In this document: in pieces, positions 1 to 64,000 of the stretch | Layout: every line of letters starts with the position of its first letter | Numbering within the stretch: the first letter of the stretch is position 1 | Source: Burkholderia ubonensis subsp. mesacidophila | Lineage (GTDB): Bacteria; Pseudomonadota; Gammaproteobacteria; Burkholderiales; Burkholderiaceae | DNA: 64,000 bases | NCBI RefSeq assembly: GCF_002097715.1 | Contig: NZ_CP020738.1 | Coordinates: 1-64,000 of the forward strand | Reading direction: 5' to 3' | Program-made: the position numbers and the translations under genes | The notes under the pieces: model-generated | Database searches by the model: none | The model's input: only the letters and a program-made list of their open reading frames with translations | What the model was told of the DNA's origin: nothing

Positions 1-250
1 TCTGCGCGTTGGCGAGACCTTCCTGGTTCTGGCGATCGAGCGCCTGCGTATAGTGCGGCGATTCCTGCGACGGCATGCCGCCTTGCGCATTGACCGTCGG
101 AATGTCGATTTCCGGGGCTTTGTCTTTCCGGTGCTTCATCGCCATGATCGCCACGATCGCACATACCGCGCCCACGACAACGACGGCGCCGATGACCTTT
201 GCATTGCGCAGGAAGCCGGGATGCAATTTTCTGGATCCGTTGCCGGCCAT
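1..250 (-). CDS. dotG: DotG/IcmE (TraO) N-terminus, cut by window edge
   Basis: Reading minus from the ATG at 250-248 gives MAGNGSRKLHPGFLRNAK, then one transmembrane helix (about residues 18-40), then a polar periplasmic start; the frame runs off the window. Position directly after dotH and this topology (short cytoplasmic tail, one helix, long periplasmic part) fit DotG/IcmE/TraO, the inner-membrane to core-channel protein of type IVB secretion. Only about 83 residues are visible, so the call rests mainly on gene order dotI-dotH-dotG. It starts 3 bases after the dotH stop. Confidence 0.7.
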   Translation of the reverse strand, partial: MAGNGSRKLHPGFLRNAKVIGAVVVVGAVCAIVAIMAMKHRKDKAPEIDIPTVNAQGGMPSQESPHYTQALDRQNQEGLANAQ

Positions 251-252
251 CT

Positions 253-1203
253 TTACTCCAGCTCAAGAATGATGTTCCGCGAGGCGCCGTTCGCACTCAC
301 GGTGACGACCGGCGTCTCGGGAATTTCGTACACGTGTGTTCCGTCGGCTGCGGTGAGCATGCCGTAATAGGCAGGATTGCTGAGTGTCAGGCCTGTCCGC
401 AGAACGATTCGATCGCCAACCGACCACGCCCGCATGTCGGACGGGCCGTTCTGGATGCGCACCGGCTTCGCTCCGGCGGCTTCGACGCCGTCGAGCAGAG
501 ACTGCATATACCCTTTCGGCAGGTCGATTGCCGCCACGCCCTGCGCCGGGGGAATGGAATTCGGGCCGCGTCGCGGCACGCGGACGTCCAGGCGGTAGTC
601 GGTCTCCTTCTGTCCGGCCACCATCTTGATGACGATCGGGAACGTGAGCTCCTTGAGGTAGACGGCGACATTGCCCTCGACGTAGTCGCCGTTCGCGGTA
701 ATCGTCATCGACGGAATGGCGCGCACCGGCACCTGGACGTCGAACCGCCCCTTTGCGAGGTTGTTCACTTCCAGGATATCCCACGGCGCACCCGTGTTGT
801 CGATGAAGTTCACGGTCGCGCCGAGGCTGCTCACGCGCACGATCGGCGGGGGCGCGCCTGGAGAGAGATCGACGGTGAGCGTCGACGAAACGGGCTTGGC
901 CGGCGTCCTCGGGCTGGTTGCCGCCGCTCGCTTGGCCTGGTCGATGCGCTTTCGAAGCGCGCGGATCTGGTTTGCCGTAAGCGGCGACAACTGGTTGACG
1001 GCTGCATCGTAATTGACGCTAGCCTGGTCAACCAGCGGCGGAAGCGGTCTCGGCGCATTGGGATTCGAATAGACGCCGGCGTCCGCGCTCGGCGGCGCCC
1101 CCGCCGCGCCGGCGCCATTCGATTGCGTCAATTGCGCGCTTGCGCATTTTGCTGCGCCGAGCATGACGAGCACGCACATGGACGTCGAGAGTTTCCTGCC
1201 CAT
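253..1203 (-). CDS. dotH: DotH/IcmK (TraN) core-complex protein
   Basis: 316 residues with an N-terminal signal peptide (MGRKLSTSMCVLVMLGAAKCASA), a proline/alanine-rich linker, then a C-terminal beta-rich domain from about residue 110 that looks like the DotH/IcmK/TraN family (the segments APWDILEVNN and KGRFDVQVP, and a YxGxLTAADG-type segment near the end). DotH forms the outer-membrane ring of the type IVB channel with DotC and DotD. It lies between dotI and dotG as in IncI plasmids and Legionella. A cysteine precedes the predicted cleavage site, but I do not see a convincing lipobox. Confidence 0.85.
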   Translation of the reverse strand: MGRKLSTSMCVLVMLGAAKCASAQLTQSNGAGAAGAPPSADAGVYSNPNAPRPLPPLVDQASVNYDAAVNQLSPLTANQIRALRKRIDQAKRAAATSPRTPAKPVSSTLTVDLSPGAPPPIVRVSSLGATVNFIDNTGAPWDILEVNNLAKGRFDVQVPVRAIPSMTITANGDYVEGNVAVYLKELTFPIVIKMVAGQKETDYRLDVRVPRRGPNSIPPAQGVAAIDLPKGYMQSLLDGVEAAGAKPVRIQNGPSDMRAWSVGDRIVLRTGLTLSNPAYYGMLTAADGTHVYEIPETPVVTVSANGASRNIILELE

Positions 1204-1213
1204 CGGTCTCGCC

Positions 1214-1474
1214 TCAGAACGGGTTGCCAGTCACGATGGCGTACATTTTCCGCGTATCGATGATGCCGGTAAGCCAGTCCTGCGCGCGCCGGTTCGGCGC
1301 GCTGCTCCGCAGCTCTTCCAGCTCATCGCGGCTGGCGATGAACGGATCGAGCAGGTCGAACACGCGATGCCACTCGGTTCCCTCGACGCTTGAGAGCGGG
1401 TGGATGCCATCCATCGACTGCGATTCGTCGGCGATTTCGATTGCCGACGGGAGGGGTTTGAAGCCGTCTATCAT
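1214..1474 (-). CDS. Small protein between dotI and dotH, unknown
   Basis: 86 residues, acidic, no signal peptide or membrane segment; contains the stretch WHRVFDLLDPFIASRDELEELR. It fits tightly between dotI (ends 1483) and dotH (starts 1203), so it is co-transcribed with the core-complex genes. I do not recognise a family. A cytoplasmic accessory role in transfer is inferred from position only. Confidence 0.65.
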   Translation of the reverse strand: MIDGFKPLPSAIEIADESQSMDGIHPLSSVEGTEWHRVFDLLDPFIASRDELEELRSSAPNRRAQDWLTGIIDTRKMYAIVTGNPF

Positions 1475-1482
1475 GCCGTCAC

Positions 1483-2175
1483 CTAGTTGTTTTGCCCGTT
1501 GCCGATAAAGCGGAGTGCACTCGTGGATATGCCGTCCGGACTGTCGACTGTGGGCACTCTCTCAATGTTTGTTTCGATAACGAAGGAGTACGACCGCTTT
1601 TCGGTTTGACTGACCAGCGTGATCGAAATGGGCTGTTGTACCGTCCATCGGTATACCGGGTCGCCACGCCTCGATGTTGCTGCAATCACGCCGGCGCCCG
1701 TCGACACAACGGACGAAACCTGATGGCGATCACGGATCTTGGAAATCAGATCCGAAAATCCGGAGTTGGCCATCAACGCCTCGTAGCCCTGGTCGGTATA
1801 GCAACCCCTGGTGCCGTGCAGTGAATTCAGATGCTCGCGAAGATCCTTGTCGACGAAAGTCAGCGTGAACGTGCGCGTAATGCAGTCCTGCGCGAACTGG
1901 ACGACTTTCTCCGGTGACGCAAGCGGCTCGCTCAGCGGCATCAGCCGAACCATCCGGCCGTCCGGCGTAATGGCGAAATACACCGGCGGCGCCGTGCGAA
2001 GCGTGAGCACCGTGTTGATGCCGAGGGAAACCAGGAGGCAGATCCCCAGAATCAGGTTGCTGCCCAGGAGCTTCGGCCAACTGAATTTATAGAGAAACGT
2101 CTCCGCCAGGAGTCGAACGGCCGGATGCACGCCAAGCCAGCTTTTCGGTGCGGAATTCTGGTTAGGTGTTGCCAT
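1483..2175 (-). CDS. dotI: DotI/IcmL (TraM) inner-membrane protein
   Basis: 230 residues: about 40 cytoplasmic residues, one transmembrane helix (NLILGICLLVSLGINTVLTL), then a periplasmic NTF2-like domain typical of DotI/IcmL/TraM (YFAITPDGRMVRLMPLSEP near the start; RWTVQQPISITLVSQ in the middle). DotI makes inner-membrane rings of type IVB systems. The start overlaps the end of the upstream helix-turn-helix gene by 14 bases, suggesting translational coupling. Confidence 0.88.
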   Translation of the reverse strand: MATPNQNSAPKSWLGVHPAVRLLAETFLYKFSWPKLLGSNLILGICLLVSLGINTVLTLRTAPPVYFAITPDGRMVRLMPLSEPLASPEKVVQFAQDCITRTFTLTFVDKDLREHLNSLHGTRGCYTDQGYEALMANSGFSDLISKIRDRHQVSSVVSTGAGVIAATSRRGDPVYRWTVQQPISITLVSQTEKRSYSFVIETNIERVPTVDSPDGISTSALRFIGNGQNN

Positions 2176-2527
2176 GATCAGCGGTTCCTACCTGATAGCG
2201 GGCGGGATACAGCAAATGTATTTCCCGGATGCCATCCAGCGCGAAATCGGGATGTTTCGCGGTGGTGGCGTCGATGAGTCGGCGAGCGCTTTGCAGCAAC
2301 TCGATCTTTGCGGGTTGGGCCGACGGTTGCGATGCCCTCGCGCAATCGTGATCCTGAAGCACCGAGACAAGACGTTCCGCGATTTCCGGACTCGGAATCG
2401 CACCCTGTTCCAGCCTGGTCAGGTACGGGCGCGAGATGTCGGCCTTCGTGCAAATCTTGTTCGTGTCGAGGTTGTTGATTAGCCGATACGCCTTCAAGAG
2501 CGTAAGAGGCTTTGAATCCGTGGCCAT
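2162..2527 (-). CDS. Helix-turn-helix protein heading the dotI operon
   Basis: 121 residues. Residues about 10-55 form an XRE-like helix-turn-helix (LLKAYRLINN, CTKADISRPYLTRLEQG, PEIAERLVSVL). The C-terminal half carries no recognised domain. It is the first gene of the minus operon and starts about 20 bases from the palindrome at 2546-2565, so it may read or respond to that site. It is one candidate for the regulator of the 12-site palindrome set described in the findings; nothing in the sequence proves that. Confidence 0.75.
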   Translation of the reverse strand: MATDSKPLTLLKAYRLINNLDTNKICTKADISRPYLTRLEQGAIPSPEIAERLVSVLQDHDCARASQPSAQPAKIELLQSARRLIDATTAKHPDFALDGIREIHLLYPARYQVGTADHGNT

Positions 2528-2545
2528 TGGTCTAATTCAGCATTC

Positions 2546-2565
2546 TATATCGTTATAACGGTACG
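2546..2565. promoter_or_regulatory. Shared 20-bp palindrome, site 1
   Basis: TATATC-gttataac-GGTACG; the 8-base centre is itself a perfect palindrome. It lies 19 bases upstream of the helix-turn-helix gene heading the dotI-dotH-dotG operon. The outer half-sites each deviate by one or two bases from CGTATC/GATACG. Bases 2566-2776 hold no gene that I can support. Confidence 0.55.
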
Positions 2566-2776
2566 CAAATTATTCTCGGGGGCATATTGCTTGTCAAGCA
2601 ATTTCCGGTCGAGTCAAGGCTGGTTGCAATTCGTTACCCGAACACGTGCGGCACCGCACGATAAATCGGAAGGGTGCATGCCCGGGGTGCGCTAAGTGGT
2701 GCGACAAGCGATGCAACGTTTGCGTGCATTACTTGTCACCGGCGCCGAAATGCATTGTTTCCGGGTCACTACCGCG

Positions 2777-3124
2777 TCATTGCCTTGCCGCGAAGGAAAC
2801 GAGTGTGCGCGCGAATTCGTCCGCAGGCTGCCGGACATCGAACCGGGCGTTCTTATAGGCGTTTCGCCGAACCGCTCGAAGAAAACGACGAATGCTGTCA
2901 TTGAGGTGGATCGCACGCTCGGCGTGCGTGGCATCAACGCACTGCAGATTCAGTTCTCCTCCCCGTACCTTATCGGCAGCCGTCGGAATTTCTTTATCGT
3001 TGGTTAACTCGAAATGACCACCGGTCAGAAAGACCTGGCCGAATTCGAGGTCTTTCACGCCGCACTCCATTGTGAAGGCGGCCCCGTTTTCGAGCGTTTT
3101 CGAAATCGTGTGCGCGCCATGCAT
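2777..3124 (-). CDS. Probable 115-residue protein, unknown
   Basis: From the ATG at 3124 the frame encodes MHGAHTISKTLENGAAF... and ends ...FARTLVSFAARQ. Codon third positions are G/C-rich and composition is normal, which is why I accept it over the other frames. No signal peptide, membrane segment or known domain; it contains a charged helical stretch (AERAIHLNDSIRRFLRAVRRNA). The same frame stays open upstream to 3502 but crosses the palindrome at 3255-3274, so I chose the start nearer the good coding signal. No clear ribosome site is visible, so the start is uncertain. Confidence 0.45.
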   Translation of the reverse strand: MHGAHTISKTLENGAAFTMECGVKDLEFGQVFLTGGHFELTNDKEIPTAADKVRGGELNLQCVDATHAERAIHLNDSIRRFLRAVRRNAYKNARFDVRQPADEFARTLVSFAARQ

Positions 3125-3254
3125 GGATTCATTTCGGTGCCGCCATTGGCATGGACACTTACCCGGCGAGCGCTCGAACCGTTTACATTTGCCGGCTCGC
3201 CAGCCTGCGTCGATACGCGATTCGCTTCCGAATTCATGCGACCCCTTATAATTT

Positions 3255-3274
3255 CGTATCGCATGCATGATACG
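3255..3274. promoter_or_regulatory. Shared 20-bp palindrome, site 2
   Basis: CGTATC-gcatgcat-GATACG: both half-sites and the centre are perfectly palindromic. It lies about 130 bases upstream (minus direction) of the 115-residue gene at 2777-3124. A TATAAT-like string is next to it at 3246-3251. Confidence 0.6.
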
Positions 3275-3593
3275 TGCAATTGCGAACACCATCAATCGAT
3301 CTGCGGGGCGCCGACATCGGATCGCCGGACGCAGTCGCGCCTCGAAATGTCCTCCCGCCTTCCAGATGATGCGCACTCGAGCTCGCGCAAACGTTTGCAA
3401 TCTCCGCAATGCAGGGATTGGACCTGCTTCGCGGTCTATTCGAACGAGGCGTCGACTTCCGGGCACATGCGACGCAATGCATTCGTCACCAAGCCTCAAC
3501 ATTCACGCCAATGAATCCTCGCGTCGCTCGAAGACGGCCTGGATACGTGGCTGCGTTGTGTGTTCGCATGTTCGCGCCGCGACTTCGTCGTTG

Positions 3594-3613
3594 CGTATCA
3601 GTACACATATACG
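3594..3613. promoter_or_regulatory. Shared 20-bp palindrome, site 3
   Basis: CGTATC-agtacaca-TATACG, with symmetry extended outward by TTG/CAA on each side. No confident gene starts near it on either strand, so its target is unclear; it may act together with sites 2 and 4. Confidence 0.55.
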
Positions 3614-3858
3614 CAAGTAAGATTTACATCTCCCGCACTTGAGTCGGCGTCTTCGGCACCCAACCGACGCAATGGCGCGTCGGACGACATTCGCAATTCC
3701 GGGGATGACATGGCAACGAACGACGCAAAAATCGGCGTATTTCTGCATTTTTCCCACGTCGCGGCTTGCTTCAGCGTGTTGTGCGCAAGCACGTCGAAGC
3801 CAGGCCGAACATGAGAATAGTGGGTCGCCGAACAACAAGACGTTGATCGCACGTTTTA

Positions 3859-3878
3859 CGTATGCTAGTCTTGATACG
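3859..3878. promoter_or_regulatory. Shared 20-bp palindrome, site 4, upstream of dotD
   Basis: CGTATG-ctagtctt-GATACG, ending 45 bases before the dotD start at 3924. It is placed to control the long plus-strand operon dotD to pilR. Confidence 0.6.
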
Positions 3879-3923
3879 GAATTTAAGACCGATCAGGGTC
3901 AAGCTTTGGATAAGCGTAAAACT

Positions 3924-4367
3924 ATGCAATTGACGCGCGTGACACTTGTGATACTGCTCGGCGGCATCGCTGGCTGTGCTCAGCCGCCTGTTGCGGTGGA
4001 TACGACGGGGCGAATGCTCGACGCACAGCTCAACGAATCCGCTCAAAAAATCGATCGTCTGCTCGGTGACATCTCGCGCGCCGGCGGCTTGTCCGCGCTC
4101 GCGCCGAGATCGGGCAGCGTGACCATCAACGGCGACCTTGTAACGGTTCAGTGGCAAGGGGATGCCCCCGAAGTATTGCGCAAGCTCGCCGATGCAAAGG
4201 GCTTGAAATTTGCCGTGATGGGGCGCGCGGTGCCGATCCCCGTCTCCATCGACACGACGAACTCGAACTTCGTGCAGGTTCTCGAAAACATCGGCACGCA
4301 ACTGGGTGCTCGTGCCGACGTCGTGTTGCGGACCGACACCCTCGAGATCCACTACCGTGCAATTTGA
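3924..4367 (+). CDS. dotD: DotD (TraH) outer-membrane lipoprotein
   Basis: 147 residues starting MQLTRVTLVILLGGIAGCAQ: a signal peptide with a clear lipobox (IAGC), then a DotD-like domain with a secretin N0-type fold pattern (VTINGDLVTVQWQGDAPEVL, LENIGTQLGARADVVL). DotD with DotC targets DotH to the outer membrane. I use the ATG at 3924 because it places the signal peptide at the N-terminus; the frame is open upstream to 3639 without a plausible protein. First gene of the dotDCB-icmT-pil operon. Confidence 0.85.
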   Translation: MQLTRVTLVILLGGIAGCAQPPVAVDTTGRMLDAQLNESAQKIDRLLGDISRAGGLSALAPRSGSVTINGDLVTVQWQGDAPEVLRKLADAKGLKFAVMGRAVPIPVSIDTTNSNFVQVLENIGTQLGARADVVLRTDTLEIHYRAI

Positions 4368-5181
4368 GCGTGTCGCGGTCGCTTGCGCGTGTGTGGCCGG
4401 CTGCCTGATGGCGGGACACGTGCACGCGGAAATGTCGCTGGACGACCTCGCGAATCTCTCTGTCGACTCGATGCCCGCGGCCGCCGCGATATCGCCGGCG
4501 CGCGCGAACATGTTGAGCGAAGCGGCGCTGCCGCTCGGCAGTCACAGGGGGCTCGCCGATCGATCCGCCGTCCTCGTCGCCGAACTGGAGGCGCGCGCGT
4601 CGCGCCTGGATACGATCTACCGCTTCAATGCGCTCGTGATGACCAACGGTGTGCTGCCGCCCGTCATCTCGGAGGCGCGTGACGCGATCGAAGCGACGAA
4701 CGATCAGATTCGCGTTGCCGATCGCATGTACAAGATCATCGCGCCCGCACGATTCATCACCATCGCGCCGTCATGGCGTGACTACCTGTTGGTCGGCTTG
4801 CGCATCAAACCTGTGCAGGAGCTGCCGTTTGCGGCGGTTCTGCCGAAGACCGGCGCCGAGCGCGCCTACTGGAAAGAACAAATCATGCTCGGATACGCGC
4901 AAGGGCAAAAGCTCGCCGATCAGATCCTGGAAACCAACCGCGCACGCCTCGATCGCGACTACATCGGCATGCTTCGCTACTCGGAGCTGCTCAACAAGGG
5001 CATGGTGTCCGAGCCGTCCGTCGCGGTCGCGCCCAGCATCGTGTCGGGCGACCGAAATCAGCTCAATGTCGGGGATACGCTTTATCGGGTCACCGATCAC
5101 GGCGGCTTCGTCACCGATCCCGGCAAGTGGCAGGCGACGGTCGGCCCGGCGACGGGCACCTCACGCGAGGGCGCGAAGTGA
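4357..5181 (+). CDS. dotC: DotC (TraI) lipoprotein
   Basis: 274 residues from a GTG at 4357, overlapping the dotD end by 11 bases. This start gives a short signal peptide with a possible lipobox (CACVAGC), as expected for DotC; the in-frame ATG at 4408 would remove it. The body matches the DotC family: a tyrosine/arginine-rich start region (SRLDTIYRFNALV), APSWRDYLLVGL, ERAYWKEQIMLGYAQGQKLAD, then LDRDYIGMLRYSELLNKGMV. DotC is part of the type IVB outer-membrane core with DotD and DotH. The stop overlaps the dotB start (TGATG). Confidence 0.85.
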   Translation: MQFERVAVACACVAGCLMAGHVHAEMSLDDLANLSVDSMPAAAAISPARANMLSEAALPLGSHRGLADRSAVLVAELEARASRLDTIYRFNALVMTNGVLPPVISEARDAIEATNDQIRVADRMYKIIAPARFITIAPSWRDYLLVGLRIKPVQELPFAAVLPKTGAERAYWKEQIMLGYAQGQKLADQILETNRARLDRDYIGMLRYSELLNKGMVSEPSVAVAPSIVSGDRNQLNVGDTLYRVTDHGGFVTDPGKWQATVGPATGTSREGAK

Positions 5182-6293
5182 TGCTGCGGCCCGAGCCATT
5201 CAACCTCCAGCCCAACTTCGGCGTGGACGCGCTGCAGTCGTTTCTGAACTATGCGGACACCAACGGGGCGTCCGACATCCTGTTTCAGACGGGTGACGTC
5301 GTATGGGGCGAAATCAAGGGGCGTCAGGTTCCGTTGACGCAGCGCACGATCAAGGACGGGGAAATCAAGACCCTCCTGTCGATCGCATTCGGTAGCGAGG
5401 TCATCGGCGTGATCAAGGGCGGAACCGATGCCGACCGCCCTTACCGCTTCGTGGTCGAGCGCGACTCGCGCCGCTACCGCGTCAACATTTCCGGCGCGCA
5501 GATCGGCGACACGGAGGATGGCCTGTCCATCACCATGCGAACCATTCCCGAGCTGCCGCCGCCCCTCGATGCGCTGAATCTTCCTTCGGGCATCCGGGAG
5601 AACCTGTTTCAGCCGCGCGGCCTCGTGCTCGTGTGCGGGCCGACCGGCTCCGGCAAGACGACGCTGATGTCGTCGTTCTATGCGGACACGTCGGAGACGA
5701 ACGGGGACGCGAAGATCCTGCTGTACGAGGATCCGATCGAGTTCCTGTTCACGAAAGTGAAGAACGCCGGGCCGAAGATTCGCCAGATGCAGATCGGCCG
5801 GCATATTCCGAACTTCGCCCGCGGCATTCGCAACGCCATGCGATGCAAGCCGATGCTGATCGGCATCGGCGAAGCGCGGGACGCGGAGACGATCGGGTCG
5901 CTGGTCGAGGCGTCGCTCACCGGCCACGGGGCATACGGCACGATGCACACCGAGAGCGTGCCGGAGACGATCAGTCGCGCCATTCAGGTGTTTCCGGCCG
6001 ATCAGCATTCGGCGATCGCATCGAAGATGCTCGGCGCGCTGCGTCTCATCGTCGTGCAGATCCTTGTCCCGACACTCGACGGCAATCGTGCGGCTGTCCG
6101 CGAGTGGCTGTATTTCGATCGCGACGTCAAACGCGAGTTGAGCGAAATGCCCTACACCGCGTGGGGCGCCTACCTGCGCGGCGTGGTGGCGACGCACAAG
6201 CAGGACATGGCGACCGGACTGCGCGAATTGCTCGATCAGGGGCTCATCGACGCCAAGTCGTTTCGCAGGTATGCCGGGGAGTCGAACGCATGA
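5181..6293 (+). CDS. dotB: DotB (TraJ) hexameric secretion ATPase
   Basis: 370 residues. PilT/VirB11-like fold with Walker A GPTGSGKTT at about residue 155, aspartate-box YEDPIEF, Walker B region IGIGEARDAETI, and the histidine box THTES-like GTMHTESVPETISR. DotB powers type IVB substrate transfer. Start ATG at 5181 overlaps the dotC stop, which argues against the longer start at 5127. It lies in the dotD-C-B-icmT order seen as traH-I-J-K in IncI plasmids. Confidence 0.9.
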   Translation: MLRPEPFNLQPNFGVDALQSFLNYADTNGASDILFQTGDVVWGEIKGRQVPLTQRTIKDGEIKTLLSIAFGSEVIGVIKGGTDADRPYRFVVERDSRRYRVNISGAQIGDTEDGLSITMRTIPELPPPLDALNLPSGIRENLFQPRGLVLVCGPTGSGKTTLMSSFYADTSETNGDAKILLYEDPIEFLFTKVKNAGPKIRQMQIGRHIPNFARGIRNAMRCKPMLIGIGEARDAETIGSLVEASLTGHGAYGTMHTESVPETISRAIQVFPADQHSAIASKMLGALRLIVVQILVPTLDGNRAAVREWLYFDRDVKRELSEMPYTAWGAYLRGVVATHKQDMATGLRELLDQGLIDAKSFRRYAGESNA

Positions 6294-7338
6294 AGATGCG
6301 GCGGTCAATCTGCGCGACGCCGCACTCGATCCTCGCATCGTAGGTATCGACGCCCGCGCGTACTTCCCGATCCTGATTGCGCTTTACTACCCCCGCAAGT
6401 GGACGTTCGGGGTAGCGGCGCTTGCCATCATCGGGTTCTTCATCATGGAAAAGCGGGGGTACACGTTGCCGGTGCTCCTGCGCGCAATTCGCCACAAATT
6501 GCGCGGGGCGGTGGTCCATGCGCGCGCCTGGTGGCATCACCGGGAGAAATCACGAATGAAAAGGTGCGAAATGCACAAGACCACGATCTACGCCGCGTTG
6601 ACGGCGATCGGGATCGGCATGGCGTCGATTCCGATCGCCCACGCCGGGTTCGTCAACGAGGCCGCGCCGCAGCAGGCTCAACTTGCCGCGGCCACCGACA
6701 ACACCCCGGATCTGACCGCGAGCTCGGCTGTCAGCCAGGAAGCACGCGCGAAGTGGATCCAGCGCGGCATGCGGCCGTCCGACGTGGCCGTGCCGCGCGG
6801 CAAAGGGCGCGACATTGCGCTTGCCGACATGGCGCCCGTCGTGGTGCCGCGCGATTTCCGCATCGACATGGGAACCGTGGACGGCAGCCAGCTCGTGTCA
6901 TGGGCCGGCGGAAAACCGTGGGATGCGGTCCTGAAGGATGCCATCGACCCGATCCCCAACGTCGAAGCGACCCTCGACTGGAGCAAGCGTGTCGTCACGT
7001 TCCGGCGAGCCGCGGCCGGCCGCAACGGCGTTTCCGGCATGGCGCCGGTGGCGGCTCCCGCGGTCGCGATGCGATGGCAGGTGCTCGCGAGCGACGTCAC
7101 GCTGCGCCAAACCCTCATTCGATGGGCGAAGGACGCCGGCTGGCAAGTGTCGTGGGAGATCGGCTACGACTATCCGGTTCAGCTCGAGGGGTCGTTCGCG
7201 GGCACGTTCGAGGAAGCGGTGGGGCAATACATGGCGTCGCTGCGCTACAGCGACTACCCCGCGCTCGCGTGCATGTACGAGGCGAATCACGTGGTGCGCG
7301 TGCTTCACTACGGGGACAAGAAAGAATGCGAAAAATGA
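6271..7338 (+). CDS. IcmT (TraK) and PilL in one continuous reading frame
   Basis: A single 355-codon frame with no stop. Residues about 1-90 look like IcmT/TraK: IDARAYFPILIALYYPRKWT, a transmembrane helix, then MEKRGYTLPVLLRAI. From an internal ATG at 6556 (or 6571) the protein restarts with a signal peptide (MHKTTIYAALTAIGIGMASI... ending AHA), followed by a linker and a C-terminal TcpQ-type domain (DVTLRQTLIRWAKDAGWQVSW ... FEEAVGQYMASLRY) as in PilL. GGGAGA at 6542-6547 is a good ribosome site for the internal start, so two proteins may be made from nested starts. Frame start at 6271 overlaps dotB by 23 bases. Confidence 0.75.
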   Translation: MPGSRTHEDAAVNLRDAALDPRIVGIDARAYFPILIALYYPRKWTFGVAALAIIGFFIMEKRGYTLPVLLRAIRHKLRGAVVHARAWWHHREKSRMKRCEMHKTTIYAALTAIGIGMASIPIAHAGFVNEAAPQQAQLAAATDNTPDLTASSAVSQEARAKWIQRGMRPSDVAVPRGKGRDIALADMAPVVVPRDFRIDMGTVDGSQLVSWAGGKPWDAVLKDAIDPIPNVEATLDWSKRVVTFRRAAAGRNGVSGMAPVAAPAVAMRWQVLASDVTLRQTLIRWAKDAGWQVSWEIGYDYPVQLEGSFAGTFEEAVGQYMASLRYSDYPALACMYEANHVVRVLHYGDKKECEK

Positions 7339-9082
7339 AGAAAGGGTCGACCGCCATTGCGCTGTCGGCGCTTGCACTGAGCGCGTGCAACACGATGCAG
7401 CGTGACGTCGACCGCGGCTCGGATGCCGCGCGCGATCAGATCGGCAACTACAGCCGTATGACGACGATCCAGACGGCGTCGTCGAACGTTCGCGTCGTGC
7501 AACGCGTGACCGGCGCGTGGCTCGGCGGCCGGGCGGTGCCGATGACGTCGGACGCGACCTTGCCGGAGATCTTCAGGCGCAACGATTTCCAGTTCCAGTT
7601 CAAGGACGGTCCGGGGGACCTGATGCTGCTCGCGGAGCGGCTGACGAAGCTCACGGGGATTCCGGTGCGGGTGCAACCCGACGCATTGATGCCGCTGTCG
7701 GCGTTCATGGGCGATAAAGGCAGCAGCGGCGCGGGCGGCACGCCAGCCGCGGCGTCAGGCGCGCCGGCCGGCGCCGCGCTGCCGCCGCTGCCGAGCCCGG
7801 CGGCCGGCGGCGCCCTTGCGGCGGGTCTCTCGGCAACGACGTCCGGCGGTCGACCGGACGACACCAAATACGGCATGAACTACGTCGGGACGCTGCAAGG
7901 GTTCCTCGAGCTGACGTGCGCACACGGTGGACTCTCGTGGGACTACCACGATGGCGTCATCACGGTCCGGCGCTTCGTGACCAAGGTGCTTTCGCTGAAG
8001 GCGCTGCCCGGCTCGTCCGGCTTTGACGCGTCGCTCGGCCGCGACGGGCAGACGCAGACCGGCACGCAAAGCAGCGGCGGGACGCAGACCGCGCAGAACA
8101 CCGGCGGATACTCGTCGAACACGAAGATCAAGATGGATTCCACCTACAGCGTGTGGACCTCGGTCGAAGGCCAGATCAAGGCGGTCAAGACCCCGCCGGG
8201 ACGCTACTGGATCTCGGAAGCGACGGGCACGATCACGGTGACGGATACCAAGGCCGCGGTCGACGAGATGTCGCGCATCATCGACCATGAAAACGCGCTG
8301 CTCACGCGCCAGATCGCCATGCGCGTCGAGGTGCTGTCCGTGAAGCTGACCGGCGGCCAGCAGTACGGAATCGACTGGAGCGTCGTTTTCAACAAAGTCA
8401 CGAACATGGTGCCCTGGGCGCTCACCTTCTCGTCGCCGCAATCGCTGGTTGCGTCGGCCGCGGGCAGCCTGGGCGTGTCCGTGCTCGCACCGACGAACGG
8501 CGGCACGGCGTCGACATGGTCCGGATCGCAGGCCATGTTCAATGCCCTTCAGGAATACGGCCGGGTGAAGGTCGTGACGACGGCCAACGCGATGACGGTG
8601 AACCGTCAGCCGGTGCCGGTGGCCATCACGCAGCAGACCGGCTACCTGGCGCAGATTTCCCCGCGCCGGCCGGCGCGAGCGGCAATACCGGCGGTACGCC
8701 CGGCCTGTTGCCCGGAACGGTGACCACCGGCTTCATGCTGAACCTGCTGCCGACGATTCTCGACAGCAACAGCATCCTGCTGCAGTTTTCCATGGGGATC
8801 TCGACGCTCGATCGCCTCGACAAGCAGTCCTCGGGTTCCGGCAACAACATCCAGAGCATCCAGACGCCGACGATATCGAGCACCGATTTCCTGCAGAAGG
8901 TTGCGTTGCGCCCCGGCGATACGCTGGTGCTGTCCGGCTACGAGCGCGAGCAAGGGCAATACGACAAGCGGACGCTGGCGGACGGCGCGCCGGTCGGCTT
9001 CGGTGGTTCGTTCAACGGCTCGACCGCGCGCGAGGCTGTCGTCATTCTGGTGACGCCCGTCGTGACCGAAGGCGCAATCTGA
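7335..9082 (+). pseudogene. pilN: PilN secretin, interrupted by one frameshift
   Basis: Starts with ATG at 7335 overlapping the pilL stop (ATGA) and encodes a lipoprotein signal (MKKGSTAIALSALALSAC). Domains: N-terminal STN/N0-like part (about residues 60-110), a Gly/Ala/Pro-rich linker, then the secretin domain. The frame is lost in a C-run at 8659-8662 and continues in the next frame to 9082 (PGTVTTGFMLNLLPTI ... VALRPGDTLVLSGYE). Adding one C restores exactly 583 codons. PilN forms the outer-membrane pilus pore. As written, the first frame ends at 8723, before the last part of the secretin domain, so the protein would not work; a one-base sequencing error in a short homopolymer is equally possible. 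Confidence 0.8.
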
Positions 9083-9095
9083 GGCCGGGGGAAAT

Positions 9096-10346
9096 ATGTC
9101 GGCTTCAATCGTAGCCGTCGACGGCCAGCACGTCGTGTTCGGGCTGGACTGGGTCCCGCTGGCGGGCGATACGTCCGAGAAAAAGGAGGTGCGCACGCTC
9201 GTCGCGGATCTGGATGCGGCGTTCGAGGTCCGCTACGCCAACGAGCACGCGATCATGTTCGGCTTTCTTGCCGACAACGATGTGCCGGACGGGCTTTCGA
9301 AGGCGGCGAAATCGAAGCTGCTTTCCGCGTCCGTCCTGTTGGCGACCTTCCCGCAGATCACGTCGAACGCGATCTGGATCGAGGTGGACGGGCAAACCGC
9401 GCGCATGGCCGTTCTCAAGGACGGCTTGCCGTTGCCGTCCGGCGACTTCTGCGGCGACATCGCGGACGCGGAAGACCGGATCCGGCAGATCGAGGCGGAT
9501 AGCGGCGTGTCGTTCACGTATTACGGCAACTTCGCGTCGGTGTACGGCGGCAGCATTCCCATCACGCTCGACGAGCTCGTGCGGGAAGCCAACGCCACGA
9601 CCGCGACGCTGAAGCGCGCGAGCAAGGGCGTCAATCTCAAGCAGATCGGCCTGCTCGTGCTGCTGGTCGGGATTGGCGCTTATCTCGTTCTTCCCGACAT
9701 GATGAAGCCGCGCAAGCCCGTCGCACCCAAGCAAGAGGACCCGAACGTCACGTATCAGCGAACGATCGGCGAAAGGCTGGCGGCCGAGGGAGCGCCGGTG
9801 AGCGCGGCGATGCCGGCGCTGCTCGGCGACTGGAACATCGAGATCCTTCAAGGCGGGTGGGTGCTGTCGAAGGTCCTGTGCCAGGTGTCGTCGTGCGTCT
9901 ATACGTGGGAGGTCGTCGGCGGGAACTTTCAATCGCTCGTGGCGGCGCTTGGCCGCAAGCCCTACAACTTCGCGCTGGACGGAAAGACGGCGTCATACGA
10001 AGTGCCGAATCCGGCCGTCAGGGAAACACGCGTCGACCAGCGTTCGCTGTCGTCCTTCGACGACTTCAAGTTCCGGGAAGGCGCACTGAGGCAGGATCTC
10101 GCGCTCGTGGGCGCGACGCTGTCGTTCGACGAGCCGTCGGTGTTCGGCGCGGACCCGAGGCTGAATCTCTCGGCGCTGCACGACGTCGTGCGTTCCGGTG
10201 CGGTTCACGGCATCGGTCCCGCGGCGCTCCTCCAGAACATCCTGTCCAGATTGCCCGACTCGATCGTGATCGATCGCGTCGAAGTCGCCACGAACGGGGG
10301 CGACCCGAAGTTTTCGTTTGAGGGGAAATACTATGTCAGGAACTAA
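9096..10346 (+). CDS. pilO: PilO, thin-pilus inner-membrane assembly protein
   Basis: 416 residues. N-terminal cytoplasmic part with an actin-like PilM-type beginning (VDGQHVVFGLDWVPL), one transmembrane helix near residues 190-205 (IGLLVLLVGIGAYLVLPDMM) and a periplasmic domain. This layout is that of IncI-type PilO2, which stands in for PilM/PilN/PilO of other type IV pili. It sits between pilN and pilP with a 13-base gap from pilN. Its end overlaps the pilP start by 14 bases. Confidence 0.82.
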   Translation: MSASIVAVDGQHVVFGLDWVPLAGDTSEKKEVRTLVADLDAAFEVRYANEHAIMFGFLADNDVPDGLSKAAKSKLLSASVLLATFPQITSNAIWIEVDGQTARMAVLKDGLPLPSGDFCGDIADAEDRIRQIEADSGVSFTYYGNFASVYGGSIPITLDELVREANATTATLKRASKGVNLKQIGLLVLLVGIGAYLVLPDMMKPRKPVAPKQEDPNVTYQRTIGERLAAEGAPVSAAMPALLGDWNIEILQGGWVLSKVLCQVSSCVYTWEVVGGNFQSLVAALGRKPYNFALDGKTASYEVPNPAVRETRVDQRSLSSFDDFKFREGALRQDLALVGATLSFDEPSVFGADPRLNLSALHDVVRSGAVHGIGPAALLQNILSRLPDSIVIDRVEVATNGGDPKFSFEGKYYVRN

Positions 10347-10896
10347 GGCCATCGCGCTCGCGCTCGCCCTCGCCTCCTTGAGCCACGCGGCAGCCGCGGA
10401 CACGCTTTCGTCGCTCGTGGACAAGCAGCGTCAGGTCATGGGCCGCGAGCTCGACAAGAAGCTTCAGGACGATGGCCCGGGTTCGAAGACCGCGCCGCCG
10501 CCGCCACCTGCGGCAGCCGCGCCGGCCCCTGCCAGCGTCGCGACGGAAGCATCCGCGAAGAAGGCGCCGCATTCGGTCGCGGACGACCTCAGGGTGAATG
10601 CGATCTACGGCGTCAACGGCGTCACGACCGTCGACGTCTCGATCGGCGACGGTCCCTCCTATCCGATTACGAAGGACAGGTCGATCAAGGGTTGGTCGAT
10701 CGCCAAGGTGTCGCCGTCGTCGGTCACGTTCGTCAATGCGAAGACGCGCGCGCGCAAGACCATCTACCTGGCGGAGCCGACGGCCGCGCCTGCGCCCGCG
10801 CCCGCCGCGCAGGCGCCCGCTTCGTCCTTCGGCTTTTCGCCATCGATGCCCATGCAGATGGGCGTGCCGCCGCTCCCGAGAACGAGCGCTCAGTAA
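10333..10896 (+). CDS. pilP: PilP, periplasmic pilus assembly protein
   Basis: 187 residues from ATG 10333, preceded by a strong ribosome site GAGGGG inside pilO. Signal peptide (MSGTKAIALALALASLSHAAAA), a coiled stretch (LVDKQRQVMGRELDKKLQDD), a proline/alanine-rich linker, then a small beta domain (VNAIYGVNGVTTVDVSIGDG, WSIAKVSPSSVTFVN) typical of PilP family proteins, and a low-complexity Ala/Pro tail. PilP links the inner-membrane PilO to the secretin. Confidence 0.82.
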   Translation: MSGTKAIALALALASLSHAAAADTLSSLVDKQRQVMGRELDKKLQDDGPGSKTAPPPPPAAAAPAPASVATEASAKKAPHSVADDLRVNAIYGVNGVTTVDVSIGDGPSYPITKDRSIKGWSIAKVSPSSVTFVNAKTRARKTIYLAEPTAAPAPAPAAQAPASSFGFSPSMPMQMGVPPLPRTSAQ

Positions 10897-10917
10897 CCTG
10901 CCCTAGGAACGGGAATC

Positions 10918-12666
10918 ATGGCAACGTCGTATCTCGGAAAGTGGATTGGACGCTTCGTCGAAAGCTCCCATGGTGCTCAGACGCAGAAGCCGGTCGCGCG
11001 TCCTGCGACGTCCAAGCCGGCGTCGGGGCGCGGGCACGCTCAAGCACCGCACAAGCCGCTGCCGAGCTTGCCGACCGTGACGTCGGTTGCCGAGCTTCCG
11101 TCGATCCAGCACATTTACACGGCCGCCAAGGCCGAGTTCGAGATTCCGGATTCGCTGAAGCTGGCGCTCGTTGCGACGGGGCATGAAGGCGGCACGGCAA
11201 GCATGCTCGTCGATCCTGCCGCCTTCCGGCAAGCGTCGATCCACGTCGACAGCCTGCGCGAGCGTCTGCGGAAGTCACAGATACGCGTCACGAAGCTGGC
11301 GTTCGCGGATCGCGACCTGATTGCCGCGATCTACAAGACCGAGCGACGCGGCGAGTCGATCGAGGATGCCGCGCCGAGCGTATCGGAAGAAAGCCGCCTG
11401 TTCGAAACGTTCATCCGATACGGCATCGACAACCATGCGACGGACATTCACGTCGTCGTGAAGGGGCAGCATGGTGTCGTGAAGTTTCGAATCGACGGCA
11501 TCATGGAGGTGATGCGGGGGCCGACCAACGGCATCTATACGCGCGAACAGGTCGTCGGCGCGTTCGGCTACGCGTACAACAAGCTCATCGGCGACCGGAC
11601 CGGCTCGCATTCCTCGTTCACGAGCGACGACTTCCAGTCCGGGATGATTCCGTATCGTGTCGGCGACCGGGCGATGAACCTGCGCTGGCAATCGGCGCGA
11701 GGATTCGAGGGGTTCACGGTCTACATCCGGTATCTGCTGAAGGACAAGACGTTCAAGGCGGAGCGGTTTCAGGACTTCGGCTACGAGGACGACCAGGCCG
11801 AGATGTTCACCCGCGTCGGGCGCACGCGCAAGGGGATGATCCTCATTTGCGGCGAGACGAACTCGGGCAAATCCACCGCGCTCACCCACTACATCGAGAC
11901 GCTGCCGGACCGCGACCTGCTCAACATCATCATGGTCGAGGATCCCGTGGAAAAGGAAGTGGCGGGAACATCGCTGCAAATTTCGCTGCAGCGCACGCTG
12001 TCGGTCGATTCCGAGAAGACGCCGTTCACCGAGGTGCAGGGCGTGCTGATGCGAAGCGATCCCTGCATCATCGCGCAGGGGGAAATTCGGGACCTCGATT
12101 CCGGAACATGCGCCAAGACGCTCCTGGAATCGGGCCACCAGGTGCTTGCCACGACGCACGCCCCCGGCATCATGGACGTGTTCGTTCGGCTGACCAGCAG
12201 CGAAATCGGCTTCTCGATGGAATCCCTGACGCGTCCGCGCTTCTGGTCGCTGGTCGCCTGTCAGGCGCTGGTCCCGAAGCTTTGCTGGTGTTCGCACGAT
12301 CAGTACGCGGATGAAACGATTCCGCACATCACGGAGTTCATCCGCGCTCGCTTCGATATCGACACGTCCAGGATGCGCACGAAACGCGACGGCGGATGCG
12401 ACTCGTGCGGCGGGCGCGGCACGAAGGGGCAAACCGTGGTGGCGGAGATCTATCAGCCGACGCGCACCTTCCTGCAGGAATTGCGCGACGGGCACGACTT
12501 CGAGGCCGAGCGAATCTGGCGCTCCGATAGCGACAAGCGCTTCGACTCGCCGAACATGCGCGGGAAGACGATGTTCGAGCACGCGCTTTACAAGGCCTAT
12601 ATCGGGCTTATCGATCCGAGACAGGTCGAGACGTTCGACCTTTTCGACCAGTACGAGATCGTTTGA
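10918..12666 (+). CDS. pilQ: PilQ, thin-pilus assembly ATPase
   Basis: 582 residues, GspE/PilB-like. N-terminal basic linker, N1-type domain, then ATPase core with Walker A GETNSGKST at about residue 310, EDPVEKE aspartate box, Walker B region IIAQGEIRD and the histidine box ATTHAPGIMD. A four-cysteine zinc site is visible (KLCWCSH ... GCDSCGGRG), as in assembly ATPases. It drives pilus extension together with PilR. 21-base gap from pilP, 9 bases before pilR. Confidence 0.9.
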   Translation: MATSYLGKWIGRFVESSHGAQTQKPVARPATSKPASGRGHAQAPHKPLPSLPTVTSVAELPSIQHIYTAAKAEFEIPDSLKLALVATGHEGGTASMLVDPAAFRQASIHVDSLRERLRKSQIRVTKLAFADRDLIAAIYKTERRGESIEDAAPSVSEESRLFETFIRYGIDNHATDIHVVVKGQHGVVKFRIDGIMEVMRGPTNGIYTREQVVGAFGYAYNKLIGDRTGSHSSFTSDDFQSGMIPYRVGDRAMNLRWQSARGFEGFTVYIRYLLKDKTFKAERFQDFGYEDDQAEMFTRVGRTRKGMILICGETNSGKSTALTHYIETLPDRDLLNIIMVEDPVEKEVAGTSLQISLQRTLSVDSEKTPFTEVQGVLMRSDPCIIAQGEIRDLDSGTCAKTLLESGHQVLATTHAPGIMDVFVRLTSSEIGFSMESLTRPRFWSLVACQALVPKLCWCSHDQYADETIPHITEFIRARFDIDTSRMRTKRDGGCDSCGGRGTKGQTVVAEIYQPTRTFLQELRDGHDFEAERIWRSDSDKRFDSPNMRGKTMFEHALYKAYIGLIDPRQVETFDLFDQYEIV

Positions 12667-12675
12667 GAGGCATGG

Positions 12676-13803
12676 ATGGGAGCAGAACTCAGCAGATTGA
12701 AGGCGGCGGCGTCCGATACCCTGGGACGCCTGAGCGAGAAGAACGCGATTCGGCGATTCCGCAGCACGCGGGAAGACTTCTATGTCGACCTCGCCGAAGC
12801 GATCAAGGACAAGGAGCCGGTGGCAAAGTTTCTTTCCATCCGCCGCACGCGCGCCATCGAACAGAAGGATGCGTTTGCGCGGCTGTACCAGATTTTTCTA
12901 GACCGTCTCGAGCAGAAGGGGGGTTCCCTTTCGCACATGCTGAGCGACGTGGTGCCCGACGGCGACCTGATGGTGATCGCGTCCGTCGAGCAGCGCGGTG
13001 ACGTCCACGAAGGCCTGCTCTTCCTGGCCCAGACCATCAAGAGTCAGCGCGCGATGGCGGGCGAGATGGCGGCGGCGCTGGCTGTGCCGGTGCTCGTGAC
13101 CGCCGTGTGCGTCGGCTTCATCATCATGCTGTCGTTCTTCGTGATCCCGGTGTACGAGTCGATCGTGCCGCCGTCGAAGTGGAACGCGATGGGGAGGTCG
13201 ATCTACATGGTCTCGTATGTGACGCGGCATTACGGGCTGCTCATCGTCGCGGGGTTCGTTGCCGCGATGTGGTGGTTCGTCTGGTCGATTCCAAACTGGC
13301 GCGGCCGTCGGCGCGTCAAGTTCGACGACTACATTCCCTATCGCGTCTTTCGCGACTATCACGGGGCCATCTTCATGGTCGCGCTCGCGTCGCTCATGGT
13401 TTCCGGCGAAACGCTGGTGCGGTCCCTTGAAAAGCTGAAGCGCCGTGGCAAGCCCTGGCTGCGATGGCACATCAACGCGATTCTCGGCCGACTGCTGACG
13501 AAGAGTCGAAATTATGGCGAAGCTTTCGCGACGGGCATCTTCAGCCAGCAATTGTCGAATCGGCTGATCGATCAGGCTCGCCGCAGTTCGGATTTCAACG
13601 AAGTCATCAGGAAGATGGGGATCGAGGGGATCGAGAAGACCAAGGAGGAGGTTCGCAAGTCCGCGAAGCGCCTCAACCTTGCGTTGATCTTCGTGCTTGG
13701 CGGGGTGGTCGCGTATTTGCTGATGGGGACGCTCTATACCGCCCAAGGCCTGAGCGCCGGCATCCGCGAAACGGTTCGTCACCACAACGTTTCGAAGCAT
13801 TAG
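12676..13803 (+). CDS. pilR: PilR, inner-membrane pilus platform protein
   Basis: 375 residues of the GspF/PilC family: two homologous cytoplasmic helical repeats (EDFYVDLAEAIKDKEPVAKF ... and RVFRDYHGAIFMVALASLMV ...), with transmembrane helices near residues 135-160, 188-208 and at the C-terminus (LALIFVLGGVVAYLLMGTLY). It anchors PilQ and the pilin assembly site. Last gene of the operon that begins with dotD; after it come 98 bases with the next palindrome. Confidence 0.88.
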   Translation: MGAELSRLKAAASDTLGRLSEKNAIRRFRSTREDFYVDLAEAIKDKEPVAKFLSIRRTRAIEQKDAFARLYQIFLDRLEQKGGSLSHMLSDVVPDGDLMVIASVEQRGDVHEGLLFLAQTIKSQRAMAGEMAAALAVPVLVTAVCVGFIIMLSFFVIPVYESIVPPSKWNAMGRSIYMVSYVTRHYGLLIVAGFVAAMWWFVWSIPNWRGRRRVKFDDYIPYRVFRDYHGAIFMVALASLMVSGETLVRSLEKLKRRGKPWLRWHINAILGRLLTKSRNYGEAFATGIFSQQLSNRLIDQARRSSDFNEVIRKMGIEGIEKTKEEVRKSAKRLNLALIFVLGGVVAYLLMGTLYTAQGLSAGIRETVRHHNVSKH

Positions 13804-13848
13804 CCGAGCGGGGCCGGCAACGTCGCGCGCATCGTCGCGCATCTAATG

Positions 13849-13868
13849 CGTATAATTGTATTGATACG
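13849..13868. promoter_or_regulatory. Shared 20-bp palindrome, site 5, upstream of pilS
   Basis: CGTATA-attgtatt-GATACG, with symmetry extended by TG/CA. It overlaps a TATAAT string at 13851-13856 that could be a -10 box, so bound protein would block transcription of pilS. It lies 33 bases before the pilS start. Confidence 0.6.
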
Positions 13869-13901
13869 CAAAAACCACTCACTACTGCTATGGGGGAAAT
13901 C

Positions 13902-14447
13902 ATGATCACAATGTCGAAACGTCTGCGTCAGCAAAGGGGCTATTCGTTGGTGGAGTTGTCGATCGTCGTGGCGATCATCGCCCTGCTGATCTACGGGGTC
14001 GTGAAACTGGTCAACGGCATTCTCGCGGACCACCGGGCAAATGCCGAGCTGTCGGAAATGCCCACGATCATCACAAAGATCCAGAAGATCTACGCGAACC
14101 GTCCGAACTTCTCCGGCGCGACGCAAGCGATCCTGGTGAACAACAACGCATTCCCGGCCGATTGGGTCGTCACCGGCAGCACCAACCTCGTGAACCGCTG
14201 GAGCGGGACGGTCACGCTCGCGGTTGCAACGATCGGGGCGATTTCGAACAACGCCATCACGCTCACGACGACCGGCGTGCCGGACTCCGAATGCAAATCG
14301 ATCGTGCCCGGCATGGACGACTCGGTCCGGACGACGGCGGTGAACGGCACGGTGGTCAAGCAAGATGGCAAGCCGAGCGACCCCGCACTGACGGGTACGT
14401 CCTGCGCCAACGGGACCAACACGATCATCTATACGTTCAGCAAGTGA
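13902..14447 (+). CDS. pilS: PilS, major thin-pilus prepilin
   Basis: 181 residues. Type IV prepilin leader MITMSKRLRQQRG followed by the mature N-terminus YSLVELSIVVAIIALLIYGV, with glutamate at mature position 5. The C-terminal domain has a cysteine pair (SECKS ... TSCANG), typical of the disulfide loop. Start ATG 13902 is chosen for the GGGGG ribosome site at 13892-13896; ATGs at 13890 and 13911 are in frame. It has its own promoter region with the shared palindrome. Confidence 0.9.
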   Translation: MITMSKRLRQQRGYSLVELSIVVAIIALLIYGVVKLVNGILADHRANAELSEMPTIITKIQKIYANRPNFSGATQAILVNNNAFPADWVVTGSTNLVNRWSGTVTLAVATIGAISNNAITLTTTGVPDSECKSIVPGMDDSVRTTAVNGTVVKQDGKPSDPALTGTSCANGTNTIIYTFSK

Positions 14448-14459
14448 CGGGGTGCGAAC

Positions 14460-15470
14460 ATGGACGCGCTAGAGATAGATGACATGCTGCTCCTGGAGGC
14501 GGCGACGTATTCCGACTGGCACGTGGATATCGCGCGTCCTGAAACGTCGGTGGTGTTTCGGGAAGTGAACGAAGCAGGTGACGCGCTGGCGGAGGCGAAG
14601 CCGTCGCGCGTGCCGGCGTCGATGATGCCGGTGCTTCACCTGATGCTCAAATGGCTGCGGGCGCACCGCGACGCAGGCAATCAGCATTCGTTTGCCATGA
14701 ACGTCGGCAACCTGCGGTTTCGGGGCGAAGTGATCCGCGCCGATCGCTATGCCCTTCGCCGGACGCGCCAGGAGGTCGAGACCCTTGAATCCCTGAAACT
14801 CGGGCGGGCCGCGGAAGAGCTGCTGCTGGATCCGGAGTTTCGGTCGGGTGGCCTGATGCTCGTGACGGGCGATACCGGTGCGGGCAAATCGACCACCATT
14901 CGCTCGGCGGTCAAGGCGCGTCTCGAAAAGTACGGCGGGTACGCGCTCGCGGTGGAATCGCCGATCGAGGTTGAATTCGAAGGCTTTCACGGGGACGGCT
15001 ATCTCGAGCAGGTCGACGCGACCAACATGGGGTACCGGTACGAAGTCGAGACGGCCATGCGCAAGTTCCCCGCCGCGACGCGCAGCATGTTCATGTTCGG
15101 CGAGGTGCTTGGGCAAGACGCGGCGGCCGAGCTGGTGCGCCTTTCGCCGAGAGGGCATTTCGTGATGACGACGATTCACGGCGAGTCGCCGGAGGCGGCC
15201 ATCAAGATGCTCATCACGCTGGCGGAGCGCGGCGGTGAATCGTATGCACGCCAGCTGCTCGGGACGTCGCTGCGAGGGGTGCTTCATCAGCGCCTCGTGC
15301 GCGGCAAGCCGGTCGTGCAGTGCTTCAAGGTCAGCGACATGATCCGCAACGTCATCGGAAACTCGGATGCGCCGCTCTCCAATCTGACGAACGCCATCGA
15401 CCAGGCCCGTCGCGAACTCGCATCGCAGGCGCTCCGCGGCGCGCCGTCCCAGCCGCGCATGCACTTGTAA
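14460..15470 (+). CDS. Second PilT/PilB-like ATPase, between pilS and pilV
   Basis: 336 residues with Walker A GDTGAGKST at about residue 138, an acid box ESPIEVEF, Walker B-like MFMFGEVLGQDAA and a histidine box MTTIHGESPE. It is shorter than PilQ and lacks the zinc cysteines, so it resembles retraction-type (PilT) ATPases more than assembly ATPases. IncI thin-pilus clusters are usually described with PilQ as the only ATPase. In Walker B the usual acidic residue is E (GE), present here. It lies in the pilS-pilV operon, 12 bases after pilS. Confidence 0.8.
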   Translation: MDALEIDDMLLLEAATYSDWHVDIARPETSVVFREVNEAGDALAEAKPSRVPASMMPVLHLMLKWLRAHRDAGNQHSFAMNVGNLRFRGEVIRADRYALRRTRQEVETLESLKLGRAAEELLLDPEFRSGGLMLVTGDTGAGKSTTIRSAVKARLEKYGGYALAVESPIEVEFEGFHGDGYLEQVDATNMGYRYEVETAMRKFPAATRSMFMFGEVLGQDAAAELVRLSPRGHFVMTTIHGESPEAAIKMLITLAERGGESYARQLLGTSLRGVLHQRLVRGKPVVQCFKVSDMIRNVIGNSDAPLSNLTNAIDQARRELASQALRGAPSQPRMHL

Positions 15471-15479
15471 AGGCGGCTT

Positions 15480-16913
15480 ATGGCACTCCACATTCGGCGA
15501 ATGCTGATCGGCTCGCGCACCCGCCAGCGAGGGATGTACGACCTGCTGTCGATCGGCATCGGCGCGACTATCGCGATCGCGGGAGCGACTGTCGGTCTCT
15601 GGCAGAAACGGCAGGACATGCTGGCGGAGCAGATGGCCGCGCAGGGCGACATCGTCCGGGATATCGGCAACAGCATCAACGGCCAGTATCTGTCGAAATA
15701 CTATTCCAATCTCGTGAACGGCACGGGGGTTCCGGGTGTGGCGAATGCTTATGCGCCGACGATGGCGGAGCTGCAGGCCATCAACGTGCTGCCGGCCGGC
15801 CTCGCGACGACGAGCGCCTACGGCACGCCGTATGTCGTCTCGCTCGCGAAAATCCCTGCCGCCTGCGTCGCGCCGAACTGCGATGTCGGAGGCGTGGTGT
15901 ATATCGCCGGCGCCATCACCGATCCGTCGACGGGGAACCCCATGCCGCTCGGCGATGGGGCCGGGTCGATCGGCGGAGATGGCGGGTATTCGGACCTCGC
16001 GTCGCCCGGCACGATCACGGGCATGAACGGCGGCTGGTCGCTGGCGAATCCGATGGGGGGCGTCGCCGGCGTCCTGGCGATGCGTGTCGGGTACGGCTCG
16101 AGCGGTTGGTCGGCATATGTGCGTCGTGACGGCTCGCTGCCGATGGAAGGGGATCTCAACTTCCTGGGTACGACGGGTGCGCGGCACAACATTGCGAATG
16201 CGCAGACGGTGAATGCGCAGCAGTTGGTCACGCCTGCCGGCAACGGTGTGCAAATCGGTGGATCGCTGCTCTACGGAGACGGGAGCAATTCGGCAATTCG
16301 GCAGAACGGCGCGCTGTACGTTCAAAACGCGGCGGGCAACGCGGCGGCGGATATCAATGTCGGCAATGCGAATGCGTCGGGTAGCGTGAACGCGTCGGGT
16401 AACGTGAATGCGGCCGGCAACGCGAATGCATCGCTGGATCTCGTCGCCGGACGGAACGTGTGGGCCTCCAACGGCGCAGTGACGGCATCGTGGCTGCATT
16501 CGACAGGAAGCGTGCAGATTGACAGCAGTGCGCAGGTCAACGGCTCGGCGAACGTCAACGGCACGATTTCGTCGGGAAGCCGGCTGTATTCGAACGAATA
16601 CGTGCAGGTCAATGGCTGGGCAGCGCAGGGCGCAAGCTGCTCTCCCAACGGGTTGATCGCCAACTCCGGTAGCGGCCCACTGTTTTGCCAATCCGGTGTG
16701 TGGAAATCCCCCGGGGAATTTCCGGTCAATACGTTGTGCGCTTCTATAACGGAAGCAATCTCGTCCCCGACGGAACGGGTTGTCAGCCCAATCCGTACAC
16801 CGGATCATGCAGTTGTCCCGCCGGCGCACGGGATTCGGCATGACCTCCATTACGCACCTGGGAGGGCTGGTCGTTGTTCGCCGTACGATCCGCCAGCGCG
16901 CTGGGGATCGTGA
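15480..16913 (+). CDS. pilV: PilV, minor pilin/tip adhesin with shufflon-encoded C-terminus
   Basis: 477 residues as read now: 408 constant residues up to the shufflon site (CQSGVW encoded at 16686-16703) and a 69-residue tail from cassette A. N-terminus RTRQRGMYDLLSIGIGATIA is prepilin-like, with cleavage after G; the usual glutamate at +5 is not present. The middle has a beta-rich repeat region with many N-A/N-V units (GNANASGSVNASGN). PilV tips recognise recipient lipopolysaccharide in IncI mating. The current tail looks out of frame (see cassette A entry). Same operon as pilS. Confidence 0.85.
   Translation: MALHIRRMLIGSRTRQRGMYDLLSIGIGATIAIAGATVGLWQKRQDMLAEQMAAQGDIVRDIGNSINGQYLSKYYSNLVNGTGVPGVANAYAPTMAELQAINVLPAGLATTSAYGTPYVVSLAKIPAACVAPNCDVGGVVYIAGAITDPSTGNPMPLGDGAGSIGGDGGYSDLASPGTITGMNGGWSLANPMGGVAGVLAMRVGYGSSGWSAYVRRDGSLPMEGDLNFLGTTGARHNIANAQTVNAQQLVTPAGNGVQIGGSLLYGDGSNSAIRQNGALYVQNAAGNAAADINVGNANASGSVNASGNVNAAGNANASLDLVAGRNVWASNGAVTASWLHSTGSVQIDSSAQVNGSANVNGTISSGSRLYSNEYVQVNGWAAQGASCSPNGLIANSGSGPLFCQSGVWKSPGEFPVNTLCASITEAISSPTERVVSPIRTPDHAVVPPAHGIRHDLHYAPGRAGRCSPYDPPARWGS
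16685..16703 (+). repeat. Shufflon recombination site sfx-1
   Basis: 19-base copy TTGCCAATCCGGTGTGTGG in plus orientation, encoding C-Q-S-G-V-W in pilV. It is nearly the same as the known IncI/R64 sfx repeat (GTGCCAATCCGGTnnnTGG). Rci recombines such sites only when they are inverted relative to each other; sites 2 and 3 are both inverted relative to this one. Confidence 0.93.
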
Positions 16914-17132
16914 CAGCGAAGCAAAATGACCAGCCCATCCCATGTGCGTAATAGCGACTGGCCGGCGCATGTATCCGTAATCCCCGTGCGCCGCTGGGAC
17001 ACTGCATGATCCGGTGTACGGATGGGCCGTTGACAACCCGTTCCAGCGAGCGACGAGATTGCCCGTCCCGATTGATGAAGCGCACTCGAAGTATTGTACC
17101 AAGGCCAAACTTCACCGCCGTGAGGCCCGTTT
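16704..17132. other. Shufflon segment with opposed cassettes A and A', both looking degenerate
   Basis: Two related tail sequences face each other: an arm at about 16773-16812 reappears inverted at 17001-17042. Cassette A (plus) is in frame with pilV until 16913, but PilV-like peptides lie in another frame: VVRFYNGSNLVPDGTGC, PNPYTGSCSCPAG, then after a TGA at 16841 EGWSLFAVRSASALG. Cassette A' (minus, from sfx-2) stops after CQSGVWKRASRR, with related peptides in other frames. Both seem to have suffered base gains or losses, or the sequence has small indels here. Confidence 0.7.
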
Positions 17133-17151
17133 CCACACACCGGATTGGCAA
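17133..17151 (-). repeat. Shufflon recombination site sfx-2
   Basis: Inverted 19-base copy, identical on the minus strand to sfx-1. Recombination with sfx-1 would flip 16704-17132 and give pilV a short tail ending KRASRR. Confidence 0.93.
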
Positions 17152-17187
17152 ACTACGCTCGGGACCATCAAAAGCCCCGAGCACGCT

Positions 17188-17901
17188 TCAATTTCCGTCG
17201 TCGAGTGCCCCGTTAGGCAGCGCTTTGCCGCCGCGCGGGGGAGTCCGCGCAGCGCATGCGCGCGGAAAAGAAAAGTCCCGGCTGAGAAAGACGCTCGAGG
17301 TGGATGCGAATGCGTTGATGGGCGAGAACCCACTGAATCGAATCTCGATAAATCCAGCGTCGGCCAGCAAGTCTGCGGTGCGTGGATACCATTCGGCGTT
17401 GTCCAAAATGATCATTCCACCGGGAGCAATGATGTCGATCGCAGTACGTGCCGACCGATACCGTTCGGCGCCGTCGACGACAACAACGTCAAATCGACGC
17501 GGCGCCAATATTTTGGGGGTTTGCGAGTATCGATGGCCGTCGGCCTCGTGAAAAAGGGTCACATTTTCTGGCACACGTCCCTTCAAGGACTCGTACCACC
17601 CTGCATCGAACTCAACGCTTACGACTTTGCGGGCACGAGCTGCCCAAAACATGGTTGATGCACCTGCCCCGAACTCGAAAACGTCTTTCTCAGCGAAATC
17701 TAGACCGTTGAGGTACTCAATAAGAGGATACGTAAGCCACGGCTGGAAATTCCCATTGCCATCTATAGGCATGCCGTCAATTCGCCGCGTGTGGCCGTGC
17801 TCGCCGAAGAATATCTTCTGCAGTCGAGCAGTCACCAGCATTCGCCGCGGTACAACTTTCCGAATAAGGTCGGTGATCAACAAGGTAGTCCCCTCAAGCA
17901 A
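17188..17901 (-). CDS. SAM-dependent methyltransferase carried inside the shufflon
   Basis: 237 residues. Class I methyltransferase core: SAM motif I DVFEFGAGASTMFWA at about residue 76, motif II acid VVSVEFD, motif IV-like RFDVVVVDGAER, then APGGMIILDNAEWY. No DNA-methyltransferase catalytic motif (no NPPY/DPPY or PC) is seen, so a small-molecule, glycan or protein substrate is more likely. Start uncertain: a TTG at 17901 is used, an ATG at 17841 is possible. It lies between sfx-2 and sfx-3, in the same direction as pilV cassette C and just after it, so inversion across sfx-1/sfx-3 would put it directly downstream of pilV. Confidence 0.8.
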   Translation of the reverse strand: MLEGTTLLITDLIRKVVPRRMLVTARLQKIFFGEHGHTRRIDGMPIDGNGNFQPWLTYPLIEYLNGLDFAEKDVFEFGAGASTMFWAARARKVVSVEFDAGWYESLKGRVPENVTLFHEADGHRYSQTPKILAPRRFDVVVVDGAERYRSARTAIDIIAPGGMIILDNAEWYPRTADLLADAGFIEIRFSGFSPINAFASTSSVFLSRDFSFPRACAARTPPRGGKALPNGALDDGN

Positions 17902-17958
17902 TCTGAGTGCGGAATTGTACGCTGGCGACAGCGGTAAGGCATACGTACCTCGGACCTC

Positions 17959-18204
17959 TCAGTCCATGCAGGAAACTTGAATGCCAGATGAATCTGGCGA
18001 ATTGTTTTCGACGCCCCAGTACCATTCGACACCGTTTTGGGCGAGTGGGACAACGCCGGAGTTGTTGTTGGGACCGTTGACACCAAAAGCCCAGCAGAAC
18101 TTGAACCAACCCAGCCCAACGTTCGTCCAATTCGTGTTGTAGTACGGCCCCATGTTGTACCATCGGGTGAATCCGCCTGGTGGCACCCAAACACCGGATT
18201 GGCA
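17959..18204 (-). CDS. PilV cassette C, intact silent tail
   Basis: Read on minus from sfx-3 the frame gives CQSGVWVPPGGFTRWYNMG and about 80 residues ending in ...IQVSCMD, rich in Trp, Tyr and Asn, as expected of a PilV receptor-binding tail. It joins sfx in the same codon phase as pilV, so inversion between sfx-1 and sfx-3 would fuse it in frame. It has no start of its own and is silent in the present orientation. It is the only tail here that is clearly intact. Confidence 0.85.
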   Translation of the reverse strand, partial: CQSGVWVPPGGFTRWYNMGPYYNTNWTNVGLGWFKFCWAFGVNGPNNNSGVVPLAQNGVEWYWGVENNSPDSSGIQVSCMD

Positions 18205-18205
18205 A
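18187..18205 (-). repeat. Shufflon recombination site sfx-3
   Basis: Minus-strand copy TTGCCAATCCGGTGTTTGG, one base different from sfx-1/sfx-2 (T instead of G at position 16). Same orientation as sfx-2 and inverted to sfx-1. Bases 18206-18302 up to the rci stop hold nothing I can identify. Confidence 0.92.
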
Positions 18206-18302
18206 GGCGATGCTCGGCACATCCTGAAGCGTCGTTGCTGAATCAACGAAGTCGTTTGGAAGGGATCGTTCCTGCGTGAATCGGCTGACCGGACAGGCGG
18301 AC

Positions 18303-19454
18303 TTACAGCGGATCGATCAGCACTGCGTGGCCATTCTCTTCGTATTCGAACAGCGGCGTCGGAGTGGGTGGTTTCCTGGAGTCGCGGACCATGCTGACCA
18401 GTTCGCGCAGCAGCACATCCCGGGCTCGGGCTGCGACTTCATCCGCGTCCGTGCCCTCGAGCCGGAGGTGCGCAAAGTCCATGAACTGCAACGTCACGCG
18501 TTGCTCGTCCCTTTCGATCATGGCCGGATACGGCACGATGGCTTGCGAGATGACACGCTTGCCGCGGTGAAGCATCTTCCTCCCGTCCAGCTTGGCGACC
18601 ATGTTGGACGCTTTCAGGTGCGTGTACCGCTTCAGCATCTGCATCGACTTGTGGCCGCTGATGGTCGCGATCTCCATCATGTCGAGCGTACCGAGCTCAA
18701 ACAGTCGCGACACTGCCTCGTGTCGAAGGTCATGGAAATGCAAGTCATCGATTTCAAGACGCTGAACAAGCGTTCTCCAGGCGCTCTTGAAACCGTCGGA
18801 CGTGTATTTGAAAATGCGGCCCTCCGGTTTCGTTCCGAGGCGCGTCAGCACATCCATGGCTCTCATCGAAAGCGGCACGTCGCGTTTCGATCCATTCTTG
18901 GTCAGCGGCAAATGGGCGATTCGCGTGCGCAAGTTGATGTTTTCCCATTGGAGATTGAGCAACTCGCCTTGCCGCATCGCGGTCTCGATCGCCAGCACGA
19001 TCAATGCATGGATTTCGATGTTCCGATGCGCGGCGGCAGCACGAAGCAGTCGACGTTCTTCACCGAAGCTGACCCGCCGGTCCCGTCCGGGCGGGAGCTT
19101 GGGCTTGCGCACGCGCGATACGGGATTGTCCTTGCAGATGCCCCACTCGATGATGGCAATGTTGAACAAGTCCCTGAGCAACGCCAGTTCGAGTCGCACC
19201 GTGTTGGGTGCGATGGGGCGGTTCGTGTTGCGGGAGGGCGACGAGAGGCGAATATCCCGGTAATTCGCGATATCCACCGTCGTCAATTCGGAAAGCACCT
19301 TCTCCCCGACGAAGCTCTTTGCAATCGTCGACGCGCGATACATTTCCTGCTTGTATCCCCGCTTCTCGATGGAGACGCTCTTTGTGTATTGGGCCAGCGC
19401 ATCGCGTACGGTAATCGACGGAGAAGGCTTGAAGATGAGGCGACTTTCAATCAA
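18303..19454 (-). CDS. rci: Rci, shufflon-specific tyrosine recombinase
   Basis: 383 residues, the length of R64 Rci (about 384). Conserved tyrosine-recombinase residues: arginine in LAIETAMRQGELL, HxxR box LHFHDLRHEAVSRLFELG, GH in TISGHKSM, and catalytic tyrosine in KRYTHLKAS. The N-terminal SAM-like domain includes ANYRDIRL and NTVRLELALLRDLFNIA, and a C-terminal extension of about 85 residues follows the tyrosine, as in Rci, where it is needed for sfx inversion. It faces pilV across the shufflon, as in IncI plasmids. Confidence 0.93.
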   Translation of the reverse strand: MIESRLIFKPSPSITVRDALAQYTKSVSIEKRGYKQEMYRASTIAKSFVGEKVLSELTTVDIANYRDIRLSSPSRNTNRPIAPNTVRLELALLRDLFNIAIIEWGICKDNPVSRVRKPKLPPGRDRRVSFGEERRLLRAAAAHRNIEIHALIVLAIETAMRQGELLNLQWENINLRTRIAHLPLTKNGSKRDVPLSMRAMDVLTRLGTKPEGRIFKYTSDGFKSAWRTLVQRLEIDDLHFHDLRHEAVSRLFELGTLDMMEIATISGHKSMQMLKRYTHLKASNMVAKLDGRKMLHRGKRVISQAIVPYPAMIERDEQRVTLQFMDFAHLRLEGTDADEVAARARDVLLRELVSMVRDSRKPPTPTPLFEYEENGHAVLIDPL

Positions 19455-19478
19455 TTTTCGATCTCTAACTGCGCGCGA

Positions 19479-19739
19479 TTATTCATGGGAGGCTTGTGCC
19501 TGGTGATTTGCCTCGAGAGTCAGTTCGACTGGGGCAATCAAATCGACCAATGGAACATCCAGGCTCCGCGCCAGTGCGAGCAAGGTGTCGAGAGTCGGGG
19601 AGCGAAGCCCGCGTTCAAGCAGCGAAATGTAGGTGCGGTCCAGATCCGTCGCCTTCGCGAGGGCGTACTGAGACAGGCCGCGGTCGTTGCGCAGCTTGCG
19701 CAGCGTCGCGGCAAATGCAATGTTGGCTTGGCTTTTCAA
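19479..19739 (-). CDS. XRE-family regulator upstream of rci
   Basis: 86 residues, almost all one Cro/C1-type helix-turn-helix: LRKLRNDRGLSQYALAKATDLDRTYISLLERGLRSPTLDTLLALARSLDV. It ends 24 bases before the rci start on the same strand, so it may be co-transcribed with and control rci. An inverted repeat just upstream (19785-19803) is a possible autoregulatory site. Confidence 0.85.
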   Translation of the reverse strand: MKSQANIAFAATLRKLRNDRGLSQYALAKATDLDRTYISLLERGLRSPTLDTLLALARSLDVPLVDLIAPVELTLEANHQAQASHE

Positions 19740-19784
19740 GATTCCGGCCCCTCGATCAGGGCCAAAATTCTCGACATGTAGACA

Positions 19785-19803
19785 ATAGTCATCAGCAGAC
19801 TAT
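19785..19803. promoter_or_regulatory. Possible operator of the XRE gene
   Basis: Inverted repeat ATAGTC-N7-GACTAT, 46 bases upstream of the XRE start. The size and spacing suit an XRE dimer. It differs from the 20-bp palindrome shared by the other operons. Bases 19804-19981 hold no gene that I can support. Confidence 0.4.
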
Positions 19804-19981
19804 AGTCCGAATTTTGTAACCGGTGCGGCGGCCGCGGTGCATTGAACTATCGCACCCGATGCCCTCGCAGCCGTGCCGAAACCGCGTCTCGCCGACGTCG
19901 AGCGCCGCGACAGGCGCGCTCCAATCCTGCTAGCGCGGCTGCGCTCGGAGATGGCAACATTCTTCCGCCTGTGCTAAATTT

Positions 19982-20001
19982 CGTATCATTGTAACGATAC
20001 A
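19982..20001. promoter_or_regulatory. Shared 20-bp palindrome, site 6
   Basis: CGTATC-attgtaac-GATACA, ending 16 bases before the start of the 80-residue gene at 20018, so it overlaps the likely promoter/leader of the 20018-21999 operon. Confidence 0.6.
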
Positions 20002-20017
20002 CATATCGGAGCTCACC

Positions 20018-20260
20018 ATGTCGCTTGCTGCATCAGCTTATCGAGAGCGTGCAAAGCGCCTGATCCCGCGCCTCGACGCATGTTACGGCCGGATCGACGA
20101 AGGGAGTGTGATCCGGTCGCACGCCATGGTCTACGCCGCCTTCCTGTCGGATTTCGTGGCCGGCCGTCTCGACGCCGACCATCCCGAGACCGTTGGCATG
20201 CTCGGATTGGCGGGTGAATTCTGCGAGCTGGTCGAGCAGGAATATCCGGCGGTGAACTAA
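20018..20260 (+). CDS. Small 80-residue protein, unknown
   Basis: Alpha-helical, soluble, slightly acidic; begins MSLAASAYRERAKRLIPRLD and ends in an acidic helix (GMLGLAGEFCELVEQEYPAVN). No known motif. First gene after palindrome site 6 and 10 bases before the next gene, so part of the operon that ends with the LuxR-type regulator. Confidence 0.65.
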   Translation: MSLAASAYRERAKRLIPRLDACYGRIDEGSVIRSHAMVYAAFLSDFVAGRLDADHPETVGMLGLAGEFCELVEQEYPAVN

Positions 20261-20270
20261 AGGGGCGGCG

Positions 20271-21188
20271 ATGACCGATTTTGAGCGAAAGGCACAGGGC
20301 ATTTTTGCCCGATTCACGGAAAAACTCGCCAAGGTCGACCTTCGGGCGGCTGTCGCGACGCCCACGGTCGTTGGCGCGGTGACGGCGACGGCGGACACGA
20401 ATGTGAAGGAAGGCGAGCTCGCGCCGCCTCCGGCCTCAGCCGGAAACATGCAAGCCCGGGGCGCGCGACAGATGTTCGCGGCGTCACTCCTGAGCGCAGC
20501 GTCGATCACGCTCGCACGAGGATTCGAGCGAATCAAAGCGGCCTTTCACGAAAAGGGCGAGCAACAGCGCGTCGAGGCGACGAAGGAATTGATCGCCGAT
20601 GCGCCGGTGCACGAGGACGGCCACTATGCGTGGGCACGCGAGCGTACGGCGGGTCGCGCCAACGAACAGGATTGGCGGAGCCGGTTCGATACGCAGATGC
20701 GCGAGCCCCCCGGCACCGTCGAAATGTTGCGCCGAGTTGCGTTGGCACATCAAGTCAACGTGCGCGACCTCGAAATTCGGGGCAACGAAGTCGTACTGAA
20801 CACGCCCCGCGGCCGCTTCTCGGCGCCCGAGTCGAATGACGCGTCGCCCTACTTCCGGCCGATCTGTCGGATCGATTCCCCGTTCTGGCGGGAAACGGAG
20901 CGGCAGGTTTACATCCTCAACCGCTATGCGCGTGCGCACGACCTGCATGCGCAGGCGCTTTACGTCCGAAACGGCGTGGTGTTCGAAGAGAACCCGGAAT
21001 CGTTCGTGGATCGACAGGTGTGCAACGTCGATTCGATCGGATGGGACGCGGCGCACCGCGCACTGATCGATGAAGAACTGGGGCATCGCTCGCCGCATGA
21101 CCTGGTCGAGCACAAGCAGATGGAACGCGACATGCACGGATCCGAAGGCACGCCGCCAAACGATCGCGCGCGAGTTCGATTCACATGA
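20271..21188 (+). CDS. 305-residue protein, unknown
   Basis: N-terminal helical, Ala/Thr/Val-rich segment, then from about residue 100 a mixed charged region (HEDGHYAWARERTAGRANEQ, EMLRRVALAHQVNVRDLEI, FWRETERQVYILNRYARAHD). No signal peptide or clear membrane helix; a weak hydrophobic patch lies at residues 66-80. I do not recognise the family. A GGGGCGG sequence sits just before the ATG. Its stop overlaps the start of the 47-residue frame (ATGA). Confidence 0.7.
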   Translation: MTDFERKAQGIFARFTEKLAKVDLRAAVATPTVVGAVTATADTNVKEGELAPPPASAGNMQARGARQMFAASLLSAASITLARGFERIKAAFHEKGEQQRVEATKELIADAPVHEDGHYAWARERTAGRANEQDWRSRFDTQMREPPGTVEMLRRVALAHQVNVRDLEIRGNEVVLNTPRGRFSAPESNDASPYFRPICRIDSPFWRETERQVYILNRYARAHDLHAQALYVRNGVVFEENPESFVDRQVCNVDSIGWDAAHRALIDEELGHRSPHDLVEHKQMERDMHGSEGTPPNDRARVRFT

Positions 21189-21328
21189 ACGGCTACCTCG
21201 TCAGGCAGCGCGGAATCCACTGCGGCAAGCCACGCGTACTTGAACGCACGCCGGCGGCACCCGCCCCGAACAGCGAGGCGCGGCTGGCGATATTCGACGG
21301 AATAGCCGAAGGAGTCACGAAATGTTGA
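21185..21328 (+). CDS. 47-residue translationally coupled small protein
   Basis: ATG overlaps the stop of the 305-residue gene (ATGA) and the frame ends inside the first codons of the LuxR-type gene. Sequence starts MNGYLVRQRGIHCGKPRVLE, basic and without known motif. The double overlap suggests it is translated, perhaps as a coupling leader for the regulator. Confidence 0.45.
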   Translation: MNGYLVRQRGIHCGKPRVLERTPAAPAPNSEARLAIFDGIAEGVTKC

Positions 21329-21999
21329 GCGTGCTGGTCGCTGCCTCCGATCCGGTGCGGTGCTTCGGCATAGAGGCGTTGGTGGCCGCCGCCGGCATCG
21401 CCGACGCCTGTGTGTTCGCCTCATCGGCGCGGATGCTCGCCGAGAACATGCGTCGGCTCGACGACTACACGGCCGTCGTGATCGATCTGGACCTGAAAAG
21501 TGTTCCGGCATTCGATCTGATTGGCCGCGTCAGGTCGCTTTCGCCGAAGTTGGGTGTACTCGCGCTCGATCTGGCTGAAGGCGCCGATCGCACACTGCGC
21601 GCACTGCGCAGCGGTGCATCCGGCGTCGTCGGAGCAATCGCGACGCGCGACGAAATGCTGGACGCGCTGCGCGCCGTGGCTGCGGGCGACAGGTTCGTCC
21701 AGTCGAGTGCGCTGACCTTGCTGCTCGACCAAATCTCGGGCCAGGAGCCGGCGCCATCGCACGAGGGGCTGTCGAACCGCGAATATCAGACCTTATGCCT
21801 GCTGGCGCGCGGGATGAGGCTGGTGGACGTCGCCGAAGAGCTGTCGATCAGCGTGAAGACCGCCAGCACATACCGCACGCGGCTGCTCGATAAGCTCCAG
21901 CTTCGTTCGAACGTGGACCTGATCCATTACGCGCTCACGAACGGCGTTGGGGTGACGGCTGTGGCGGCAGATCGGCCGCACGACAGCACCCCGATTTGA
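21322..21999 (+). CDS. LuxR/NarL-type response regulator with atypical receiver
   Basis: 225 residues: N-terminal receiver-like domain (LSVLVAASDP..., phosphoacceptor-like Asp in VVIDLDLKS) and a C-terminal LuxR helix-turn-helix (LSNREYQTLCLLARGMRLVDVAEELSISVKTASTYRTRLLDKL). The conserved receiver lysine expected after GASG is missing (GASGVVGAIA), so it may not be phosphorylated in the normal way. No histidine kinase gene is in the window. It is a candidate regulator for the element. Bases 22000-22074 are a short gap. Confidence 0.85.
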   Translation: MLSVLVAASDPVRCFGIEALVAAAGIADACVFASSARMLAENMRRLDDYTAVVIDLDLKSVPAFDLIGRVRSLSPKLGVLALDLAEGADRTLRALRSGASGVVGAIATRDEMLDALRAVAAGDRFVQSSALTLLLDQISGQEPAPSHEGLSNREYQTLCLLARGMRLVDVAEELSISVKTASTYRTRLLDKLQLRSNVDLIHYALTNGVGVTAVAADRPHDSTPI

Positions 22000-22074
22000 T
22001 AGAAGGCAACCGTTTCTCGCCCTACCACGACGAGGAGTACAATGTCAACCAAAAGGTATCCAATGGAGTAGATC

Positions 22075-22284
22075 ATGCCTGCAGACAAAATTGGCCGCTT
22101 CTTGAGCAGCGACGCCGCTCAAGCACTCGTGAGCGCGGCAGTGAAGAAAGCGATTCGCAACCTTGAAGAGCACGGCATCAAACCGACCTATATTGTGCGC
22201 AAGCCGAAGGAGGCTGCGACGAATGTGGAAGCGGGCGGCGATGTCAAGGTTACTGCGGATGTGACCGAGACGAAGCGGAAATAA
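22075..22284 (+). CDS. 69-residue partner of the zeta-like protein (possible antitoxin)
   Basis: Small helical protein (MPADKIGRFLSSDAAQALVSAAVKKAIRNLEEHGIKPTY...) ending 10 bases before the zeta-like gene. Position and size suit an antitoxin, but it does not look like the classical epsilon antitoxin. Start is preceded by AATGGAGTAG. Confidence 0.6.
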   Translation: MPADKIGRFLSSDAAQALVSAAVKKAIRNLEEHGIKPTYIVRKPKEAATNVEAGGDVKVTADVTETKRK

Positions 22285-22294
22285 CAGCCACCGA

Positions 22295-23200
22295 ATGACT
22301 GCCAACATCGAAGAAAAACGACCACCCGCTGTCATTATCTTCGCCGGGCCGAACGGCTCGGGGAAATCCACCATCACCAAGACACTCCTCGACAATCTCG
22401 AAGACTTTTCGGGCGAGTACATCAACGCCGACGACATCGCACGCAACCTGGCGAGCGACATCCCGGACGATCGCGAGCGAAACCGGGAGGCCGCTCGAAT
22501 CGCCGAGGAGCAACGCCTGAAGGCGCTGAGCGAGGGGCGTGACTTTGCTTTCGAGACGGTCATGTCGACACCCGAAAAGGTTGCGCTCATGACACAGGCA
22601 AAGGCGCACGGCTATCAAGTGTCGCTCGTCTTCGTCACGACCGAGGATCCCGAAATCAACGTCGGGCGTGTCGCCGACCGCGTTGCCACCGGCGGCCACG
22701 CCGTGCCTCCGGATACGGTCCGCCGACGGTATGTCGCGGCGATGGACTTGCTGCCGGCTGCCTTCGAGCATGCGGATCATGCAACCGTATGGGACAACTC
22801 GGAAGACGATGCTCGCCTGGTGGCGACGAAGGCCCACGAGCAGGTCGAATTTCCCGCCAAGGATATCGAGGTGCCATGGGTCGCCGAGAAGCTGGCCGAG
22901 CCGTACATGCAGCGCCTGGCCTCCCGGAAGCTGCTGTCGGCCTCGCTCAAGGACGGCCGGCCGGTGCAGGTCGCCGAGGCTGTTCACGGGAAGGACTACG
23001 TCGGTCAGGTTCTCCGCGCCACGAGCCACCATGTCCTGCAGGAAGTCGAAGGCGAACTGTTTCTGCACGATCGGAAGCTTGCCGCGACGGCGACGTTTGA
23101 CGTCGGGCAAGAGCAGGCAGTCAGCTATCGCTATGAGTACGGCAAGATCGCGCCGGTCGATGCGCCTGCGCCGGCGGCCCGGCCACCCGCGCCGAAGTAA
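22295..23200 (+). CDS. Zeta-toxin-type kinase with KfrB-like C-terminal domain
   Basis: 301 residues. N-terminal P-loop kinase: Walker A FAGPNGSGKSTITK at about residue 16, YINADDIARNLA, FETVMSTPEKV and RRRYVAAMDLL, all as in zeta toxins (UDP-N-acetylglucosamine kinases). The last 80 residues (DYVGQVLRATSHHVLQEVEG, LFLHDRKL, VSYRYEYGKI) look like the KfrB domain of plasmid proteins. So it may be a maintenance toxin or a plasmid-type accessory kinase. It faces the minus operon ending at 23344. Confidence 0.82.
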   Translation: MTANIEEKRPPAVIIFAGPNGSGKSTITKTLLDNLEDFSGEYINADDIARNLASDIPDDRERNREAARIAEEQRLKALSEGRDFAFETVMSTPEKVALMTQAKAHGYQVSLVFVTTEDPEINVGRVADRVATGGHAVPPDTVRRRYVAAMDLLPAAFEHADHATVWDNSEDDARLVATKAHEQVEFPAKDIEVPWVAEKLAEPYMQRLASRKLLSASLKDGRPVQVAEAVHGKDYVGQVLRATSHHVLQEVEGELFLHDRKLAATATFDVGQEQAVSYRYEYGKIAPVDAPAPAARPPAPK

Positions 23201-23218
23201 GCGAGCAGCGCATGCCCG

Positions 23219-23244
23219 GGCACGATATCGTTCGATATCGTGCC
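23219..23244. terminator. Perfect inverted repeat between convergent genes
   Basis: GGCACGATATCG, 2-base loop, CGATATCGTGCC. It lies between the zeta-like gene (plus, ends 23200) and the gene ending at 23344 (minus). There is no T-tract, so a bidirectional terminator is possible but not certain; it could also be a protein-binding palindrome. Confidence 0.4.
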
Positions 23245-23343
23245 GGTTTGCCGGCCCCGTTCGTTGCAGTACTGGTCGCCAACTTCGCGAGCATGTCCTG
23301 GCGGGTCGCGCGGCCAGCCTTGACGGTCCAAACCGCCGCGCCG

Positions 23344-23838
23344 TCAGCGACGGCCCAGGATGCGCCAGCGGCGCAGCCGCTGGATAATACCGCCGCGCTC
23401 GCCATCGTGGCTGCCGTGGTCACGATTCGTTTCGTCATCGTTTTCGTGCGGCTGGCTTTCCGCCGTGCGCGGCGCCTCTTCGGGCGGTTCGCCTCGGGAT
23501 TGCCTGAAGCCGTTCTCTGCCGCGACTTTCATTGCGTCTATCACGAACAGATCCCGCTCTCCCTTCAGGACCTTCCTGATCCACGCATGCGGCACGTACG
23601 ACTCGCCGTTATAAATGCCGATCACCGCCGGCGGATCGTTCAGGGCGCGCTTTTCGGCGCCTTCGACGCCGTCGGGATGAAGCAGCGCCGGGATCATCGC
23701 CTCGCCGATGGCTTCGCAAAAGCCGATCCAGCCCATGTCGACGCCTTCCTTGCTGACGATGTGGAAGAACGCGACCGGCGTCTTCGCTTTCGCGCGCATG
23801 GCGACCATGTGGCCGTTGGGGAAATTCAATTGCGTCAT
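23344..23838 (-). CDS. 164-residue protein coupled to prepilin peptidase, unknown
   Basis: Soluble protein (MTQLNFPNGHMVAMRAKAKT ... VAFFHIVSKEGVDMGWIGFCEAIGEAMIPALLHPDG) with a charged C-terminal tail rich in Glu, His and Arg. Its ATG overlaps the stop of the prepilin peptidase gene (ATGA). I do not recognise the family; the coupling suggests a role in pilin handling or transfer. Confidence 0.7.
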   Translation of the reverse strand: MTQLNFPNGHMVAMRAKAKTPVAFFHIVSKEGVDMGWIGFCEAIGEAMIPALLHPDGVEGAEKRALNDPPAVIGIYNGESYVPHAWIRKVLKGERDLFVIDAMKVAAENGFRQSRGEPPEEAPRTAESQPHENDDETNRDHGSHDGERGGIIQRLRRWRILGRR

Positions 23839-24665
23839 CGGATCACCACGCCGGCAAAGAGCGTGAAAGCGCTGGCGATCGCGATGAACGGACCGAACGG
23901 CATGGCGTCTTGCAGCCGAGCGTCGCGTCTCGCCAGCATGAAGACGCCGTGCGCCGCCGCAAGACCAAACGACAACAGAAACACCTGAGGTATCGCCCAG
24001 AATCCGAGCCACGCGCCAATTGCCCCAAACAGCTTGATGTCGCCGATACCCATGCCTTCCCGGCGCGTGATAAGAAGCGACACCACCAGCACGACGCCGA
24101 GCGCCGCACACCCGCCAACCACGCCCGCGAGCGCATCCGGCAGCGTCACGAAGCCGCCGAGCGCATTGACCAGCAACCCGCAAGCGAGCAAAGGAAGGGT
24201 CATCACGTCCGGCAGCAACCCCGTCTTCATGTCGATGCACGCGAGCGCGAGCAACGAGGCGCCAAAGAGATACGCGGCACACGCCTTGCCGGTGACGCCG
24301 AATGTGTAGACGGTCGCGACCGCCAGACAGGCGGACGAGACCTCGATCGCGATATACCGCCAGGGAATAGCCGCCCCGCAGGCGCTGCAGCGCCCCCGAA
24401 GCAGAATGAAGCTGAACACGGGGATGTTTTCCCACGGTCTCAGAAAGTGACCGCAGGACGGACAGGATGATCGAGGCACGCACAGGTTGTACGTCCCGCC
24501 ATCGACAGATCGACCTTCATCGCGCGCCCATGCGCGTTCGAGCACGACCGGCAGCCGATGCACCACGACGGTCAGGAAACTCCCGATCGCAAGACCCATG
24601 ATCGCCGCACACCCCACGCTGAACCACTTCGGTAGCGACGCTAATTCCTGTATGAACTGCTGCAT
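23835..24665 (-). CDS. pilU: Prepilin peptidase (PilU/PilD type)
   Basis: 276 residues, A24-type aspartic peptidase and N-methyltransferase. N-terminal zinc motif CPSCGHF ... CSACGA; catalytic aspartates in ALACIDMKTGLLPD and GMGIGDIKLFG (the GxGD motif); about seven transmembrane helices. It should process PilS and PilV. It is away from the pil operon, in its own minus operon behind palindrome site 7. Confidence 0.9.
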   Translation of the reverse strand: MQQFIQELASLPKWFSVGCAAIMGLAIGSFLTVVVHRLPVVLERAWARDEGRSVDGGTYNLCVPRSSCPSCGHFLRPWENIPVFSFILLRGRCSACGAAIPWRYIAIEVSSACLAVATVYTFGVTGKACAAYLFGASLLALACIDMKTGLLPDVMTLPLLACGLLVNALGGFVTLPDALAGVVGGCAALGVVLVVSLLITRREGMGIGDIKLFGAIGAWLGFWAIPQVFLLSFGLAAAHGVFMLARRDARLQDAMPFGPFIAIASAFTLFAGVVIR

Positions 24666-24689
24666 GTCTGTCTGACTCCGTCTCGACGA

Positions 24690-24872
24690 TCAGCGCGGTC
24701 GAATCGCATCGAATGCAACGCAGCCGCCCGCTCCCTCCACCATGACGACCGGCAGGCCGTCGCACTCGATCCCGCTGCGCGTGTTCGTCAACGTGCCCGC
24801 TTCCCCGGCGCTTTCAGTCGTCGCCCGAGGCTCAAGCCCTTGCCGACAGTCCGCCGGGCACTGCCGGGGCAA
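24690..24872 (-). CDS. Short frame between the 24832 gene and pilU, possibly a frameshifted tail
   Basis: 60 codons from a TTG, ending IECDGLPVVMVEGAGGCVAFDAIRP-R. The last 30 residues look like real coding. It overlaps the end of the upstream gene by 41 bases in another frame, so it may be the true C-terminus of that gene after a one-base change rather than a gene of its own. It ends 24 bases before pilU. Confidence 0.35.
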   Translation of the reverse strand: MPRQCPADCRQGLEPRATTESAGEAGTLTNTRSGIECDGLPVVMVEGAGGCVAFDAIRPR

Positions 24873-25482
24873 GCACTCGCCGTGTCAGCACGGCAACGCG
24901 ACTTTCGAGCGCGAGCAATGCCGACAGATTCAGATGCTCGGTGGCAGGGTTTCCAAAGTACATGCCGCTGCGAGACGGATGACCCACCTCGAGATAGAGC
25001 TGCCCGAAATGGCTCGCCGTCGGATCGTCGACACGGACGAAGTGGGATCCGGACACGAACTGCTGCTCCCTGCGCAGTTGATAGGAACCGGGCGGCCGCC
25101 TGAGCAATCCGAAAATCTCGCGGGCATTCCGGGACGACACGGTTATCGATCCGTGCGCGCCGCCCCGCTCCATGCTTCTTATCTGCACCCATCCACCGCG
25201 GCCCGCAAGCGCAAAAAATGCGCCGCAAACCGGCACATGCGTCCGGTATGCGTGTTCGTATTCGGTTCGAACAGTCGCCAGCAGCGTGCGGTAAGGATGC
25301 ACAACGCCCGCGCTCGACTGAAGAAGCGGAGTCGCCATATCCAGGCCCTCTCCGGCTCGGACCACACCGCCATCCCTGGCAAGCGATACCGCATCCCGCA
25401 TCAGCTGGAATGGCCCGTTCGAGAAGAAATACGTTGCCACCGCGACGCGGGCACTCAGCAGAAGAGAGAAGCTGCTCGACAT
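24832..25482 (-). CDS. Membrane-anchored protein upstream of pilU, unknown
   Basis: 216 residues from ATG 25482 (GGAAGCGAG lies before it); ATG 25533 and GTG 25542 are in-frame alternatives. Begins with a short hydrophobic segment (SSFSLLLSARVAVATYFF), then a beta-rich body with R-E-I-F-G-L-L and FVSGSHFVRVDD, ending VLAPAVPGGLSARA. No family recognised. First gene behind palindrome site 7 on the minus side; the C-terminus may be frameshifted (see the 24690-24872 entry). Confidence 0.6.
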   Translation of the reverse strand: MSSSFSLLLSARVAVATYFFSNGPFQLMRDAVSLARDGGVVRAGEGLDMATPLLQSSAGVVHPYRTLLATVRTEYEHAYRTHVPVCGAFFALAGRGGWVQIRSMERGGAHGSITVSSRNAREIFGLLRRPPGSYQLRREQQFVSGSHFVRVDDPTASHFGQLYLEVGHPSRSGMYFGNPATEHLNLSALLALESRVAVLTRRVLAPAVPGGLSARA

Positions 25483-25641
25483 GACACTGGCTCGCTTCCA
25501 AAAAAGAGGCCGAATGGACGCCAAAGCCTCCATCCGGCGCACGAGGAGGGGGATACGACGGGTTTACGCCGGAGGGGTGCAGGGATCCCCCCTCGGCGCA
25601 TTCCCGATACGAAAAGGACGGTACAATCCCTCGCCAATTTC

Positions 25642-25661
25642 CGTATAATTACAACGATACA
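25642..25661. promoter_or_regulatory. Shared 20-bp palindrome, site 7
   Basis: CGTATA-attacaac-GATACA, between the minus pilU operon (start 25482) and the plus gene at 25820. It contains TATAAT at 25644-25649. It can serve both directions. Confidence 0.6.
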
Positions 25662-25819
25662 TGCTATAGGACAGGGAGTCAAACCGATGCCGATCCGCTT
25701 CCCGGCACGGCATCGGCGCTGAAGCAACCGTCACGCTCGTCGGCGATGACGAGGCCCCGCCCCATGACGCCCACGCAGCCACCCAAGCATTCCCCCGCTT
25801 CCATCCGTGAGAGGTTTCC

Positions 25820-26572
25820 ATGCTTGCGCCGCACTCCGTCCGCCTGTACTTCGATCCGAACGATGCCTTCCGATGCGAAGGCGAGAATACTGCGCAAGTG
25901 GACGCCTATATACGCGCGATGCGCGTCGTTCAACAACGAACCGGCGCGACGCCCCGGTCAGCACTGAACAACTGCGCGCCGGTCCACATCGAATCGTTCG
26001 CGGGCCCACTGACGGTCTTGCGGGTATCCGGGACACCTCGTCACCATGATCCGGCGCACGACCCGATCGCGCTTTCGGCGTGCGAGCAAGCGCTCTTCAT
26101 GAAGCGAGGCGATCACTTCACCGTCAGTGCCGAGCGGGACGACGTCCAGCACGCTGCGTACATCGCACTCGACTACGCGATCTCCCCGAACCTGATCGTC
26201 TCAGGCAGGCCGATCGCATTGCGCAATCCCGTCGACACAATGGCCGCGGATCCCGACGCGACGCGCCTGCTCGAGATCGTCCAGCAGCGCGAGCTGTCGT
26301 CCGCGGAGCAATTCGTCGCATCTCGAACGATGCCGGGTATCTGGCAGCGCCTGGGCGGATCACCGGTCGCCGCGATCACGAATCCCACCGTCCACGATGC
26401 AGCCGAGTGCTACGAGTTCGCGCAACATTTCACCGACCCGTATCAGCGCATTCGCACCCTCTCGCAATTGACGGCCGAGTGGGCACAGGCCCTTCTGGGA
26501 TCCTCGCGGCGCGACCATGCGGAAAGCATTCCCGCGCCAGCCGTCGAGCAGCCGCGTCGCATGCGGATGTAG
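25820..26572 (+). CDS. 250-residue protein, unknown
   Basis: MLAPHSVRLYFDPNDAFRCE start; soluble, no signal peptide. Contains NPVDTMAADPDATRLLEIVQQRELSSAEQFVASRT and a helical C-terminal half (DPYQRIRTLSQLTAEWAQAL). No family recognised. AGAGG lies about 10 bases before the ATG. Single plus gene behind palindrome site 7. Confidence 0.7.
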   Translation: MLAPHSVRLYFDPNDAFRCEGENTAQVDAYIRAMRVVQQRTGATPRSALNNCAPVHIESFAGPLTVLRVSGTPRHHDPAHDPIALSACEQALFMKRGDHFTVSAERDDVQHAAYIALDYAISPNLIVSGRPIALRNPVDTMAADPDATRLLEIVQQRELSSAEQFVASRTMPGIWQRLGGSPVAAITNPTVHDAAECYEFAQHFTDPYQRIRTLSQLTAEWAQALLGSSRRDHAESIPAPAVEQPRRMRM

Positions 26573-26644
26573 GGCAGCGCGACGCCATGCCCCCTGCTTC
26601 CAAGCGCCCCGCGTTGACCGCGGAACGCACGATACGCAGCGTCC

Positions 26645-26677
26645 GCGCGCGGCACCAAAGGCAAAGGTGACGCGCGC
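26645..26677. terminator. Hairpin between convergent genes
   Basis: 12-base stem GCGCGCGGCACC / GGTGACGCGCGC with one mismatch and a 9-base loop, between the plus gene ending 26572 and the minus gene ending 26758. No T-tract, so function as a terminator is inferred from position. Confidence 0.4.
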
Positions 26678-26757
26678 ATCGCTGGGGAAGGTGTGCCGTA
26701 TCAGCTCTGCGCCCGGTGTCGAGTAAGACGTTTGATCGCCCCACCCGTCGTTGATAT

Positions 26758-27333
26758 TTACAAATTCGGGCGCGCTCGACGGAGCGATCCGCCTGGATTC
26801 GCGCAATCAGGGCTTGCCTGAGCCACCGCGATATCGGCGATCGCCGTGTCGATATCCGCTTCCCGATATCCGGCCGCCAGCATGACCGAGACCAGTACAA
26901 GCTGAGCATCGGTTTCCGTGCATGCGTCGCGCATCAGCTGATCGGCCGCGAATGCATACCCGAAACACTCCGCGACTTCCTGCTCGAACACCCGTGGATG
27001 GCCGCCACGCGCGTCAAACCAGTCGGCTACCGAGTCGAGCATCTTCACGTGCGCAACGGCCCGCTCCACAAGGCCCAATTCGCCGTCGAAGCGATCCAGC
27101 GATATCCCGGCCGTTCTTGACCGGATCGCGTCGCGCGCGCCGATCGCGATATACGCGAGGGTGAGCGTGTCCGCCCTCTCACGGAGGGTCGCGGCACGCT
27201 CCGTGTCGCGGCAGCGTTCGAGCACACGCTTTGCCTCCGATACCTTGTCCGGCACGGCCCGCAACGACGTGCGCTGCGGCGTCCCCCTGAACGCTGCTGC
27301 AACGCGCGGCTGAAAACGCTCGACGTTCGACAT
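26758..27333 (-). CDS. 191-residue helical protein, unknown
   Basis: Start ATG 27333 has an AAGGGGA ribosome site. Alpha-helical, charged (VSEAKRVLERCRDTERAATL, GELGLVERAVAHVKMLD, ADQLMRDACTETDAQLVLVS). No membrane segment. Last gene of the minus operon 30057-26758; 102 bases separate it from the gene upstream. Confidence 0.65.
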   Translation of the reverse strand: MSNVERFQPRVAAAFRGTPQRTSLRAVPDKVSEAKRVLERCRDTERAATLRERADTLTLAYIAIGARDAIRSRTAGISLDRFDGELGLVERAVAHVKMLDSVADWFDARGGHPRVFEQEVAECFGYAFAADQLMRDACTETDAQLVLVSVMLAAGYREADIDTAIADIAVAQASPDCANPGGSLRRARPNL

Positions 27334-27435
27334 GGCATCCCCTTGGTCACGTGTCGATACAAACAAACATACTCAATAGAACGAAGCAACGAATATTGCC
27401 CGTCGGTCGACGATCAACGTCACCTACGCCCGCAT

Positions 27436-27897
27436 TCACATCTTTATCCTGGCCGCATTCTGGTAGGTGGTCTGCCAGAACTGCTCGAGCCGATCGATCT
27501 TGTCGCCGGCCGCCGAGCAGAAGTCGCGCAACGACACAGGACCATGCTGTTCCAATCGAGAGACCCCCTTGCGCAACGCAGTCAGGCCGTCAGCGTAGTC
27601 GGCGCGCATCTTCTTCATGATGGATTCCAGCACGTCGACGGTGGCCCCCTTGACGACGCCACCGGCACGCGCGCCCTCCAGCGATTCCGCAAACGCCTGG
27701 TACGACGCGACGAATGCCTTCGTCACCCCCGTCTCGGACGCAGCGTCATCGCCGCCCCCGCTCAACGCGGATTCGACCGCGTCGCGGAATCGCTGCGCGC
27801 TGGCCGCGATGCGCTTGACACCGCTATCGACCCGGCCGAGCCGGAACATCGCCAGCCGGCTCGCCGGCGCCGGAATTACCTGTTCTCGATGCATCAT
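27436..27897 (-). CDS. 153-residue protein, unknown
   Basis: MMHREQVIPAPASRLAMFRL start (ATG 27897, GAGGTG ribosome site overlapping the upstream stop). Helical body (VKRIAASAQRFRDAVESAL, FVASYQAFAESLEGARAGG, SLRDFCSAAGDKIDRLEQFW). No signal peptide. Follows the exported 399-residue protein by 4 bases. Confidence 0.65.
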   Translation of the reverse strand: MMHREQVIPAPASRLAMFRLGRVDSGVKRIAASAQRFRDAVESALSGGGDDAASETGVTKAFVASYQAFAESLEGARAGGVVKGATVDVLESIMKKMRADYADGLTALRKGVSRLEQHGPVSLRDFCSAAGDKIDRLEQFWQTTYQNAARIKM

Positions 27898-27901
27898 CTC
27901 G

Positions 27902-29101
27902 TCACCTCGCATTCGTTGCCCGCACACGCTGGAGCTGCGCCTCGATTGCAGGCCGGTCGCCTGTCCGGGTCAGCGCAGCAAGGATCTGGCCCAGCAGGAC
28001 GTCGATATGCTTGCTCTTCGCGAACTGCTGGTACTGGATATCCGCCATGAACGCCGACACGAAAAGCTGTTCGCGCGCCAGCTTCGTCGGATCGGCGAGC
28101 GTCGCGAATTCGATCTGCCAATAGGGGTTGCGCCAGCGCCGGCCCGCCTCGAATTCCTGCAGCTCCGCGAGGCTCATGGTCCCGGTGCTCTTCGCCACGC
28201 TCGACGCAGTCGCGTCGAAATACTTTGCCGCGGCGTCCGCCTGCTTGAGCTCCTGAATCAGCTTGGCGCTTCCGGGAAACGGCATATGCGATGCGAGTTC
28301 GTCGTTCATCGACTTCTGGGCCGACGTGATATTCGCCTGATAAGCCTTCTGCATCGCGATGTACAGCTTGCCGGCCTCCGTGCCCGCCTCCGCCTTGGAG
28401 ATGCTTTCCGGAGGCTGCGGATCCACCGACATGCGAATGTAGGCACGCGCCGCCTCTTCCTGCTCCGTGGTGAACGTCATGTCCGCATCCTTGCCGGGCT
28501 TGCCCGCGCCGGTAAACAGCGAATCGGCGCTCGCATCCGCATCCGGCATGTTCGATGACGAACAGCCGGGGTAACCCTGCTGCACCTCGATCGCCGAGCA
28601 GTACTTCGCCTGATGGATCGACAAGGAGGCGCGCCGCGATGCTTCGACCGCGGCAGGCGCCCCATTCAGCGCCTTGTTCAACGGTGCGCTGCTGACCGTC
28701 GAGCCACCCGGCCGATAGCTCGACGACTTGCTGTTGGTGCTCTTGACGGCCTGGCCCGCATAGTTGCTCGACGACGTCGCGCATGGATCCAGCGGCAGCT
28801 CGGTTTCCCGGTTGATACGCTCCTCGAGCTGCTGCCGATGTATCAAGGCCAACAAATCCCGCTGGGATCTCCCGGTCTGTACGATGGCGTCAGCCACCTT
28901 TGTTCCAACCCCCCCGATATTCGAATCGATAGAGCGCAGCAACAAAGCTAGCGACGTGCTCATCCCGCTGATGGCACTCGTAATCGCACCTGACGCGGCC
29001 GTGACGGCCCCAACCACGCATTGGTCGCACACCGCAAACGCACTGCTCGACGACATGAGCGCCGCCAAAGCCACGACTGCTGAGCAAATTGCCTTCTTCA
29101 T
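27902..29101 (-). CDS. Exported 399-residue protein of the transfer element
   Basis: Signal peptide MKKAICSAVVALAALMSSSSAFA, then CDQCV and a hydrophobic stretch (VGAVTAASGAITSAISGMSTSLALLL), a coiled region, and cysteines at about residues 107, 168 and 180. The C-terminal third is helical (ELQEFEAGRRWRNPYWQIEF). I do not recognise a named family; a role in the periplasmic part of the type IVB machine is inferred from the signal peptide and neighbours. Its first bases overlap the end of the upstream gene (ATGA-type). Confidence 0.7.
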   Translation of the reverse strand: MKKAICSAVVALAALMSSSSAFAVCDQCVVGAVTAASGAITSAISGMSTSLALLLRSIDSNIGGVGTKVADAIVQTGRSQRDLLALIHRQQLEERINRETELPLDPCATSSSNYAGQAVKSTNSKSSSYRPGGSTVSSAPLNKALNGAPAAVEASRRASLSIHQAKYCSAIEVQQGYPGCSSSNMPDADASADSLFTGAGKPGKDADMTFTTEQEEAARAYIRMSVDPQPPESISKAEAGTEAGKLYIAMQKAYQANITSAQKSMNDELASHMPFPGSAKLIQELKQADAAAKYFDATASSVAKSTGTMSLAELQEFEAGRRWRNPYWQIEFATLADPTKLAREQLFVSAFMADIQYQQFAKSKHIDVLLGQILAALTRTGDRPAIEAQLQRVRATNAR

Positions 29102-29637
29102 TGGAACAACCTCCCCAGGCTGCCGCTGATCTGGTCAAGGATTCCCCGCGAGGATTCGGACTGGATCGCGTCGTTGATCATCCCCTTCGTCGAATCGATC
29201 AGCACGTTCGTCGCGCCCGGCGGCACGCCGGCGCCATTGAGCGCCCCCGTCACCTTGTTCTGCAGGTCGTCGATGGCCTTTTGGGCCGCCTGCTGCGCCT
29301 GTGCCATGGCCTCTTGCGTGGTCTTTCGCGCCTTGTCGGCCAGGTTCTTGCATGACGTTTGCTTGACCTTGTTGAGGAACATCGAAATGATCTGTCCGCC
29401 CAACAGCCCTTGCGTATTCACGTCCGGGAAATTCTCCAGGCATGCCTGCTCGAGCTGGTTGAACAATTCCAGCTGCTTTTGATCGGGTTCGATACTGGCC
29501 TGGCGACGCGTCCTCTCGATCTCTTGCGCCGATTCCATCTGCGTGCGCATCGTGCACGAGCCCGCAAACGACTGCTGTGCGATCGAGATCGTCAAGACGC
29601 AGACGACCGCGAGCCGGACGGGTTTCCGGATGAGCAT
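29098..29637 (-). CDS. Exported 179-residue coiled-coil protein
   Basis: Signal peptide MLIRKPVRLAVVCVLTISIAQQSFA, mature start GSCTMRTQ. Helical, with a Gln/Ala-rich coiled region (TTQEAMAQAQQAAQKAIDDLQNK interrupted form) and three cysteines (SCTM, QACLEN, TSCKN). Unknown family. Overlaps the next gene by 4 bases, so the two exported proteins are probably made together. Confidence 0.7.
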   Translation of the reverse strand: MLIRKPVRLAVVCVLTISIAQQSFAGSCTMRTQMESAQEIERTRRQASIEPDQKQLELFNQLEQACLENFPDVNTQGLLGGQIISMFLNKVKQTSCKNLADKARKTTQEAMAQAQQAAQKAIDDLQNKVTGALNGAGVPPGATNVLIDSTKGMINDAIQSESSRGILDQISGSLGRLFQ

Positions 29638-29646
29638 GGTGACCTC

Positions 29647-30057
29647 TCAAATATCGGTGGGCTGCCAGGCGGCGCGAGCGCGTTTTTCCGGCGCCATCCA
29701 GCAGTATTCGAAAATCGGGTACAACTCGATCGTCTTGCCGCGCACCGGCTTGAAGACGAGTTCGGCCGCATGCATGAGCAACAGCAAGGCACGCTGCTCG
29801 CCTTCGTCCGGCAAAACCACCGACTTTCCAAGCAGCGCACTTTCATGTGCGACGATTTCGGCCTTGAGCGGCTGATTGAAGGTCCGCATGCTTCGGCTGC
29901 TCGCGACCTCGACAATCAGCGGGAGAAATCCTTCGCGATGGAACACTTCCGATGCCTCGCACCGCTCCCCTCCGAGTTCGAACGTGCACTCGAGCACCGT
30001 GTCGTAGTAGCGGGCCAACGCCAGATGGTGCTCGACCGGCATCCTCAACCCGTCCAT
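29647..30057 (-). CDS. 136-residue protein, unknown, heads operon
   Basis: MDGLRMPVEHHLALARYYDT start; beta-rich, resembles a small regulatory or PilZ-like fold (HREGFLPLIVEVASSRSMRT, GEQRALLLLMHAAELVFKPV) but without the PilZ RxxxR motif. First gene after palindrome site 8, 10 bases before the next gene. Confidence 0.65.
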   Translation of the reverse strand: MDGLRMPVEHHLALARYYDTVLECTFELGGERCEASEVFHREGFLPLIVEVASSRSMRTFNQPLKAEIVAHESALLGKSVVLPDEGEQRALLLLMHAAELVFKPVRGKTIELYPIFEYCWMAPEKRARAAWQPTDI

Positions 30058-30074
30058 GGCTCACCATTTGAATT

Positions 30075-30094
30075 CATATCATTGCAATTATACG
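30075..30094. promoter_or_regulatory. Shared 20-bp palindrome, site 8
   Basis: CATATC-attgcaat-TATACG; the centre is a perfect palindrome. It begins 18 bases upstream of the 30057 gene start and heads the minus operon 30057-26758. Bases 30095-30298 hold no gene that I can support. Confidence 0.55.
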
Positions 30095-30298
30095 TAATCA
30101 AATCGTTACAAGATGCACACCGGAATTGCCGGCCCCTATGCCGCCCAGGGCCGCTGCCGATTCTGGTCACGCATGGCGGGAATGTCGCTCCGCGCCAGCG
30201 CGCGCGGAACGGCGTCCGCAAACATGTCGAATCCGCCGTTCGACGCTCCGTGGCGCGCCCTGGACGGACGAGCGACACCCGCCGGCGCAATGCCGCAT

Positions 30299-30523
30299 TT
30301 ATCCCCTGAACACTTGCCGCATGCGCTGCGACGCCTTGTTTTCCTCGGCCTCCTTCAGCACGGGCTCCAGGCGCGAAGACGCTTCGTTGTACCAACGCTG
30401 CGCGTTGACGATGTTTTCCCGGCTCGGCTGCACGCCGATGCTCATGTAGCCCGCGAGACGGGCCAAGTGGTCGCCGGTTTTCTGCAGCGTCCGCACCAGC
30501 TCGATATTGTCGTCCAATGCCAT
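30299..30523 (-). CDS. 74-residue helical protein, unknown
   Basis: MALDDNIELVRTLQKTGDHLARLAGYMSIG ... RRLEPVLKEAEENKASQRMR-type helix pattern; soluble. ATG 30523 is preceded by AGAGGTTAGAA. Follows the 30553-30957 gene closely, so same operon behind palindrome site 9. Confidence 0.65.
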   Translation of the reverse strand: MALDDNIELVRTLQKTGDHLARLAGYMSIGVQPSRENIVNAQRWYNEASSRLEPVLKEAEENKASQRMRQVFRG

Positions 30524-30552
30524 TTCTAACCTCTATGTTTGATGCGTCTCAA

Positions 30553-30957
30553 TCAGATCCACCGCCGTTTCCGGATCGACGACGCATGCCTCTTCGCCGA
30601 GTGCATCGCGATCGTCGATGAGTCGAACCTCATCGGCCGTCCGGCAGTCGCCCTGGCTGGTGCGGTTCGCGTCATCGGATGCTGATCGAGCACGAAGCCG
30701 GGAGACGACCGATCGTGGATGCCCCGGCGGCAATCATTTGCCATCCAGGGGCCTCTTTCGACCCGCTTCACGGAATTGCCTTGGATCATCGCGTCAACCC
30801 GCCAATCGCAGCAGTCGCGGCAAGGAATAGCGCACAATGCGCAGCTGTCCGGTCTGCTCGACGGCGCCCATGCCGCCGTGTCGAAGCGTTTGTCTCCGCG
30901 CTGCACACCGGCACGCGGTGCGGACTTCGCCTTTTCTGCCATTCCGGCGGGGCTCAT
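30553..30957 (-). CDS. 134-codon frame, probably frameshifted near its end
   Basis: Start ATG 30957 has a GGAG site 7 bases upstream. N-terminal two thirds look coding (MSPAGMAEKAKSAPRAGVQR ... CALCAIPCRDCCDW, five cysteines close together, possibly metal-binding). The last third becomes Arg/Ser-rich, while the next frame, ending at 30533, gives a plausible acidic tail (ADEVRLIDDRDALGEEACVV). A one-base change around 30650-30720 would join them and put the stop 9 bases before the next gene. No family recognised. Confidence 0.5.
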   Translation of the reverse strand: MSPAGMAEKAKSAPRAGVQRGDKRFDTAAWAPSSRPDSCALCAIPCRDCCDWRVDAMIQGNSVKRVERGPWMANDCRRGIHDRSSPGFVLDQHPMTRTAPARATAGRPMRFDSSTIAMHSAKRHASSIRKRRWI

Positions 30958-31025
30958 GATCGCTCCATCAAGGAAAGGATGAGAACAAGCAACAGGCATT
31001 CCGGCTGCCGGATATCCCAAATTTC

Positions 31026-31045
31026 CGTATTATCTATACGATACG
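31026..31045. promoter_or_regulatory. Shared 20-bp palindrome, site 9
   Basis: CGTATT-atctatac-GATACG, 68 bases upstream of the 30957 start on minus. Bases 31046-31317 hold no supported gene. Confidence 0.6.
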
Positions 31046-31317
31046 CATTGATTTGCGTCCAATAATATTCCGTTTCCTTTCTGATGTCCAGTCGCCACAC
31101 GCTTGCAAAGCAGCCGGTATTCGTTTGCCGGCACAGCTCGGCGGGTGCCCGGCGATCAGACGGTTAGTTGCACGCAACCGGTTTTTTTCGCTCCCGTAAA
31201 ATCTCACCCTCGCCTGTCGCACGACAGCCGGATTACGATGCGCACGCGTCCAGTCCCGTTCTGGCCGATCGAATACCGATTCAGCCGATGTGTGGCTTCG
31301 CAACGATCGGCCGATGT

Positions 31318-31339
31318 GAAAAAAGGGGCTTTCGCCCCT
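31318..31339 (-). terminator. Rho-independent terminator of the 33708-31424 operon
   Basis: Stem AGGGGC / GCCCCT at 31324-31339 with a TTTC loop; on minus it is followed by a run of T (A-run at 31319-31324 on plus). It lies 85 bases after the stop of the gene ending at 31424. Confidence 0.65.
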
Positions 31340-31423
31340 CTCCTCCGTCCTGTTTCCGCGCGTCTCCAAACTTGCCCAAGCAAATCCGCATCGCATCCGC
31401 CCACGCGCTTCTTCCCGCGCCTT

Positions 31424-31900
31424 TCACTTCGAATTCCCGCTCGGCACACGTCGACGGCACTCCCTGCGACGCACGATCAGCATCGCGCACACGCCGATGA
31501 CGCCGCCCAGGACCAGCGTCAGATGCCGCCGGGACGCGAGCAATGCCCATCGAACGAGATCCGCCGGCGTCATGTCCGTGACGGACTGCGCCGACAATCG
31601 GTCACGTTCGCGGGCCATTTCCGCAGCAACAGGATCGCCTGCCGATCGGGATGCCGACGCAGTACGCGCGGCGGCGCGCTCGCGCAGTTCGCGAATCTCG
31701 CGCTTGTCCATTTCCGGCATCGTCGCCATCGCAGCCGCCACTTCGGCTCGCGCGCCTTGGCTGGACGCCGCGATCGCGCGCACCGCCGCAATCTCGTCGG
31801 CCGACGCGGGAAGCCGGTCGTGAATCCACATCGCCACCGTGAGCGCAATCAGCGGAATGAACAGCCATTCGAGCGCGCCGAATTTTGGAATGAGCTTCAT
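31424..31900 (-). CDS. 158-residue membrane protein, unknown
   Basis: Two transmembrane helices at the ends (ALEWLFIPLIALTVAMWI near the start; HLTLVLGGVIGVCAMLIV near residue 130) flank a charged helical middle (EMDKREIRELRERAAARTAS). Start ATG 31900 is 8 bases after the small lipoprotein. Topology suits a type IVB inner-membrane accessory; no family recognised. Confidence 0.65.
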   Translation of the reverse strand: MKLIPKFGALEWLFIPLIALTVAMWIHDRLPASADEIAAVRAIAASSQGARAEVAAAMATMPEMDKREIRELRERAAARTASASRSAGDPVAAEMARERDRLSAQSVTDMTPADLVRWALLASRRHLTLVLGGVIGVCAMLIVRRRECRRRVPSGNSK

Positions 31901-31908
31901 GAACTTCG

Positions 31909-32013
31909 TCACTGGAGTTGGACGTTGTTGAATCCGGCCTTCGTCGATCCGTTGCTGGCCATGCAGCCCGAACGGAAAGTCGTTGCCATCAGAAGGATGG
32001 CCGCATGCTTCAA
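31909..32013 (-). CDS. 34-residue small lipoprotein (VirB7-like), TTG start
   Basis: A TTG overlapping the stop of the upstream gene (TTGA) opens a 34-residue frame: LKHAAILLMATTFRSGCMAS and a short polar tail. The lipobox is FRSGC. Size and features resemble small lipoproteins of secretion systems. TTG start and no strong ribosome site make it tentative. Confidence 0.45.
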   Translation of the reverse strand: MKHAAILLMATTFRSGCMASNGSTKAGFNNVQLQ

Positions 32014-32300
32014 CGCTGCCCGCGCCGCGTTTCGACATTGGCTTCCGACCGCGTGCGGGTCCGGCCACGCACACCGCGCCGCCCGATGAATGCGCCGCAA
32101 CCCACCGCCCACAGGCAAGCAACCATCGAAAGCATGACGCGGGACACCACCGCATCGTTCGCGCTATTGCCGAAGGTTGCCTCGACGGCCTCGCAGACGA
32201 TCAGGAAATGGGGGAAACGAGATGTGGCCAGGAGCGCGCAGAACCCGCTCCACGCCACGAGAAGCCATGCCGACGACCGTCGCGAGCGCCCCTCCGTCAT
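32010..32300 (-). CDS. 96-residue membrane protein, unknown
   Basis: Two transmembrane helices (AWLLVAWSGFCALLATS; VMLSMVACLWAVGCGAFIG) and a basic tail. ATG overlaps the bactofilin stop (ATGA). It could correspond to the small TraQ/TraR (IcmD/IcmC)-type proteins that follow the DotF gene in IncI systems, but similarity is only in size and topology. Confidence 0.65.
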   Translation of the reverse strand: MTEGRSRRSSAWLLVAWSGFCALLATSRFPHFLIVCEAVEATFGNSANDAVVSRVMLSMVACLWAVGCGAFIGRRGVRGRTRTRSEANVETRRGQR

Positions 32301-33025
32301 GCTGCGCGCTCGTCCGTCGCGACCGCCCTGAGGCTGCCCGGCGCGGCATGCACGAGCGCGGCTGATGCGCCGTCCGACGGATCGAGGACATTCGGCACTT
32401 TGCGCTGCAGCGTGCCATTGACGAAAGCGCCTTCCCTCATGGCCATCGTCACGTATTCGACATTGCCGTGGACGACACCGGTTTCGAGAATGACCACCCG
32501 ATCCGCGAACACATCGCCCTCAACCGTTCCGCCGATGACGGCCGTATTCGCTCGCAATGTCCCATGAATGCCGCCGGTGTCGGTGAGAACGACCTGATGG
32601 TCGCCAGACTGGGTGACGTTGCCGCGAACCACGCAGCGCAGGACGATGCTCTCCTCGATCGTCAGGTCGCCGGTGAGCTGCGCCCCGACCGGCATCACGG
32701 TATGAATGTCCTCTTCCCGCGTCCGCCCGGGCAACCCATCGGGAAGTTGCGGCGCCGGCGACGGCGCCGAACGCGCGCCCGCAGAAGCCGGCGCAGCGGG
32801 TGCCGTGGCAGCCCCCCCTTGGGAAACATGCGGCGACACCTGCTGCATCTGCGCGCGGTGGCGCTGCACCGTCGGCTGCGCGGCGCCCGGCTGTGCGGGC
32901 GCAGCAGCGCGCCGCACCTGAACGTTCGCCGGGTCGTTGATCGTTTGCATCCGCACGTCCGGAACCGATCGGCGCATCAAACCAAGACCGATCCCAATTC
33001 GCGTCAAGAAGCGACCTTGACTCAT
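32297..33025 (-). CDS. Bactofilin-domain protein in a transfer operon
   Basis: 242 residues. N-terminal Ala/Pro/Gln-rich disordered part, then from about residue 108 a bactofilin/DUF583-type beta-helix: PVGAQLTGDLTIEESIVLRC, VRGNVTQSGDHQVVL, GIHGTLRANTAVIGGTVEGDV, HGNVEYVTMAMREGAFVNGT. Bactofilins polymerise into filaments that position envelope machines. Start ATG 33025 has GAGG upstream. It lies between the DotF-like gene (8-base gap) and a small membrane protein gene. Confidence 0.85.
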   Translation of the reverse strand: MSQGRFLTRIGIGLGLMRRSVPDVRMQTINDPANVQVRRAAAPAQPGAAQPTVQRHRAQMQQVSPHVSQGGAATAPAAPASAGARSAPSPAPQLPDGLPGRTREEDIHTVMPVGAQLTGDLTIEESIVLRCVVRGNVTQSGDHQVVLTDTGGIHGTLRANTAVIGGTVEGDVFADRVVILETGVVHGNVEYVTMAMREGAFVNGTLQRKVPNVLDPSDGASAALVHAAPGSLRAVATDERAA

Positions 33026-33033
33026 CCCACACC

Positions 33034-33708
33034 TCAATTCGTCACGTTGATAATTCGGCGATTGGTCACGATCGATCGGCTTTCGGGGTCGATCGCGATG
33101 ATCGATTCGCCCTGCTGCAACGACTGACCGACGGCAAGCTTCTGGTTGCCGACGACCACCACGCCCCTCGAGAAACCCGTCAAGTTCATGGCCTGCGCCG
33201 ACACCGACTCGATCGGAAGCGCTGCGACATCGATCGCAACCGCAGCCTTGGCCGCTTCGGCGGACTTGCGCGCGATCCGCGCCGTGTCCGCGGCCTCGTC
33301 GCGCGCGGCGCGCATCGGCACTGCCGCCGGCGCCTTCTGGATTGCATCCACCTTCGCATTGAGGGCCTGCAAGACGCCCTCCAGCTCGGCGACACGTTCA
33401 CGGCTTGCCGCGGAGACCGCCCGCCATGCCACGATTTGCTGCGCGCGCTCGCGGCGCTCCTTCTCAAGCATCTGCTCCACGGTCGGCGCAGCCGTCACGC
33501 CTGCGACCTCGCGCTGCGCACCGGGCGCAGGCTGAACAGCGGTTGGCGCCGACCGCCTGACGTCGCGGAAGTGTTGCCACGCCATGAAGCTCGCACCACC
33601 GAACAGCAAGATTGCGACAAGCCACCCCAACGGGGTCATTTCGAGCCGAGCCGACTGACCCTCGGCCGCGGCCTGCTCGTTTGCCAATGTCCTTTCCACC
33701 CTGCTCAC
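33034..33708 (-). CDS. DotF/IcmG (TraP)-like inner-membrane protein
   Basis: 224 residues: about 27 cytoplasmic residues, one transmembrane helix (PLGWLVAILLFGGASFMAW), a coiled coil (QMLEKERRERAQQIVAWRAV; ELEGVLQALNAKVDAIQK) and a C-terminal beta part (GVVVVGNQKLAVGQSLQQGE, ESRSIVTNRRIINV). The architecture matches DotF/TraP of type IVB systems; the family call is by layout. First gene behind palindrome site 10. Confidence 0.6.
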   Translation of the reverse strand: MSRVERTLANEQAAAEGQSARLEMTPLGWLVAILLFGGASFMAWQHFRDVRRSAPTAVQPAPGAQREVAGVTAAPTVEQMLEKERRERAQQIVAWRAVSAASRERVAELEGVLQALNAKVDAIQKAPAAVPMRAARDEAADTARIARKSAEAAKAAVAIDVAALPIESVSAQAMNLTGFSRGVVVVGNQKLAVGQSLQQGESIIAIDPESRSIVTNRRIINVTN

Positions 33709-33761
33709 CCTCCCTTTGCCGACGCGCCACCGCGTCTTCCGTCACGGCCACTCCATAATTT

Positions 33762-33781
33762 CGTATCGATTATACGATACG
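33762..33781. promoter_or_regulatory. Shared 20-bp palindrome, site 10
   Basis: CGTATC-gattatac-GATACG: perfect half-sites. It is 53 bases upstream of the DotF-like gene on minus. Confidence 0.65.
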
Positions 33782-33858
33782 TAGTTATAAAAATGTTCTC
33801 GACTAGTTGCCTGACAGTCAAGAAACCGTTGGCGGGTGCGTGCCGTCGCGCGTCACAG

Positions 33859-33893
33859 CAAAAAGCCCCGCGCACCTCTCGGTGACGCGGGGC
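33859..33893 (-). terminator. Rho-independent terminator of the 36299-33938 operon
   Basis: 8-base stem GCCCCGCG / CGCGGGGC (33865-33893) followed on minus by a T-run (A-run on plus at 33860-33864). It lies 44 bases after the stop of the gene ending at 33938. Confidence 0.7.
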
Positions 33894-33937
33894 CATACGC
33901 ACCCTGGCAGGCAGCGGGGCTTCCCTGTGCAGGATGC

Positions 33938-34546
33938 CTACACGACGATTTCGATGTCCGGATGGAATCGTGCGACGGCGCGCTCGATCTTCGGATACCC
34001 GACCCGGAATGACGTTGCGGTCAACGACCGGTCACTGTAAGACGCAATCACCGGGTGCGTCACCAGGTTGATATGCGCATACTCCTTCAGCTTCAGCAGC
34101 TTCGGGAGCAGGTCCGGGCGTCGCGCCACGAAGTCGGCCGGGCGCGACCAGTCATAGTGAACCAGCGCACCTTCGCCCTCATCCGCCACGATCCACTCTT
34201 GCCAGTGCTCCGCAATCTCGGCAATCAGGCTCTTCGACGCACGGAACAGGTTCAGCACGTCATGCTCGTGAACCAGCTCCGGCGGCAACACCTTCGGGTA
34301 CATCGGTCGATCGAAGCCGACGAGCAGATCGACGACCAGCATCTCCAGCCGCTTCGCATCGGCAAACTGGCGCGCGTACATCATGCCGTCCATGCGCTGA
34401 TGGCCGGACAACCCGGTCACGTATCCTCGTATCGGCCGCGGCAGCGGCAACGAGATTTCCTTAACGTCAATCTTCGCGGGAACACTGCCCGGTTTGTAAA
34501 ACAGCACAACCGTGACGTCGACACCAGGGCGTTTCGTTTTTATCAT
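33938..34546 (-). CDS. 202-residue protein, unknown
   Basis: MIKTKRPGVDVTVVLFYKPG start; mixed alpha/beta, with MLVVDLLVGFDRPMYPKVLP and EHDVLNLFRASKSLIAEIAEHWQEW-like helices. No signal peptide or known motif. Last gene of a three-gene operon, ahead of the terminator at 33859-33893. Confidence 0.65.
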   Translation of the reverse strand: MIKTKRPGVDVTVVLFYKPGSVPAKIDVKEISLPLPRPIRGYVTGLSGHQRMDGMMYARQFADAKRLEMLVVDLLVGFDRPMYPKVLPPELVHEHDVLNLFRASKSLIAEIAEHWQEWIVADEGEGALVHYDWSRPADFVARRPDLLPKLLKLKEYAHINLVTHPVIASYSDRSLTATSFRVGYPKIERAVARFHPDIEIVV

Positions 34547-34566
34547 TTCCCCCCCTTCAGCTTCTC

Positions 34567-35082
34567 TTAGCTTTCACGACGCCAGGACCCCCGCGTCAGC
34601 GGATCGCGAACACCCATGCGATCCGCGACTTCCCTTGCCACACTTTCCAGCTCGGCGCGCTTCTTTTTCCCTGAATCCGTCGGCAATCGGTCGACGGCCT
34701 CCAGAAGCCGCTCGACAGGCTTGCTGACGCTGCCTTGACCATTGATGTACCGGTAGGTTGCGGCAGCCTCCCGGCCGATCCCGCCCGCGAACGTCTTCTT
34801 GTCTTGCGGGCTGTCCGGATCATAGTTGTGATCGAGCATCCACTGCCGGATATCGACCACTCGGGAGATCGGCATGGTCCGAGGGTGGCGTTCGTAGAAA
34901 GTCATCATGATGCAGACGGCCATATCGTCGATAAGCACCGTCGGATTCTTTTGATACTCAGCCCACTTTGCCCGCTGCAATCCGAGCAGCTCGCAAGCTG
35001 TACTGATCGTCAGACCATGCTTCACCCGAAATTTTTCGAGCTCCAGCGCACGAAACGGTTCCTTGTTGTCTTTCAGACTCAT
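34567..35082 (-). CDS. 171-residue protein with a helix-turn-helix-like start
   Basis: FRVKHGLTISTACELLGLQR resembles a DNA-binding helix pair; the rest is charged and helical (RHPRTMPISRVVDIRQWMLD, SVSKPVERLLEAVDRLPTD). It may be a regulator of the element. Its ATG overlaps the end of the 406-residue gene (4 bases), 20 bases before the next gene. Confidence 0.6.
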   Translation of the reverse strand: MSLKDNKEPFRALELEKFRVKHGLTISTACELLGLQRAKWAEYQKNPTVLIDDMAVCIMMTFYERHPRTMPISRVVDIRQWMLDHNYDPDSPQDKKTFAGGIGREAAATYRYINGQGSVSKPVERLLEAVDRLPTDSGKKKRAELESVAREVADRMGVRDPLTRGSWRRES

Positions 35083-36299
35083 AATTTTGGCACTGACTTT
35101 GCAGCATTCGATTTTTTCAAGGTTTCTCCCAAGTCGTCACCGTGACCGTCGACTTGCAGCTCGAATTCGGACTCGTCGCTCAGCACCGCATCCAGATTGG
35201 CAGCGAGCACGATCGCCTGAGCGGCATCTTGCCCGATGACGCCCTGCGCCACCAGCCGATCCAGCGCCTCGGCCAGCTCGGGCGAAAGCGCTGCCGTTTC
35301 CGGCGCCCCCTCGTCTGCCGGCCCGCGCCCTTCACCGGACGAACGATAGGCGACCATCGCGATGACATTCCCGACAGCAAGCTGCGACGCTGCGTCGCCG
35401 TGCGCGTCGGCCGGCTCGCCCGCTGCGGCTTCCGCCTTGAAAAGAAATTCCGTGTCCAGGCCCTGCATGGCGACGACAGCCGCCAGTTCCTCGCGCGTGT
35501 AGGCGCCCGCGACGATCGCCTGCGTACTGATCGTTCCGCGCGCCTTCGCAAGGGCGGCCAACGCGGACTCCAGCCGCTGCAATTCGGCCATGTGACCACG
35601 GATCTCGCTGTCGGGATCGACGCGATTCGCGATGCCGCCCCCGCTTTCGAGGTCGGCACGGAACAGCGCCAGCACCGTCGTGTTGTCGATCTCGTACTCC
35701 GCCGCAAACGGCTCGACCATCTCCCCGATGCGAGCGCGCAGTTCAGCGGACACTTCACGCATCTGCCGCGTGTCGCCAAGGTTCTGCTGCAGGAGCACGC
35801 GGAACGCCTGACGACGCCCCAGCTCCGGCATGCCGAGCGCAGCCTTGAGCGAGTTCGGCAGCGTATCGCCGACCGCCACGTTGACCATCTCGTCAATCGT
35901 CTGACGGATACGGTCGAGCGCCGATTTCGTCAGGCCGTCGACGATCACGTTTTGATCGGTCTCGGAGACGGTCGGCGTCTTGCGCATCCCGCAATGGGTA
36001 GGAGAGGTCGAGCCGCCATCCTCACGACTGCTGTCCTCACCCTCCGATTTGAAGACGGAGGAAAGAAATACCCGGCAAATGTGAGCCAGGAAGCGCTTGA
36101 TCGCGGCCATCAGCCGCGCAAACAAACCATCGTCATCTGCAGAAGCGCCGGGAGCGGCTTTCGTCCGCGCCGAGAGGACCGTCTTGTTGACGTAGAGGGC
36201 TCCGCCCACCAGGCTCGTGATCGGTTTCTGGCTAAAAAATGACGGCGCAGAGGTTGCGCCGTCAGGAATTGGACCTTGTCCCGCAACACTGGAAACCAT
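35079..36299 (-). CDS. 406-residue protein, unknown, heads operon
   Basis: No signal peptide; a basic helical stretch (RLMAAIKRFLAHICRVFLSS) near residue 65, then a long acidic helical body (MVEPFAAEYEIDNTTVLALF, EALDRLVAQGVIGQDAAQAI) ending with SNAAKSVPKL. No family recognised; the body suggests protein-protein interaction. First gene behind palindrome site 11. ATG 36299 is 21 bases from the site. Confidence 0.65.
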   Translation of the reverse strand: MVSSVAGQGPIPDGATSAPSFFSQKPITSLVGGALYVNKTVLSARTKAAPGASADDDGLFARLMAAIKRFLAHICRVFLSSVFKSEGEDSSREDGGSTSPTHCGMRKTPTVSETDQNVIVDGLTKSALDRIRQTIDEMVNVAVGDTLPNSLKAALGMPELGRRQAFRVLLQQNLGDTRQMREVSAELRARIGEMVEPFAAEYEIDNTTVLALFRADLESGGGIANRVDPDSEIRGHMAELQRLESALAALAKARGTISTQAIVAGAYTREELAAVVAMQGLDTEFLFKAEAAAGEPADAHGDAASQLAVGNVIAMVAYRSSGEGRGPADEGAPETAALSPELAEALDRLVAQGVIGQDAAQAIVLAANLDAVLSDESEFELQVDGHGDDLGETLKKSNAAKSVPKL

Positions 36300-36320
36300 A
36301 CGGTACCCCGCTTAGGATTG

Positions 36321-36340
36321 TGTATCGCGTTGATTATACG
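36321..36340. promoter_or_regulatory. Shared 20-bp palindrome, site 11
   Basis: TGTATC-gcgttgat-TATACG, just upstream of the 406-residue gene. The weakest match with site 1, but the spacing of half-sites is the same. Confidence 0.5.
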
Positions 36341-36407
36341 CACCAAACGATTGGTTGCACACAATCGACAACGAAGTAATATTAGGGAACAAATTGTTAC
36401 TTTCCTA

Positions 36408-36448
36408 CACGTTCGTGAACGATCGACCGCCCATTCCGAACGAACGTG
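36408..36448. terminator. Inverted repeat after the coupling-protein operon
   Basis: CACGTTCGT and ACGAACGTG, 23 bases apart, 16 bases after the stop of the gene ending at 36464. There is no good T-run on minus, so it may be a weak terminator or a binding site. Confidence 0.3.
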
Positions 36449-36463
36449 ACGCATCACGTCAAG

Positions 36464-37003
36464 TTACTTCGAGCGCCAGAATGCGACTCTGCCGCGAACG
36501 TCCGTGTGCGTGAAATTCCGTGTGTAGAATCCGACGCCTCCCTGCTGCGACAGGTAGGCAAGGCGCCCCATGTACTCGCTCGATACCGATGGCGAGCTGA
36601 AGTCGCCGGCGCGAAAAACCATGTTGCTGTCCGGAAGATGGTAAGACGACAGCGCGCCCTCGTAATAGTCGTTGGTCGCCTTCGTCCGCAGCCCGGAATG
36701 AATGTCGAAGCGCGCATGCGTACCGTAGGCAGCGAGCCACGCCTGCATCCATGACCATTGCTGGAGCAGGCTCCACGCGGGCACGCCCACCACGCCCGCG
36801 CGCACGTCCCGGAGCATCCAGGCAGCAGCGCGAAAGCCTTCGTCCGTCGAATAGTCGATCCGGGCCTCGTCTCGCCCGCGGCGGACCCACAGCACCGTCG
36901 GCACGGCCGTTGCCGGCTCGGCGCGCGCCCGCGCCGGCGATACGAACGGGGCCATCGCCGCCGCCGCCGCGAATGCCTTGCAAAAATCCCTTCGTCCGAT
37001 CAT
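36464..37003 (-). CDS. DUF882/M15-type peptidase-like protein with Tat signal
   Basis: 179 residues. Twin-arginine leader MIGRRDFCKAFAAAAAMAPF, then a domain like YcbK/DUF882 (peptidase M15 relatives): FDIHSGLRTKATND, SSYHLPDSNMVFRAGDFSSP and FTHTDVRGRVAFW carry the His/Asp/His pattern of zinc peptidases. It would act on the cell wall in the periplasm. ATG overlaps the coupling-protein stop (ATGA), tying it to transfer. Confidence 0.75.
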   Translation of the reverse strand: MIGRRDFCKAFAAAAAMAPFVSPARARAEPATAVPTVLWVRRGRDEARIDYSTDEGFRAAAWMLRDVRAGVVGVPAWSLLQQWSWMQAWLAAYGTHARFDIHSGLRTKATNDYYEGALSSYHLPDSNMVFRAGDFSSPSVSSEYMGRLAYLSQQGGVGFYTRNFTHTDVRGRVAFWRSK

Positions 37004-39582
37004 CCGTTCGCCCTGCCTGCCGCGCGACCGATCGTCGCCTCGATGTTGCTGAACATCCGGTCGATATCCGCGTCGCGCCATTCGCCGACCGGCGCGGTCC
37101 ATCGCAACTGCGCGGCAATGTCCGATTCGGTCGCCTTCACCGACTCCACCGGGTTGTCGTTGTTTCGGGCCCGCTCGATCTTGATCAGCGTTTCGATGGT
37201 CTTGTCGGAGAAGCCGATCACCTTCTCCGGCGATGACCTTTCGACGCCTGCCGCACCCGGCGCACGATCCGCCGCGGGGTCCTCGGCGGATCGACGGCCC
37301 GGATCCGCAAACGCCGCGCCCCCGTTCGTCTTCTCGACCAGCGGCGGGTTGTGATAGGCGGGATTGCCCCCGTCCTCGGCCGCGTCCCGCGTGGCCGGTG
37401 CGCTGGCGACAACGGGGGTTTCGGCCTCGCCCTCCACTTCAGCCGGCGGCGCATCATCCGACGTTGCGGAGTCGACCTCGATCGGCTCCCAGTATCGGCC
37501 TGCCTCGTCCGGCTTGTGCTTGCGCATCGCCGCCACAGCAGCCATGTAATAGGCAATTCCGCGGTTGACGGCCGTTTCGCCGGGGTGGTGCTGCTCGATC
37601 GCCCGATAGGTGTCGAGCACGGCATCGACGATCGGGTCGGCCGTCGCGGCATACGTCGGCACGTGCCCGAGCCGGATCTGCTTCACGATCCGGTCGATCG
37701 TCGTAAAGCGGGCATCGCCTCGACCGATCGGCTTGACCTTGTCCTGCAGGTCCTCGCGCTTCGGCCGATCGACCTGCAGGAACCGGTTCAGCCGAAACGG
37801 CAGGTCGGTGAACTTGGTCGAATGAAACCACGTGAAGCTGCGTGCGCGCGTCACCTGATCCTTGAAGATCAGGACACCCTGCATCTCCTTGAGCGCCTTG
37901 AGCTCCTGCAGCTCGATTCGATCTCGCCGCTGAATCGAACCGGTCAGGTTCTGACGGTAGCTGGTCGTCGTGAAATTGTTCACCGAGCCTTCGAACGATC
38001 CCGTCTCGACCGTGATCGCCTGGCCGGCGACCTTCTTGAAGACCTCCAGCGTCTTGTCGGGATCCTCGAGCGCCAACGTATACTTGATCTTCGTGTTGGC
38101 GATCATCGAGTCGACTTCTTCCTTGTTCTCGCCCTTCGCCATCGCGGCGATATCCTGGCCGGCCGCGATCATCATGAACCCGAGGCTGCGCGCCTGCGCA
38201 AACATCAGCGCGATACCTTCCGCGAAATAGTATCCAAGCTCGTCCATCGTGATGATGTACGGCGCCGGCGACTTGGTGGCCTTCGTATCGATGATGTCCT
38301 TGTACGTCCCTTCGAGCTTGTGCCCGAGGTTCATCGCCATCATCAATCGAATGCTCGATACGACGAGCTTCCCGAGGTTCGCCGCCTCTTGGGACGACTT
38401 CTCCAGCGTCGGGATCATCACCACCAGAATGCGCCGGTTAAGCAGCACATCCATCATGTCCACTTCCGAGTACTTCTCCTTGAAGATGTATCCGTAGGTG
38501 TCCGTCAGCATCGACAGGGTTCGCGCGTACTGTCCGGTGAGATAGCCGTGCTGGTCCCAGACGGTCTGATCCCACTTTTCCGGCTTGTCGGCCTGATCCG
38601 GCTTGAAACCCGGCAAGCCGGTCTCCAGGTAGGCCTTGATCGGCAGGAATGCGAATTCCGGGATTTCGCCCTTCTTCCCCTTCAGATACAGCTTGACCAG
38701 ATTCGGCAGCGCCAGATACTCGCGGATCACGCCAATCGAAAGCGTGATGTTGCCCACTGCACGCTCGTAGCACAGCGTGCGAATGAGCGCGTCCATCATG
38801 TTGACGGCTTTCTGCTGCCACTGCGCGCCGTCACCGCTCGCCTTCGGCAGCAGCGACGAAGAAAGCTGCGACAGGAAGTCCGGACCGCCCTCGTACCACG
38901 GGTTCATTCCGTTGGAGGACTTGTCGGTCGATTTCCGCTTCTTGTACGGATCCGCCCCTCCGGTCATGAAGTTCAGAACCAGGTAGTCATCCTCACGACC
39001 GACGCGCCGGCACAACGACCACACCGCCGCGTGAAGGCTGGAATCCGCCTTCCCGTCGGAGTAGAAGAACCCGGATCCCCACGCGAGCGCATTGAAGCAC
39101 AAGCTCAGCAACGTGACGGTCTTGCCGCTGCCGGTCGTGCCCATGAGCAGCATGTGCGTTCGCGCATCCGAATCCGTCACCCAGAGCTCCTTGAGGTGCT
39201 CCGCCCTGTCGATCGAGCGCTGGTTGCCGATATGCAGGATCCCGGCGGCGGCGTTGCGCTCGATGATTTCGCCGCTGCCTTTCGGGTTCGGCTTCTCGAC
39301 GTCGAGCGTCGGGTCGATTCCGCCGAGATCCTTCGGATACCGCATCGGCATCTCGTGACGCTGCCACGAGAACCAGACCTGCAGCATGACCATCACGATG
39401 GTGATCGGCAGCCAGATGAAGGCGAGCACGCAAGCGAACACTGCCAGCGTGACTTGAAACCGGGCATAGCTGCGCGGATTCGAAAGCGAGCCGCCGAACC
39501 GCTCAAGCAGCGTTCGCGGATCGAGCGTTATCCGTCGTTGCGAAAGCTCCTGCCGTTGCGACGTGCCGTACCGTTGTGCCAT
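37000..39582 (-). CDS. trbC: Type IV coupling protein, DotL/TrbC (IncI) type
   Basis: 860 residues. Two transmembrane helices near residues 45-70, then a FtsK/TraD-like ATPase: Walker A LMGTTGSGKTVT at about residue 146, Walker B region PYIITMDELGYY, AQARSLGFMMIAAGQD. Long Pro/Glu-rich C-terminal tail (from about residue 690) as in DotL, which binds adaptors there. It recruits the relaxosome to the channel. In the DotM-TrbB-DotL order of IncI trbA-trbB-trbC. Confidence 0.9.
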   Translation of the reverse strand: MAQRYGTSQRQELSQRRITLDPRTLLERFGGSLSNPRSYARFQVTLAVFACVLAFIWLPITIVMVMLQVWFSWQRHEMPMRYPKDLGGIDPTLDVEKPNPKGSGEIIERNAAAGILHIGNQRSIDRAEHLKELWVTDSDARTHMLLMGTTGSGKTVTLLSLCFNALAWGSGFFYSDGKADSSLHAAVWSLCRRVGREDDYLVLNFMTGGADPYKKRKSTDKSSNGMNPWYEGGPDFLSQLSSSLLPKASGDGAQWQQKAVNMMDALIRTLCYERAVGNITLSIGVIREYLALPNLVKLYLKGKKGEIPEFAFLPIKAYLETGLPGFKPDQADKPEKWDQTVWDQHGYLTGQYARTLSMLTDTYGYIFKEKYSEVDMMDVLLNRRILVVMIPTLEKSSQEAANLGKLVVSSIRLMMAMNLGHKLEGTYKDIIDTKATKSPAPYIITMDELGYYFAEGIALMFAQARSLGFMMIAAGQDIAAMAKGENKEEVDSMIANTKIKYTLALEDPDKTLEVFKKVAGQAITVETGSFEGSVNNFTTTSYRQNLTGSIQRRDRIELQELKALKEMQGVLIFKDQVTRARSFTWFHSTKFTDLPFRLNRFLQVDRPKREDLQDKVKPIGRGDARFTTIDRIVKQIRLGHVPTYAATADPIVDAVLDTYRAIEQHHPGETAVNRGIAYYMAAVAAMRKHKPDEAGRYWEPIEVDSATSDDAPPAEVEGEAETPVVASAPATRDAAEDGGNPAYHNPPLVEKTNGGAAFADPGRRSAEDPAADRAPGAAGVERSSPEKVIGFSDKTIETLIKIERARNNDNPVESVKATESDIAAQLRWTAPVGEWRDADIDRMFSNIEATIGRAAGRANG

Positions 39583-39634
39583 GTGCCAATGCGTATGAGT
39601 CAGATGCCTGCCGAAATCGGCGGTTCGCGATGCC

Positions 39635-40651
39635 CTACCTGGCCGCGGACTGCGTCCTGATCATGGATGCCGTCGCGCCCTCCGAGAAGATATAGCCGGA
39701 ACCGTTGACGACTCGCGGCGTGGAGTTGAAGCCGAGACGCTGAAACTGCTCCATGTTCGCCTTGACGGCGTCGTAGCCCGGCAGGCAGTCGGAGCCCGGC
39801 GACGCGCCCCCCCCATCGAGCGCAACCTGCCACGCGGCTTTCTGATCGGCTGCGCACATGGCGATCGAGGCGGCCTTGCCGTGATCGCCGCCCTGGTACG
39901 CCACCGGCAGCACGTAGACCGAGTAGTCCTTTGCGAGCGCGTCGATATGCGGCTCGAACTGCTGACAGGCAGGACAGTTCGGATCGGAAAATACGTAGAG
40001 CGTCTTCTCCGGCGCCTGATTGTCGAGGCCGAAATGGATTCCGGCCATCTGCGATCCGCCCACCATGCCGCTGTCACGCGCGGACATGCCGGGCGCGTTC
40101 GCCGGCAGCGCGTCCAGCTTGCGGCCGGCCGGTTTCGCGGCGCCATTCGCACCCGACGTGTCCACCGACTCGGCCATGCGCATCAGCGCATCGATCGTTT
40201 GCAGCGACCCGTTGTGCGAATCCATGAAGCGGACCGCCGCCATGCCGACGGTAAACACGATGAGCGGTGCGCCGACGTAACACAGGAAACCGCGCCATGC
40301 CGCGTTGATCCGATTGCGCACGACGAACCGTCGCAGCGCACGCTGCACCCGTTCCCATGCTGCCTCGGCGTCCTCGGCCGTCTGGAATCGCTCGATGATC
40401 GCGATCTTCTCCGTTCCGGCCACCTCGCTGACAAACGTCAGCGCATGCAGGCCGCCCTCGTCCGACTTGCCGGCATCCGCCGACGTCACGGTAAACGCGC
40501 CCGTCGAAGCGGATTCGCCGGTCGCGAACTTCGTACGCGCGATGGCCTTGATGTACCCCGTCCGCTTGAACGACGTGAAGATCGTTCCGTCATGCTCGAC
40601 CAGGACGCAATCCCGCAGAGCCGGCGAAGCCTTCTCAAACCTTAATTTCAT
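39635..40651 (-). CDS. trbB: TrbB-type disulfide isomerase-like protein
   Basis: 338 residues. Cytoplasmic N-terminal part, one transmembrane helix (GFLCYVGAPLIVFTVGMAAV at about residues 120-140), then a periplasmic DsbC/thioredoxin domain with the active site FSDPNCPACQQFEPHI. The CPAC motif and cis-proline region (NSTPRVV) are present. Likely helps fold disulfide-bearing pilus and channel proteins. Gap of 52 bases to trbC and overlap of 17 with trbA. Confidence 0.85.
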   Translation of the reverse strand: MKLRFEKASPALRDCVLVEHDGTIFTSFKRTGYIKAIARTKFATGESASTGAFTVTSADAGKSDEGGLHALTFVSEVAGTEKIAIIERFQTAEDAEAAWERVQRALRRFVVRNRINAAWRGFLCYVGAPLIVFTVGMAAVRFMDSHNGSLQTIDALMRMAESVDTSGANGAAKPAGRKLDALPANAPGMSARDSGMVGGSQMAGIHFGLDNQAPEKTLYVFSDPNCPACQQFEPHIDALAKDYSVYVLPVAYQGGDHGKAASIAMCAADQKAAWQVALDGGGASPGSDCLPGYDAVKANMEQFQRLGFNSTPRVVNGSGYIFSEGATASMIRTQSAAR

Positions 40652-41747
40652 GTGGATTCCTCAGCGTAAAATCTTCCGTTGCTGCATCGAGAATGCCCGC
40701 CTCTTCCAGGTATCGCTGGAGGCCGCGAATCGATTCTTCTACGTGCGGCTCAGCGAGCACACAGTTGTTGTCCCATGCGACCTCCTCCGCCTGCATCTGA
40801 TTGAATACCCCGGCTGACTCCATGAACGGCACTTTCCGGCCGGCCGTATTGAGCGGGTACCAGAGCGCGCGATCGAGCGGCTTCAGCCAAATGAAGCTGG
40901 ATGAAGGCAATACCCCCATCTGGCGCGATTCAATCAGCAAGGCCATCAACAAGGTGCGCGGGTAGGGGTGCTTCATCAGCCACGTCCTTGCCGGCTTCGC
41001 GCTCGCGCATCGGACGAAGGCCTCCCGCGCCAGGCCGAAGTTCGGTCGCGACTTCGGGTTGCTCGCGCTGTAGTTCAGCGCATCGACCAGCGCCGTCGAT
41101 GCCTTGACATCCTTGAAAAACACTCTCAGCCCGAAGATCGCGAACAGCGCCTTCTCGTGCGGCTTGAGTTTTGCAAGCGAGTCGATGCGCTTGCCCAGCT
41201 GCGCCACCAGCAACGCGCGAACGCGGTCGTCATCCAGCCGCTCGTTGACGATCACGCCATGCTCCGCAACCCACTCTTCCGGATGCACGGACGACGCCCA
41301 TTCAGGCGAGGTGTCGTCGGTCAACTCCCGCTGGAGAATGGGCGCCACCGCGGAGAACGACTTGCTCTGCACCTCGAGCAGGGACTGCACGGTATGGACC
41401 CGAGTCGCAAGCACGACCGGGTGGCGCATCGCCTTCCATGCGATCCAGGCGCTCAATCCGATCGGAATCACGATATAAAACGCCCCGATCTGCCACCCAA
41501 GGATGAACACCTCCTTGAAGGAAATCACGCGCGCGTAACGGAAATACGCGAACAGGCGGGATTTCAACGCTGCCGCGCTATCCGACAGGGTCGAAATCGG
41601 CATGACCTCGTATGCTTTCCAGATCAGCAGCCTCTGCGTGATGACCTCGTGCTTCAAACGCCACATCATCACGATCGCAAGCGCGGTGATGACCGCGGCA
41701 AGGACAATGATGGGCGCCGAACTGCGGTTGCTTACCTGATCAGGCAT
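40635..41747 (-). CDS. trbA: DotM/IcmP (TrbA) coupling-complex protein
   Basis: 370 residues: two transmembrane helices (residues 12-30 and 80-105), then a helical cytoplasmic domain with the DotM-like strings PRTLLMALLIESRQMGVLPS, WLKPLDRALWYPLNTAGRKVP and NQMQAEEVAWDNN. DotM pairs with DotL in the type IV coupling complex. Overlaps trbB by 17 bases and the transglycosylase gene by 16. Confidence 0.88.
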   Translation of the reverse strand: MPDQVSNRSSAPIIVLAAVITALAIVMMWRLKHEVITQRLLIWKAYEVMPISTLSDSAAALKSRLFAYFRYARVISFKEVFILGWQIGAFYIVIPIGLSAWIAWKAMRHPVVLATRVHTVQSLLEVQSKSFSAVAPILQRELTDDTSPEWASSVHPEEWVAEHGVIVNERLDDDRVRALLVAQLGKRIDSLAKLKPHEKALFAIFGLRVFFKDVKASTALVDALNYSASNPKSRPNFGLAREAFVRCASAKPARTWLMKHPYPRTLLMALLIESRQMGVLPSSSFIWLKPLDRALWYPLNTAGRKVPFMESAGVFNQMQAEEVAWDNNCVLAEPHVEESIRGLQRYLEEAGILDAATEDFTLRNPHEIKV

Positions 41748-42157
41748 CCAAACCTCTGCGCTTGAGTGGCGACCTTCCGGACGTAGCGATCATGCTCCCC
41801 CGGTGTGCGGCTGTGATATCGACCGACGCCGGTCCAGAAGTCTCCCGACGCGTTGATCTCGTAACGAATGATGTAGGCGGCGCCGTTCACCGCGAGGCAC
41901 GCGTTGTTCGCGAACTGCGACGCGGAGATGCCGAAGTTGCGTTGAAAGTAGTTCGTCCAGACCGTATTGATCTGCGTGACGCCGTAGTCTTTCGTGCCGT
42001 TCCGGTTCGAGCGCACGATGCCGGGATTGAGATTGCCGGACGATTCCACTTCGTGGACGGCACGAAGAATGCACGACGGGACGGCATACTTTGCCTCTGC
42101 CTGCACCACGCACGCCTCGAAGCCCTGGTCCTCCATCGGAAACGGCAGGTACGGCAT
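41732..42157 (-). CDS. Lytic transglycosylase (PilT/VirB1 type)
   Basis: 141 residues with the SLT fold: catalytic Glu in CILRAVHEVESSGNLNPG, then GTKDYGVTQINTVW, and a closing YHSRTPGEHDRYV. Opens peptidoglycan for the channel or pilus. No clear signal peptide at ATG 42157; the frame is open upstream only into another gene. It may be moved by the channel itself or start elsewhere. ATG follows the stop of the upstream gene by 2 bases. Confidence 0.85.
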   Translation of the reverse strand: MPYLPFPMEDQGFEACVVQAEAKYAVPSCILRAVHEVESSGNLNPGIVRSNRNGTKDYGVTQINTVWTNYFQRNFGISASQFANNACLAVNGAAYIIRYEINASGDFWTGVGRYHSRTPGEHDRYVRKVATQAQRFGCLIR

Positions 42158-42159
42158 CG

Positions 42160-42576
42160 CTATTGCCCCGCCTCGATCTCTTCGAGGCACGCAAGTACGT
42201 TCTCGATTTTCTCCGGGCCGAAGATCATCGCGTACTCGCCGCCTTTGCGGATCAGGTCGAGCCGCTGGTTCGCCTCCGGCAATGTTTCGATGTGGTGAGG
42301 CCACTTCAATTCGATCTCGACTGCAACGGGAATCGCCTCGCTGAACGGCACCATCCGGAAGAACGCATTCAGCTCGGCGTGGCATGCCTCCATTTGATCG
42401 CGATTCATCGCTTGAACGATCGCGACCATGCGCTGTGCGACCTCGCGCACCCGGCGATCTGGCTTCGATGCGTCATACCCGTGAGCATCGTCGATGCGTC
42501 GCGCGACCAACCGCCCGACCTTCGACGTCATCAGGTCGATAAGTGCTTTGCGAGGGTTACCCAGACCACGAATCAT
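42160..42576 (-). CDS. 138-residue protein, unknown, heads coupling operon
   Basis: MIRGLGNPRKALIDLMTSKV start; helical, charged (RRVREVAQRMVAIVQAMNRD, GPEKIENVLACLEEIEAG). No known domain. First gene of the minus operon to 36464 and placed 27 bases from palindrome site 12. Confidence 0.65.
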   Translation of the reverse strand: MIRGLGNPRKALIDLMTSKVGRLVARRIDDAHGYDASKPDRRVREVAQRMVAIVQAMNRDQMEACHAELNAFFRMVPFSEAIPVAVEIELKWPHHIETLPEANQRLDLIRKGGEYAMIFGPEKIENVLACLEEIEAGQ

Positions 42577-42602
42577 TGTGCTAGGATCAGTTCAAGTTAT
42601 TT

Positions 42603-42622
42603 CGTATGATAGTGACGATACG
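42603..42622. promoter_or_regulatory. Shared 20-bp palindrome, site 12
   Basis: CGTATG-atagtgac-GATACG with outward symmetry TT/AA. It lies between the divergent genes starting at 42576 (minus) and 42663 (plus), so it could control both. Confidence 0.6.
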
Positions 42623-42662
42623 AAATTTAGTCAATTTTTTGCCTGATAGTCAAAGCGCCTCC

Positions 42663-42962
42663 ATGAACGCACCGATCAAACCCAAGTTGAAGCCTGCCCC
42701 GCCGGCGCCAGTGTCCGAGGCCCAGCGAGCGTTCGCGCGCCCGGCCGCAGTCGTCAAGCTTGTGGCCGCTGAGGTGGAAGGTGGGGATTCGGCAGGTCTG
42801 AATCATCTCGCCACGCTCGGCGGGCTCGGCCTGCTTGCCGAATTCGCGCATGCCGGCGAGCACCTCGCCGGCATTTCACAGACGATCGTGAGCGACGGCA
42901 CGGCGAAAGCGGTCGATCCGCGGGATCAGGTCGACCCGCGAAAGCGATTCATTCCGAGGTAA
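42663..42962 (+). CDS. 99-residue protein, unknown
   Basis: MNAPIKPKLKPAPPAPVSEAQ start, Pro/Lys-rich N-terminus, then a helical Ala/Gly/Leu-rich middle (LNHLATLGGLGLLAEFAHAG). The frame is open to 42606, but that start lies in palindrome site 12, so 42663 is used. No family recognised. Confidence 0.6.
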   Translation: MNAPIKPKLKPAPPAPVSEAQRAFARPAAVVKLVAAEVEGGDSAGLNHLATLGGLGLLAEFAHAGEHLAGISQTIVSDGTAKAVDPRDQVDPRKRFIPR

Positions 42963-43011
42963 GTCGGGCAGGCGCAATCTCGACAGAGCAACGCCTGAGA
43001 AAAGGGCGCGT

Positions 43012-43128
43012 GTGACCGCACGATCCAGGAGGGGGGAAGCCCCGGGGCATTTGCAATCAACGCTCGTCTTGAGTCTTGGCGGGATCGCTATCGCTTACGC
43101 CGGCGGTAAGCTCGCGTTTGCCGCATGA
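43012..43128 (+). CDS. Possible 38-residue membrane peptide, GTG start
   Basis: AAGGG lies 6 bases before a GTG; the frame ends in STLVLSLGGIAIAYAGGKLA, a single hydrophobic helix. Small size and lack of a known family make it tentative. It follows the gene at 42663 by 49 bases. Confidence 0.3.
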   Translation: MTARSRRGEAPGHLQSTLVLSLGGIAIAYAGGKLAFAA

Positions 43129-43219
43129 GCCGCAGCGCCGAAATCATCGGCGGGGCCACGAGGATTCACGCCGCGGAACCGCGTGACGAGGAAATGGTGT
43201 TCGACGCGTGGTACGGTAT

Positions 43220-43699
43220 TTATTTGCAAACAGCCAGGAATCCGTTGCATGCCCGCAAATCACGCACGCCACGCCTCAATTCATGCATCATCCCCTCCAT
43301 ATCGACTGTCAAAAATTCCTCCAGTCGATCTCCTCCAGGTGCGAACAGAACTGCCCAGAATGTAAATTGATTCAACAGCTTCGTCAGCCCTGCCTCAAAT
43401 GCATTCATCATCGTCCCGTCTTCCGCCGTAACGAAAGAACTCTCGTACTCGTCTAGACCTACACCTGTCATCTGCGCATATTCGAGGTCAACGGCTTGCT
43501 GCGCCGGAGGAAGCTTGCCCCGCATGAACGTTGTGAGTGGACAAATTCTGAATTCAATTTCATTGAGCCCAGGATAGCCATACCGCGGCGCCCCGACCTC
43601 CACTGGCTCATCACCCCAATATCTTATTTCTGGAGGTCGCTTGAACAAAATCACCTCCAGTTCACTCTTTGGCGCAATTATCCCAAAGTTCGCATCCAT
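43220..43699 (-). CDS. 159-residue orphan protein, unknown
   Basis: MDANFGIIAPKSELEVILFK start; soluble, beta-rich with GYPGLNEIEFRICPLTTF and an acidic tail (EEFLTVDMEGMMHELRRG). It has lower GC than its neighbours and no relation to either flank. Small acidic orphan proteins of this kind often are immunity proteins, but no matching toxin is visible. It overlaps the frame at 43678-43860. Confidence 0.55.
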   Translation of the reverse strand: MDANFGIIAPKSELEVILFKRPPEIRYWGDEPVEVGAPRYGYPGLNEIEFRICPLTTFMRGKLPPAQQAVDLEYAQMTGVGLDEYESSFVTAEDGTMMNAFEAGLTKLLNQFTFWAVLFAPGGDRLEEFLTVDMEGMMHELRRGVRDLRACNGFLAVCK

Positions 43700-43860
43700 A
43701 GCATTCTCGTGGCGTCGTGAAATAGGCTTACCCGGAGTTGCTCGCCACCGAAAATGACGTTCCGGATGTCCTGCGGAATCCATGGCGCGGGATCAGCTGC
43801 CCCAGGCCCGTCACTACATTCAGAATTCAAATACCTCATCACCTCTATCAAGACGCCCAC
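43678..43860 (-). CDS. 60-codon orphan frame, perhaps a fragment
   Basis: From GTG 43860 (or ATG 43839): MRYLNSECSDGPGAADPAPW, then IRNVIFGGEQLRVSLFHDAT. Coding-like and AT-richer than the element. Overlaps the 43220-43699 gene by 22 bases. It may be a remnant of a larger gene. Confidence 0.4.
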   Translation of the reverse strand: MGVLIEVMRYLNSECSDGPGAADPAPWIPQDIRNVIFGGEQLRVSLFHDATRMLWMRTLG

Positions 43861-43911
43861 CCAACACTTCGCCCAACGTTACCGCTTCCCCATTCGTGCG
43901 CAATCGCCCAG

Positions 43912-44127
43912 TTATGGCCACACGATCCCGATATAAAACTCGCCACCACTTGAAAAAAGAAGTGACCTGTCACCTCGAACAAGAACAATTCCCCTTATAC
44001 CGATACTTTCACCCGCATAACGAGACGCATCGAGAACGATTTCTTCGACATCAGCCGTAATCCCACCGACACCGGTTGTCCACGCTTGAAAATCACAAAG
44101 CAAAATTCGCGGAGCCCATTCTCTCAT
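43912..44127 (-). CDS. 71-codon orphan frame, perhaps a fragment
   Basis: MREWAPRILLCDFQAWTTGV start and end LLFSSGGEFYIGIVWP. Beta-rich, no signal peptide; AT-rich context. No family recognised and no ribosome site evident. Bases 44128-44258 hold no gene that I can support. Confidence 0.4.
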   Translation of the reverse strand: MREWAPRILLCDFQAWTTGVGGITADVEEIVLDASRYAGESIGIRGIVLVRGDRSLLFSSGGEFYIGIVWP

Positions 44128-44258
44128 TTAAATCGATATTTTTCATGATCAAACGATCCGGAATTGGTGTGGATGCGCGAACTGGCGCGTCATTTGCACC
44201 TCAAACACGTCGACCGGTTCGCACATCTCCTTCACTCGAATCCCGCACTGCCCTCACG

Positions 44259-45977
44259 TCACCGACAACTGAAACTCCCCGCCGAATTCACCTCACCCGC
44301 CCCGTCATATCGCGCCACTTTCGGATAAGGACACAGCGGCCGCGTCCGCCCCGCGCCCCATGACGCAGGCACTTCCGCATTCGGCACCGCATTCGACGCA
44401 TCGCGCGCTGTCGCCACGACCGCCTCCGGCGCTTGCCCCTGCTCGACCCACGCAACCAGCGGCGTCAACATGTCGAACTGATCCGCCGCCGGCCCGCCCG
44501 AGCAATGATTCATCCCCGGCACCGGATAGAACCGCGCGAAATCCGACGCATCCCCACCGTTCGCCTGTGCGAGCCGCGCATACCAGTCGCTCGTGTCGTT
44601 GAACGAAAACACCGGATCGCCGGTGCCGTGATAGACGAGCAGCTTCGCACCGCGCGCCTTCAGCGCCGACAGGTTCGTCTCGTCGGGCGGCGTCATGAAC
44701 GACCACGCGGATTCCGCATACACACCGCTCGTCGCGAAGATCGCCGGCGCATCGTTATCCATGTCGAAGCCGAGCGCGAAACCCGGCAGGTTCGCGAGCG
44801 TCGCCGCGGGCTTCGGCGGCGTCATGAACGTGAACGCCATCGCGGCCGGATCGAGCGTGACCGAATTCGACTGCTTCCACGCGGCCCAGTTGCTGCCCGC
44901 GATGCCCGGATCGTACGGAAAGCTCGCGTACAGCGCCGCGCCCGCACTGTTGCGTGCTCCCGCGAACACGTTGGCGAGCGCCGTCTTCTGCGCGCTCGTC
45001 AGGCACGCGCCGGTGCGCACGCCGTTCGCGCAGGTCGGGATGTCCGTGTCGACACTGAAATGCGCCTGGCACGCGGCGACGTCCTGCACCATGCCGTCCG
45101 CGACGCCGTCGAGCGTGTCGCATTTCTCGACGATCTTCGCGCCGACGAACTGCCGCTCTGCGTCCGTGAAGCCGCTGCGCAGATCCGGCAGCCCGTTCGT
45201 GCCGGTCGCCGACGCGATCTTCGCGAACTGCTGCGCGCCAAACATCTCGCCGATCGCCGCCTTCGGCAGATGGAAGCCCGGATCGCCGGCGATGATCCCG
45301 TCGTAGTCGGCCGCATTGCGCGCCGCCGTCACCATCGCGTGCCGCCCGCCGTTCGAGCAGCCGCCGAAATAGCTGCGGTCCGGCCCCTTCCCGTACGCGA
45401 GGCGGATCACCTGCTTCGCCATCGGCGTCAGCGCATCGACGGCCGCGTAGCCGTAATCGCGGCGCGCCTGCGGATCGAGCCCGAACAGCGGGTTCTGCGC
45501 GGCGCTGTGCCCGGAATCCGAGCTGATCACCGCGAAGCCCAGGTTCAGCGCATTCGTCAGCGGCCCGCCGCCGCCGATCTCGCCGGTCGCCGTCAGCACG
45601 TTGCCGTCGAGGCCGCCGTTGGCTTGGTAGAAGAAGCGGCCGTTCCATGCTTTCGGCAAGCGCATCTCGAAGCCGATCGCGTAGGTTTTGCCATCCACGG
45701 GGCTCACGCGCTCGTTCATCTTTCCGGCGATCACGCAGTGTTCGGCGATCGGCTTGCCGGCCACCGTCAGCGCGCCGGCGGCCGCGGTCGTCACCGACGT
45801 GAACGACGTGTTCGCATAGGCGAGCCGCGCGGCGAGCGCGTCGCAGGTCTGCGTCATCGCGGCCGGTGTCGCGGCGCCCAGGTGCGGGGAGGCAGGCGCA
45901 ATCGAATCGTCGCCGCCGCAGCCGGCAAGGATCGCGGCGGGCAGCAGCGCCGTGCAAAACAGTAAGGATCGCTTCAC
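44259..45977 (-). CDS. Tannase/feruloyl esterase family lipoprotein
   Basis: 572 residues. Lipoprotein leader MKRSLLFCTALLPAAILAGC. Alpha/beta-hydrolase of the tannase family: nucleophile in FGGCSNGGRHAMV (GxSxG with the preceding Cys), acid region KLLVYHGTGDPVFSF, and the His of PGMNHCSGGPAAD next to a Cys that pairs with the first (the CS-D-HC motif). It would release ferulate or gallate from plant esters at the cell surface, feeding the adjacent ferulate pathway. Confidence 0.88.
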   Translation of the reverse strand: MKRSLLFCTALLPAAILAGCGGDDSIAPASPHLGAATPAAMTQTCDALAARLAYANTSFTSVTTAAAGALTVAGKPIAEHCVIAGKMNERVSPVDGKTYAIGFEMRLPKAWNGRFFYQANGGLDGNVLTATGEIGGGGPLTNALNLGFAVISSDSGHSAAQNPLFGLDPQARRDYGYAAVDALTPMAKQVIRLAYGKGPDRSYFGGCSNGGRHAMVTAARNAADYDGIIAGDPGFHLPKAAIGEMFGAQQFAKIASATGTNGLPDLRSGFTDAERQFVGAKIVEKCDTLDGVADGMVQDVAACQAHFSVDTDIPTCANGVRTGACLTSAQKTALANVFAGARNSAGAALYASFPYDPGIAGSNWAAWKQSNSVTLDPAAMAFTFMTPPKPAATLANLPGFALGFDMDNDAPAIFATSGVYAESAWSFMTPPDETNLSALKARGAKLLVYHGTGDPVFSFNDTSDWYARLAQANGGDASDFARFYPVPGMNHCSGGPAADQFDMLTPLVAWVEQGQAPEAVVATARDASNAVPNAEVPASWGAGRTRPLCPYPKVARYDGAGEVNSAGSFSCR

Positions 45978-46005
45978 GATATCTCCGTTTCGTCAGGAAC
46001 GTGGC

Positions 46006-47145
46006 TCAGAACAGGTGCTTGACGCCGACCATCGCGCCGAGCTGGTTCATCCCGGCGCCGGGCGTCGTGCCGGGGCCGCCGCCGCTCACCGCATAGCGCG
46101 CGTGCGCGCTGTTCCACAGGTACGAGGTCTGCGCGTAGACCGACGTGCGCTTCGACAGCGAGTAGGTTGCGCGCAGCGTCGCCATCGTCGCGCGGGTGTC
46201 GTGCGCGGTGTTGACGATCCGGTAGCCCTGGCCGTCGACGGTGAACAGCGGCGTGAACGCATACGACGCGCCGACGAAGAACAGGTCGGAACGCGCGCCT
46301 GGCGCCGCGGGCGCTTCGGTCGTCACGCGCCGTCCGAGCCAGCCCGCGCCGACGCGCGCATGGCCGACGTTCACGTAGCCGCTGACGTGCGTGCGCGCAT
46401 CCTTGTCCGCGCTCGTCGTGAAGACGGCGGGCGTCACGCCGTCGAAGAAGCTCGCGGCCGCGTTCGCGCCGCCGCGCTGCTCCTCGTACGACGCGGCGAC
46501 GCCGAACAGCGCGCTGTCGTACTTGAGCATCACCGACCAGTCGCGGCATTCGACCGCGCGGCCCGGCACCTGGCCCGCGCAGGTGCCCTGTCCGGGCGAA
46601 TTGCCGGTGCCCGCGCCGTCGCGGCCGAACGAATAGCCGGCGCCGAACGTGAAGCCCCGGTAGTTCGCCGTGTACGTGACCGCGTTGTCCGCGCGGCCGT
46701 TCGGCACGTAGGCGTCGAGCGAACCGAGGCCGTAGATGTCCGGGCCGACGATGTCGGCGCCCTGCAGCGCGAGGTAGGTCATCATGTACTGGCGACCGAA
46801 CGCGAGCGTGCCTAAACCGCTCTTCAGCCCGACGAACGCCTGCCGGCCGAACAGCCGGCCGCCCTGGCCGAGATCGCCGCCGCGCACGTTGAAGCCGCTC
46901 TCGAGCACGAACACCGCCTGGTAGCCGCCGCCGAGATCCTCGGTGCCGCGCAGGCCCCAGCGCGACGGCAGTTCGCCCGTCACGGCAGGCATGCGCACGA
47001 CGCGGTCGCCGGCCGCATTCGCGTGCGACACGTATTCGATGCCGGTGTCGATGATCCCGTACAGCGTCACGCTCGACTGCGCATGCGCGCTCGCCGCGGC
47101 CAGCGCACATGCGCCGGCCGCCAGCAGGGCCTGGGTGTTCTTCAT
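46006..47145 (-). CDS. Gram-negative porin (OmpC-like, Burkholderia type)
   Basis: 379 residues. Signal peptide MKNTQALLAAGACALAAASAHA, then QSSVTLYGIIDTGIEYVSHA, the usual start of the 16-strand trimeric porins of Burkholderia, PSRWGLRGTEDLGGGYQAVF, and the closing GAMVGVKHLF ending in phenylalanine. It probably lets aromatic substrates in. 62 bases after the MFS gene. Confidence 0.92.
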   Translation of the reverse strand: MKNTQALLAAGACALAAASAHAQSSVTLYGIIDTGIEYVSHANAAGDRVVRMPAVTGELPSRWGLRGTEDLGGGYQAVFVLESGFNVRGGDLGQGGRLFGRQAFVGLKSGLGTLAFGRQYMMTYLALQGADIVGPDIYGLGSLDAYVPNGRADNAVTYTANYRGFTFGAGYSFGRDGAGTGNSPGQGTCAGQVPGRAVECRDWSVMLKYDSALFGVAASYEEQRGGANAAASFFDGVTPAVFTTSADKDARTHVSGYVNVGHARVGAGWLGRRVTTEAPAAPGARSDLFFVGASYAFTPLFTVDGQGYRIVNTAHDTRATMATLRATYSLSKRTSVYAQTSYLWNSAHARYAVSGGGPGTTPGAGMNQLGAMVGVKHLF

Positions 47146-47207
47146 GATGGTGTCTCCGAACCTGTGTTGATGTCGCGCTCTGATGGCGCTCGTGGATGAA
47201 ACGAAAT

Positions 47208-48407
47208 TCAGTCGCCCGCCTGCGGCCGCCGGATCAGCAGCCACGCGGCCACGGCGGCGACGAGCGTGACGGGGATGCTCGCGCCGATCACGACCGGCGC
47301 GCTGCGGCCCATCGCGAGCAGTTGCGCGGCGGCGAGCGGCCCGACGACGGAGCCGAGCCGGCCGACCGCGACCGAGGTGCCGACGCCGGTACCGCGCATC
47401 GCGGTCGGGTAGTAGATCGCGGCGAGCGCATACAGCACCGACTGGCCGCCGATCACGAACATGCCGGCCGCGAACGCGGCCGCCGCGAGCGACGCGAAGC
47501 CCGGCGCGGCCGCGAGCGCGGCGAGCGACAGCACGATGCCCGCATACATGCCGCCGACCACGCGCGCCGCGCGCATCCGGTCCATCGCCGCGCCGATGCC
47601 GAGCGCGCCGAGCCCGCCGCCGACGTTGAACGCGATCTGCACGAGGCCGACGTGCGCGCGGTCCAGCCCGCGCGCCGCCATCAGCGACGGCAGCCAGTTC
47701 AGCAGGAAGTACAGGACGATCAGCGTGCAGAAGTAACTGACCCACAGGGCGAGCGTGGACTGCGTGCGCCCGCCGCCGAACAGCGTATGCGCGACGCTCG
47801 CACGCTCGGCGCCGGCGACGTCGAGATACGCGCGCGATTCGGGCAGCAGGCCGATCAGGAGCGGCACGAGCAGCAGCGGCCCCACGCCGCCGACGTAGAA
47901 GATGTGGCGCCACTCCGCGTCGCCGGCGAGCAGCACGCCGATCAGCGACGCGATCACGCCGCCGAACGGAATGCCGCAGTACATCGCGGCGACCGCGCTG
48001 CTGCGCGCGCGCGGCTCGACCGCTTCGGACGACAGCGCGATCAGGTTCGGCATCGCACCGCCGAGCCCGATGCCGGTCAGCACGCGCACGGCCACGAGCA
48101 TCGCGAAGCTCGACGCCTGCGCGGTGGCGATCGACAGCAGTCCGAACAGCGCGACCGACGCGATCAGCACGCGCTTGCGGCCGAACCGGTCCGCGAGCCG
48201 GCCGCCGAGCATTGCGCCGGGCAGCAGGCCGAACGTGCCCGCGCTGAACGCGATGCCCATCTGCGACACCGTGAGCCCGAATTCGTGCGCCATGCGCGGC
48301 GCGGCGACGCCGACCGACTGCAGGTCGAGCCCCTCGAGCAACGCGATCGCAAAGCACAGCGCGAGGGTCGTCGCGATGGCCGGCTTCTCTGCAACGTAGG
48401 TGTTCAT
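47208..48407 (-). CDS. MFS aromatic-acid transporter (AAHS type)
   Basis: 399 residues, 12 transmembrane helices. Start MNTYVAEKPAIATTLALCFA; contains FEGLDLQ-like LLEGLDLQSVGVAAPRMAHE, the loop motif GGRLADRFGRKRVL, and RGTGVGTSVAVGRLGSVVGP, as in benzoate/ferulate-type carriers. ATG 48407 lies downstream of the MarR-type palindrome at 48473-48487. Confidence 0.88.
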   Translation of the reverse strand: MNTYVAEKPAIATTLALCFAIALLEGLDLQSVGVAAPRMAHEFGLTVSQMGIAFSAGTFGLLPGAMLGGRLADRFGRKRVLIASVALFGLLSIATAQASSFAMLVAVRVLTGIGLGGAMPNLIALSSEAVEPRARSSAVAAMYCGIPFGGVIASLIGVLLAGDAEWRHIFYVGGVGPLLLVPLLIGLLPESRAYLDVAGAERASVAHTLFGGGRTQSTLALWVSYFCTLIVLYFLLNWLPSLMAARGLDRAHVGLVQIAFNVGGGLGALGIGAAMDRMRAARVVGGMYAGIVLSLAALAAAPGFASLAAAAFAAGMFVIGGQSVLYALAAIYYPTAMRGTGVGTSVAVGRLGSVVGPLAAAQLLAMGRSAPVVIGASIPVTLVAAVAAWLLIRRPQAGD

Positions 48408-48472
48408 TGTGTCTCCTCTCCGTCGACCAGACGCTGGGGAACGCGCTGTCTCCTGATCGAGCGGCATTTTTT

Positions 48473-48487
48473 ATCAGGTAGCCTGAT
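48473..48487. promoter_or_regulatory. MarR-type operator upstream of the MFS gene
   Basis: ATCAGG-TAG-CCTGAT, a perfect 15-base palindrome (odd centre), 66 bases upstream of the MFS start. The same half-sites occur at 52809-52823, ahead of ech, so one regulator, likely the MarR protein at 52924-53415, controls both operons. Confidence 0.7.
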
Positions 48488-48496
48488 TAAATGGCC

Positions 48497-48528
48497 AAAA
48501 AAAACCGGTCGGCAACTCACCCGACCGG
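48497..48528 (-). terminator. Rho-independent terminator of the ech-vdh-fcs operon
   Basis: Stem CCGGTCGG / CCGACCGG (48505-48528, 8-base loop) followed on minus by eight T. It begins 8 bases after the fcs stop. Confidence 0.8.
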
Positions 48529-48535
48529 CTGATGC

Positions 48536-50410
48536 TCAAGCGTGGATCACATCCGGATCGCCGGCCGCCGGATCGTAAAGCGCCTCGATCGCCGCCGCGC
48601 GATGCTGCTGCACGGCCGCCTGGTTCAGCGAGCCCTTGTCGGTGACTTCGCCGAGATCGAGCGACGGCGGCGTATCCATCACGCGGATGCGCGCGACGAA
48701 CGTCGAGCTGCCGGTCGCGCCGCGATTGAGCCGTTCGAGCCACGCGGCGAACGCCGAGCGCACGGCGGGCGCGCGCAGCACGTCGACCGCCGCCGCGTCG
48801 CCGCCGAGCCCGGCCAGCGCACGGCACGCGTCGATTCGCGGAAACACCAGCAGGCCGATGTCGTCGCGATTGAGCCCGGTCACGACCACGTCCTGCACGT
48901 AAGGCGCGCCGGTCGACACCGCGTGCGCACGCAGCGGCCCGACGCTGACGAAGGTACCCGTGCTCAGCTTGAAATCCTCGGTCAGCCGGCCGTCGAACTG
49001 CAGGCCGAGTTCGGGCCGCGCCGGATCGGCGAACGCCGCTGCGTCGCCGCTGCGGTAATAGCCTTCGTCGTCGAACACCTCGCGCGGATCGACGTCCGCG
49101 TGCCAGTAGCCGCGCATCACGTTCGGCCCCTTGAAGCGCAGCTCGAGCTTGCCGCCGCACGGCGCGAGCTTCACGTCGCAGCCGGGCGCGGGCAGGCCGA
49201 TGTAGCCCGAGCGCATCAGCGGGCCGGTCGTGAACAGGCACGACGGCGACGTCTCCGTCATCCCGAGGCCCGCCATGATCCGGATGCGTTCGCCGCAATG
49301 CGCTTCGGTCACGCGGTCGAGGCGGTCCCACACCGCTTGCGACAACCCCGCGCCGCCGAAGAAGAACAGCTTCACGCGCGAGAAAAACGTGTCGCGCAGT
49401 GCGGCGTCGCGTTCGAGCGCGGCGGTCAGCTCCTCCCAGCCTTTCGGCACGTTGAAGTAGATCGTCGGCGCGATCTCGCGCAGGTTGCGCACGGTCTCGT
49501 CGAAACGGCCCGGCACCGGGCGGCCGTCGTCGAGGTACAGCGTGCCGCCGTTGTACAGCGCGATGCCGAGGTTGTGGCTGCCGCCGAACGTGTGGTTCCA
49601 CGGCAGCCAGTCGACCAGCACCGGCGGCTCGCGCGTCAGCTCCGGCATCGTCTGGCGCAGCATCTGCTGGTTGCTGCACAGCATCCGGTGCGTGGTCGGC
49701 ACGGCCTTCGGCCGCTTCGTCGAGCCGGACGTGAACAGGATCTTCGCGATGTGATCGGGGCCGACCGTCTCGTGGATCAAGTCGATCGTCCGCGGCACGG
49801 TGTCGAGCAGGCGCGCGAACGGCACGGCGTCGCCCTGGCCGCCCTGCGCGGCGATCAGCGTCGCGTCGGCCGGCAGCGCCGCATCGAGCGCACGCGCGAA
49901 CGCGCCGCCGTCGGCGACGAACACGGCGCCCGGCCGCAGCACGTCGAGCGTGTGGCGCAGTTTGCCGTAGTCGGTCGACACCAGCGAATACGCGGGCGAA
50001 ATCGGCGCATACGGCACGCCGGCCAGCATCGCCGCGAACATCAGCTGCAGGTGTTCGAGATCGTTGCCGGACAGCACCGCGAGCGGCCGCTTGGCCGACA
50101 GCCCGAGATCGGCGAGGCCCTGCCCGAGCGCACGGGCGCGCTCGAGCATCTGTGCGTACGTGATCTCGATCCAGCGCCCGTCTTCGCCGCGACGCGCGGC
50201 GAGCACGCGGTCCGGATGCGCTTGCGCGCCGCGCACGAGGCAATCGGTCAGGCGCTCCGGATACGCGCCGAGCGGTTCGCGCGCGTGCAGCCGCCACGTG
50301 CCGTCCCCGTCGGGGCGGATGTCTGCCGCGCCCTCCGCGACGGCCGCCGCGCGGTAACGCGCGCCGCTCGTCGCGCGATCGGTCGGCGGCGAGGTCATCG
50401 ATGCGTTCAT
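48536..50410 (-). CDS. fcs: Feruloyl-CoA synthetase
   Basis: 624 residues, ANL superfamily. AMP-binding motif ILFTSGSTKRPKAVP at about residue 220, YFNVPKGWEEL, GLGMTETSP and YRSGDAAAFADPA. The order ech-vdh-fcs and the length (about 620) fit feruloyl-CoA synthetase, which activates ferulate with CoA and ATP. 10-base gap after vdh. Confidence 0.88.
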   Translation of the reverse strand: MNASMTSPPTDRATSGARYRAAAVAEGAADIRPDGDGTWRLHAREPLGAYPERLTDCLVRGAQAHPDRVLAARRGEDGRWIEITYAQMLERARALGQGLADLGLSAKRPLAVLSGNDLEHLQLMFAAMLAGVPYAPISPAYSLVSTDYGKLRHTLDVLRPGAVFVADGGAFARALDAALPADATLIAAQGGQGDAVPFARLLDTVPRTIDLIHETVGPDHIAKILFTSGSTKRPKAVPTTHRMLCSNQQMLRQTMPELTREPPVLVDWLPWNHTFGGSHNLGIALYNGGTLYLDDGRPVPGRFDETVRNLREIAPTIYFNVPKGWEELTAALERDAALRDTFFSRVKLFFFGGAGLSQAVWDRLDRVTEAHCGERIRIMAGLGMTETSPSCLFTTGPLMRSGYIGLPAPGCDVKLAPCGGKLELRFKGPNVMRGYWHADVDPREVFDDEGYYRSGDAAAFADPARPELGLQFDGRLTEDFKLSTGTFVSVGPLRAHAVSTGAPYVQDVVVTGLNRDDIGLLVFPRIDACRALAGLGGDAAAVDVLRAPAVRSAFAAWLERLNRGATGSSTFVARIRVMDTPPSLDLGEVTDKGSLNQAAVQQHRAAAIEALYDPAAGDPDVIHA

Positions 50411-50420
50411 CGCTTCCCCC

Positions 50421-51869
50421 TCAGATCGGATAGTGACGCGGCGCGGTCTGCACGGTGATCCAGCGCAGCTCGGTGAATTCGGCGATCGACGCGCGGCTGC
50501 CGAAGCGGCCGTAGCCGCTCGCCTTCACGCCGCCGAACGGCATCTGCGCTTCGTCGTGCACGGTCGGGCCGTTGATATGGCAGATCCCCGACTCGATCCG
50601 CCGCGCGACCGCCAGCGCCCGCGCGACGTCGCGGCTGAACACGCTCGCCGACAGCCCGAACTCGCTGTCGTTCGCGAGCGCGACCGCGTCGTCGTCGCTG
50701 TCCGCGCGCAGGATCGCGACGACCGGCGCGAACGATTCCTCGCGATACAGGCGCATGTCGGGCGTCACGCCGTCGACGATCGCGGGCTGCATCACCGCGC
50801 CGTCGATCCGGCAGCCGAGCGGCAGGCGTGCGCCGTGCGAGCGGGCATCCTCGACGAGCGCCGCCGCGCGCGCGGCGGCGCGCGCATCGACCATCGTGCC
50901 AAGTGCGTGGCCCGCTTGCGGATCGCCTGCGACGAGCGTGCGCGCCTTCACGGCGAGCCGTTCGACGAGCGCGTCCGCGACCGGCCGCGCGGCGATCACG
51001 CGCTCGGTGGACATGCAGATCTGCCCCTGGTTGAAGAACGCGCCGAACGCGATCGCGTCGACGGCGGTGTCGAGATCCGCGTCGTCGAGCACGAGCACCG
51101 GCGCCTTGCCGCCGAGTTCGAGCAGCACCGGCTTCAGGTGGGCGGCCGCATGGCGCGCGATGATGCGCCCGACGTGCGTCGAGCCGGTGAAGTTGATCCG
51201 CTTCACGTGCGGATGCGCGATCAGCCGTTCGACGAGCCCCGGCGCGTCGGCCGCCGCGTGCGTGACCACGTTGACGACGCCCGCGCCGAGCCCCGCGTCG
51301 TGCAGCACCGCGCCGATCAGCGCGTGCATGCCGGGGCACGCCTCGGACGCCTTCAGCACGACCGTGTTGCCGCACGCGAGCGGCATTGCGAGCGCGCGGG
51401 TGCCGAGGATCAGCGGCGCATTCCACGGCGCGATGCCGAGCACGACGCCGCACGGCACGCGCATCGCGAGCGCGAGGTTGCCGGGCACGTCGGATGGGAT
51501 GACGTCGCCGTCGATCTGCGTCGTCATCGCGGCCGCCTCGCGCAGCATGTTTGCCGCGAGCGTCACGTTGAAGCCGTACCAGCCCGGCGTCGCGCCGGTT
51601 TCCGCGACGCCGGTCGCGATGAAGGCGTCGATGCGCGCGTCCATCAGGTCCGCCGCCTTCAGCAGCCGGCGGCGGCGCTCGGTCGGCGCAAGCGCGGCCC
51701 AGGCGGGAAACGCGCGGTGCGCGGCGTCGATTGCCGCGTCGACGTCGGCGGCGCCCGCGGCCGGCGCACGCGACGCAAGCGCGCCGGTCGCCGGGTTGAA
51801 ACGGTCGAAGGTGCGCCCGTCGCGCGCCGCGCACCATTCGCCGCCGATCAGCATCTGTCTGTCGGTCAT
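50421..51869 (-). CDS. vdh: Vanillin dehydrogenase (aldehyde dehydrogenase)
   Basis: 482 residues from ATG 51869. NAD-binding aldehyde dehydrogenase with WNAPLILGTRALAMPLACGN, general-base Glu in LLELGGKAPVLV, catalytic Cys in FFNQGQICMSTERV and EESFAPVVAI near the C-terminus. By context oxidises vanillin made by ech to vanillate. Lies between ech and fcs. Confidence 0.88.
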   Translation of the reverse strand: MTDRQMLIGGEWCAARDGRTFDRFNPATGALASRAPAAGAADVDAAIDAAHRAFPAWAALAPTERRRRLLKAADLMDARIDAFIATGVAETGATPGWYGFNVTLAANMLREAAAMTTQIDGDVIPSDVPGNLALAMRVPCGVVLGIAPWNAPLILGTRALAMPLACGNTVVLKASEACPGMHALIGAVLHDAGLGAGVVNVVTHAAADAPGLVERLIAHPHVKRINFTGSTHVGRIIARHAAAHLKPVLLELGGKAPVLVLDDADLDTAVDAIAFGAFFNQGQICMSTERVIAARPVADALVERLAVKARTLVAGDPQAGHALGTMVDARAAARAAALVEDARSHGARLPLGCRIDGAVMQPAIVDGVTPDMRLYREESFAPVVAILRADSDDDAVALANDSEFGLSASVFSRDVARALAVARRIESGICHINGPTVHDEAQMPFGGVKASGYGRFGSRASIAEFTELRWITVQTAPRHYPI

Positions 51870-51906
51870 CGTTGTCTCCAGTCTCATGCCTCCACGGCAG
51901 TATCGA

Positions 51907-52737
51907 TCAGCGCTTGTACGCCTGCAGGCCGGGCTTGATCGCCTTGTCGTCGAGGAATTGCTTCAGACCCTGCTCGCGGCCCCGCTCCGGATCGCGCAGC
52001 TGCGCCTGATCGAGCTTCGCGTACAGGTAATCCTCGCACTGCTCCCATGTCAGTTCCCGCGACCGCTTGAAGCCATGCTTCGCCGCGCGCAGCACGACCG
52101 GGTTTTTGTCGATCAGGCGCGCGGCGAGCGCGATCGTCGCGTCGCGCAGCTCGGCGAGCGGCACGCTGCGGTTCACGAGGCCCATGTCCGCCGCCTCGAC
52201 GCCGGTGAACGTGTCGCCCGTCATGATGTAGTGCAGCGCGCGGCGATGCCCGACGGTATCCGCCATCGCCTTGCTGACGAGGTTGCCCGGCGGGATGCCC
52301 CAGTTGATCTCCGACAGGCCGAACACCGCTTCGTCGGCCGCGATCGCCAGATCGCACGCGACGAGCGGCGAGAAGCCGCCGCCGAAGCACCAGCCGTTCA
52401 CCATCGCGATCGTCGGCTTGCCGTACATCCGCAAGCGCCGCCACTGCCACTCCGACGCGTCGCGCCGCACCTTCTCCTGCAGCGCGTCCGGGCCGCCGTC
52501 GATTTCGCGGAAGTATTCCTTCAGGTCCATGCCGGCCGTCCACGCGGCGCCCGCGCCGGTCAGCACGAGCACCCTCGCGTCGTCGTCGAACTCGATCGCG
52601 TCGAGCACCTGCAGCATCTCCTGGTTGAGCGTCGGGCTCATCGCGTTGCGCTTGTCCGGACGGTTCAGCGTCACCCATGCGATGCCTGCCTCCACGTTGA
52701 CCTCGACGGTCTGCCAGCGGTTGTCGTACTTGCTCAT
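51907..52737 (-). CDS. ech: Feruloyl-CoA hydratase/lyase
   Basis: 276 residues from ATG 52737 (MSKYDNRWQTVEVNVEAG). Crotonase fold: LTGAGAAWTAGMDLKEYF, MVNGWCFGGGFSPLVACDLA and the following GLSEINWGIPPGN carry the oxyanion-hole glycines and a glutamate typical of hydroxycinnamoyl-CoA hydratase-lyases. It splits feruloyl-CoA into vanillin and acetyl-CoA. First gene of the operon, behind the palindrome at 52809-52823. Confidence 0.92.
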   Translation of the reverse strand: MSKYDNRWQTVEVNVEAGIAWVTLNRPDKRNAMSPTLNQEMLQVLDAIEFDDDARVLVLTGAGAAWTAGMDLKEYFREIDGGPDALQEKVRRDASEWQWRRLRMYGKPTIAMVNGWCFGGGFSPLVACDLAIAADEAVFGLSEINWGIPPGNLVSKAMADTVGHRRALHYIMTGDTFTGVEAADMGLVNRSVPLAELRDATIALAARLIDKNPVVLRAAKHGFKRSRELTWEQCEDYLYAKLDQAQLRDPERGREQGLKQFLDDKAIKPGLQAYKR

Positions 52738-52808
52738 GTCTGTTCCTGTCTTTCGTTTCAGTGCCGATTCGGTGCGCAGCGCCTCTGCTGCGAACGGCTT
52801 CATTTAAT

Positions 52809-52823
52809 ATCAGGCTACCTGAT
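52809..52823. promoter_or_regulatory. MarR-type operator upstream of ech
   Basis: ATCAGG-CTA-CCTGAT, 72 bases upstream of the ech start. Identical half-sites to 48473-48487, at almost the same distance from the gene start. Confidence 0.7.
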
Positions 52824-52852
52824 ATTGCAAGCGACAAAAACGCCGGTGTAAA

Positions 52853-52890
52853 CCCGGAGCGGATGCCCTGTCGCGGACATCCGCTTCGGG
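52853..52890. terminator. Hairpin between marR and ech
   Basis: 13-base stem (CCCGGAGCGGATG pairing with CATCCGCTTCGGG, one G-T pair) and a 12-base loop. It would end transcripts of the marR-type gene before ech. There is no strong T-run, so it may be imperfect. Confidence 0.45.
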
Positions 52891-52923
52891 AAAACTACCG
52901 GCGGTTTCGTGGGGTCAGGGACG

Positions 52924-53415
52924 TCAGCCGCGCAGGTTCCGGGCGAACACTTCGAGCGTGTGCTGCACGTGCGCGGCATCGTCGGCCGCGAGTTCGCCGA
53001 GCATCCGGTTTTCGAGCGGACGCAGCACGGCCTCGCATTCGCGCAGCATCGCCGCGCCTTCGGCGGTCAGCGTCAGCAGGATCACGCGGCCGTGCGACGG
53101 ATCGGCTTCGCGCGTGACGAAGCCCCGGCCCGCCATCACGCTCATCACCTCGTTCGCCGATTGCGGCGTGATGAACGAACGTTCAGCGAGCTGCGCGTTC
53201 GACGACGCGCCGCGCGCCTCGAGCACCGACAGCGCCGTGTATTGCGCGAGCGTGATGCCGAGCGGCGCAAGCGCATCGGTCATGTGACGGCGCAGCAGCC
53301 GGTCGAGGCTGCCGATCACGTAGGTCAGGCGCTGCGGCGCGCGGGCTTTCGGCTTCTCGCCGGCCGTGCGGGCAGCGGCCTTCGGATTCGCGGACTTGGT
53401 CGGTGCGGTGCTCAT
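52924..53415 (-). CDS. MarR-family regulator of the ferulate genes
   Basis: 163 residues: basic Ala/Pro/Lys-rich N-terminus, then a winged helix (LGITLAQYTALSVLEARGASSNAQLAERSFITPQSANEVMSVMAGRGFVTREADPSHGR pattern, in pieces). MarR proteins of hydroxycinnamate loci are released from DNA by the CoA thioester. Located directly upstream of ech on the same strand; its targets are probably the two ATCAGG-N3-CCTGAT palindromes. Confidence 0.88.
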   Translation of the reverse strand: MSTAPTKSANPKAAARTAGEKPKARAPQRLTYVIGSLDRLLRRHMTDALAPLGITLAQYTALSVLEARGASSNAQLAERSFITPQSANEVMSVMAGRGFVTREADPSHGRVILLTLTAEGAAMLRECEAVLRPLENRMLGELAADDAAHVQHTLEVFARNLRG

Positions 53416-53474
53416 AAAGCAGGCTGGATGGAATTGCGGGCCATCTTACCAGCCCACACACGCGGATCGCGCCG

Positions 53475-54368
53475 TCAGCCGCGCACCGGACGCTTGAGCG
53501 GGAATCGCGCGGTCGGCAATCCCGCGTACCGCGTCTGCGCGACGAACACGCCGCCGGCGTGCGCATCGTCGCTCAGTCCGACGCGCGCGCTCGTCACGTA
53601 CAAGCGCCCTGCGTCGTCGAGCGCCACGCAGCTCGGCTGCGCGGTCGGCACGGCGATGCGATCGGTCTCGACGCCGTCCGTACCGTAGCGCACGACCCGC
53701 CCAGCGCCCCACTGCGCGTTCCACAGGCCGCCGTCGCGATCGACCGTCGAGCCGTCCGGTTCGCCGTCCGTGTCCGTCAGGCGCGCGAACGGCCGCACGC
53801 GATCGACGCCGCCGCCCGCCCGGTAGTCGCAGACGAGGATTTCGCGCGTCGGCGAATCGCAGAAGACCATCTTCGAACCGTCCGGCGAAAACGCGATACT
53901 GTTCGCGATTGCCGCCGGCGGCAGCGCGAGCCGTTCGAGCGTCAGGTCCGGATTGAGCCGATGGAACCCGCCGATTGCGCGCGGCGTACCGCCGCTTTCG
54001 TCCTTCATCCCGAACACGAACGCGCCATGCGGATCGCAGCGGCCGTCGTTGAGCCGCGTCGGCAGGCCCGGCTCGACGTCGACGATCCGCGTGAACGTCT
54101 CCGTGCGCAAGTCGAAGAACGCGAGATGCGTCGCGAGCCCGACGAGCAGCACGTCCGGGTCGTCGGTCAGCGCGAAGCACGCGAGCCGCTCGGGCATCGG
54201 CCAGTGCCTTGAGTCCGTGCCGTCGGCGCGGCACCGCCACAGCCGCGCGCCTTCGATGTCGACCCAGTACAGCGCGCGCGTCGCATCGCACCACGTCGCG
54301 CCCTCGCCGAGGGTGCTGCGGCTGTCCACCAGCAGCGTCGCGGACGCCGTTTGAATCCCCTGTTGCAT
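53475..54368 (-). CDS. SMP-30/gluconolactonase family sugar lactonase
   Basis: 297 residues from ATG 54368. Beta-propeller of the SMP-30 family: LGEGATWCDATRALYWVDIE, metal-binding Glu in the GEG motif, RLNDGRCDPHGAFVFGMKD, NSIAFSPDGSKMVFCDS, DGEPDGSTVDRDGGLWNAQW. Likely L-arabino-1,4-lactone hydrolase given neighbours. Last gene of the sugar operon. Confidence 0.85.
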   Translation of the reverse strand: MQQGIQTASATLLVDSRSTLGEGATWCDATRALYWVDIEGARLWRCRADGTDSRHWPMPERLACFALTDDPDVLLVGLATHLAFFDLRTETFTRIVDVEPGLPTRLNDGRCDPHGAFVFGMKDESGGTPRAIGGFHRLNPDLTLERLALPPAAIANSIAFSPDGSKMVFCDSPTREILVCDYRAGGGVDRVRPFARLTDTDGEPDGSTVDRDGGLWNAQWGAGRVVRYGTDGVETDRIAVPTAQPSCVALDDAGRLYVTSARVGLSDDAHAGGVFVAQTRYAGLPTARFPLKRPVRG

Positions 54369-54429
54369 GCCGTCTCCAGAATGTCTGTCTGTCGCGGGTG
54401 CGCCGCAGGGGTCCTTGCCGGCCCCGCCG

Positions 54430-55446
54430 TCAGATCCGCATCGCACGCCGCTGATTGCGACGATACTGGTCGAACAGCACCGCGAGCAACAGAATGCCGC
54501 CCCGTATCAGATATTGGTAAAACGTCGGCACGTTCAGCAGGCTCATCGCGTCCTGCACGGACCCCATGATCAGCACGCCGACGAGCACGCCGGAGATCGT
54601 CGCGACACCGCCCGTCAGCGACACGCCGCCGAGCACGCACGCGGAGATCACGCCGAGCTCGAGGCCGGCCGACGTCTTCGGATCGCCGAGGCTCATTCGC
54701 GACGCGAGCATCACGCCCGCGAAACCGGTGACGAGCCCCTGCAGCACGAACACCGCGACCTTGATGCGCGTCACCGGCAGCCCCGCGAGCAGCGCCGCCT
54801 CGCCGTTGCCGCCGACGGCCAGCACGTTCTTGCCGAACACCGTCTTGCGCAGCAGGAAGCCGAACACGACGAAGCCGACGAGGTTGCTCCAGATCGGATA
54901 CGAGATGCCGAGGAACGCGCCCGACCCGAGCTCGAAGAAGCGCTCCTCGGAGATCATCACCGCGTCGCCGTTCGACGTGATGAACGCGAGCCCGCGCACG
55001 ACCTCCATCATCGCGAGCGTGACGATCAGCGAGTTGATCCGCCAGCGCGCGATCAGCACGCCGTTGACGAGCCCGACCGCTCCGCCCGCGAGCACGCCGG
55101 CCGCGATGCCGAGCAGCACGCTGTGCGTCGCGGTGATCAGCGTCGACGCGACGACGCCCGAGAACGCGACGATCGACGCGACCGACAGGTCGACCTCGCC
55201 GAGCGCGAGCACGAACATCATCGTCACGGCGATCGAGCCGATCAGCGTGACCGACAGCAGCAGGCCCTGGATGTTGCGGGGCGTGAGGAAGTCCGGCACG
55301 GTCAGCGACAGCGTCGCGAACAGCACGACGAACACCATCACGATGCCGGAGCGGTTGATCAGCGGCCACACGCCGCCGCGGGCTCGCGCGGGCGCGGCAG
55401 TGTCGGGGGACGGGGAAGTGCGTTGGGGTTGCATCGCCTGGCTCAT
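54430..55446 (-). CDS. araH: Sugar ABC transporter permease (AraH type)
   Basis: 338 residues, about ten transmembrane helices, BPD_transp_2 family. Contains FVLALGEVDLSVASIVAFSG and GGVSLTGGVATISGVLVG, typical of RbsC/AraH permeases. Follows araG; a miniature element separates the two. Confidence 0.85.
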   Translation of the reverse strand: MSQAMQPQRTSPSPDTAAPARARGGVWPLINRSGIVMVFVVLFATLSLTVPDFLTPRNIQGLLLSVTLIGSIAVTMMFVLALGEVDLSVASIVAFSGVVASTLITATHSVLLGIAAGVLAGGAVGLVNGVLIARWRINSLIVTLAMMEVVRGLAFITSNGDAVMISEERFFELGSGAFLGISYPIWSNLVGFVVFGFLLRKTVFGKNVLAVGGNGEAALLAGLPVTRIKVAVFVLQGLVTGFAGVMLASRMSLGDPKTSAGLELGVISACVLGGVSLTGGVATISGVLVGVLIMGSVQDAMSLLNVPTFYQYLIRGGILLLAVLFDQYRRNQRRAMRI

Positions 55447-55473
55447 GTCGTGTGTATTCCGGTAGTCAGTTCG

Positions 55474-55670
55474 CTAGGGCCTGTTCACGCTAATAACGGG
55501 CTTGCGAACGTGCCTTGCCGGCTGTAGTGCAAGGAGGGCGGAGCGCCGTTTGGCCGAGCCAAACAAGCGACGTCCGACGCCGCAATACGGCCGGCAAGGC
55601 ACGTTCCCGTGATAAAAAAATTCCTTCTGGCGGCCAGCGCAAGCCCGTTATTAGCGTGAACAGACCCTAG
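55474..55670. mobile_element. Miniature inverted-repeat element, short form
   Basis: Starts CTAGGGCCTGTTCACGCTAA and ends with its inverse (one base different); the terminal repeats run about 33 bases. The interior carries a second inverted repeat (GTGCCTTGCCGGC / GCCGGCAAGGCAC) and CGCCGTTTGGCCGAGCC. It has no coding capacity. It sits between araH and araG and its right end supplies the araG stop codon. A longer relative lies at 63274-63564 in the opposite orientation. Confidence 0.75.
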
Positions 55671-57196
55671 CGCGGCAGCGCGAGCTTGATCAGCGCATCG
55701 GGGCTCGCCTGCGCCTTCGTCATCGCGCCCGCGATCCGTCCTTCCTTCATCACGACGATGCGGTCCGACACGCCGATCACCTCGGCGAGATCGCTCGACA
55801 CGAGGATCACCGTGCGCCCCGCTTCCGCGAGTTCGTAGAACAGGTTGTAGATTTCCGCGCGCGCGCCGACGTCGATGCCGCGCGTCGGCTCGTCCATCAG
55901 GAACACGTCGATGCGCTCGGCGAGCCATCGGGCGAGCACCACCTTCTGCTGATTGCCGCCCGACAGCGCGCCGATCGGCGTGTCGCCGTCGCGGGTCTTG
56001 ATCGCGAGGCGCTCGATGTAGCGCCGCGCGAGCTCGCGCTCCTTGCGCGGCGCGAGCAGCACGCGTGCGGGGCTGAAATGCCGGCGCGCGCTGAGGTTCA
56101 GGTTGTCGGCCACCGACGCGATCGCGACGATGCCGTCCTGCTTGCGGTCCTCCGGGCACAGCGCGACGCCGGCGCGCACCGCGTCGCGCGGGCTCGCGAA
56201 CGCGACGCGCCGCCCGTGCAGCGCGACGTGGCCCGCGCTCGGGCGCGCCGCGCCCGCCAGCAGCTTCATCAGTTCCGAACGCCCCGCACCGACGAGCCCG
56301 AAGAACCCGACGATCTCGCCGCGGCACGCGCTGAACGACACGGGCTCGGACAGCCCGGGCCCCATCAGCCCCTTCGCCTCGATCAGCACGTTGCCCGCCG
56401 CGCGCGGCCGGTAGCCGTACACGTCCGCGATCGCGCGCCCGACCATGCTGCCGATCAGCCGGTCGCGGTCGAGCCCGTCGACCGATTCGAAGGTCTCGAT
56501 GCGCCGGCCGTCGCGAAACACCGTCACGCGGTCGCACAGCGCGTAGACCTCCTCCATCCGGTGCGTGACGTAGACGATCGCGCGGCCTTCCGCGCGCAGC
56601 GCGTGGATGATCCGGAACAGCTGCGTGGTCTCGCGCGCGGACAGCGAGCTGGTCGGCTCGTCGAACGCGATCACGCGCGCGTCGCGCATCAGCGCCTTGC
56701 CGATCTCGATCATCTGGCGCTGCCCGATCGACAGGTGCTTGACCGGCGTGTCCGGGTCGATGCGCTCGCCGAGCCGTTCGAGCTCGCGCGCCGCCCGCGC
56801 GACCAGCGTGCGCGCATCGACCACGCCGAGCCGGCTCGGCAGCTGCCCGAGCATCAGGTTTTCCGCGACCGTCAGCTCGGGCACCAGATGCAGTTCCTGG
56901 TAGATGATCGCGATGCCGGCCTCCAGCGCCGCGCGCGGCGACGCGAATCGCTGCGCGACGCCGTTCAGCGTCAGCGTGCCGGCCTGCGGCTGGTTCACGC
57001 CCGACAGCACCTTCAGCAGCGTCGACTTGCCCGCGCCGTTCTCGCCCATCAGCCCGTGCACCTCGCCCGCGCGCACCGCCAGCGACACCGCGTCGAGCGC
57101 GCGCACGCCCGGGAAGCTCACGGTGATGCCGTCGAGCGCCAGCAGCGCATCGCTGGTGGTCACGGCGTCAGCCCGCGTAATCGTGTCCGTCGTCAT
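55667..57196 (-). CDS. araG: Sugar ABC transporter ATPase (AraG type)
   Basis: 509 residues with two ABC domains. First: Walker [12 protein letters not shown], signature [15 protein letters not shown], Walker [14 protein letters not shown]. Second: degenerate Walker [40 protein letters not shown]. Layout matches AraG/XylG/RbsA. The TAG stop is inside the terminal repeat of the miniature element. Confidence 0.92.
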
Positions 57197-57216
57197 CGCG
57201 TCCTCGCCGGCCGTCG

Positions 57217-58221
57217 TCAGATGCCCAGCTCGGTGCGTACGGCCTGCCAGTTGCCGCGCGTCATCAGCTTGCCGCTCGTCTGCGTGTCGGCGGGCGGCGT
57301 CTTGCCGTTACGGATCCAGTCGACGAGGTTCTGCGCGCTGTCCTTGCCGTGGTTCGTCGAGCTGACCGCGATCGTGCCGTAGAAGCCGGTCGGCTCCTTC
57401 TTCTGGAATTCGGCGAACGCCTCGCCCGCGCCGTTGATCCCGACGCCGATCACGTCCGCGGCCGGGATGTGCAGCTGCTCGGTCGCGCGCACCGCGCCGA
57501 GCACGGTCTCCTCATTCAGCGCGTAGACCACCCACTTCTTCACGTTCGGATGCCGCGCGAGCACCGGCGCGGCGGCGCTGAAGCCGCCTTCGTCGTCGGT
57601 CGTCTTCTGCGGCGCGTCGAAGATGTTCTCCTTGCGGAATCCGTTCGCGAGCAGCGCCTGCGTCGCGCCGTCGGTGCGCAGCTTCGCGGTCGGCAGCTCG
57701 TAGTTGGTCACGCGCAGCGCGCCGACCTCTTCCGGCTTCCAGCCGCGCCGCTTCATCTCGTCGGCGATCGCCTGGCCGACCTGGTTGCCGATCTTGATCG
57801 CCGACATCCCGAGATGCGGGACGTTCGCGAGCGGCTTGCCCGACGAATCGACGAGCTGGTCGTCGACGGTCACGAACTTCATGTTGTAGCGCTTCGCGCG
57901 CGCCGCGATCGCCGGCCCGAGCCGCACGTCGGGCGCACAGATCACGAAGCCCTGCGCGCCCTGCGAGCCGAGGTTGTCGATCGCCGCGAGGGTCTTCTCG
58001 CCGTCGGGCGTGCCGATCTTCACGACGGTGAAGCCCGCCTTCTGGCCGAGCGCGGACGCCGCGCCCTGCTCGTTGATGAACCACGCCTGCTCGGGCATCT
58101 TCACCAGGAAGCCGATCTTGAGCGGCGCATCGGCGCGGGCGGCGCCCGGCATGCCAAGCGGCGCGAGGCACAGCGCCGCGAGCGCGGCACGCAGGGTCAG
58201 TCGGCGGATCGTGCGGGTCAT
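57217..58221 (-). CDS. araF: L-arabinose-binding periplasmic protein (AraF type)
   Basis: 334 residues from ATG 58221: signal peptide [20 protein letters not shown]... ending ARADA, then [20 protein letters not shown], very like E. coli AraF (LKLGFLVKQPEEPWF), [40 protein letters not shown]. It binds the imported pentose. First of the araFGH transporter genes. Confidence 0.9.
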
Positions 58222-58342
58222 GTCGTGTCTCCTCTGGGTGCGGGTCGTTGGCGACCGCGGTGTCGATGTCGTTGTCGTGTGTGACGGCGCTGCAGCGTCT
58301 TCAGTGTTCGCGGCTTTCGCGGCAACCGGCGGCCGGAGCGCT

Positions 58343-59272
58343 TCAGCGCGCCCAGCGCAGCACCAGCGGATCAAGCCGGCGCGCGATTGCAATCAGTTCG
58401 GCGCGGGTGTCCGGATGCAGCTCCGGCAGCGGATGGCGCGCGCACTCGCACGCGATCACGCCGCCTTCGCGCATCAGCGCCTTCGCGGCCAGCAGCCCCG
58501 CCTGGCGGTTCTCGTGATTGATCAGCGGCAGCCATTGCGCATAGCGCGCGTAGGCGTCGTCGCCGCGCCCTTCGCGATGCGCGACGAGGATCGGCCGCAG
58601 CCCGTCCGGATACGCGCCGCCCGTCATCGCGCCGGTCGCGCCCGCGTTCAGGTCGGCGAGCAGCGTGATCGCCTCCTCGCCGTCCCACGGCCCCTCGACC
58701 GCATCGCCGCCGAGCCGGATCAGCTCGCGCAGCTTGTTCGCCGCGCCCGGCGTCTCGATCTTGAAGTACGCGACCTGCTCGATCTCGCGCGCCATCCGCG
58801 CGAGGAACGGCGCAGGCAGCGCGGTGCCGCTCGCCGGCGCGTCCTGGATCATGATCGGGATGTCGAGCGCGTCCGACACGCGCGCGAAGAACTCGAAGAT
58901 CCGCGGCTCGGGCACGCGGAACGTCGCGCCGTGATACGGCGGCATCGCCATCACCATCGATGCGCCGAGTGCCTGCGCATGCCGGCTGCGCGCGGCGCAC
59001 ACGTCCGAGCTGTAGTGCGACGTCGTCACGATCACCGGCACGCGGCCGGCGACGTGCTCGACGATCGTGCGCGCGAGCACGTCGCGCTCGTCGTCGGCGA
59101 GCGCGAACTGCTCGGAGAAGTTCGCAAGAATGCACAGCCCGTCGGCGCCGGCGTCGATCATGAAATCGACCGCGCGCAGCTGGCTCGCGAGATCGAGCGC
59201 GCCGGTCTCGGTGAACGTCGTCGGCACGACGGGGAAGATGCCGCGGTAACGCGGGGAACGGCTGGAGGTCAT
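58343..59272 (-). CDS. DapA-family 2-keto-3-deoxy sugar acid dehydratase/aldolase
   Basis: 309 residues from ATG 59272. TIM-barrel of the dihydrodipicolinate synthase family; Schiff-base lysine in VAYFKIETPG, GADGLCILANFSEQFAL near the start, TTSHYSS. In the L-arabinose set it fits L-2-keto-3-deoxyarabonate dehydratase. Between the transporter and the IlvD/Edd gene. Confidence 0.82.
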   Translation of the reverse strand: MTSSRSPRYRGIFPVVPTTFTETGALDLASQLRAVDFMIDAGADGLCILANFSEQFALADDERDVLARTIVEHVAGRVPVIVTTSHYSSDVCAARSRHAQALGASMVMAMPPYHGATFRVPEPRIFEFFARVSDALDIPIMIQDAPASGTALPAPFLARMAREIEQVAYFKIETPGAANKLRELIRLGGDAVEGPWDGEEAITLLADLNAGATGAMTGGAYPDGLRPILVAHREGRGDDAYARYAQWLPLINHENRQAGLLAAKALMREGGVIACECARHPLPELHPDTRAELIAIARRLDPLVLRWAR

Positions 59273-59300
59273 GGTTCGGGTTCCGGTCAGGCAGGCACGG

Positions 59301-61052
59301 TCAATGCGAATGGCTCGGCACCGCCGCGCCGCGCTGGCCGACCAGGAAGTCGAGGTCGCACCCTTCGTCGGCCTGCAGCACGTGGTCGAGGTACAGCCGC
59401 GCATAGCCGCCCTTGCCGAGCTGCCCGGCGACGCCGGGCGCGGCGGCCGGGTCGACGTCCGACAGCCGGCGCGCCAGCTCCTCGTCGCTGATGTCGAGAT
59501 GCAGCGTGCCCGCGTCGCAGTCGAGTTCGATCCAGTCGCCGCTGCGCACCGCCGCGAGCGGGCCGCCCGCCGCCGCCTCCGGCGCGACGTGCAGCACGAC
59601 CGTGCCGTACGCGGTGCCGCTCATCCGCGCGTCGGAGATCCGCACCATGTCCTTCACGCCCTGCCGCAGCAGCTTCGGCGGCAGCCCCATGTTGCCGACC
59701 TCGGCCATCCCCGGATAGCCGCGCGGCCCGCAGTTCTTCAGCACCAGCACCGAGCTCGCGTCGACGTCGAGCGCTTCGTCGTTGATCGCGGCCTTGTAGT
59801 GGTCGAAGTTCTCGAACACGACCGCGCGGCCGCGATGCTTCAGCAGTTCGGGGCTCGCCGCAGACGGCTTGAGCACCGCGCCGCGCGGCGCGAGATTGCC
59901 GCGCAGGATGCGGATGCCGCCGTCCGCGATCAGCGGCCGGTCGAGCGGGCGGATCACCTCGTCGTCGTAGTTCGGCGCGTCGCGCACGTTGTCCCACAGC
60001 GTCCGGCCGTTGACGGTCAGCGCGCCGGGATGCGGCAGCAGCCCGCCTTCGCCGAGCCGGCGCAGCACGGCGGGCAGCCCGCCTGCGTAATAGAACGCTT
60101 CCATCAGGAAGCGGCCCGACGGCATCAGGTCGACGATCGTCGGCGTGTCGCGGCCGATGCGCATCCAGTCCTCGAGCTCGAGCGGCACGCCGAGCCGCCC
60201 GGCGATCGCCTTCAGGTGGATCACCGCGTTGGTCGAGCCGCCGATCGCCGCGTTCGCGCGGATCGCGTTCTCGAACGCGGCGCGCGTTAGCACCTTCGAC
60301 AGCGTCAGCCCTTCGAGCGCCATCTCGACGATGCGGATGCCCGACATGTGCGCGAGCACGTAGCGCCGCGCATCGACGGCCGGAATCGCCGCGTTGTGCG
60401 GCAGCGTGACGCCGAGCGCTTCAGCCAGGCACGCCATCGTCGACGCGGTGCCCATCGTGTTGCAGGTGCCGGCCGAGCGCGACATGCCGGCCTCCGCTGA
60501 CAGGAAGCGATGCAGGTCGATCTCGCCCGCCTTCAGCGCTTCGTGCAGCTGCCACACGGCGGTGCCGGAGCCGATGTCCTTCCCGTCGAGCTTGCCGTTC
60601 AGCATCGGGCCGCCGGACACGACGAGCGCCGGCACGTCGCAGCTCGCCGCGCCCATCAGCAGCGCGGGCGTGGTCTTGTCGCAGCCGGCGAGCAGCACGA
60701 CCGCGTCGATCGGGTTGCCGCGGATCGCCTCCTCGACGTCCATCGACGCGAGATTGCGCGTGAGCATCGCGGACGGCCGCAGGTTCGATTCGCCGTTCGA
60801 GAACACCGGAAACTCGACCGGAAAGCCGCCCGCCTCGTGGACGCCGCGCTTCACGTGCTCCGCCAGCTTGCGGAAGTGCGCGTTGCACGGCGTCAGTTCG
60901 GACCACGTATTGCAGATGCCGACGATCGGCCGGCCGTCGAATGCGTGATCGGGGATGCCCTGGTTCTTCATCCAGCTCCGGTACATGAAGCCGTTCTTGT
61001 CCGTCGTGCCGAACCATTGGGCGGAGCGCAGCTTGGGCTTGGTTGCCGACAT
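59301..61052 (-). CDS. IlvD/Edd-family sugar acid dehydratase (probable L-arabonate dehydratase)
   Basis: 583 residues. IlvD/EDD fold with iron-sulfur cysteines in LLAGCDKTTPALLM and SAGTCNTMGTAST, and DARMSGTAYGTVVLHVAPEA. First gene of the sugar operon; with lactonase, DapA-like enzyme and AraF it suggests L-arabonate as substrate. Pathway assignment is by neighbourhood; related members act on other aldonates. Confidence 0.85.
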   Translation of the reverse strand: MSATKPKLRSAQWFGTTDKNGFMYRSWMKNQGIPDHAFDGRPIVGICNTWSELTPCNAHFRKLAEHVKRGVHEAGGFPVEFPVFSNGESNLRPSAMLTRNLASMDVEEAIRGNPIDAVVLLAGCDKTTPALLMGAASCDVPALVVSGGPMLNGKLDGKDIGSGTAVWQLHEALKAGEIDLHRFLSAEAGMSRSAGTCNTMGTASTMACLAEALGVTLPHNAAIPAVDARRYVLAHMSGIRIVEMALEGLTLSKVLTRAAFENAIRANAAIGGSTNAVIHLKAIAGRLGVPLELEDWMRIGRDTPTIVDLMPSGRFLMEAFYYAGGLPAVLRRLGEGGLLPHPGALTVNGRTLWDNVRDAPNYDDEVIRPLDRPLIADGGIRILRGNLAPRGAVLKPSAASPELLKHRGRAVVFENFDHYKAAINDEALDVDASSVLVLKNCGPRGYPGMAEVGNMGLPPKLLRQGVKDMVRISDARMSGTAYGTVVLHVAPEAAAGGPLAAVRSGDWIELDCDAGTLHLDISDEELARRLSDVDPAAAPGVAGQLGKGGYARLYLDHVLQADEGCDLDFLVGQRGAAVPSHSH

Positions 61053-61135
61053 CGTCTGTCCTGTGTGAGACGGGGATATCGGCGCAGTCTAGGAAGAATT
61101 CTGATAACTTACCAATGACGTTTTCAACGCCTGCA

Positions 61136-61157
61136 ATATCACTTTCGACATCGATAT
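61136..61157. promoter_or_regulatory. Possible LysR-type site
   Basis: ATATC-N12-GATAT in the 116-base space between the divergent sugar operon and the LysR gene. Symmetric and of a size that LysR proteins bind, but only one copy is seen. Confidence 0.3.
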
Positions 61158-61168
61158 AAACCCGTACG

Positions 61169-62119
61169 ATGCCTGACGCCAGCCCTTGGGAAATCCGCAC
61201 CCGCCTGAAGACGCGCCAGTTGCTGCTGGTCGTCGCGCTCGCCGACGAAGGCGGCATCCATCGCGCGGCGGCCGCGCTGAACATGACGCAGCCGGCCGCG
61301 TCGAAGCTGCTGCGCGAGCTCGAGGATTCGATCGGCGCGGTGCTGTTCGAGCGCCTGCCGCGCGGGATGCGGCCCACGCTGTACGGCGACGCGCTGATCC
61401 GCCACGCGCGCGCGGCGCTCGGCAGCCTCGACCAGGCCCGCGAGGAGCTCGCCGCGCTGAAGGCCGGGCACCTCGGGCACGTCGCGGTCGGCGCGATCAC
61501 GTCGCCGGGCCTGCGCGTCGTGCCGCCGGCGGTCGCCGCCGTGAAGGGGACGCATGCGGGCATTCACGTATCCGTCGAGATCGACACGAGCAACGTGCTG
61601 CTCGAACGTCTCGCGCAGGACAAGCTCGACGTCGTGCTCGGCCGGCTGTCCGCGGAACACGACAAGCTGCACCTGCGCTACGAGCCGCTGACCGGCGAGC
61701 CGGTCGCCGCGGTCGTGCGGTCCGGGCATCCGCTGCTCGCGCGCGCGCCGCTCGCGCTCGCCGACGTGCAGCGCGCCGCTTGGGTCGTGCCGCCCGCCGG
61801 CAGCGTGCTGCGCCATCGCTTCGAGCTGATGTTCCAGCGCGCGAGCCTCGCGCCGCCGGCGAACGTGGTGGAAACGGCCGCGCTGCTGTTCATCACCCGC
61901 GTGCTCGAGCAGAGCGACATGATCGCGGTGCTCGCGGACGAGGTCGCGCGCTACTACGCGGCGCACGGCATCGTCGCGATGCTGCCGCTGGAGATGGATT
62001 GCCGGATGGACGATTTCGGGCTCATCACGCGCACGGACCGGCTGTATTCGCCGGCGGCGACGGTGATGGTCGACGCGCTGCGCGTGGTGGCGCGGGAGGT
62101 TTACGGCGCGGGGTCCTGA
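61169..62119 (+). CDS. LysR-type regulator (GbpR-like)
   Basis: 316 residues. N-terminal winged helix RQLLLVVALADEGGIHRAAA / ALNMTQPAASKLLRELEDSI, then a periplasmic-binding-like effector domain. GbpR-type LysR proteins often control sugar-binding protein operons, which fits the divergent sugar genes. Overlaps the end of the next gene by 19 bases. Confidence 0.88.
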   Translation: MPDASPWEIRTRLKTRQLLLVVALADEGGIHRAAAALNMTQPAASKLLRELEDSIGAVLFERLPRGMRPTLYGDALIRHARAALGSLDQAREELAALKAGHLGHVAVGAITSPGLRVVPPAVAAVKGTHAGIHVSVEIDTSNVLLERLAQDKLDVVLGRLSAEHDKLHLRYEPLTGEPVAAVVRSGHPLLARAPLALADVQRAAWVVPPAGSVLRHRFELMFQRASLAPPANVVETAALLFITRVLEQSDMIAVLADEVARYYAAHGIVAMLPLEMDCRMDDFGLITRTDRLYSPAATVMVDALRVVAREVYGAGS

Positions 62120-62577
62120 CGCCCGTCGCGCAATCGCGCGTCGACATGCCCGATGTTCTTCTCGTGCGACACGAGCATCAACGTCAGCGCGTGATGGATC
62201 TCGGGATGGTCCAGCGTCGGCAGCAGCGCCTGCAGCTTGCGCACGACCCAGCGCTGGCCGCGGTTCAGGAACGCCATCCGCTCGGCCAGGTCGTCGATCG
62301 CCATCGCCTTTTCGTAGAACGCGCCGGTCTGGCGGGTCGGCGTCGCGTTGAGCGACTTGATCGCGTCGACGAGCACGCTGCACCAGTGCGCCTCGTCCAG
62401 TCGGATGCCCGCGACCAGCCGGTGGAGATCGGGATCGTGGATCTCGGCCGCCGTCTCGGACGCGACGCGCGCGCCCGCGCGCTCCGCTTCCAGCAGTTCG
62501 TCCAGCACCGCGAGCAGCGCATCGCGCTGCGCGTCGGCCGGCGCCGGGCCGGCTTCGCCACGGGTCTGATGTGGCAT
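62101..62577 (-). CDS. Ferritin-like helical protein (DUF6306 type)
   Basis: 158 residues from ATG 62577 with GGAGG upstream. Helix bundle with Glu/His pattern (LLAVLDELLEAERAGARVAS, RLDEAHWCSVLVDAIKSLN, MLVSHEKNIGHVDARL). Looks like a small ferritin-like/hemerythrin-like protein; function unknown. Bases 62578-62871 hold no gene that I can support. Confidence 0.65.
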   Translation of the reverse strand: MPHQTRGEAGPAPADAQRDALLAVLDELLEAERAGARVASETAAEIHDPDLHRLVAGIRLDEAHWCSVLVDAIKSLNATPTRQTGAFYEKAMAIDDLAERMAFLNRGQRWVVRKLQALLPTLDHPEIHHALTLMLVSHEKNIGHVDARLRDGRQDPAP

Positions 62578-62871
62578 GCGATGTCCTCCATGCAGAAACG
62601 GTGACGCATCGGCGCGTCTCGCGACCCGCTTCGTCGTCGGCGGATCACGCGAAAATAGATCACATTGTGACATATCGGCATGCAGCCCGACGACGTGCGA
62701 CCGGCGTTCCGTGACGCCCGTCAAGGAACGCGCAAGCGGCCCGTGCGGCGAGACCCGATTGAAACCGCCGGCATCGGCTGCCAGACTGATCGGCATGGCG
62801 CGGGCGCCCGCCCGTGCGCACTGGATCGAACTGATCGACAGCCCACGTCACCTGATTCCGGAGCATACGCC

Positions 62872-63276
62872 ATGCAAACCCGACCCGTACTCGAACGCGC
62901 CGACGCGGACCGCATGCTGGCCGCCGCCCGCGCGGAAGCCGAACGCCACGGCTGGGCCGTGACGATCGCCGTCGTCGACGACGGCGGCCACCCGCTCGCG
63001 CTGATGCGGCTCGACGGCGCGTCGCCCGCGAGCGCGTACGTCGCGCAGGAAAAGGCGCGCGCCGCCGCGCTCGGCCGGCGCGAGACGAAGGCGTATGAGG
63101 ATATGATCAACGGCGGCCGCACGGCTTTCCTGAGCGTGCCGATCGCGGGCTTGCTCGAAGGCGGCCTGCCCGTGACGGTCGACGGCCAGGTCGCGGGCGC
63201 GATCGGCGTGTCTGGCGTAAAGTCCGAACAGGACGCGCAGATCGCCCGCGCCGGCCTACAAAGCGTCGCGGCGTAG
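62872..63276 (+). CDS. glcG: GlcG/HbpS-type heme-binding protein
   Basis: 134 residues: MQTRPVLERADADRMLAAAR, AEAERHGWAVTIAVVDDGGH, GLLEGGLPVTVDGQVAGAIG. Typical GlcG (HbpS-like) protein, usually next to glcB as here. The TAG stop is the first triplet of the second miniature element, so the true C-terminus could have been altered by the insertion. Confidence 0.85.
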   Translation: MQTRPVLERADADRMLAAARAEAERHGWAVTIAVVDDGGHPLALMRLDGASPASAYVAQEKARAAALGRRETKAYEDMINGGRTAFLSVPIAGLLEGGLPVTVDGQVAGAIGVSGVKSEQDAQIARAGLQSVAA

Positions 63277-63564
63277 GGCCTGTTCACGCTAATAACGGGC
63301 TTGCGCTGGCCGCCAGAAGGGCCGAGCGCGAGGAATGGGACGAAGCGAATACCGAGCGTATTCGCAAGGAGCATGACGCGGCGATCGGCCCTTCTGGCGG
63401 CCAGCCCCACGAATGAATTTTTTTAGTTACGGGAACGTGCCTTGCCGGCCGTATTGCGGCGTCGCGCGTCGCTTGTTTGGCTCGGCCAAACGGCGCTCCT
63501 TGCTCCTTGCACTACGACCGGCAAGGCACGTTCGCAAGCCCGTTATTAGCGTGAACAGGCCCTA
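63274..63564. mobile_element. Miniature inverted-repeat element, long form
   Basis: Terminal repeats (TAGGGCCTGTTCACGCTAAT and inverse) as in the element at 55474. It contains the same inner palindrome (GTGCCTTGCCGGC / GCCGGCAAGGCAC) and an additional inner pair (CTGGCCGCCAGAAGGGCCGA and inverse) that the short form lacks except for one end. No coding capacity. Lies between glcG and glcB, opposite orientation to the first copy. Confidence 0.75.
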
Positions 63565-63602
63565 AGCCGCGCGCGCCCCATCTTTCCCCGGGAGGACTCA
63601 CG

Positions 63603-64000
63603 ATGATCGACCATGACGGACTGCAAGTCGCGCAAGCGCTGAGCCAGTTCATCGAAAACGAAGCGCTGCCGGGCACCGGCATCGACAAGGCGGCATTCTG
63701 GCGCGGCTTCTCCGCGCTGGTGCACGACCTCGCGCCGCGCAACCGCGAACTGCTCGCGGAACGCGACCGCCTGCAGCAGGAACTCGACACGTGGCACCGC
63801 GCGCACCCCGGCCCGGTGCGCGACCATGCCGCGTATCGCGCGTTCCTCGAGCAGATCGGCTACCTGGTGCCCGCGCCCGCGAACGTCGCGGCGGCCACCG
63901 CGAACGTCGACAGCGAAATCGCGAGCCAGGCCGGCCCGCAGCTCGTCGTGCCGCTGTCGAATCCGCGCTATGCGCTGAACGCGGCGAACGCGCGCTGGGG
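63603..64000 (+). CDS. glcB: Malate synthase G, N-terminus, cut by window edge
   Basis: Starts at ATG 63603 (CCCGGGAGG upstream) with [26 protein letters not shown], then [20 protein letters not shown] and [20 protein letters not shown], matching malate synthase G, which condenses glyoxylate and acetyl-CoA. 132 residues are in the window. Context: glcG-glcB. Confidence 0.92.

What the first reader, a model, noticed from the sequence alone, without database searches (positions are those of the whole stretch)
16685..18205. Shufflon that carries a methyltransferase gene behind a PilV tip cassette
Three sfx sites (one plus, two minus) flank pilV tail cassettes. Between sfx-2 and sfx-3 lies not only the intact cassette C but a complete class I methyltransferase gene in the same direction. 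Inversion between sfx-1 and sfx-3 would fuse cassette C to pilV and place the methyltransferase directly downstream of pilV, probably under the pilS-pilV promoter; now it is antisense to it. So adhesin choice and expression of a modifying enzyme would switch together. As I know the R64 shufflon family, its segments hold only pilV tails.
Basis: partly seen in the sequence, partly recalled or inferred. Interest (0 to 1): 0.88.

Follow-up and report, generated by a model that had tools for sequence, protein, structure and literature searches.

The report
Pilus-tip DNA switch carrying methyltransferase
A DNA-inversion switch that changes the sticky tip of a DNA-transfer pilus also flips a methyltransferase gene sitting behind one tip, and some related switches pair particular tips with sugar-modifying enzymes, which suggests that cells may change their own surface to match the tip they show.

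Summary
In detail: three R64-type sfx sites (+, -, -), a pilV body, an rci-type recombinase, an intact PilV tail (C) and, 75 nt behind it on the same strand, a complete class I methyltransferase (MT; 231 aa from TTG 17883). The window is one end of an untrimmed circular contig. The other end holds the same locus in another state: the C-MT segment, otherwise identical, is inverted, a further tail (D) is fused to pilV, and there are four sites. The segment next to pilV in the window is a garbled consensus, not readable as cassettes.
MT and C-type tail occur in the same 3 of 398 sampled family genomes, adjacent each time, although PilV bodies and ATPases are only 27-37% identical; one Paraburkholderia segment adds an acyltransferase. 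A second pair, one tail type with a hexapeptide O-acetyltransferase, recurs in enterobacterial plasmids, its segment in either orientation. MT relatives that I could place lie in polysaccharide clusters, prophages or pil loci. Best reading: switchable tip-plus-surface-modifier modules, perhaps masking the tip's own receptor. Inversion is shown; enzyme target, expression and masking are inferred.

The parts
10918..12666 (+). type IV pilus assembly ATPase
   Evidence: PF00437 T2SSE E=8.5e-42
12676..13803 (+). inner-membrane pilus protein
   Evidence: PF00482 T2SSF E=1.4e-11
13464..14447 (+). ORF that contains the probable major pilin (RGYSLVELS leader; the pilin itself starts inside)
   Evidence: read by eye; not tested with a family search
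14460..15470 (+). second pilus ATPase
   Evidence: PF00437 E=1.3e-19
15480..16684 (+). pilV constant region
   Evidence: Shufflon_N E=1.1e-4, 22.3 bits, below Pfam's cut-off of 27.5; 36% identical to the P. fungorum PilV body
16685..16703 (+). sfx-1
16704..17132 (.). segment with two convergent pilV tails (A and E); in the window a garbled consensus, not readable as coding sequence
   Evidence: alignments to both orientations of the contig-end copy
17133..17151 (-). sfx-2
17188..17883 (-). class I SAM-dependent methyltransferase, 231 aa (longest ORF from 17901)
   Evidence: model pLDDT 91.4, best structural matches mostly methyltransferases at TM about 0.5
17959..18204 (-). pilV tail cassette C, intact
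18187..18205 (-). sfx-3 (left arm of the rci flank joined to right arm of cassette C)
18303..19454 (-). rci-type tyrosine recombinase
   Evidence: PF00589 E=5e-26; about 50% identical to recombinases of E. coli and Salmonella plasmids, one of them annotated rci
19479..19739 (-). small HTH regulator; an HTH gene also lies next to the recombinase in relatives
   Evidence: annotated next to it
23835..24665 (-). protein that looks like a prepilin peptidase
   Evidence: by eye only; no NCBIfam match

Best explanation
A conjugation-associated shufflon whose segment C is a two-gene module: a PilV tip domain and, right behind it, a methyltransferase that most likely methylates a sugar of the cell's own surface polysaccharide. 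An Rci recombinase inverts segments at sfx sites (two states are seen in one assembly; that Rci does it is inferred). When the segment faces pilV, the MT lies in the direction of pilV transcription; when it faces away, the MT is antisense. I think most likely that the enzyme changes the glycan which its partner tip binds, so that the carrier and its sisters are no longer good receptors for that tip (self-avoidance or surface exclusion). Shown: sites, recombinase, intact tail and MT, both orientations, recurrent tail-enzyme pairing. Inferred: transcription from the pilV side, glycan as substrate, masking.
For: Inversion: contig C2 repeats its first 20.8 kb at its end (window 1-2439 100%; 2339-16704 99.97% and 18187-20786 99.9%), yet the C-MT segment of 1,076 bp, which differs only at one flanking base, is inverted there. 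The junction arms differ as crossovers inside the sites would predict. Pairing: MT in 3 of 398 sampled family genomes, C-type tail in the same 3, MT 61-75 nt behind a C tail in each. Own vs P. fungorum: tail 60%, MT 76%, PilV body 36%, ATPase 27%; own vs Robbsia: 49, 62, 30, 31%. The Robbsia locus (7-kb contig) shows no sites but keeps tail plus MT. Second pair: a hexapeptide O-acetyltransferase behind one 94-aa tail type in the 8 site-bearing plasmids read; fixed PilVs of Serratia and Erwinia end in the same tail type with the enzyme next to it. Further: acyltransferase AT3-SGNH in the P. fungorum MT segment; hexapeptide transferase in a Pseudomonas segment. Glycan: polysaccharide clusters around relatives L017/L063, L066/L068 and L067, three independent cases by my reading of the neighbours. 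Masking precedent: PAPI-1 carriers make less CPA LPS and their LPS binds the PilV2 tail less (PMC5297154, abstract and section 19).
Against: The recombinases of the window and of P. fungorum are 62% identical, about as alike as the tails, so tail and MT may have moved there with the whole shufflon rather than as a pair of their own. P. fungorum has a second C-type tail without MT, and the window's C tail is closer to that one (79%) than to the MT-bearing one (60%). In the MT tree, whose support values I did not examine, the own MT groups with a prophage MT, and Robbsia's lies elsewhere. In Serratia and Erwinia the O-acetyltransferase is convergent with pilV, so a shared transcript is not needed. 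In TP114 the PilV receptors are in the LPS core and O antigen was not recognised (PMC10654706, passages), whereas the placed MT relatives sit in what look like O-antigen clusters. The C tail could not be modelled (pLDDT 44), so sugar binding by it is untested. The Pfam match of the MT is below the curated cut-off. Of the 13 shufflons sampled through the recombinase, 11 showed no such enzyme.
Confidence: 0.5

Rival explanations
1. Surface-variation cargo: the MT and acyltransferases alter surface polysaccharide for reasons unrelated to the tip (phage or host-defence evasion, serotype switching) and use the shufflon only as an on/off switch.
For: An MT relative lies beside tail-fibre genes of a prophage (L013) and another in a viral contig with tail-like genes by eye (L012); others lie in polysaccharide clusters. 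Relatives of the O-acetyltransferase in L104 and L106 lie in phage-type plasmids.
Against: Each enzyme is found with one tail type across diverged PilV bodies, and also where no sites were found.
Confidence: 0.25
2. The enzyme modifies the pilus itself (a residue of the PilV tip, or a pilin glycan) and is needed for that tip to work.
For: Proximity to one tail type. In PMC9558356 (passages) PglI, an AT3-SGNH protein, is placed in acylation of a pilin glycan.
Against: Relatives of the MT sit in polysaccharide clusters where I saw no pilV.
Confidence: 0.12
3. Passenger gene: the MT entered the segment by chance, as IS elements do, and has no role linked to the pilus.
For: An IS5 transposase lies inside the Vogesella shufflon; a TumE-type toxin gene lies inside the P. 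fungorum one; P. fungorum has a C-type tail without MT.
Against: The same tail-MT order recurs in three genera and one tail type keeps the O-acetyltransferase beside it in five, though convergent in two of these.
Confidence: 0.1
4. Assembly artefact: the second orientation or the whole arrangement is a product of poor contig ends.
For: The A/E segment is garbled and one tail is missing in the window; PacBio assemblies are known to lose shufflon segments (PMC5430464, passages).
Against: The C-MT segment is identical in both copies but for one edge base, the flanks are 99.9% identical or better, and the enzyme-bearing segment of a relative is seen in both orientations in separate complete plasmids.
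Confidence: 0.03

Closest known systems
R64 / TP114 / IncI2 shufflon (pilV, sfx sites, rci)
   Same: 19-bp sites of the same sequence type, convergent tails, pilV body, adjacent recombinase of the same family, several arrangements within one isolate (PMC5430464, PMC9045228, passages)
   Different: one segment here holds a single tail plus a methyltransferase; the segments described in those passages hold only pilV 3' ends
PAPI-1 type IVb pilus and LPS-based surface exclusion (Pseudomonas aeruginosa)
   Same: a conjugative element with a type IV pilus whose PilV binds LPS and whose presence goes with changed LPS and reduced binding (PMC5297154, abstract and section 19)
   Different: no modifying enzyme inside a switch is described in the parts I read
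Phage serotype conversion (e.g. Sf6 Oac; OafA/OafB family)
   Same: an element-encoded enzyme alters O antigen; for Sf6 this blocks superinfection by the same phage (PMC9558356, passages)
   Different: no link to an invertible adhesin in the passages I read; acetylation rather than methylation
Methyltransferases in polysaccharide clusters next to ABC exporters
   Same: 59-60% identical relatives lie directly behind what I read as exporter genes in Tepidicella (L017) and G486 (L063), the same cluster in both
   Different: there the gene is part of a polysaccharide cluster, not of a pilus switch

Membership tests
Rci-type shufflon | several 19-bp sfx sites, some in inverted orientation | tested here: met
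   3 sites in the window, 4 in the contig-end copy
Rci-type shufflon | adjacent tyrosine recombinase related to Rci | tested here: met
   PF00589; about 50% identity over 93-94% to recombinases of E. coli and Salmonella plasmids, one annotated rci
Rci-type shufflon | pilV constant region that reads into the first site | tested here: inconclusive
   open frame into sfx-1 but Shufflon_N below cut-off; relatives L014 and L016 pass it
Rci-type shufflon | segments hold alternative pilV tails | tested here: met
   C intact; D reads 52 aa behind its site in the contig-end copy and may be cut short by a sequence error; A and E garbled in the window
Rci-type shufflon | segments are found inverted | tested here: met
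   two states in one contig
Rci-type shufflon | inversion depends on this recombinase | not testable with these tools
   needs an rci deletion
class I SAM-dependent methyltransferase (Methyltransf_24) | profile match | tested here: inconclusive
   E=1.1e-4, 23.5 bits against a cut-off of 26.3; some close relatives carry PF13578 in the database table
class I SAM-dependent methyltransferase (Methyltransf_24) | Rossmann methyltransferase fold and conserved E-x-G-x-G stretch (motif name recalled) | tested here: met
   confident model; best matches mostly class I methyltransferases at TM about 0.5; E76, G78, G80 invariant in 21 sequences
surface-polysaccharide methyltransferase | relatives in polysaccharide clusters | tested here: met
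   L017/L063, L066/L068, L067, neighbours named by eye; L015 and L064 not resolved
surface-polysaccharide methyltransferase | methyl transfer to a surface sugar | not testable with these tools
   needs enzyme assay or LPS analysis
conjugative surface-exclusion system | carrier cells become poor recipients | not testable with these tools
   no mating data; only the PAPI-1 precedent

The most novel reading that the evidence does not exclude
Shufflons with tip-plus-modifier modules act as stochastic mating-type switches: the tip decides which surface sugar is bound, and the enzyme in the same flip-able segment removes or masks that sugar on the cell itself, so that a conjugative element avoids its own clone-mates and redundant transfer while still reaching others. 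Different elements have evolved this several times with methyl, acetyl and other acyl groups, and phages share the same toolbox beside their tail fibres.
Probability: 0.35. Interest if true: 0.93.

Novelty: new variant of a known kind. Interest (0 to 1): 0.85.

Why it matters
PilV tips choose conjugation partners by their surface sugars, but how an element avoids wasting its pilus on sister cells that show the same sugars is, as far as I know, open. A switch that holds the binding tip and a surface-modifying enzyme in one invertible unit would answer that and can be tested directly. It would also explain why the same enzyme families sit beside phage tail fibres, and it warns annotators that shufflons may switch cell-surface chemistry and not only adhesins.

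Tried and rejected
Ordinary promoter or terminator logic: consensus scans gave no sign of a promoter of its own for the MT (3 promoter-like sites in 3 kb against 1.2, sd 1.0, in shuffles; none upstream of the MT on its strand). DNA-methyltransferase or restriction role: no such Pfam or NCBIfam match. MT in GenBank phages: no match; C tail in phages or plasmids: no match. MT in plasmids: 4 weak hits. More C-type PilVs by protein search: only Robbsia itself (this search needs shared short words). Solved relatives of the MT by sequence: none. C-tail fold: model too poor, not searched further; PDB profile search gave one non-significant hit. PHROGs: nothing for MT or C tail; the two O-acetyltransferases match phage families of unknown function. 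H36, a 56% relative of the Pseudomonas transferase, has no pil genes around it. MT relatives L015 (Thiomonas), L018, L031 and L064 and the weak viral loci L079-L082 were not resolved or not read. The L018 row of the MT tree was taken in the wrong frame and is void.

Rows left out of counts: of 17 plasmid records fetched through recombinase hits, which I picked by hand for variety from longer lists before seeing their neighbours, L089, L092 and L098 had no sites and L083 two sites in one direction; 13 remain (L086 only with degenerate sites). Inter-site ORFs there were judged from annotation and tail lengths, not each one searched. Of 41 plasmids with the O-acetyltransferase the context of 12 was read.
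Full report
What is there. The window holds a type IV pilus operon (ATPases, T2SSF protein) with I-type/Dot-Icm-like conjugation genes on both sides (DotI and TraI-type to the left, DotM and coupling-protein-like domains to the right; 3 of the 10 proteins tested had no Pfam match). pilV runs from 15480 into sfx-1. Three sfx sites and an rci-type recombinase at 18303-19454 make it a shufflon. Between sfx-2 and sfx-3 lie tail C and, 75 nt behind it on the same strand, the methyltransferase. The database copy and most aligned relatives put the MT start at TTG 17883. sfx-2 and sfx-3 point the same way, so the C-MT segment can invert only through sfx-1, together with its neighbour.

Two states in one assembly. 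A search of the own genome for the site found four further copies near the end of the same 3.31-Mb contig. That end repeats the window: window 1-2439 is identical, 2339-16704 is 99.97% identical without a mismatch, and 18187-20786 is 99.9% identical. This is what an untrimmed circular contig looks like. Inside the shufflon the copies differ: at the contig end the order is pilV, tail D, tail C plus MT in the direction of pilV, then the A/E segment, then rci. The C-MT segment of 1,076 bp is the same apart from one base at its edge, but inverted. The arms of the sites have been exchanged as expected for crossovers within the sites; for example the window's outer site joins the rci-side left arm to the C-side right arm. 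The window lacks tail D, and its A/E segment fits partly one and partly the other orientation; I read that as a consensus of mixed molecules. Loss of segments in PacBio assemblies of shufflons has been described (PMC5430464, passages); how this genome was sequenced I do not know. So inversion is shown at the level of assembled sequence; that Rci does it is inferred from the family.

The enzyme. The protein is modelled with confidence (pLDDT 91.4) and its best structural matches are mostly class I methyltransferases at TM about 0.5. The Pfam match is below the cut-off. The gene is rare: 1 of 65 genus genomes, its own, 3 of 398 sampled in the family, and 7 of 399 sampled in the order, most of these at 34-39% identity. 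Relatives of about 60% in Tepidicella (L017) and G486 (L063) share one gene order and lie directly behind what I read as an ABC exporter; relatives of 34-39% in L066 and L068 (one genus) and L067 lie among what I read as flippase and sugar-transfer genes. These are three independent cases; L064 and L015 are not resolved. Another relative lies in a prophage behind tail fibre (Collar) and tail-fibre assembly protein (L013), and one in a viral contig with tail-like genes by eye (L012). I therefore take a surface sugar as its likely substrate.

Tail and enzyme go together. The C-type tail occurs in 3 of 398 sampled family genomes, the same 3 that have the MT. In Paraburkholderia fungorum (L014) a shufflon with ten sites holds a segment with C-type tail, MT and an AT3-SGNH acyltransferase; a recombinase and a further site lie at the other contig end (L069). 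In Robbsia (L016, a 7-kb contig) no site was found, PilV ends in a C-type tail, and the MT follows after 64 nt. PilV bodies and ATPases of these loci are only 27-37% identical, while the MT-bearing tails are 49-63% and the MTs 61-76% identical. Against co-transfer of the pair alone: the recombinases of the window and P. fungorum are 62% identical, so the whole shufflon may have moved between them; P. fungorum has another C tail without MT, which is closer to the window's tail (79%); and the MT tree puts the own MT beside a prophage MT (support values not examined).

Other shufflons. Of 17 plasmid records fetched through recombinase hits, 13 have at least two opposed sites and 2 of these 13 hold a sugar-modifying transferase inside a segment. 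In Pseudomonas kurunegalensis (L085) a hexapeptide transferase lies 128 nt behind the tail fused to pilV. In Citrobacter freundii (L096) another hexapeptide O-acetyltransferase lies 54 nt behind a tail, antisense to pilV. That enzyme has relatives in 41 plasmids at E 1e-40 or better. Of the 12 contexts read, 10 are in pilV loci and 2 next to phage tail-fibre assembly genes or one gene away from them. In the 8 with sites it follows the same 94-aa tail type: directly behind pilV's fused tail in 6 (L101, L102, L107, L108, L110, L111), in the same direction but distal in L109, antisense in L096. Serratia (L103) and Erwinia (L105) have PilVs without sites that end in the same tail type, with the enzyme adjacent but convergent. 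Tail and enzyme have similar identities in three of four comparisons (63/61, 54/58, 84/85%; 73/60% for Serratia against Erwinia), the PilV body 38-56%. G076 (L071) has a tail behind a degenerate site followed 322 nt later by an AT3-SGNH protein that matches the P. fungorum one at 484 of 672 residues.

How it most likely works. PilV tips of R64 and TP114 bind LPS sugars (PMC10654706, PMC5430464, passages); in TP114 these are core sugars and O antigen was not recognised, which counts against an O-antigen enzyme as partner, whereas PAPI-1 uses the CPA polysaccharide. Carriers of PAPI-1 have less CPA LPS, and their LPS binds the PilV2 tail less (PMC5297154, abstract and section 19). Phage-encoded O-acetylation blocks superinfection by Sf6 (PMC9558356, passages). 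By analogy I propose that the enzyme changes the sugar bound by its partner tip and so prevents self-binding or redundant mating. The direction of the effect (masking or creating a receptor), the substrate and the expression are not shown. Co-expression is likely but loose: the MT points with pilV whenever the segment is inverted, whichever tail comes first, and in Serratia and Erwinia the gene is not in line with pilV.

Literature. Searches for shufflon with methyltransferase (21 papers, 15 listed), acetyltransferase and pilus (10), cargo gene (5), O-acetyltransferase (2), a mixed PilV query (10, 8 listed) and PilV with methyltransferase and pilus tip adhesin (2) showed no report of such modules in the titles and abstract starts listed. 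I read passages of PMC6158609, PMC3401170, PMC11868660 and PMC3090145 and found none in them; most listed papers were not opened. The library holds only open papers, so this is not proof of novelty.

That it is Burkholderia is inferred: a same-genus contig of 391,552 bases equals in length a B. contaminans record.

Noticed in passing
window 1-20786 and G000:C2 end (L008, L011): The contig is an untrimmed circle: its first 20.8 kb is repeated at its end, so the window's left third is present twice in the assembly.
   Followed up: yes
L014 8987-9654 (-): A TumE-type toxin gene (PF20126) and an HTH-like neighbour lie between two sites of the Paraburkholderia fungorum shufflon, in a stretch where I found no pilV tail.
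   Followed up: partly
L097 9475-10059: An annotated LPS core heptose(II)-phosphate phosphatase sits in the tra operon beside an IncI-gamma/K1-type shufflon (Pfam: histidine phosphatase superfamily). PilVA' of TP114 is reported to bind a heptose-heptose-4-phosphate (PMC10654706, passages), so this could be another tip-and-receptor-modifier pair.
   Followed up: no
L104 4492-6178; L106 4501-5566: In phage-type plasmids a relative of the shufflon O-acetyltransferase lies beside, or one gene from, tail-fibre assembly genes; in L104 (IncY) an annotated LPS N-acetylglucosaminyltransferase is next to it.
   Followed up: partly
L096 2521-3903: The PilV of a Citrobacter freundii plasmid carries a phage tail collar domain near its C-terminal end (PF07484, residues 349-396), which suggests exchange of tips between phages and pili.
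   Followed up: no
window 22295-23200 (+): P-loop protein that looks zeta-toxin-like by eye; only weak NCBIfam matches.
   Followed up: no
L019 8133-10294: In a Bradyrhizobiaceae genome a fragment of the MT family lies beside a protein that looks like an acyltransferase by eye, another possible methyl and acyl enzyme pair.
   Followed up: no
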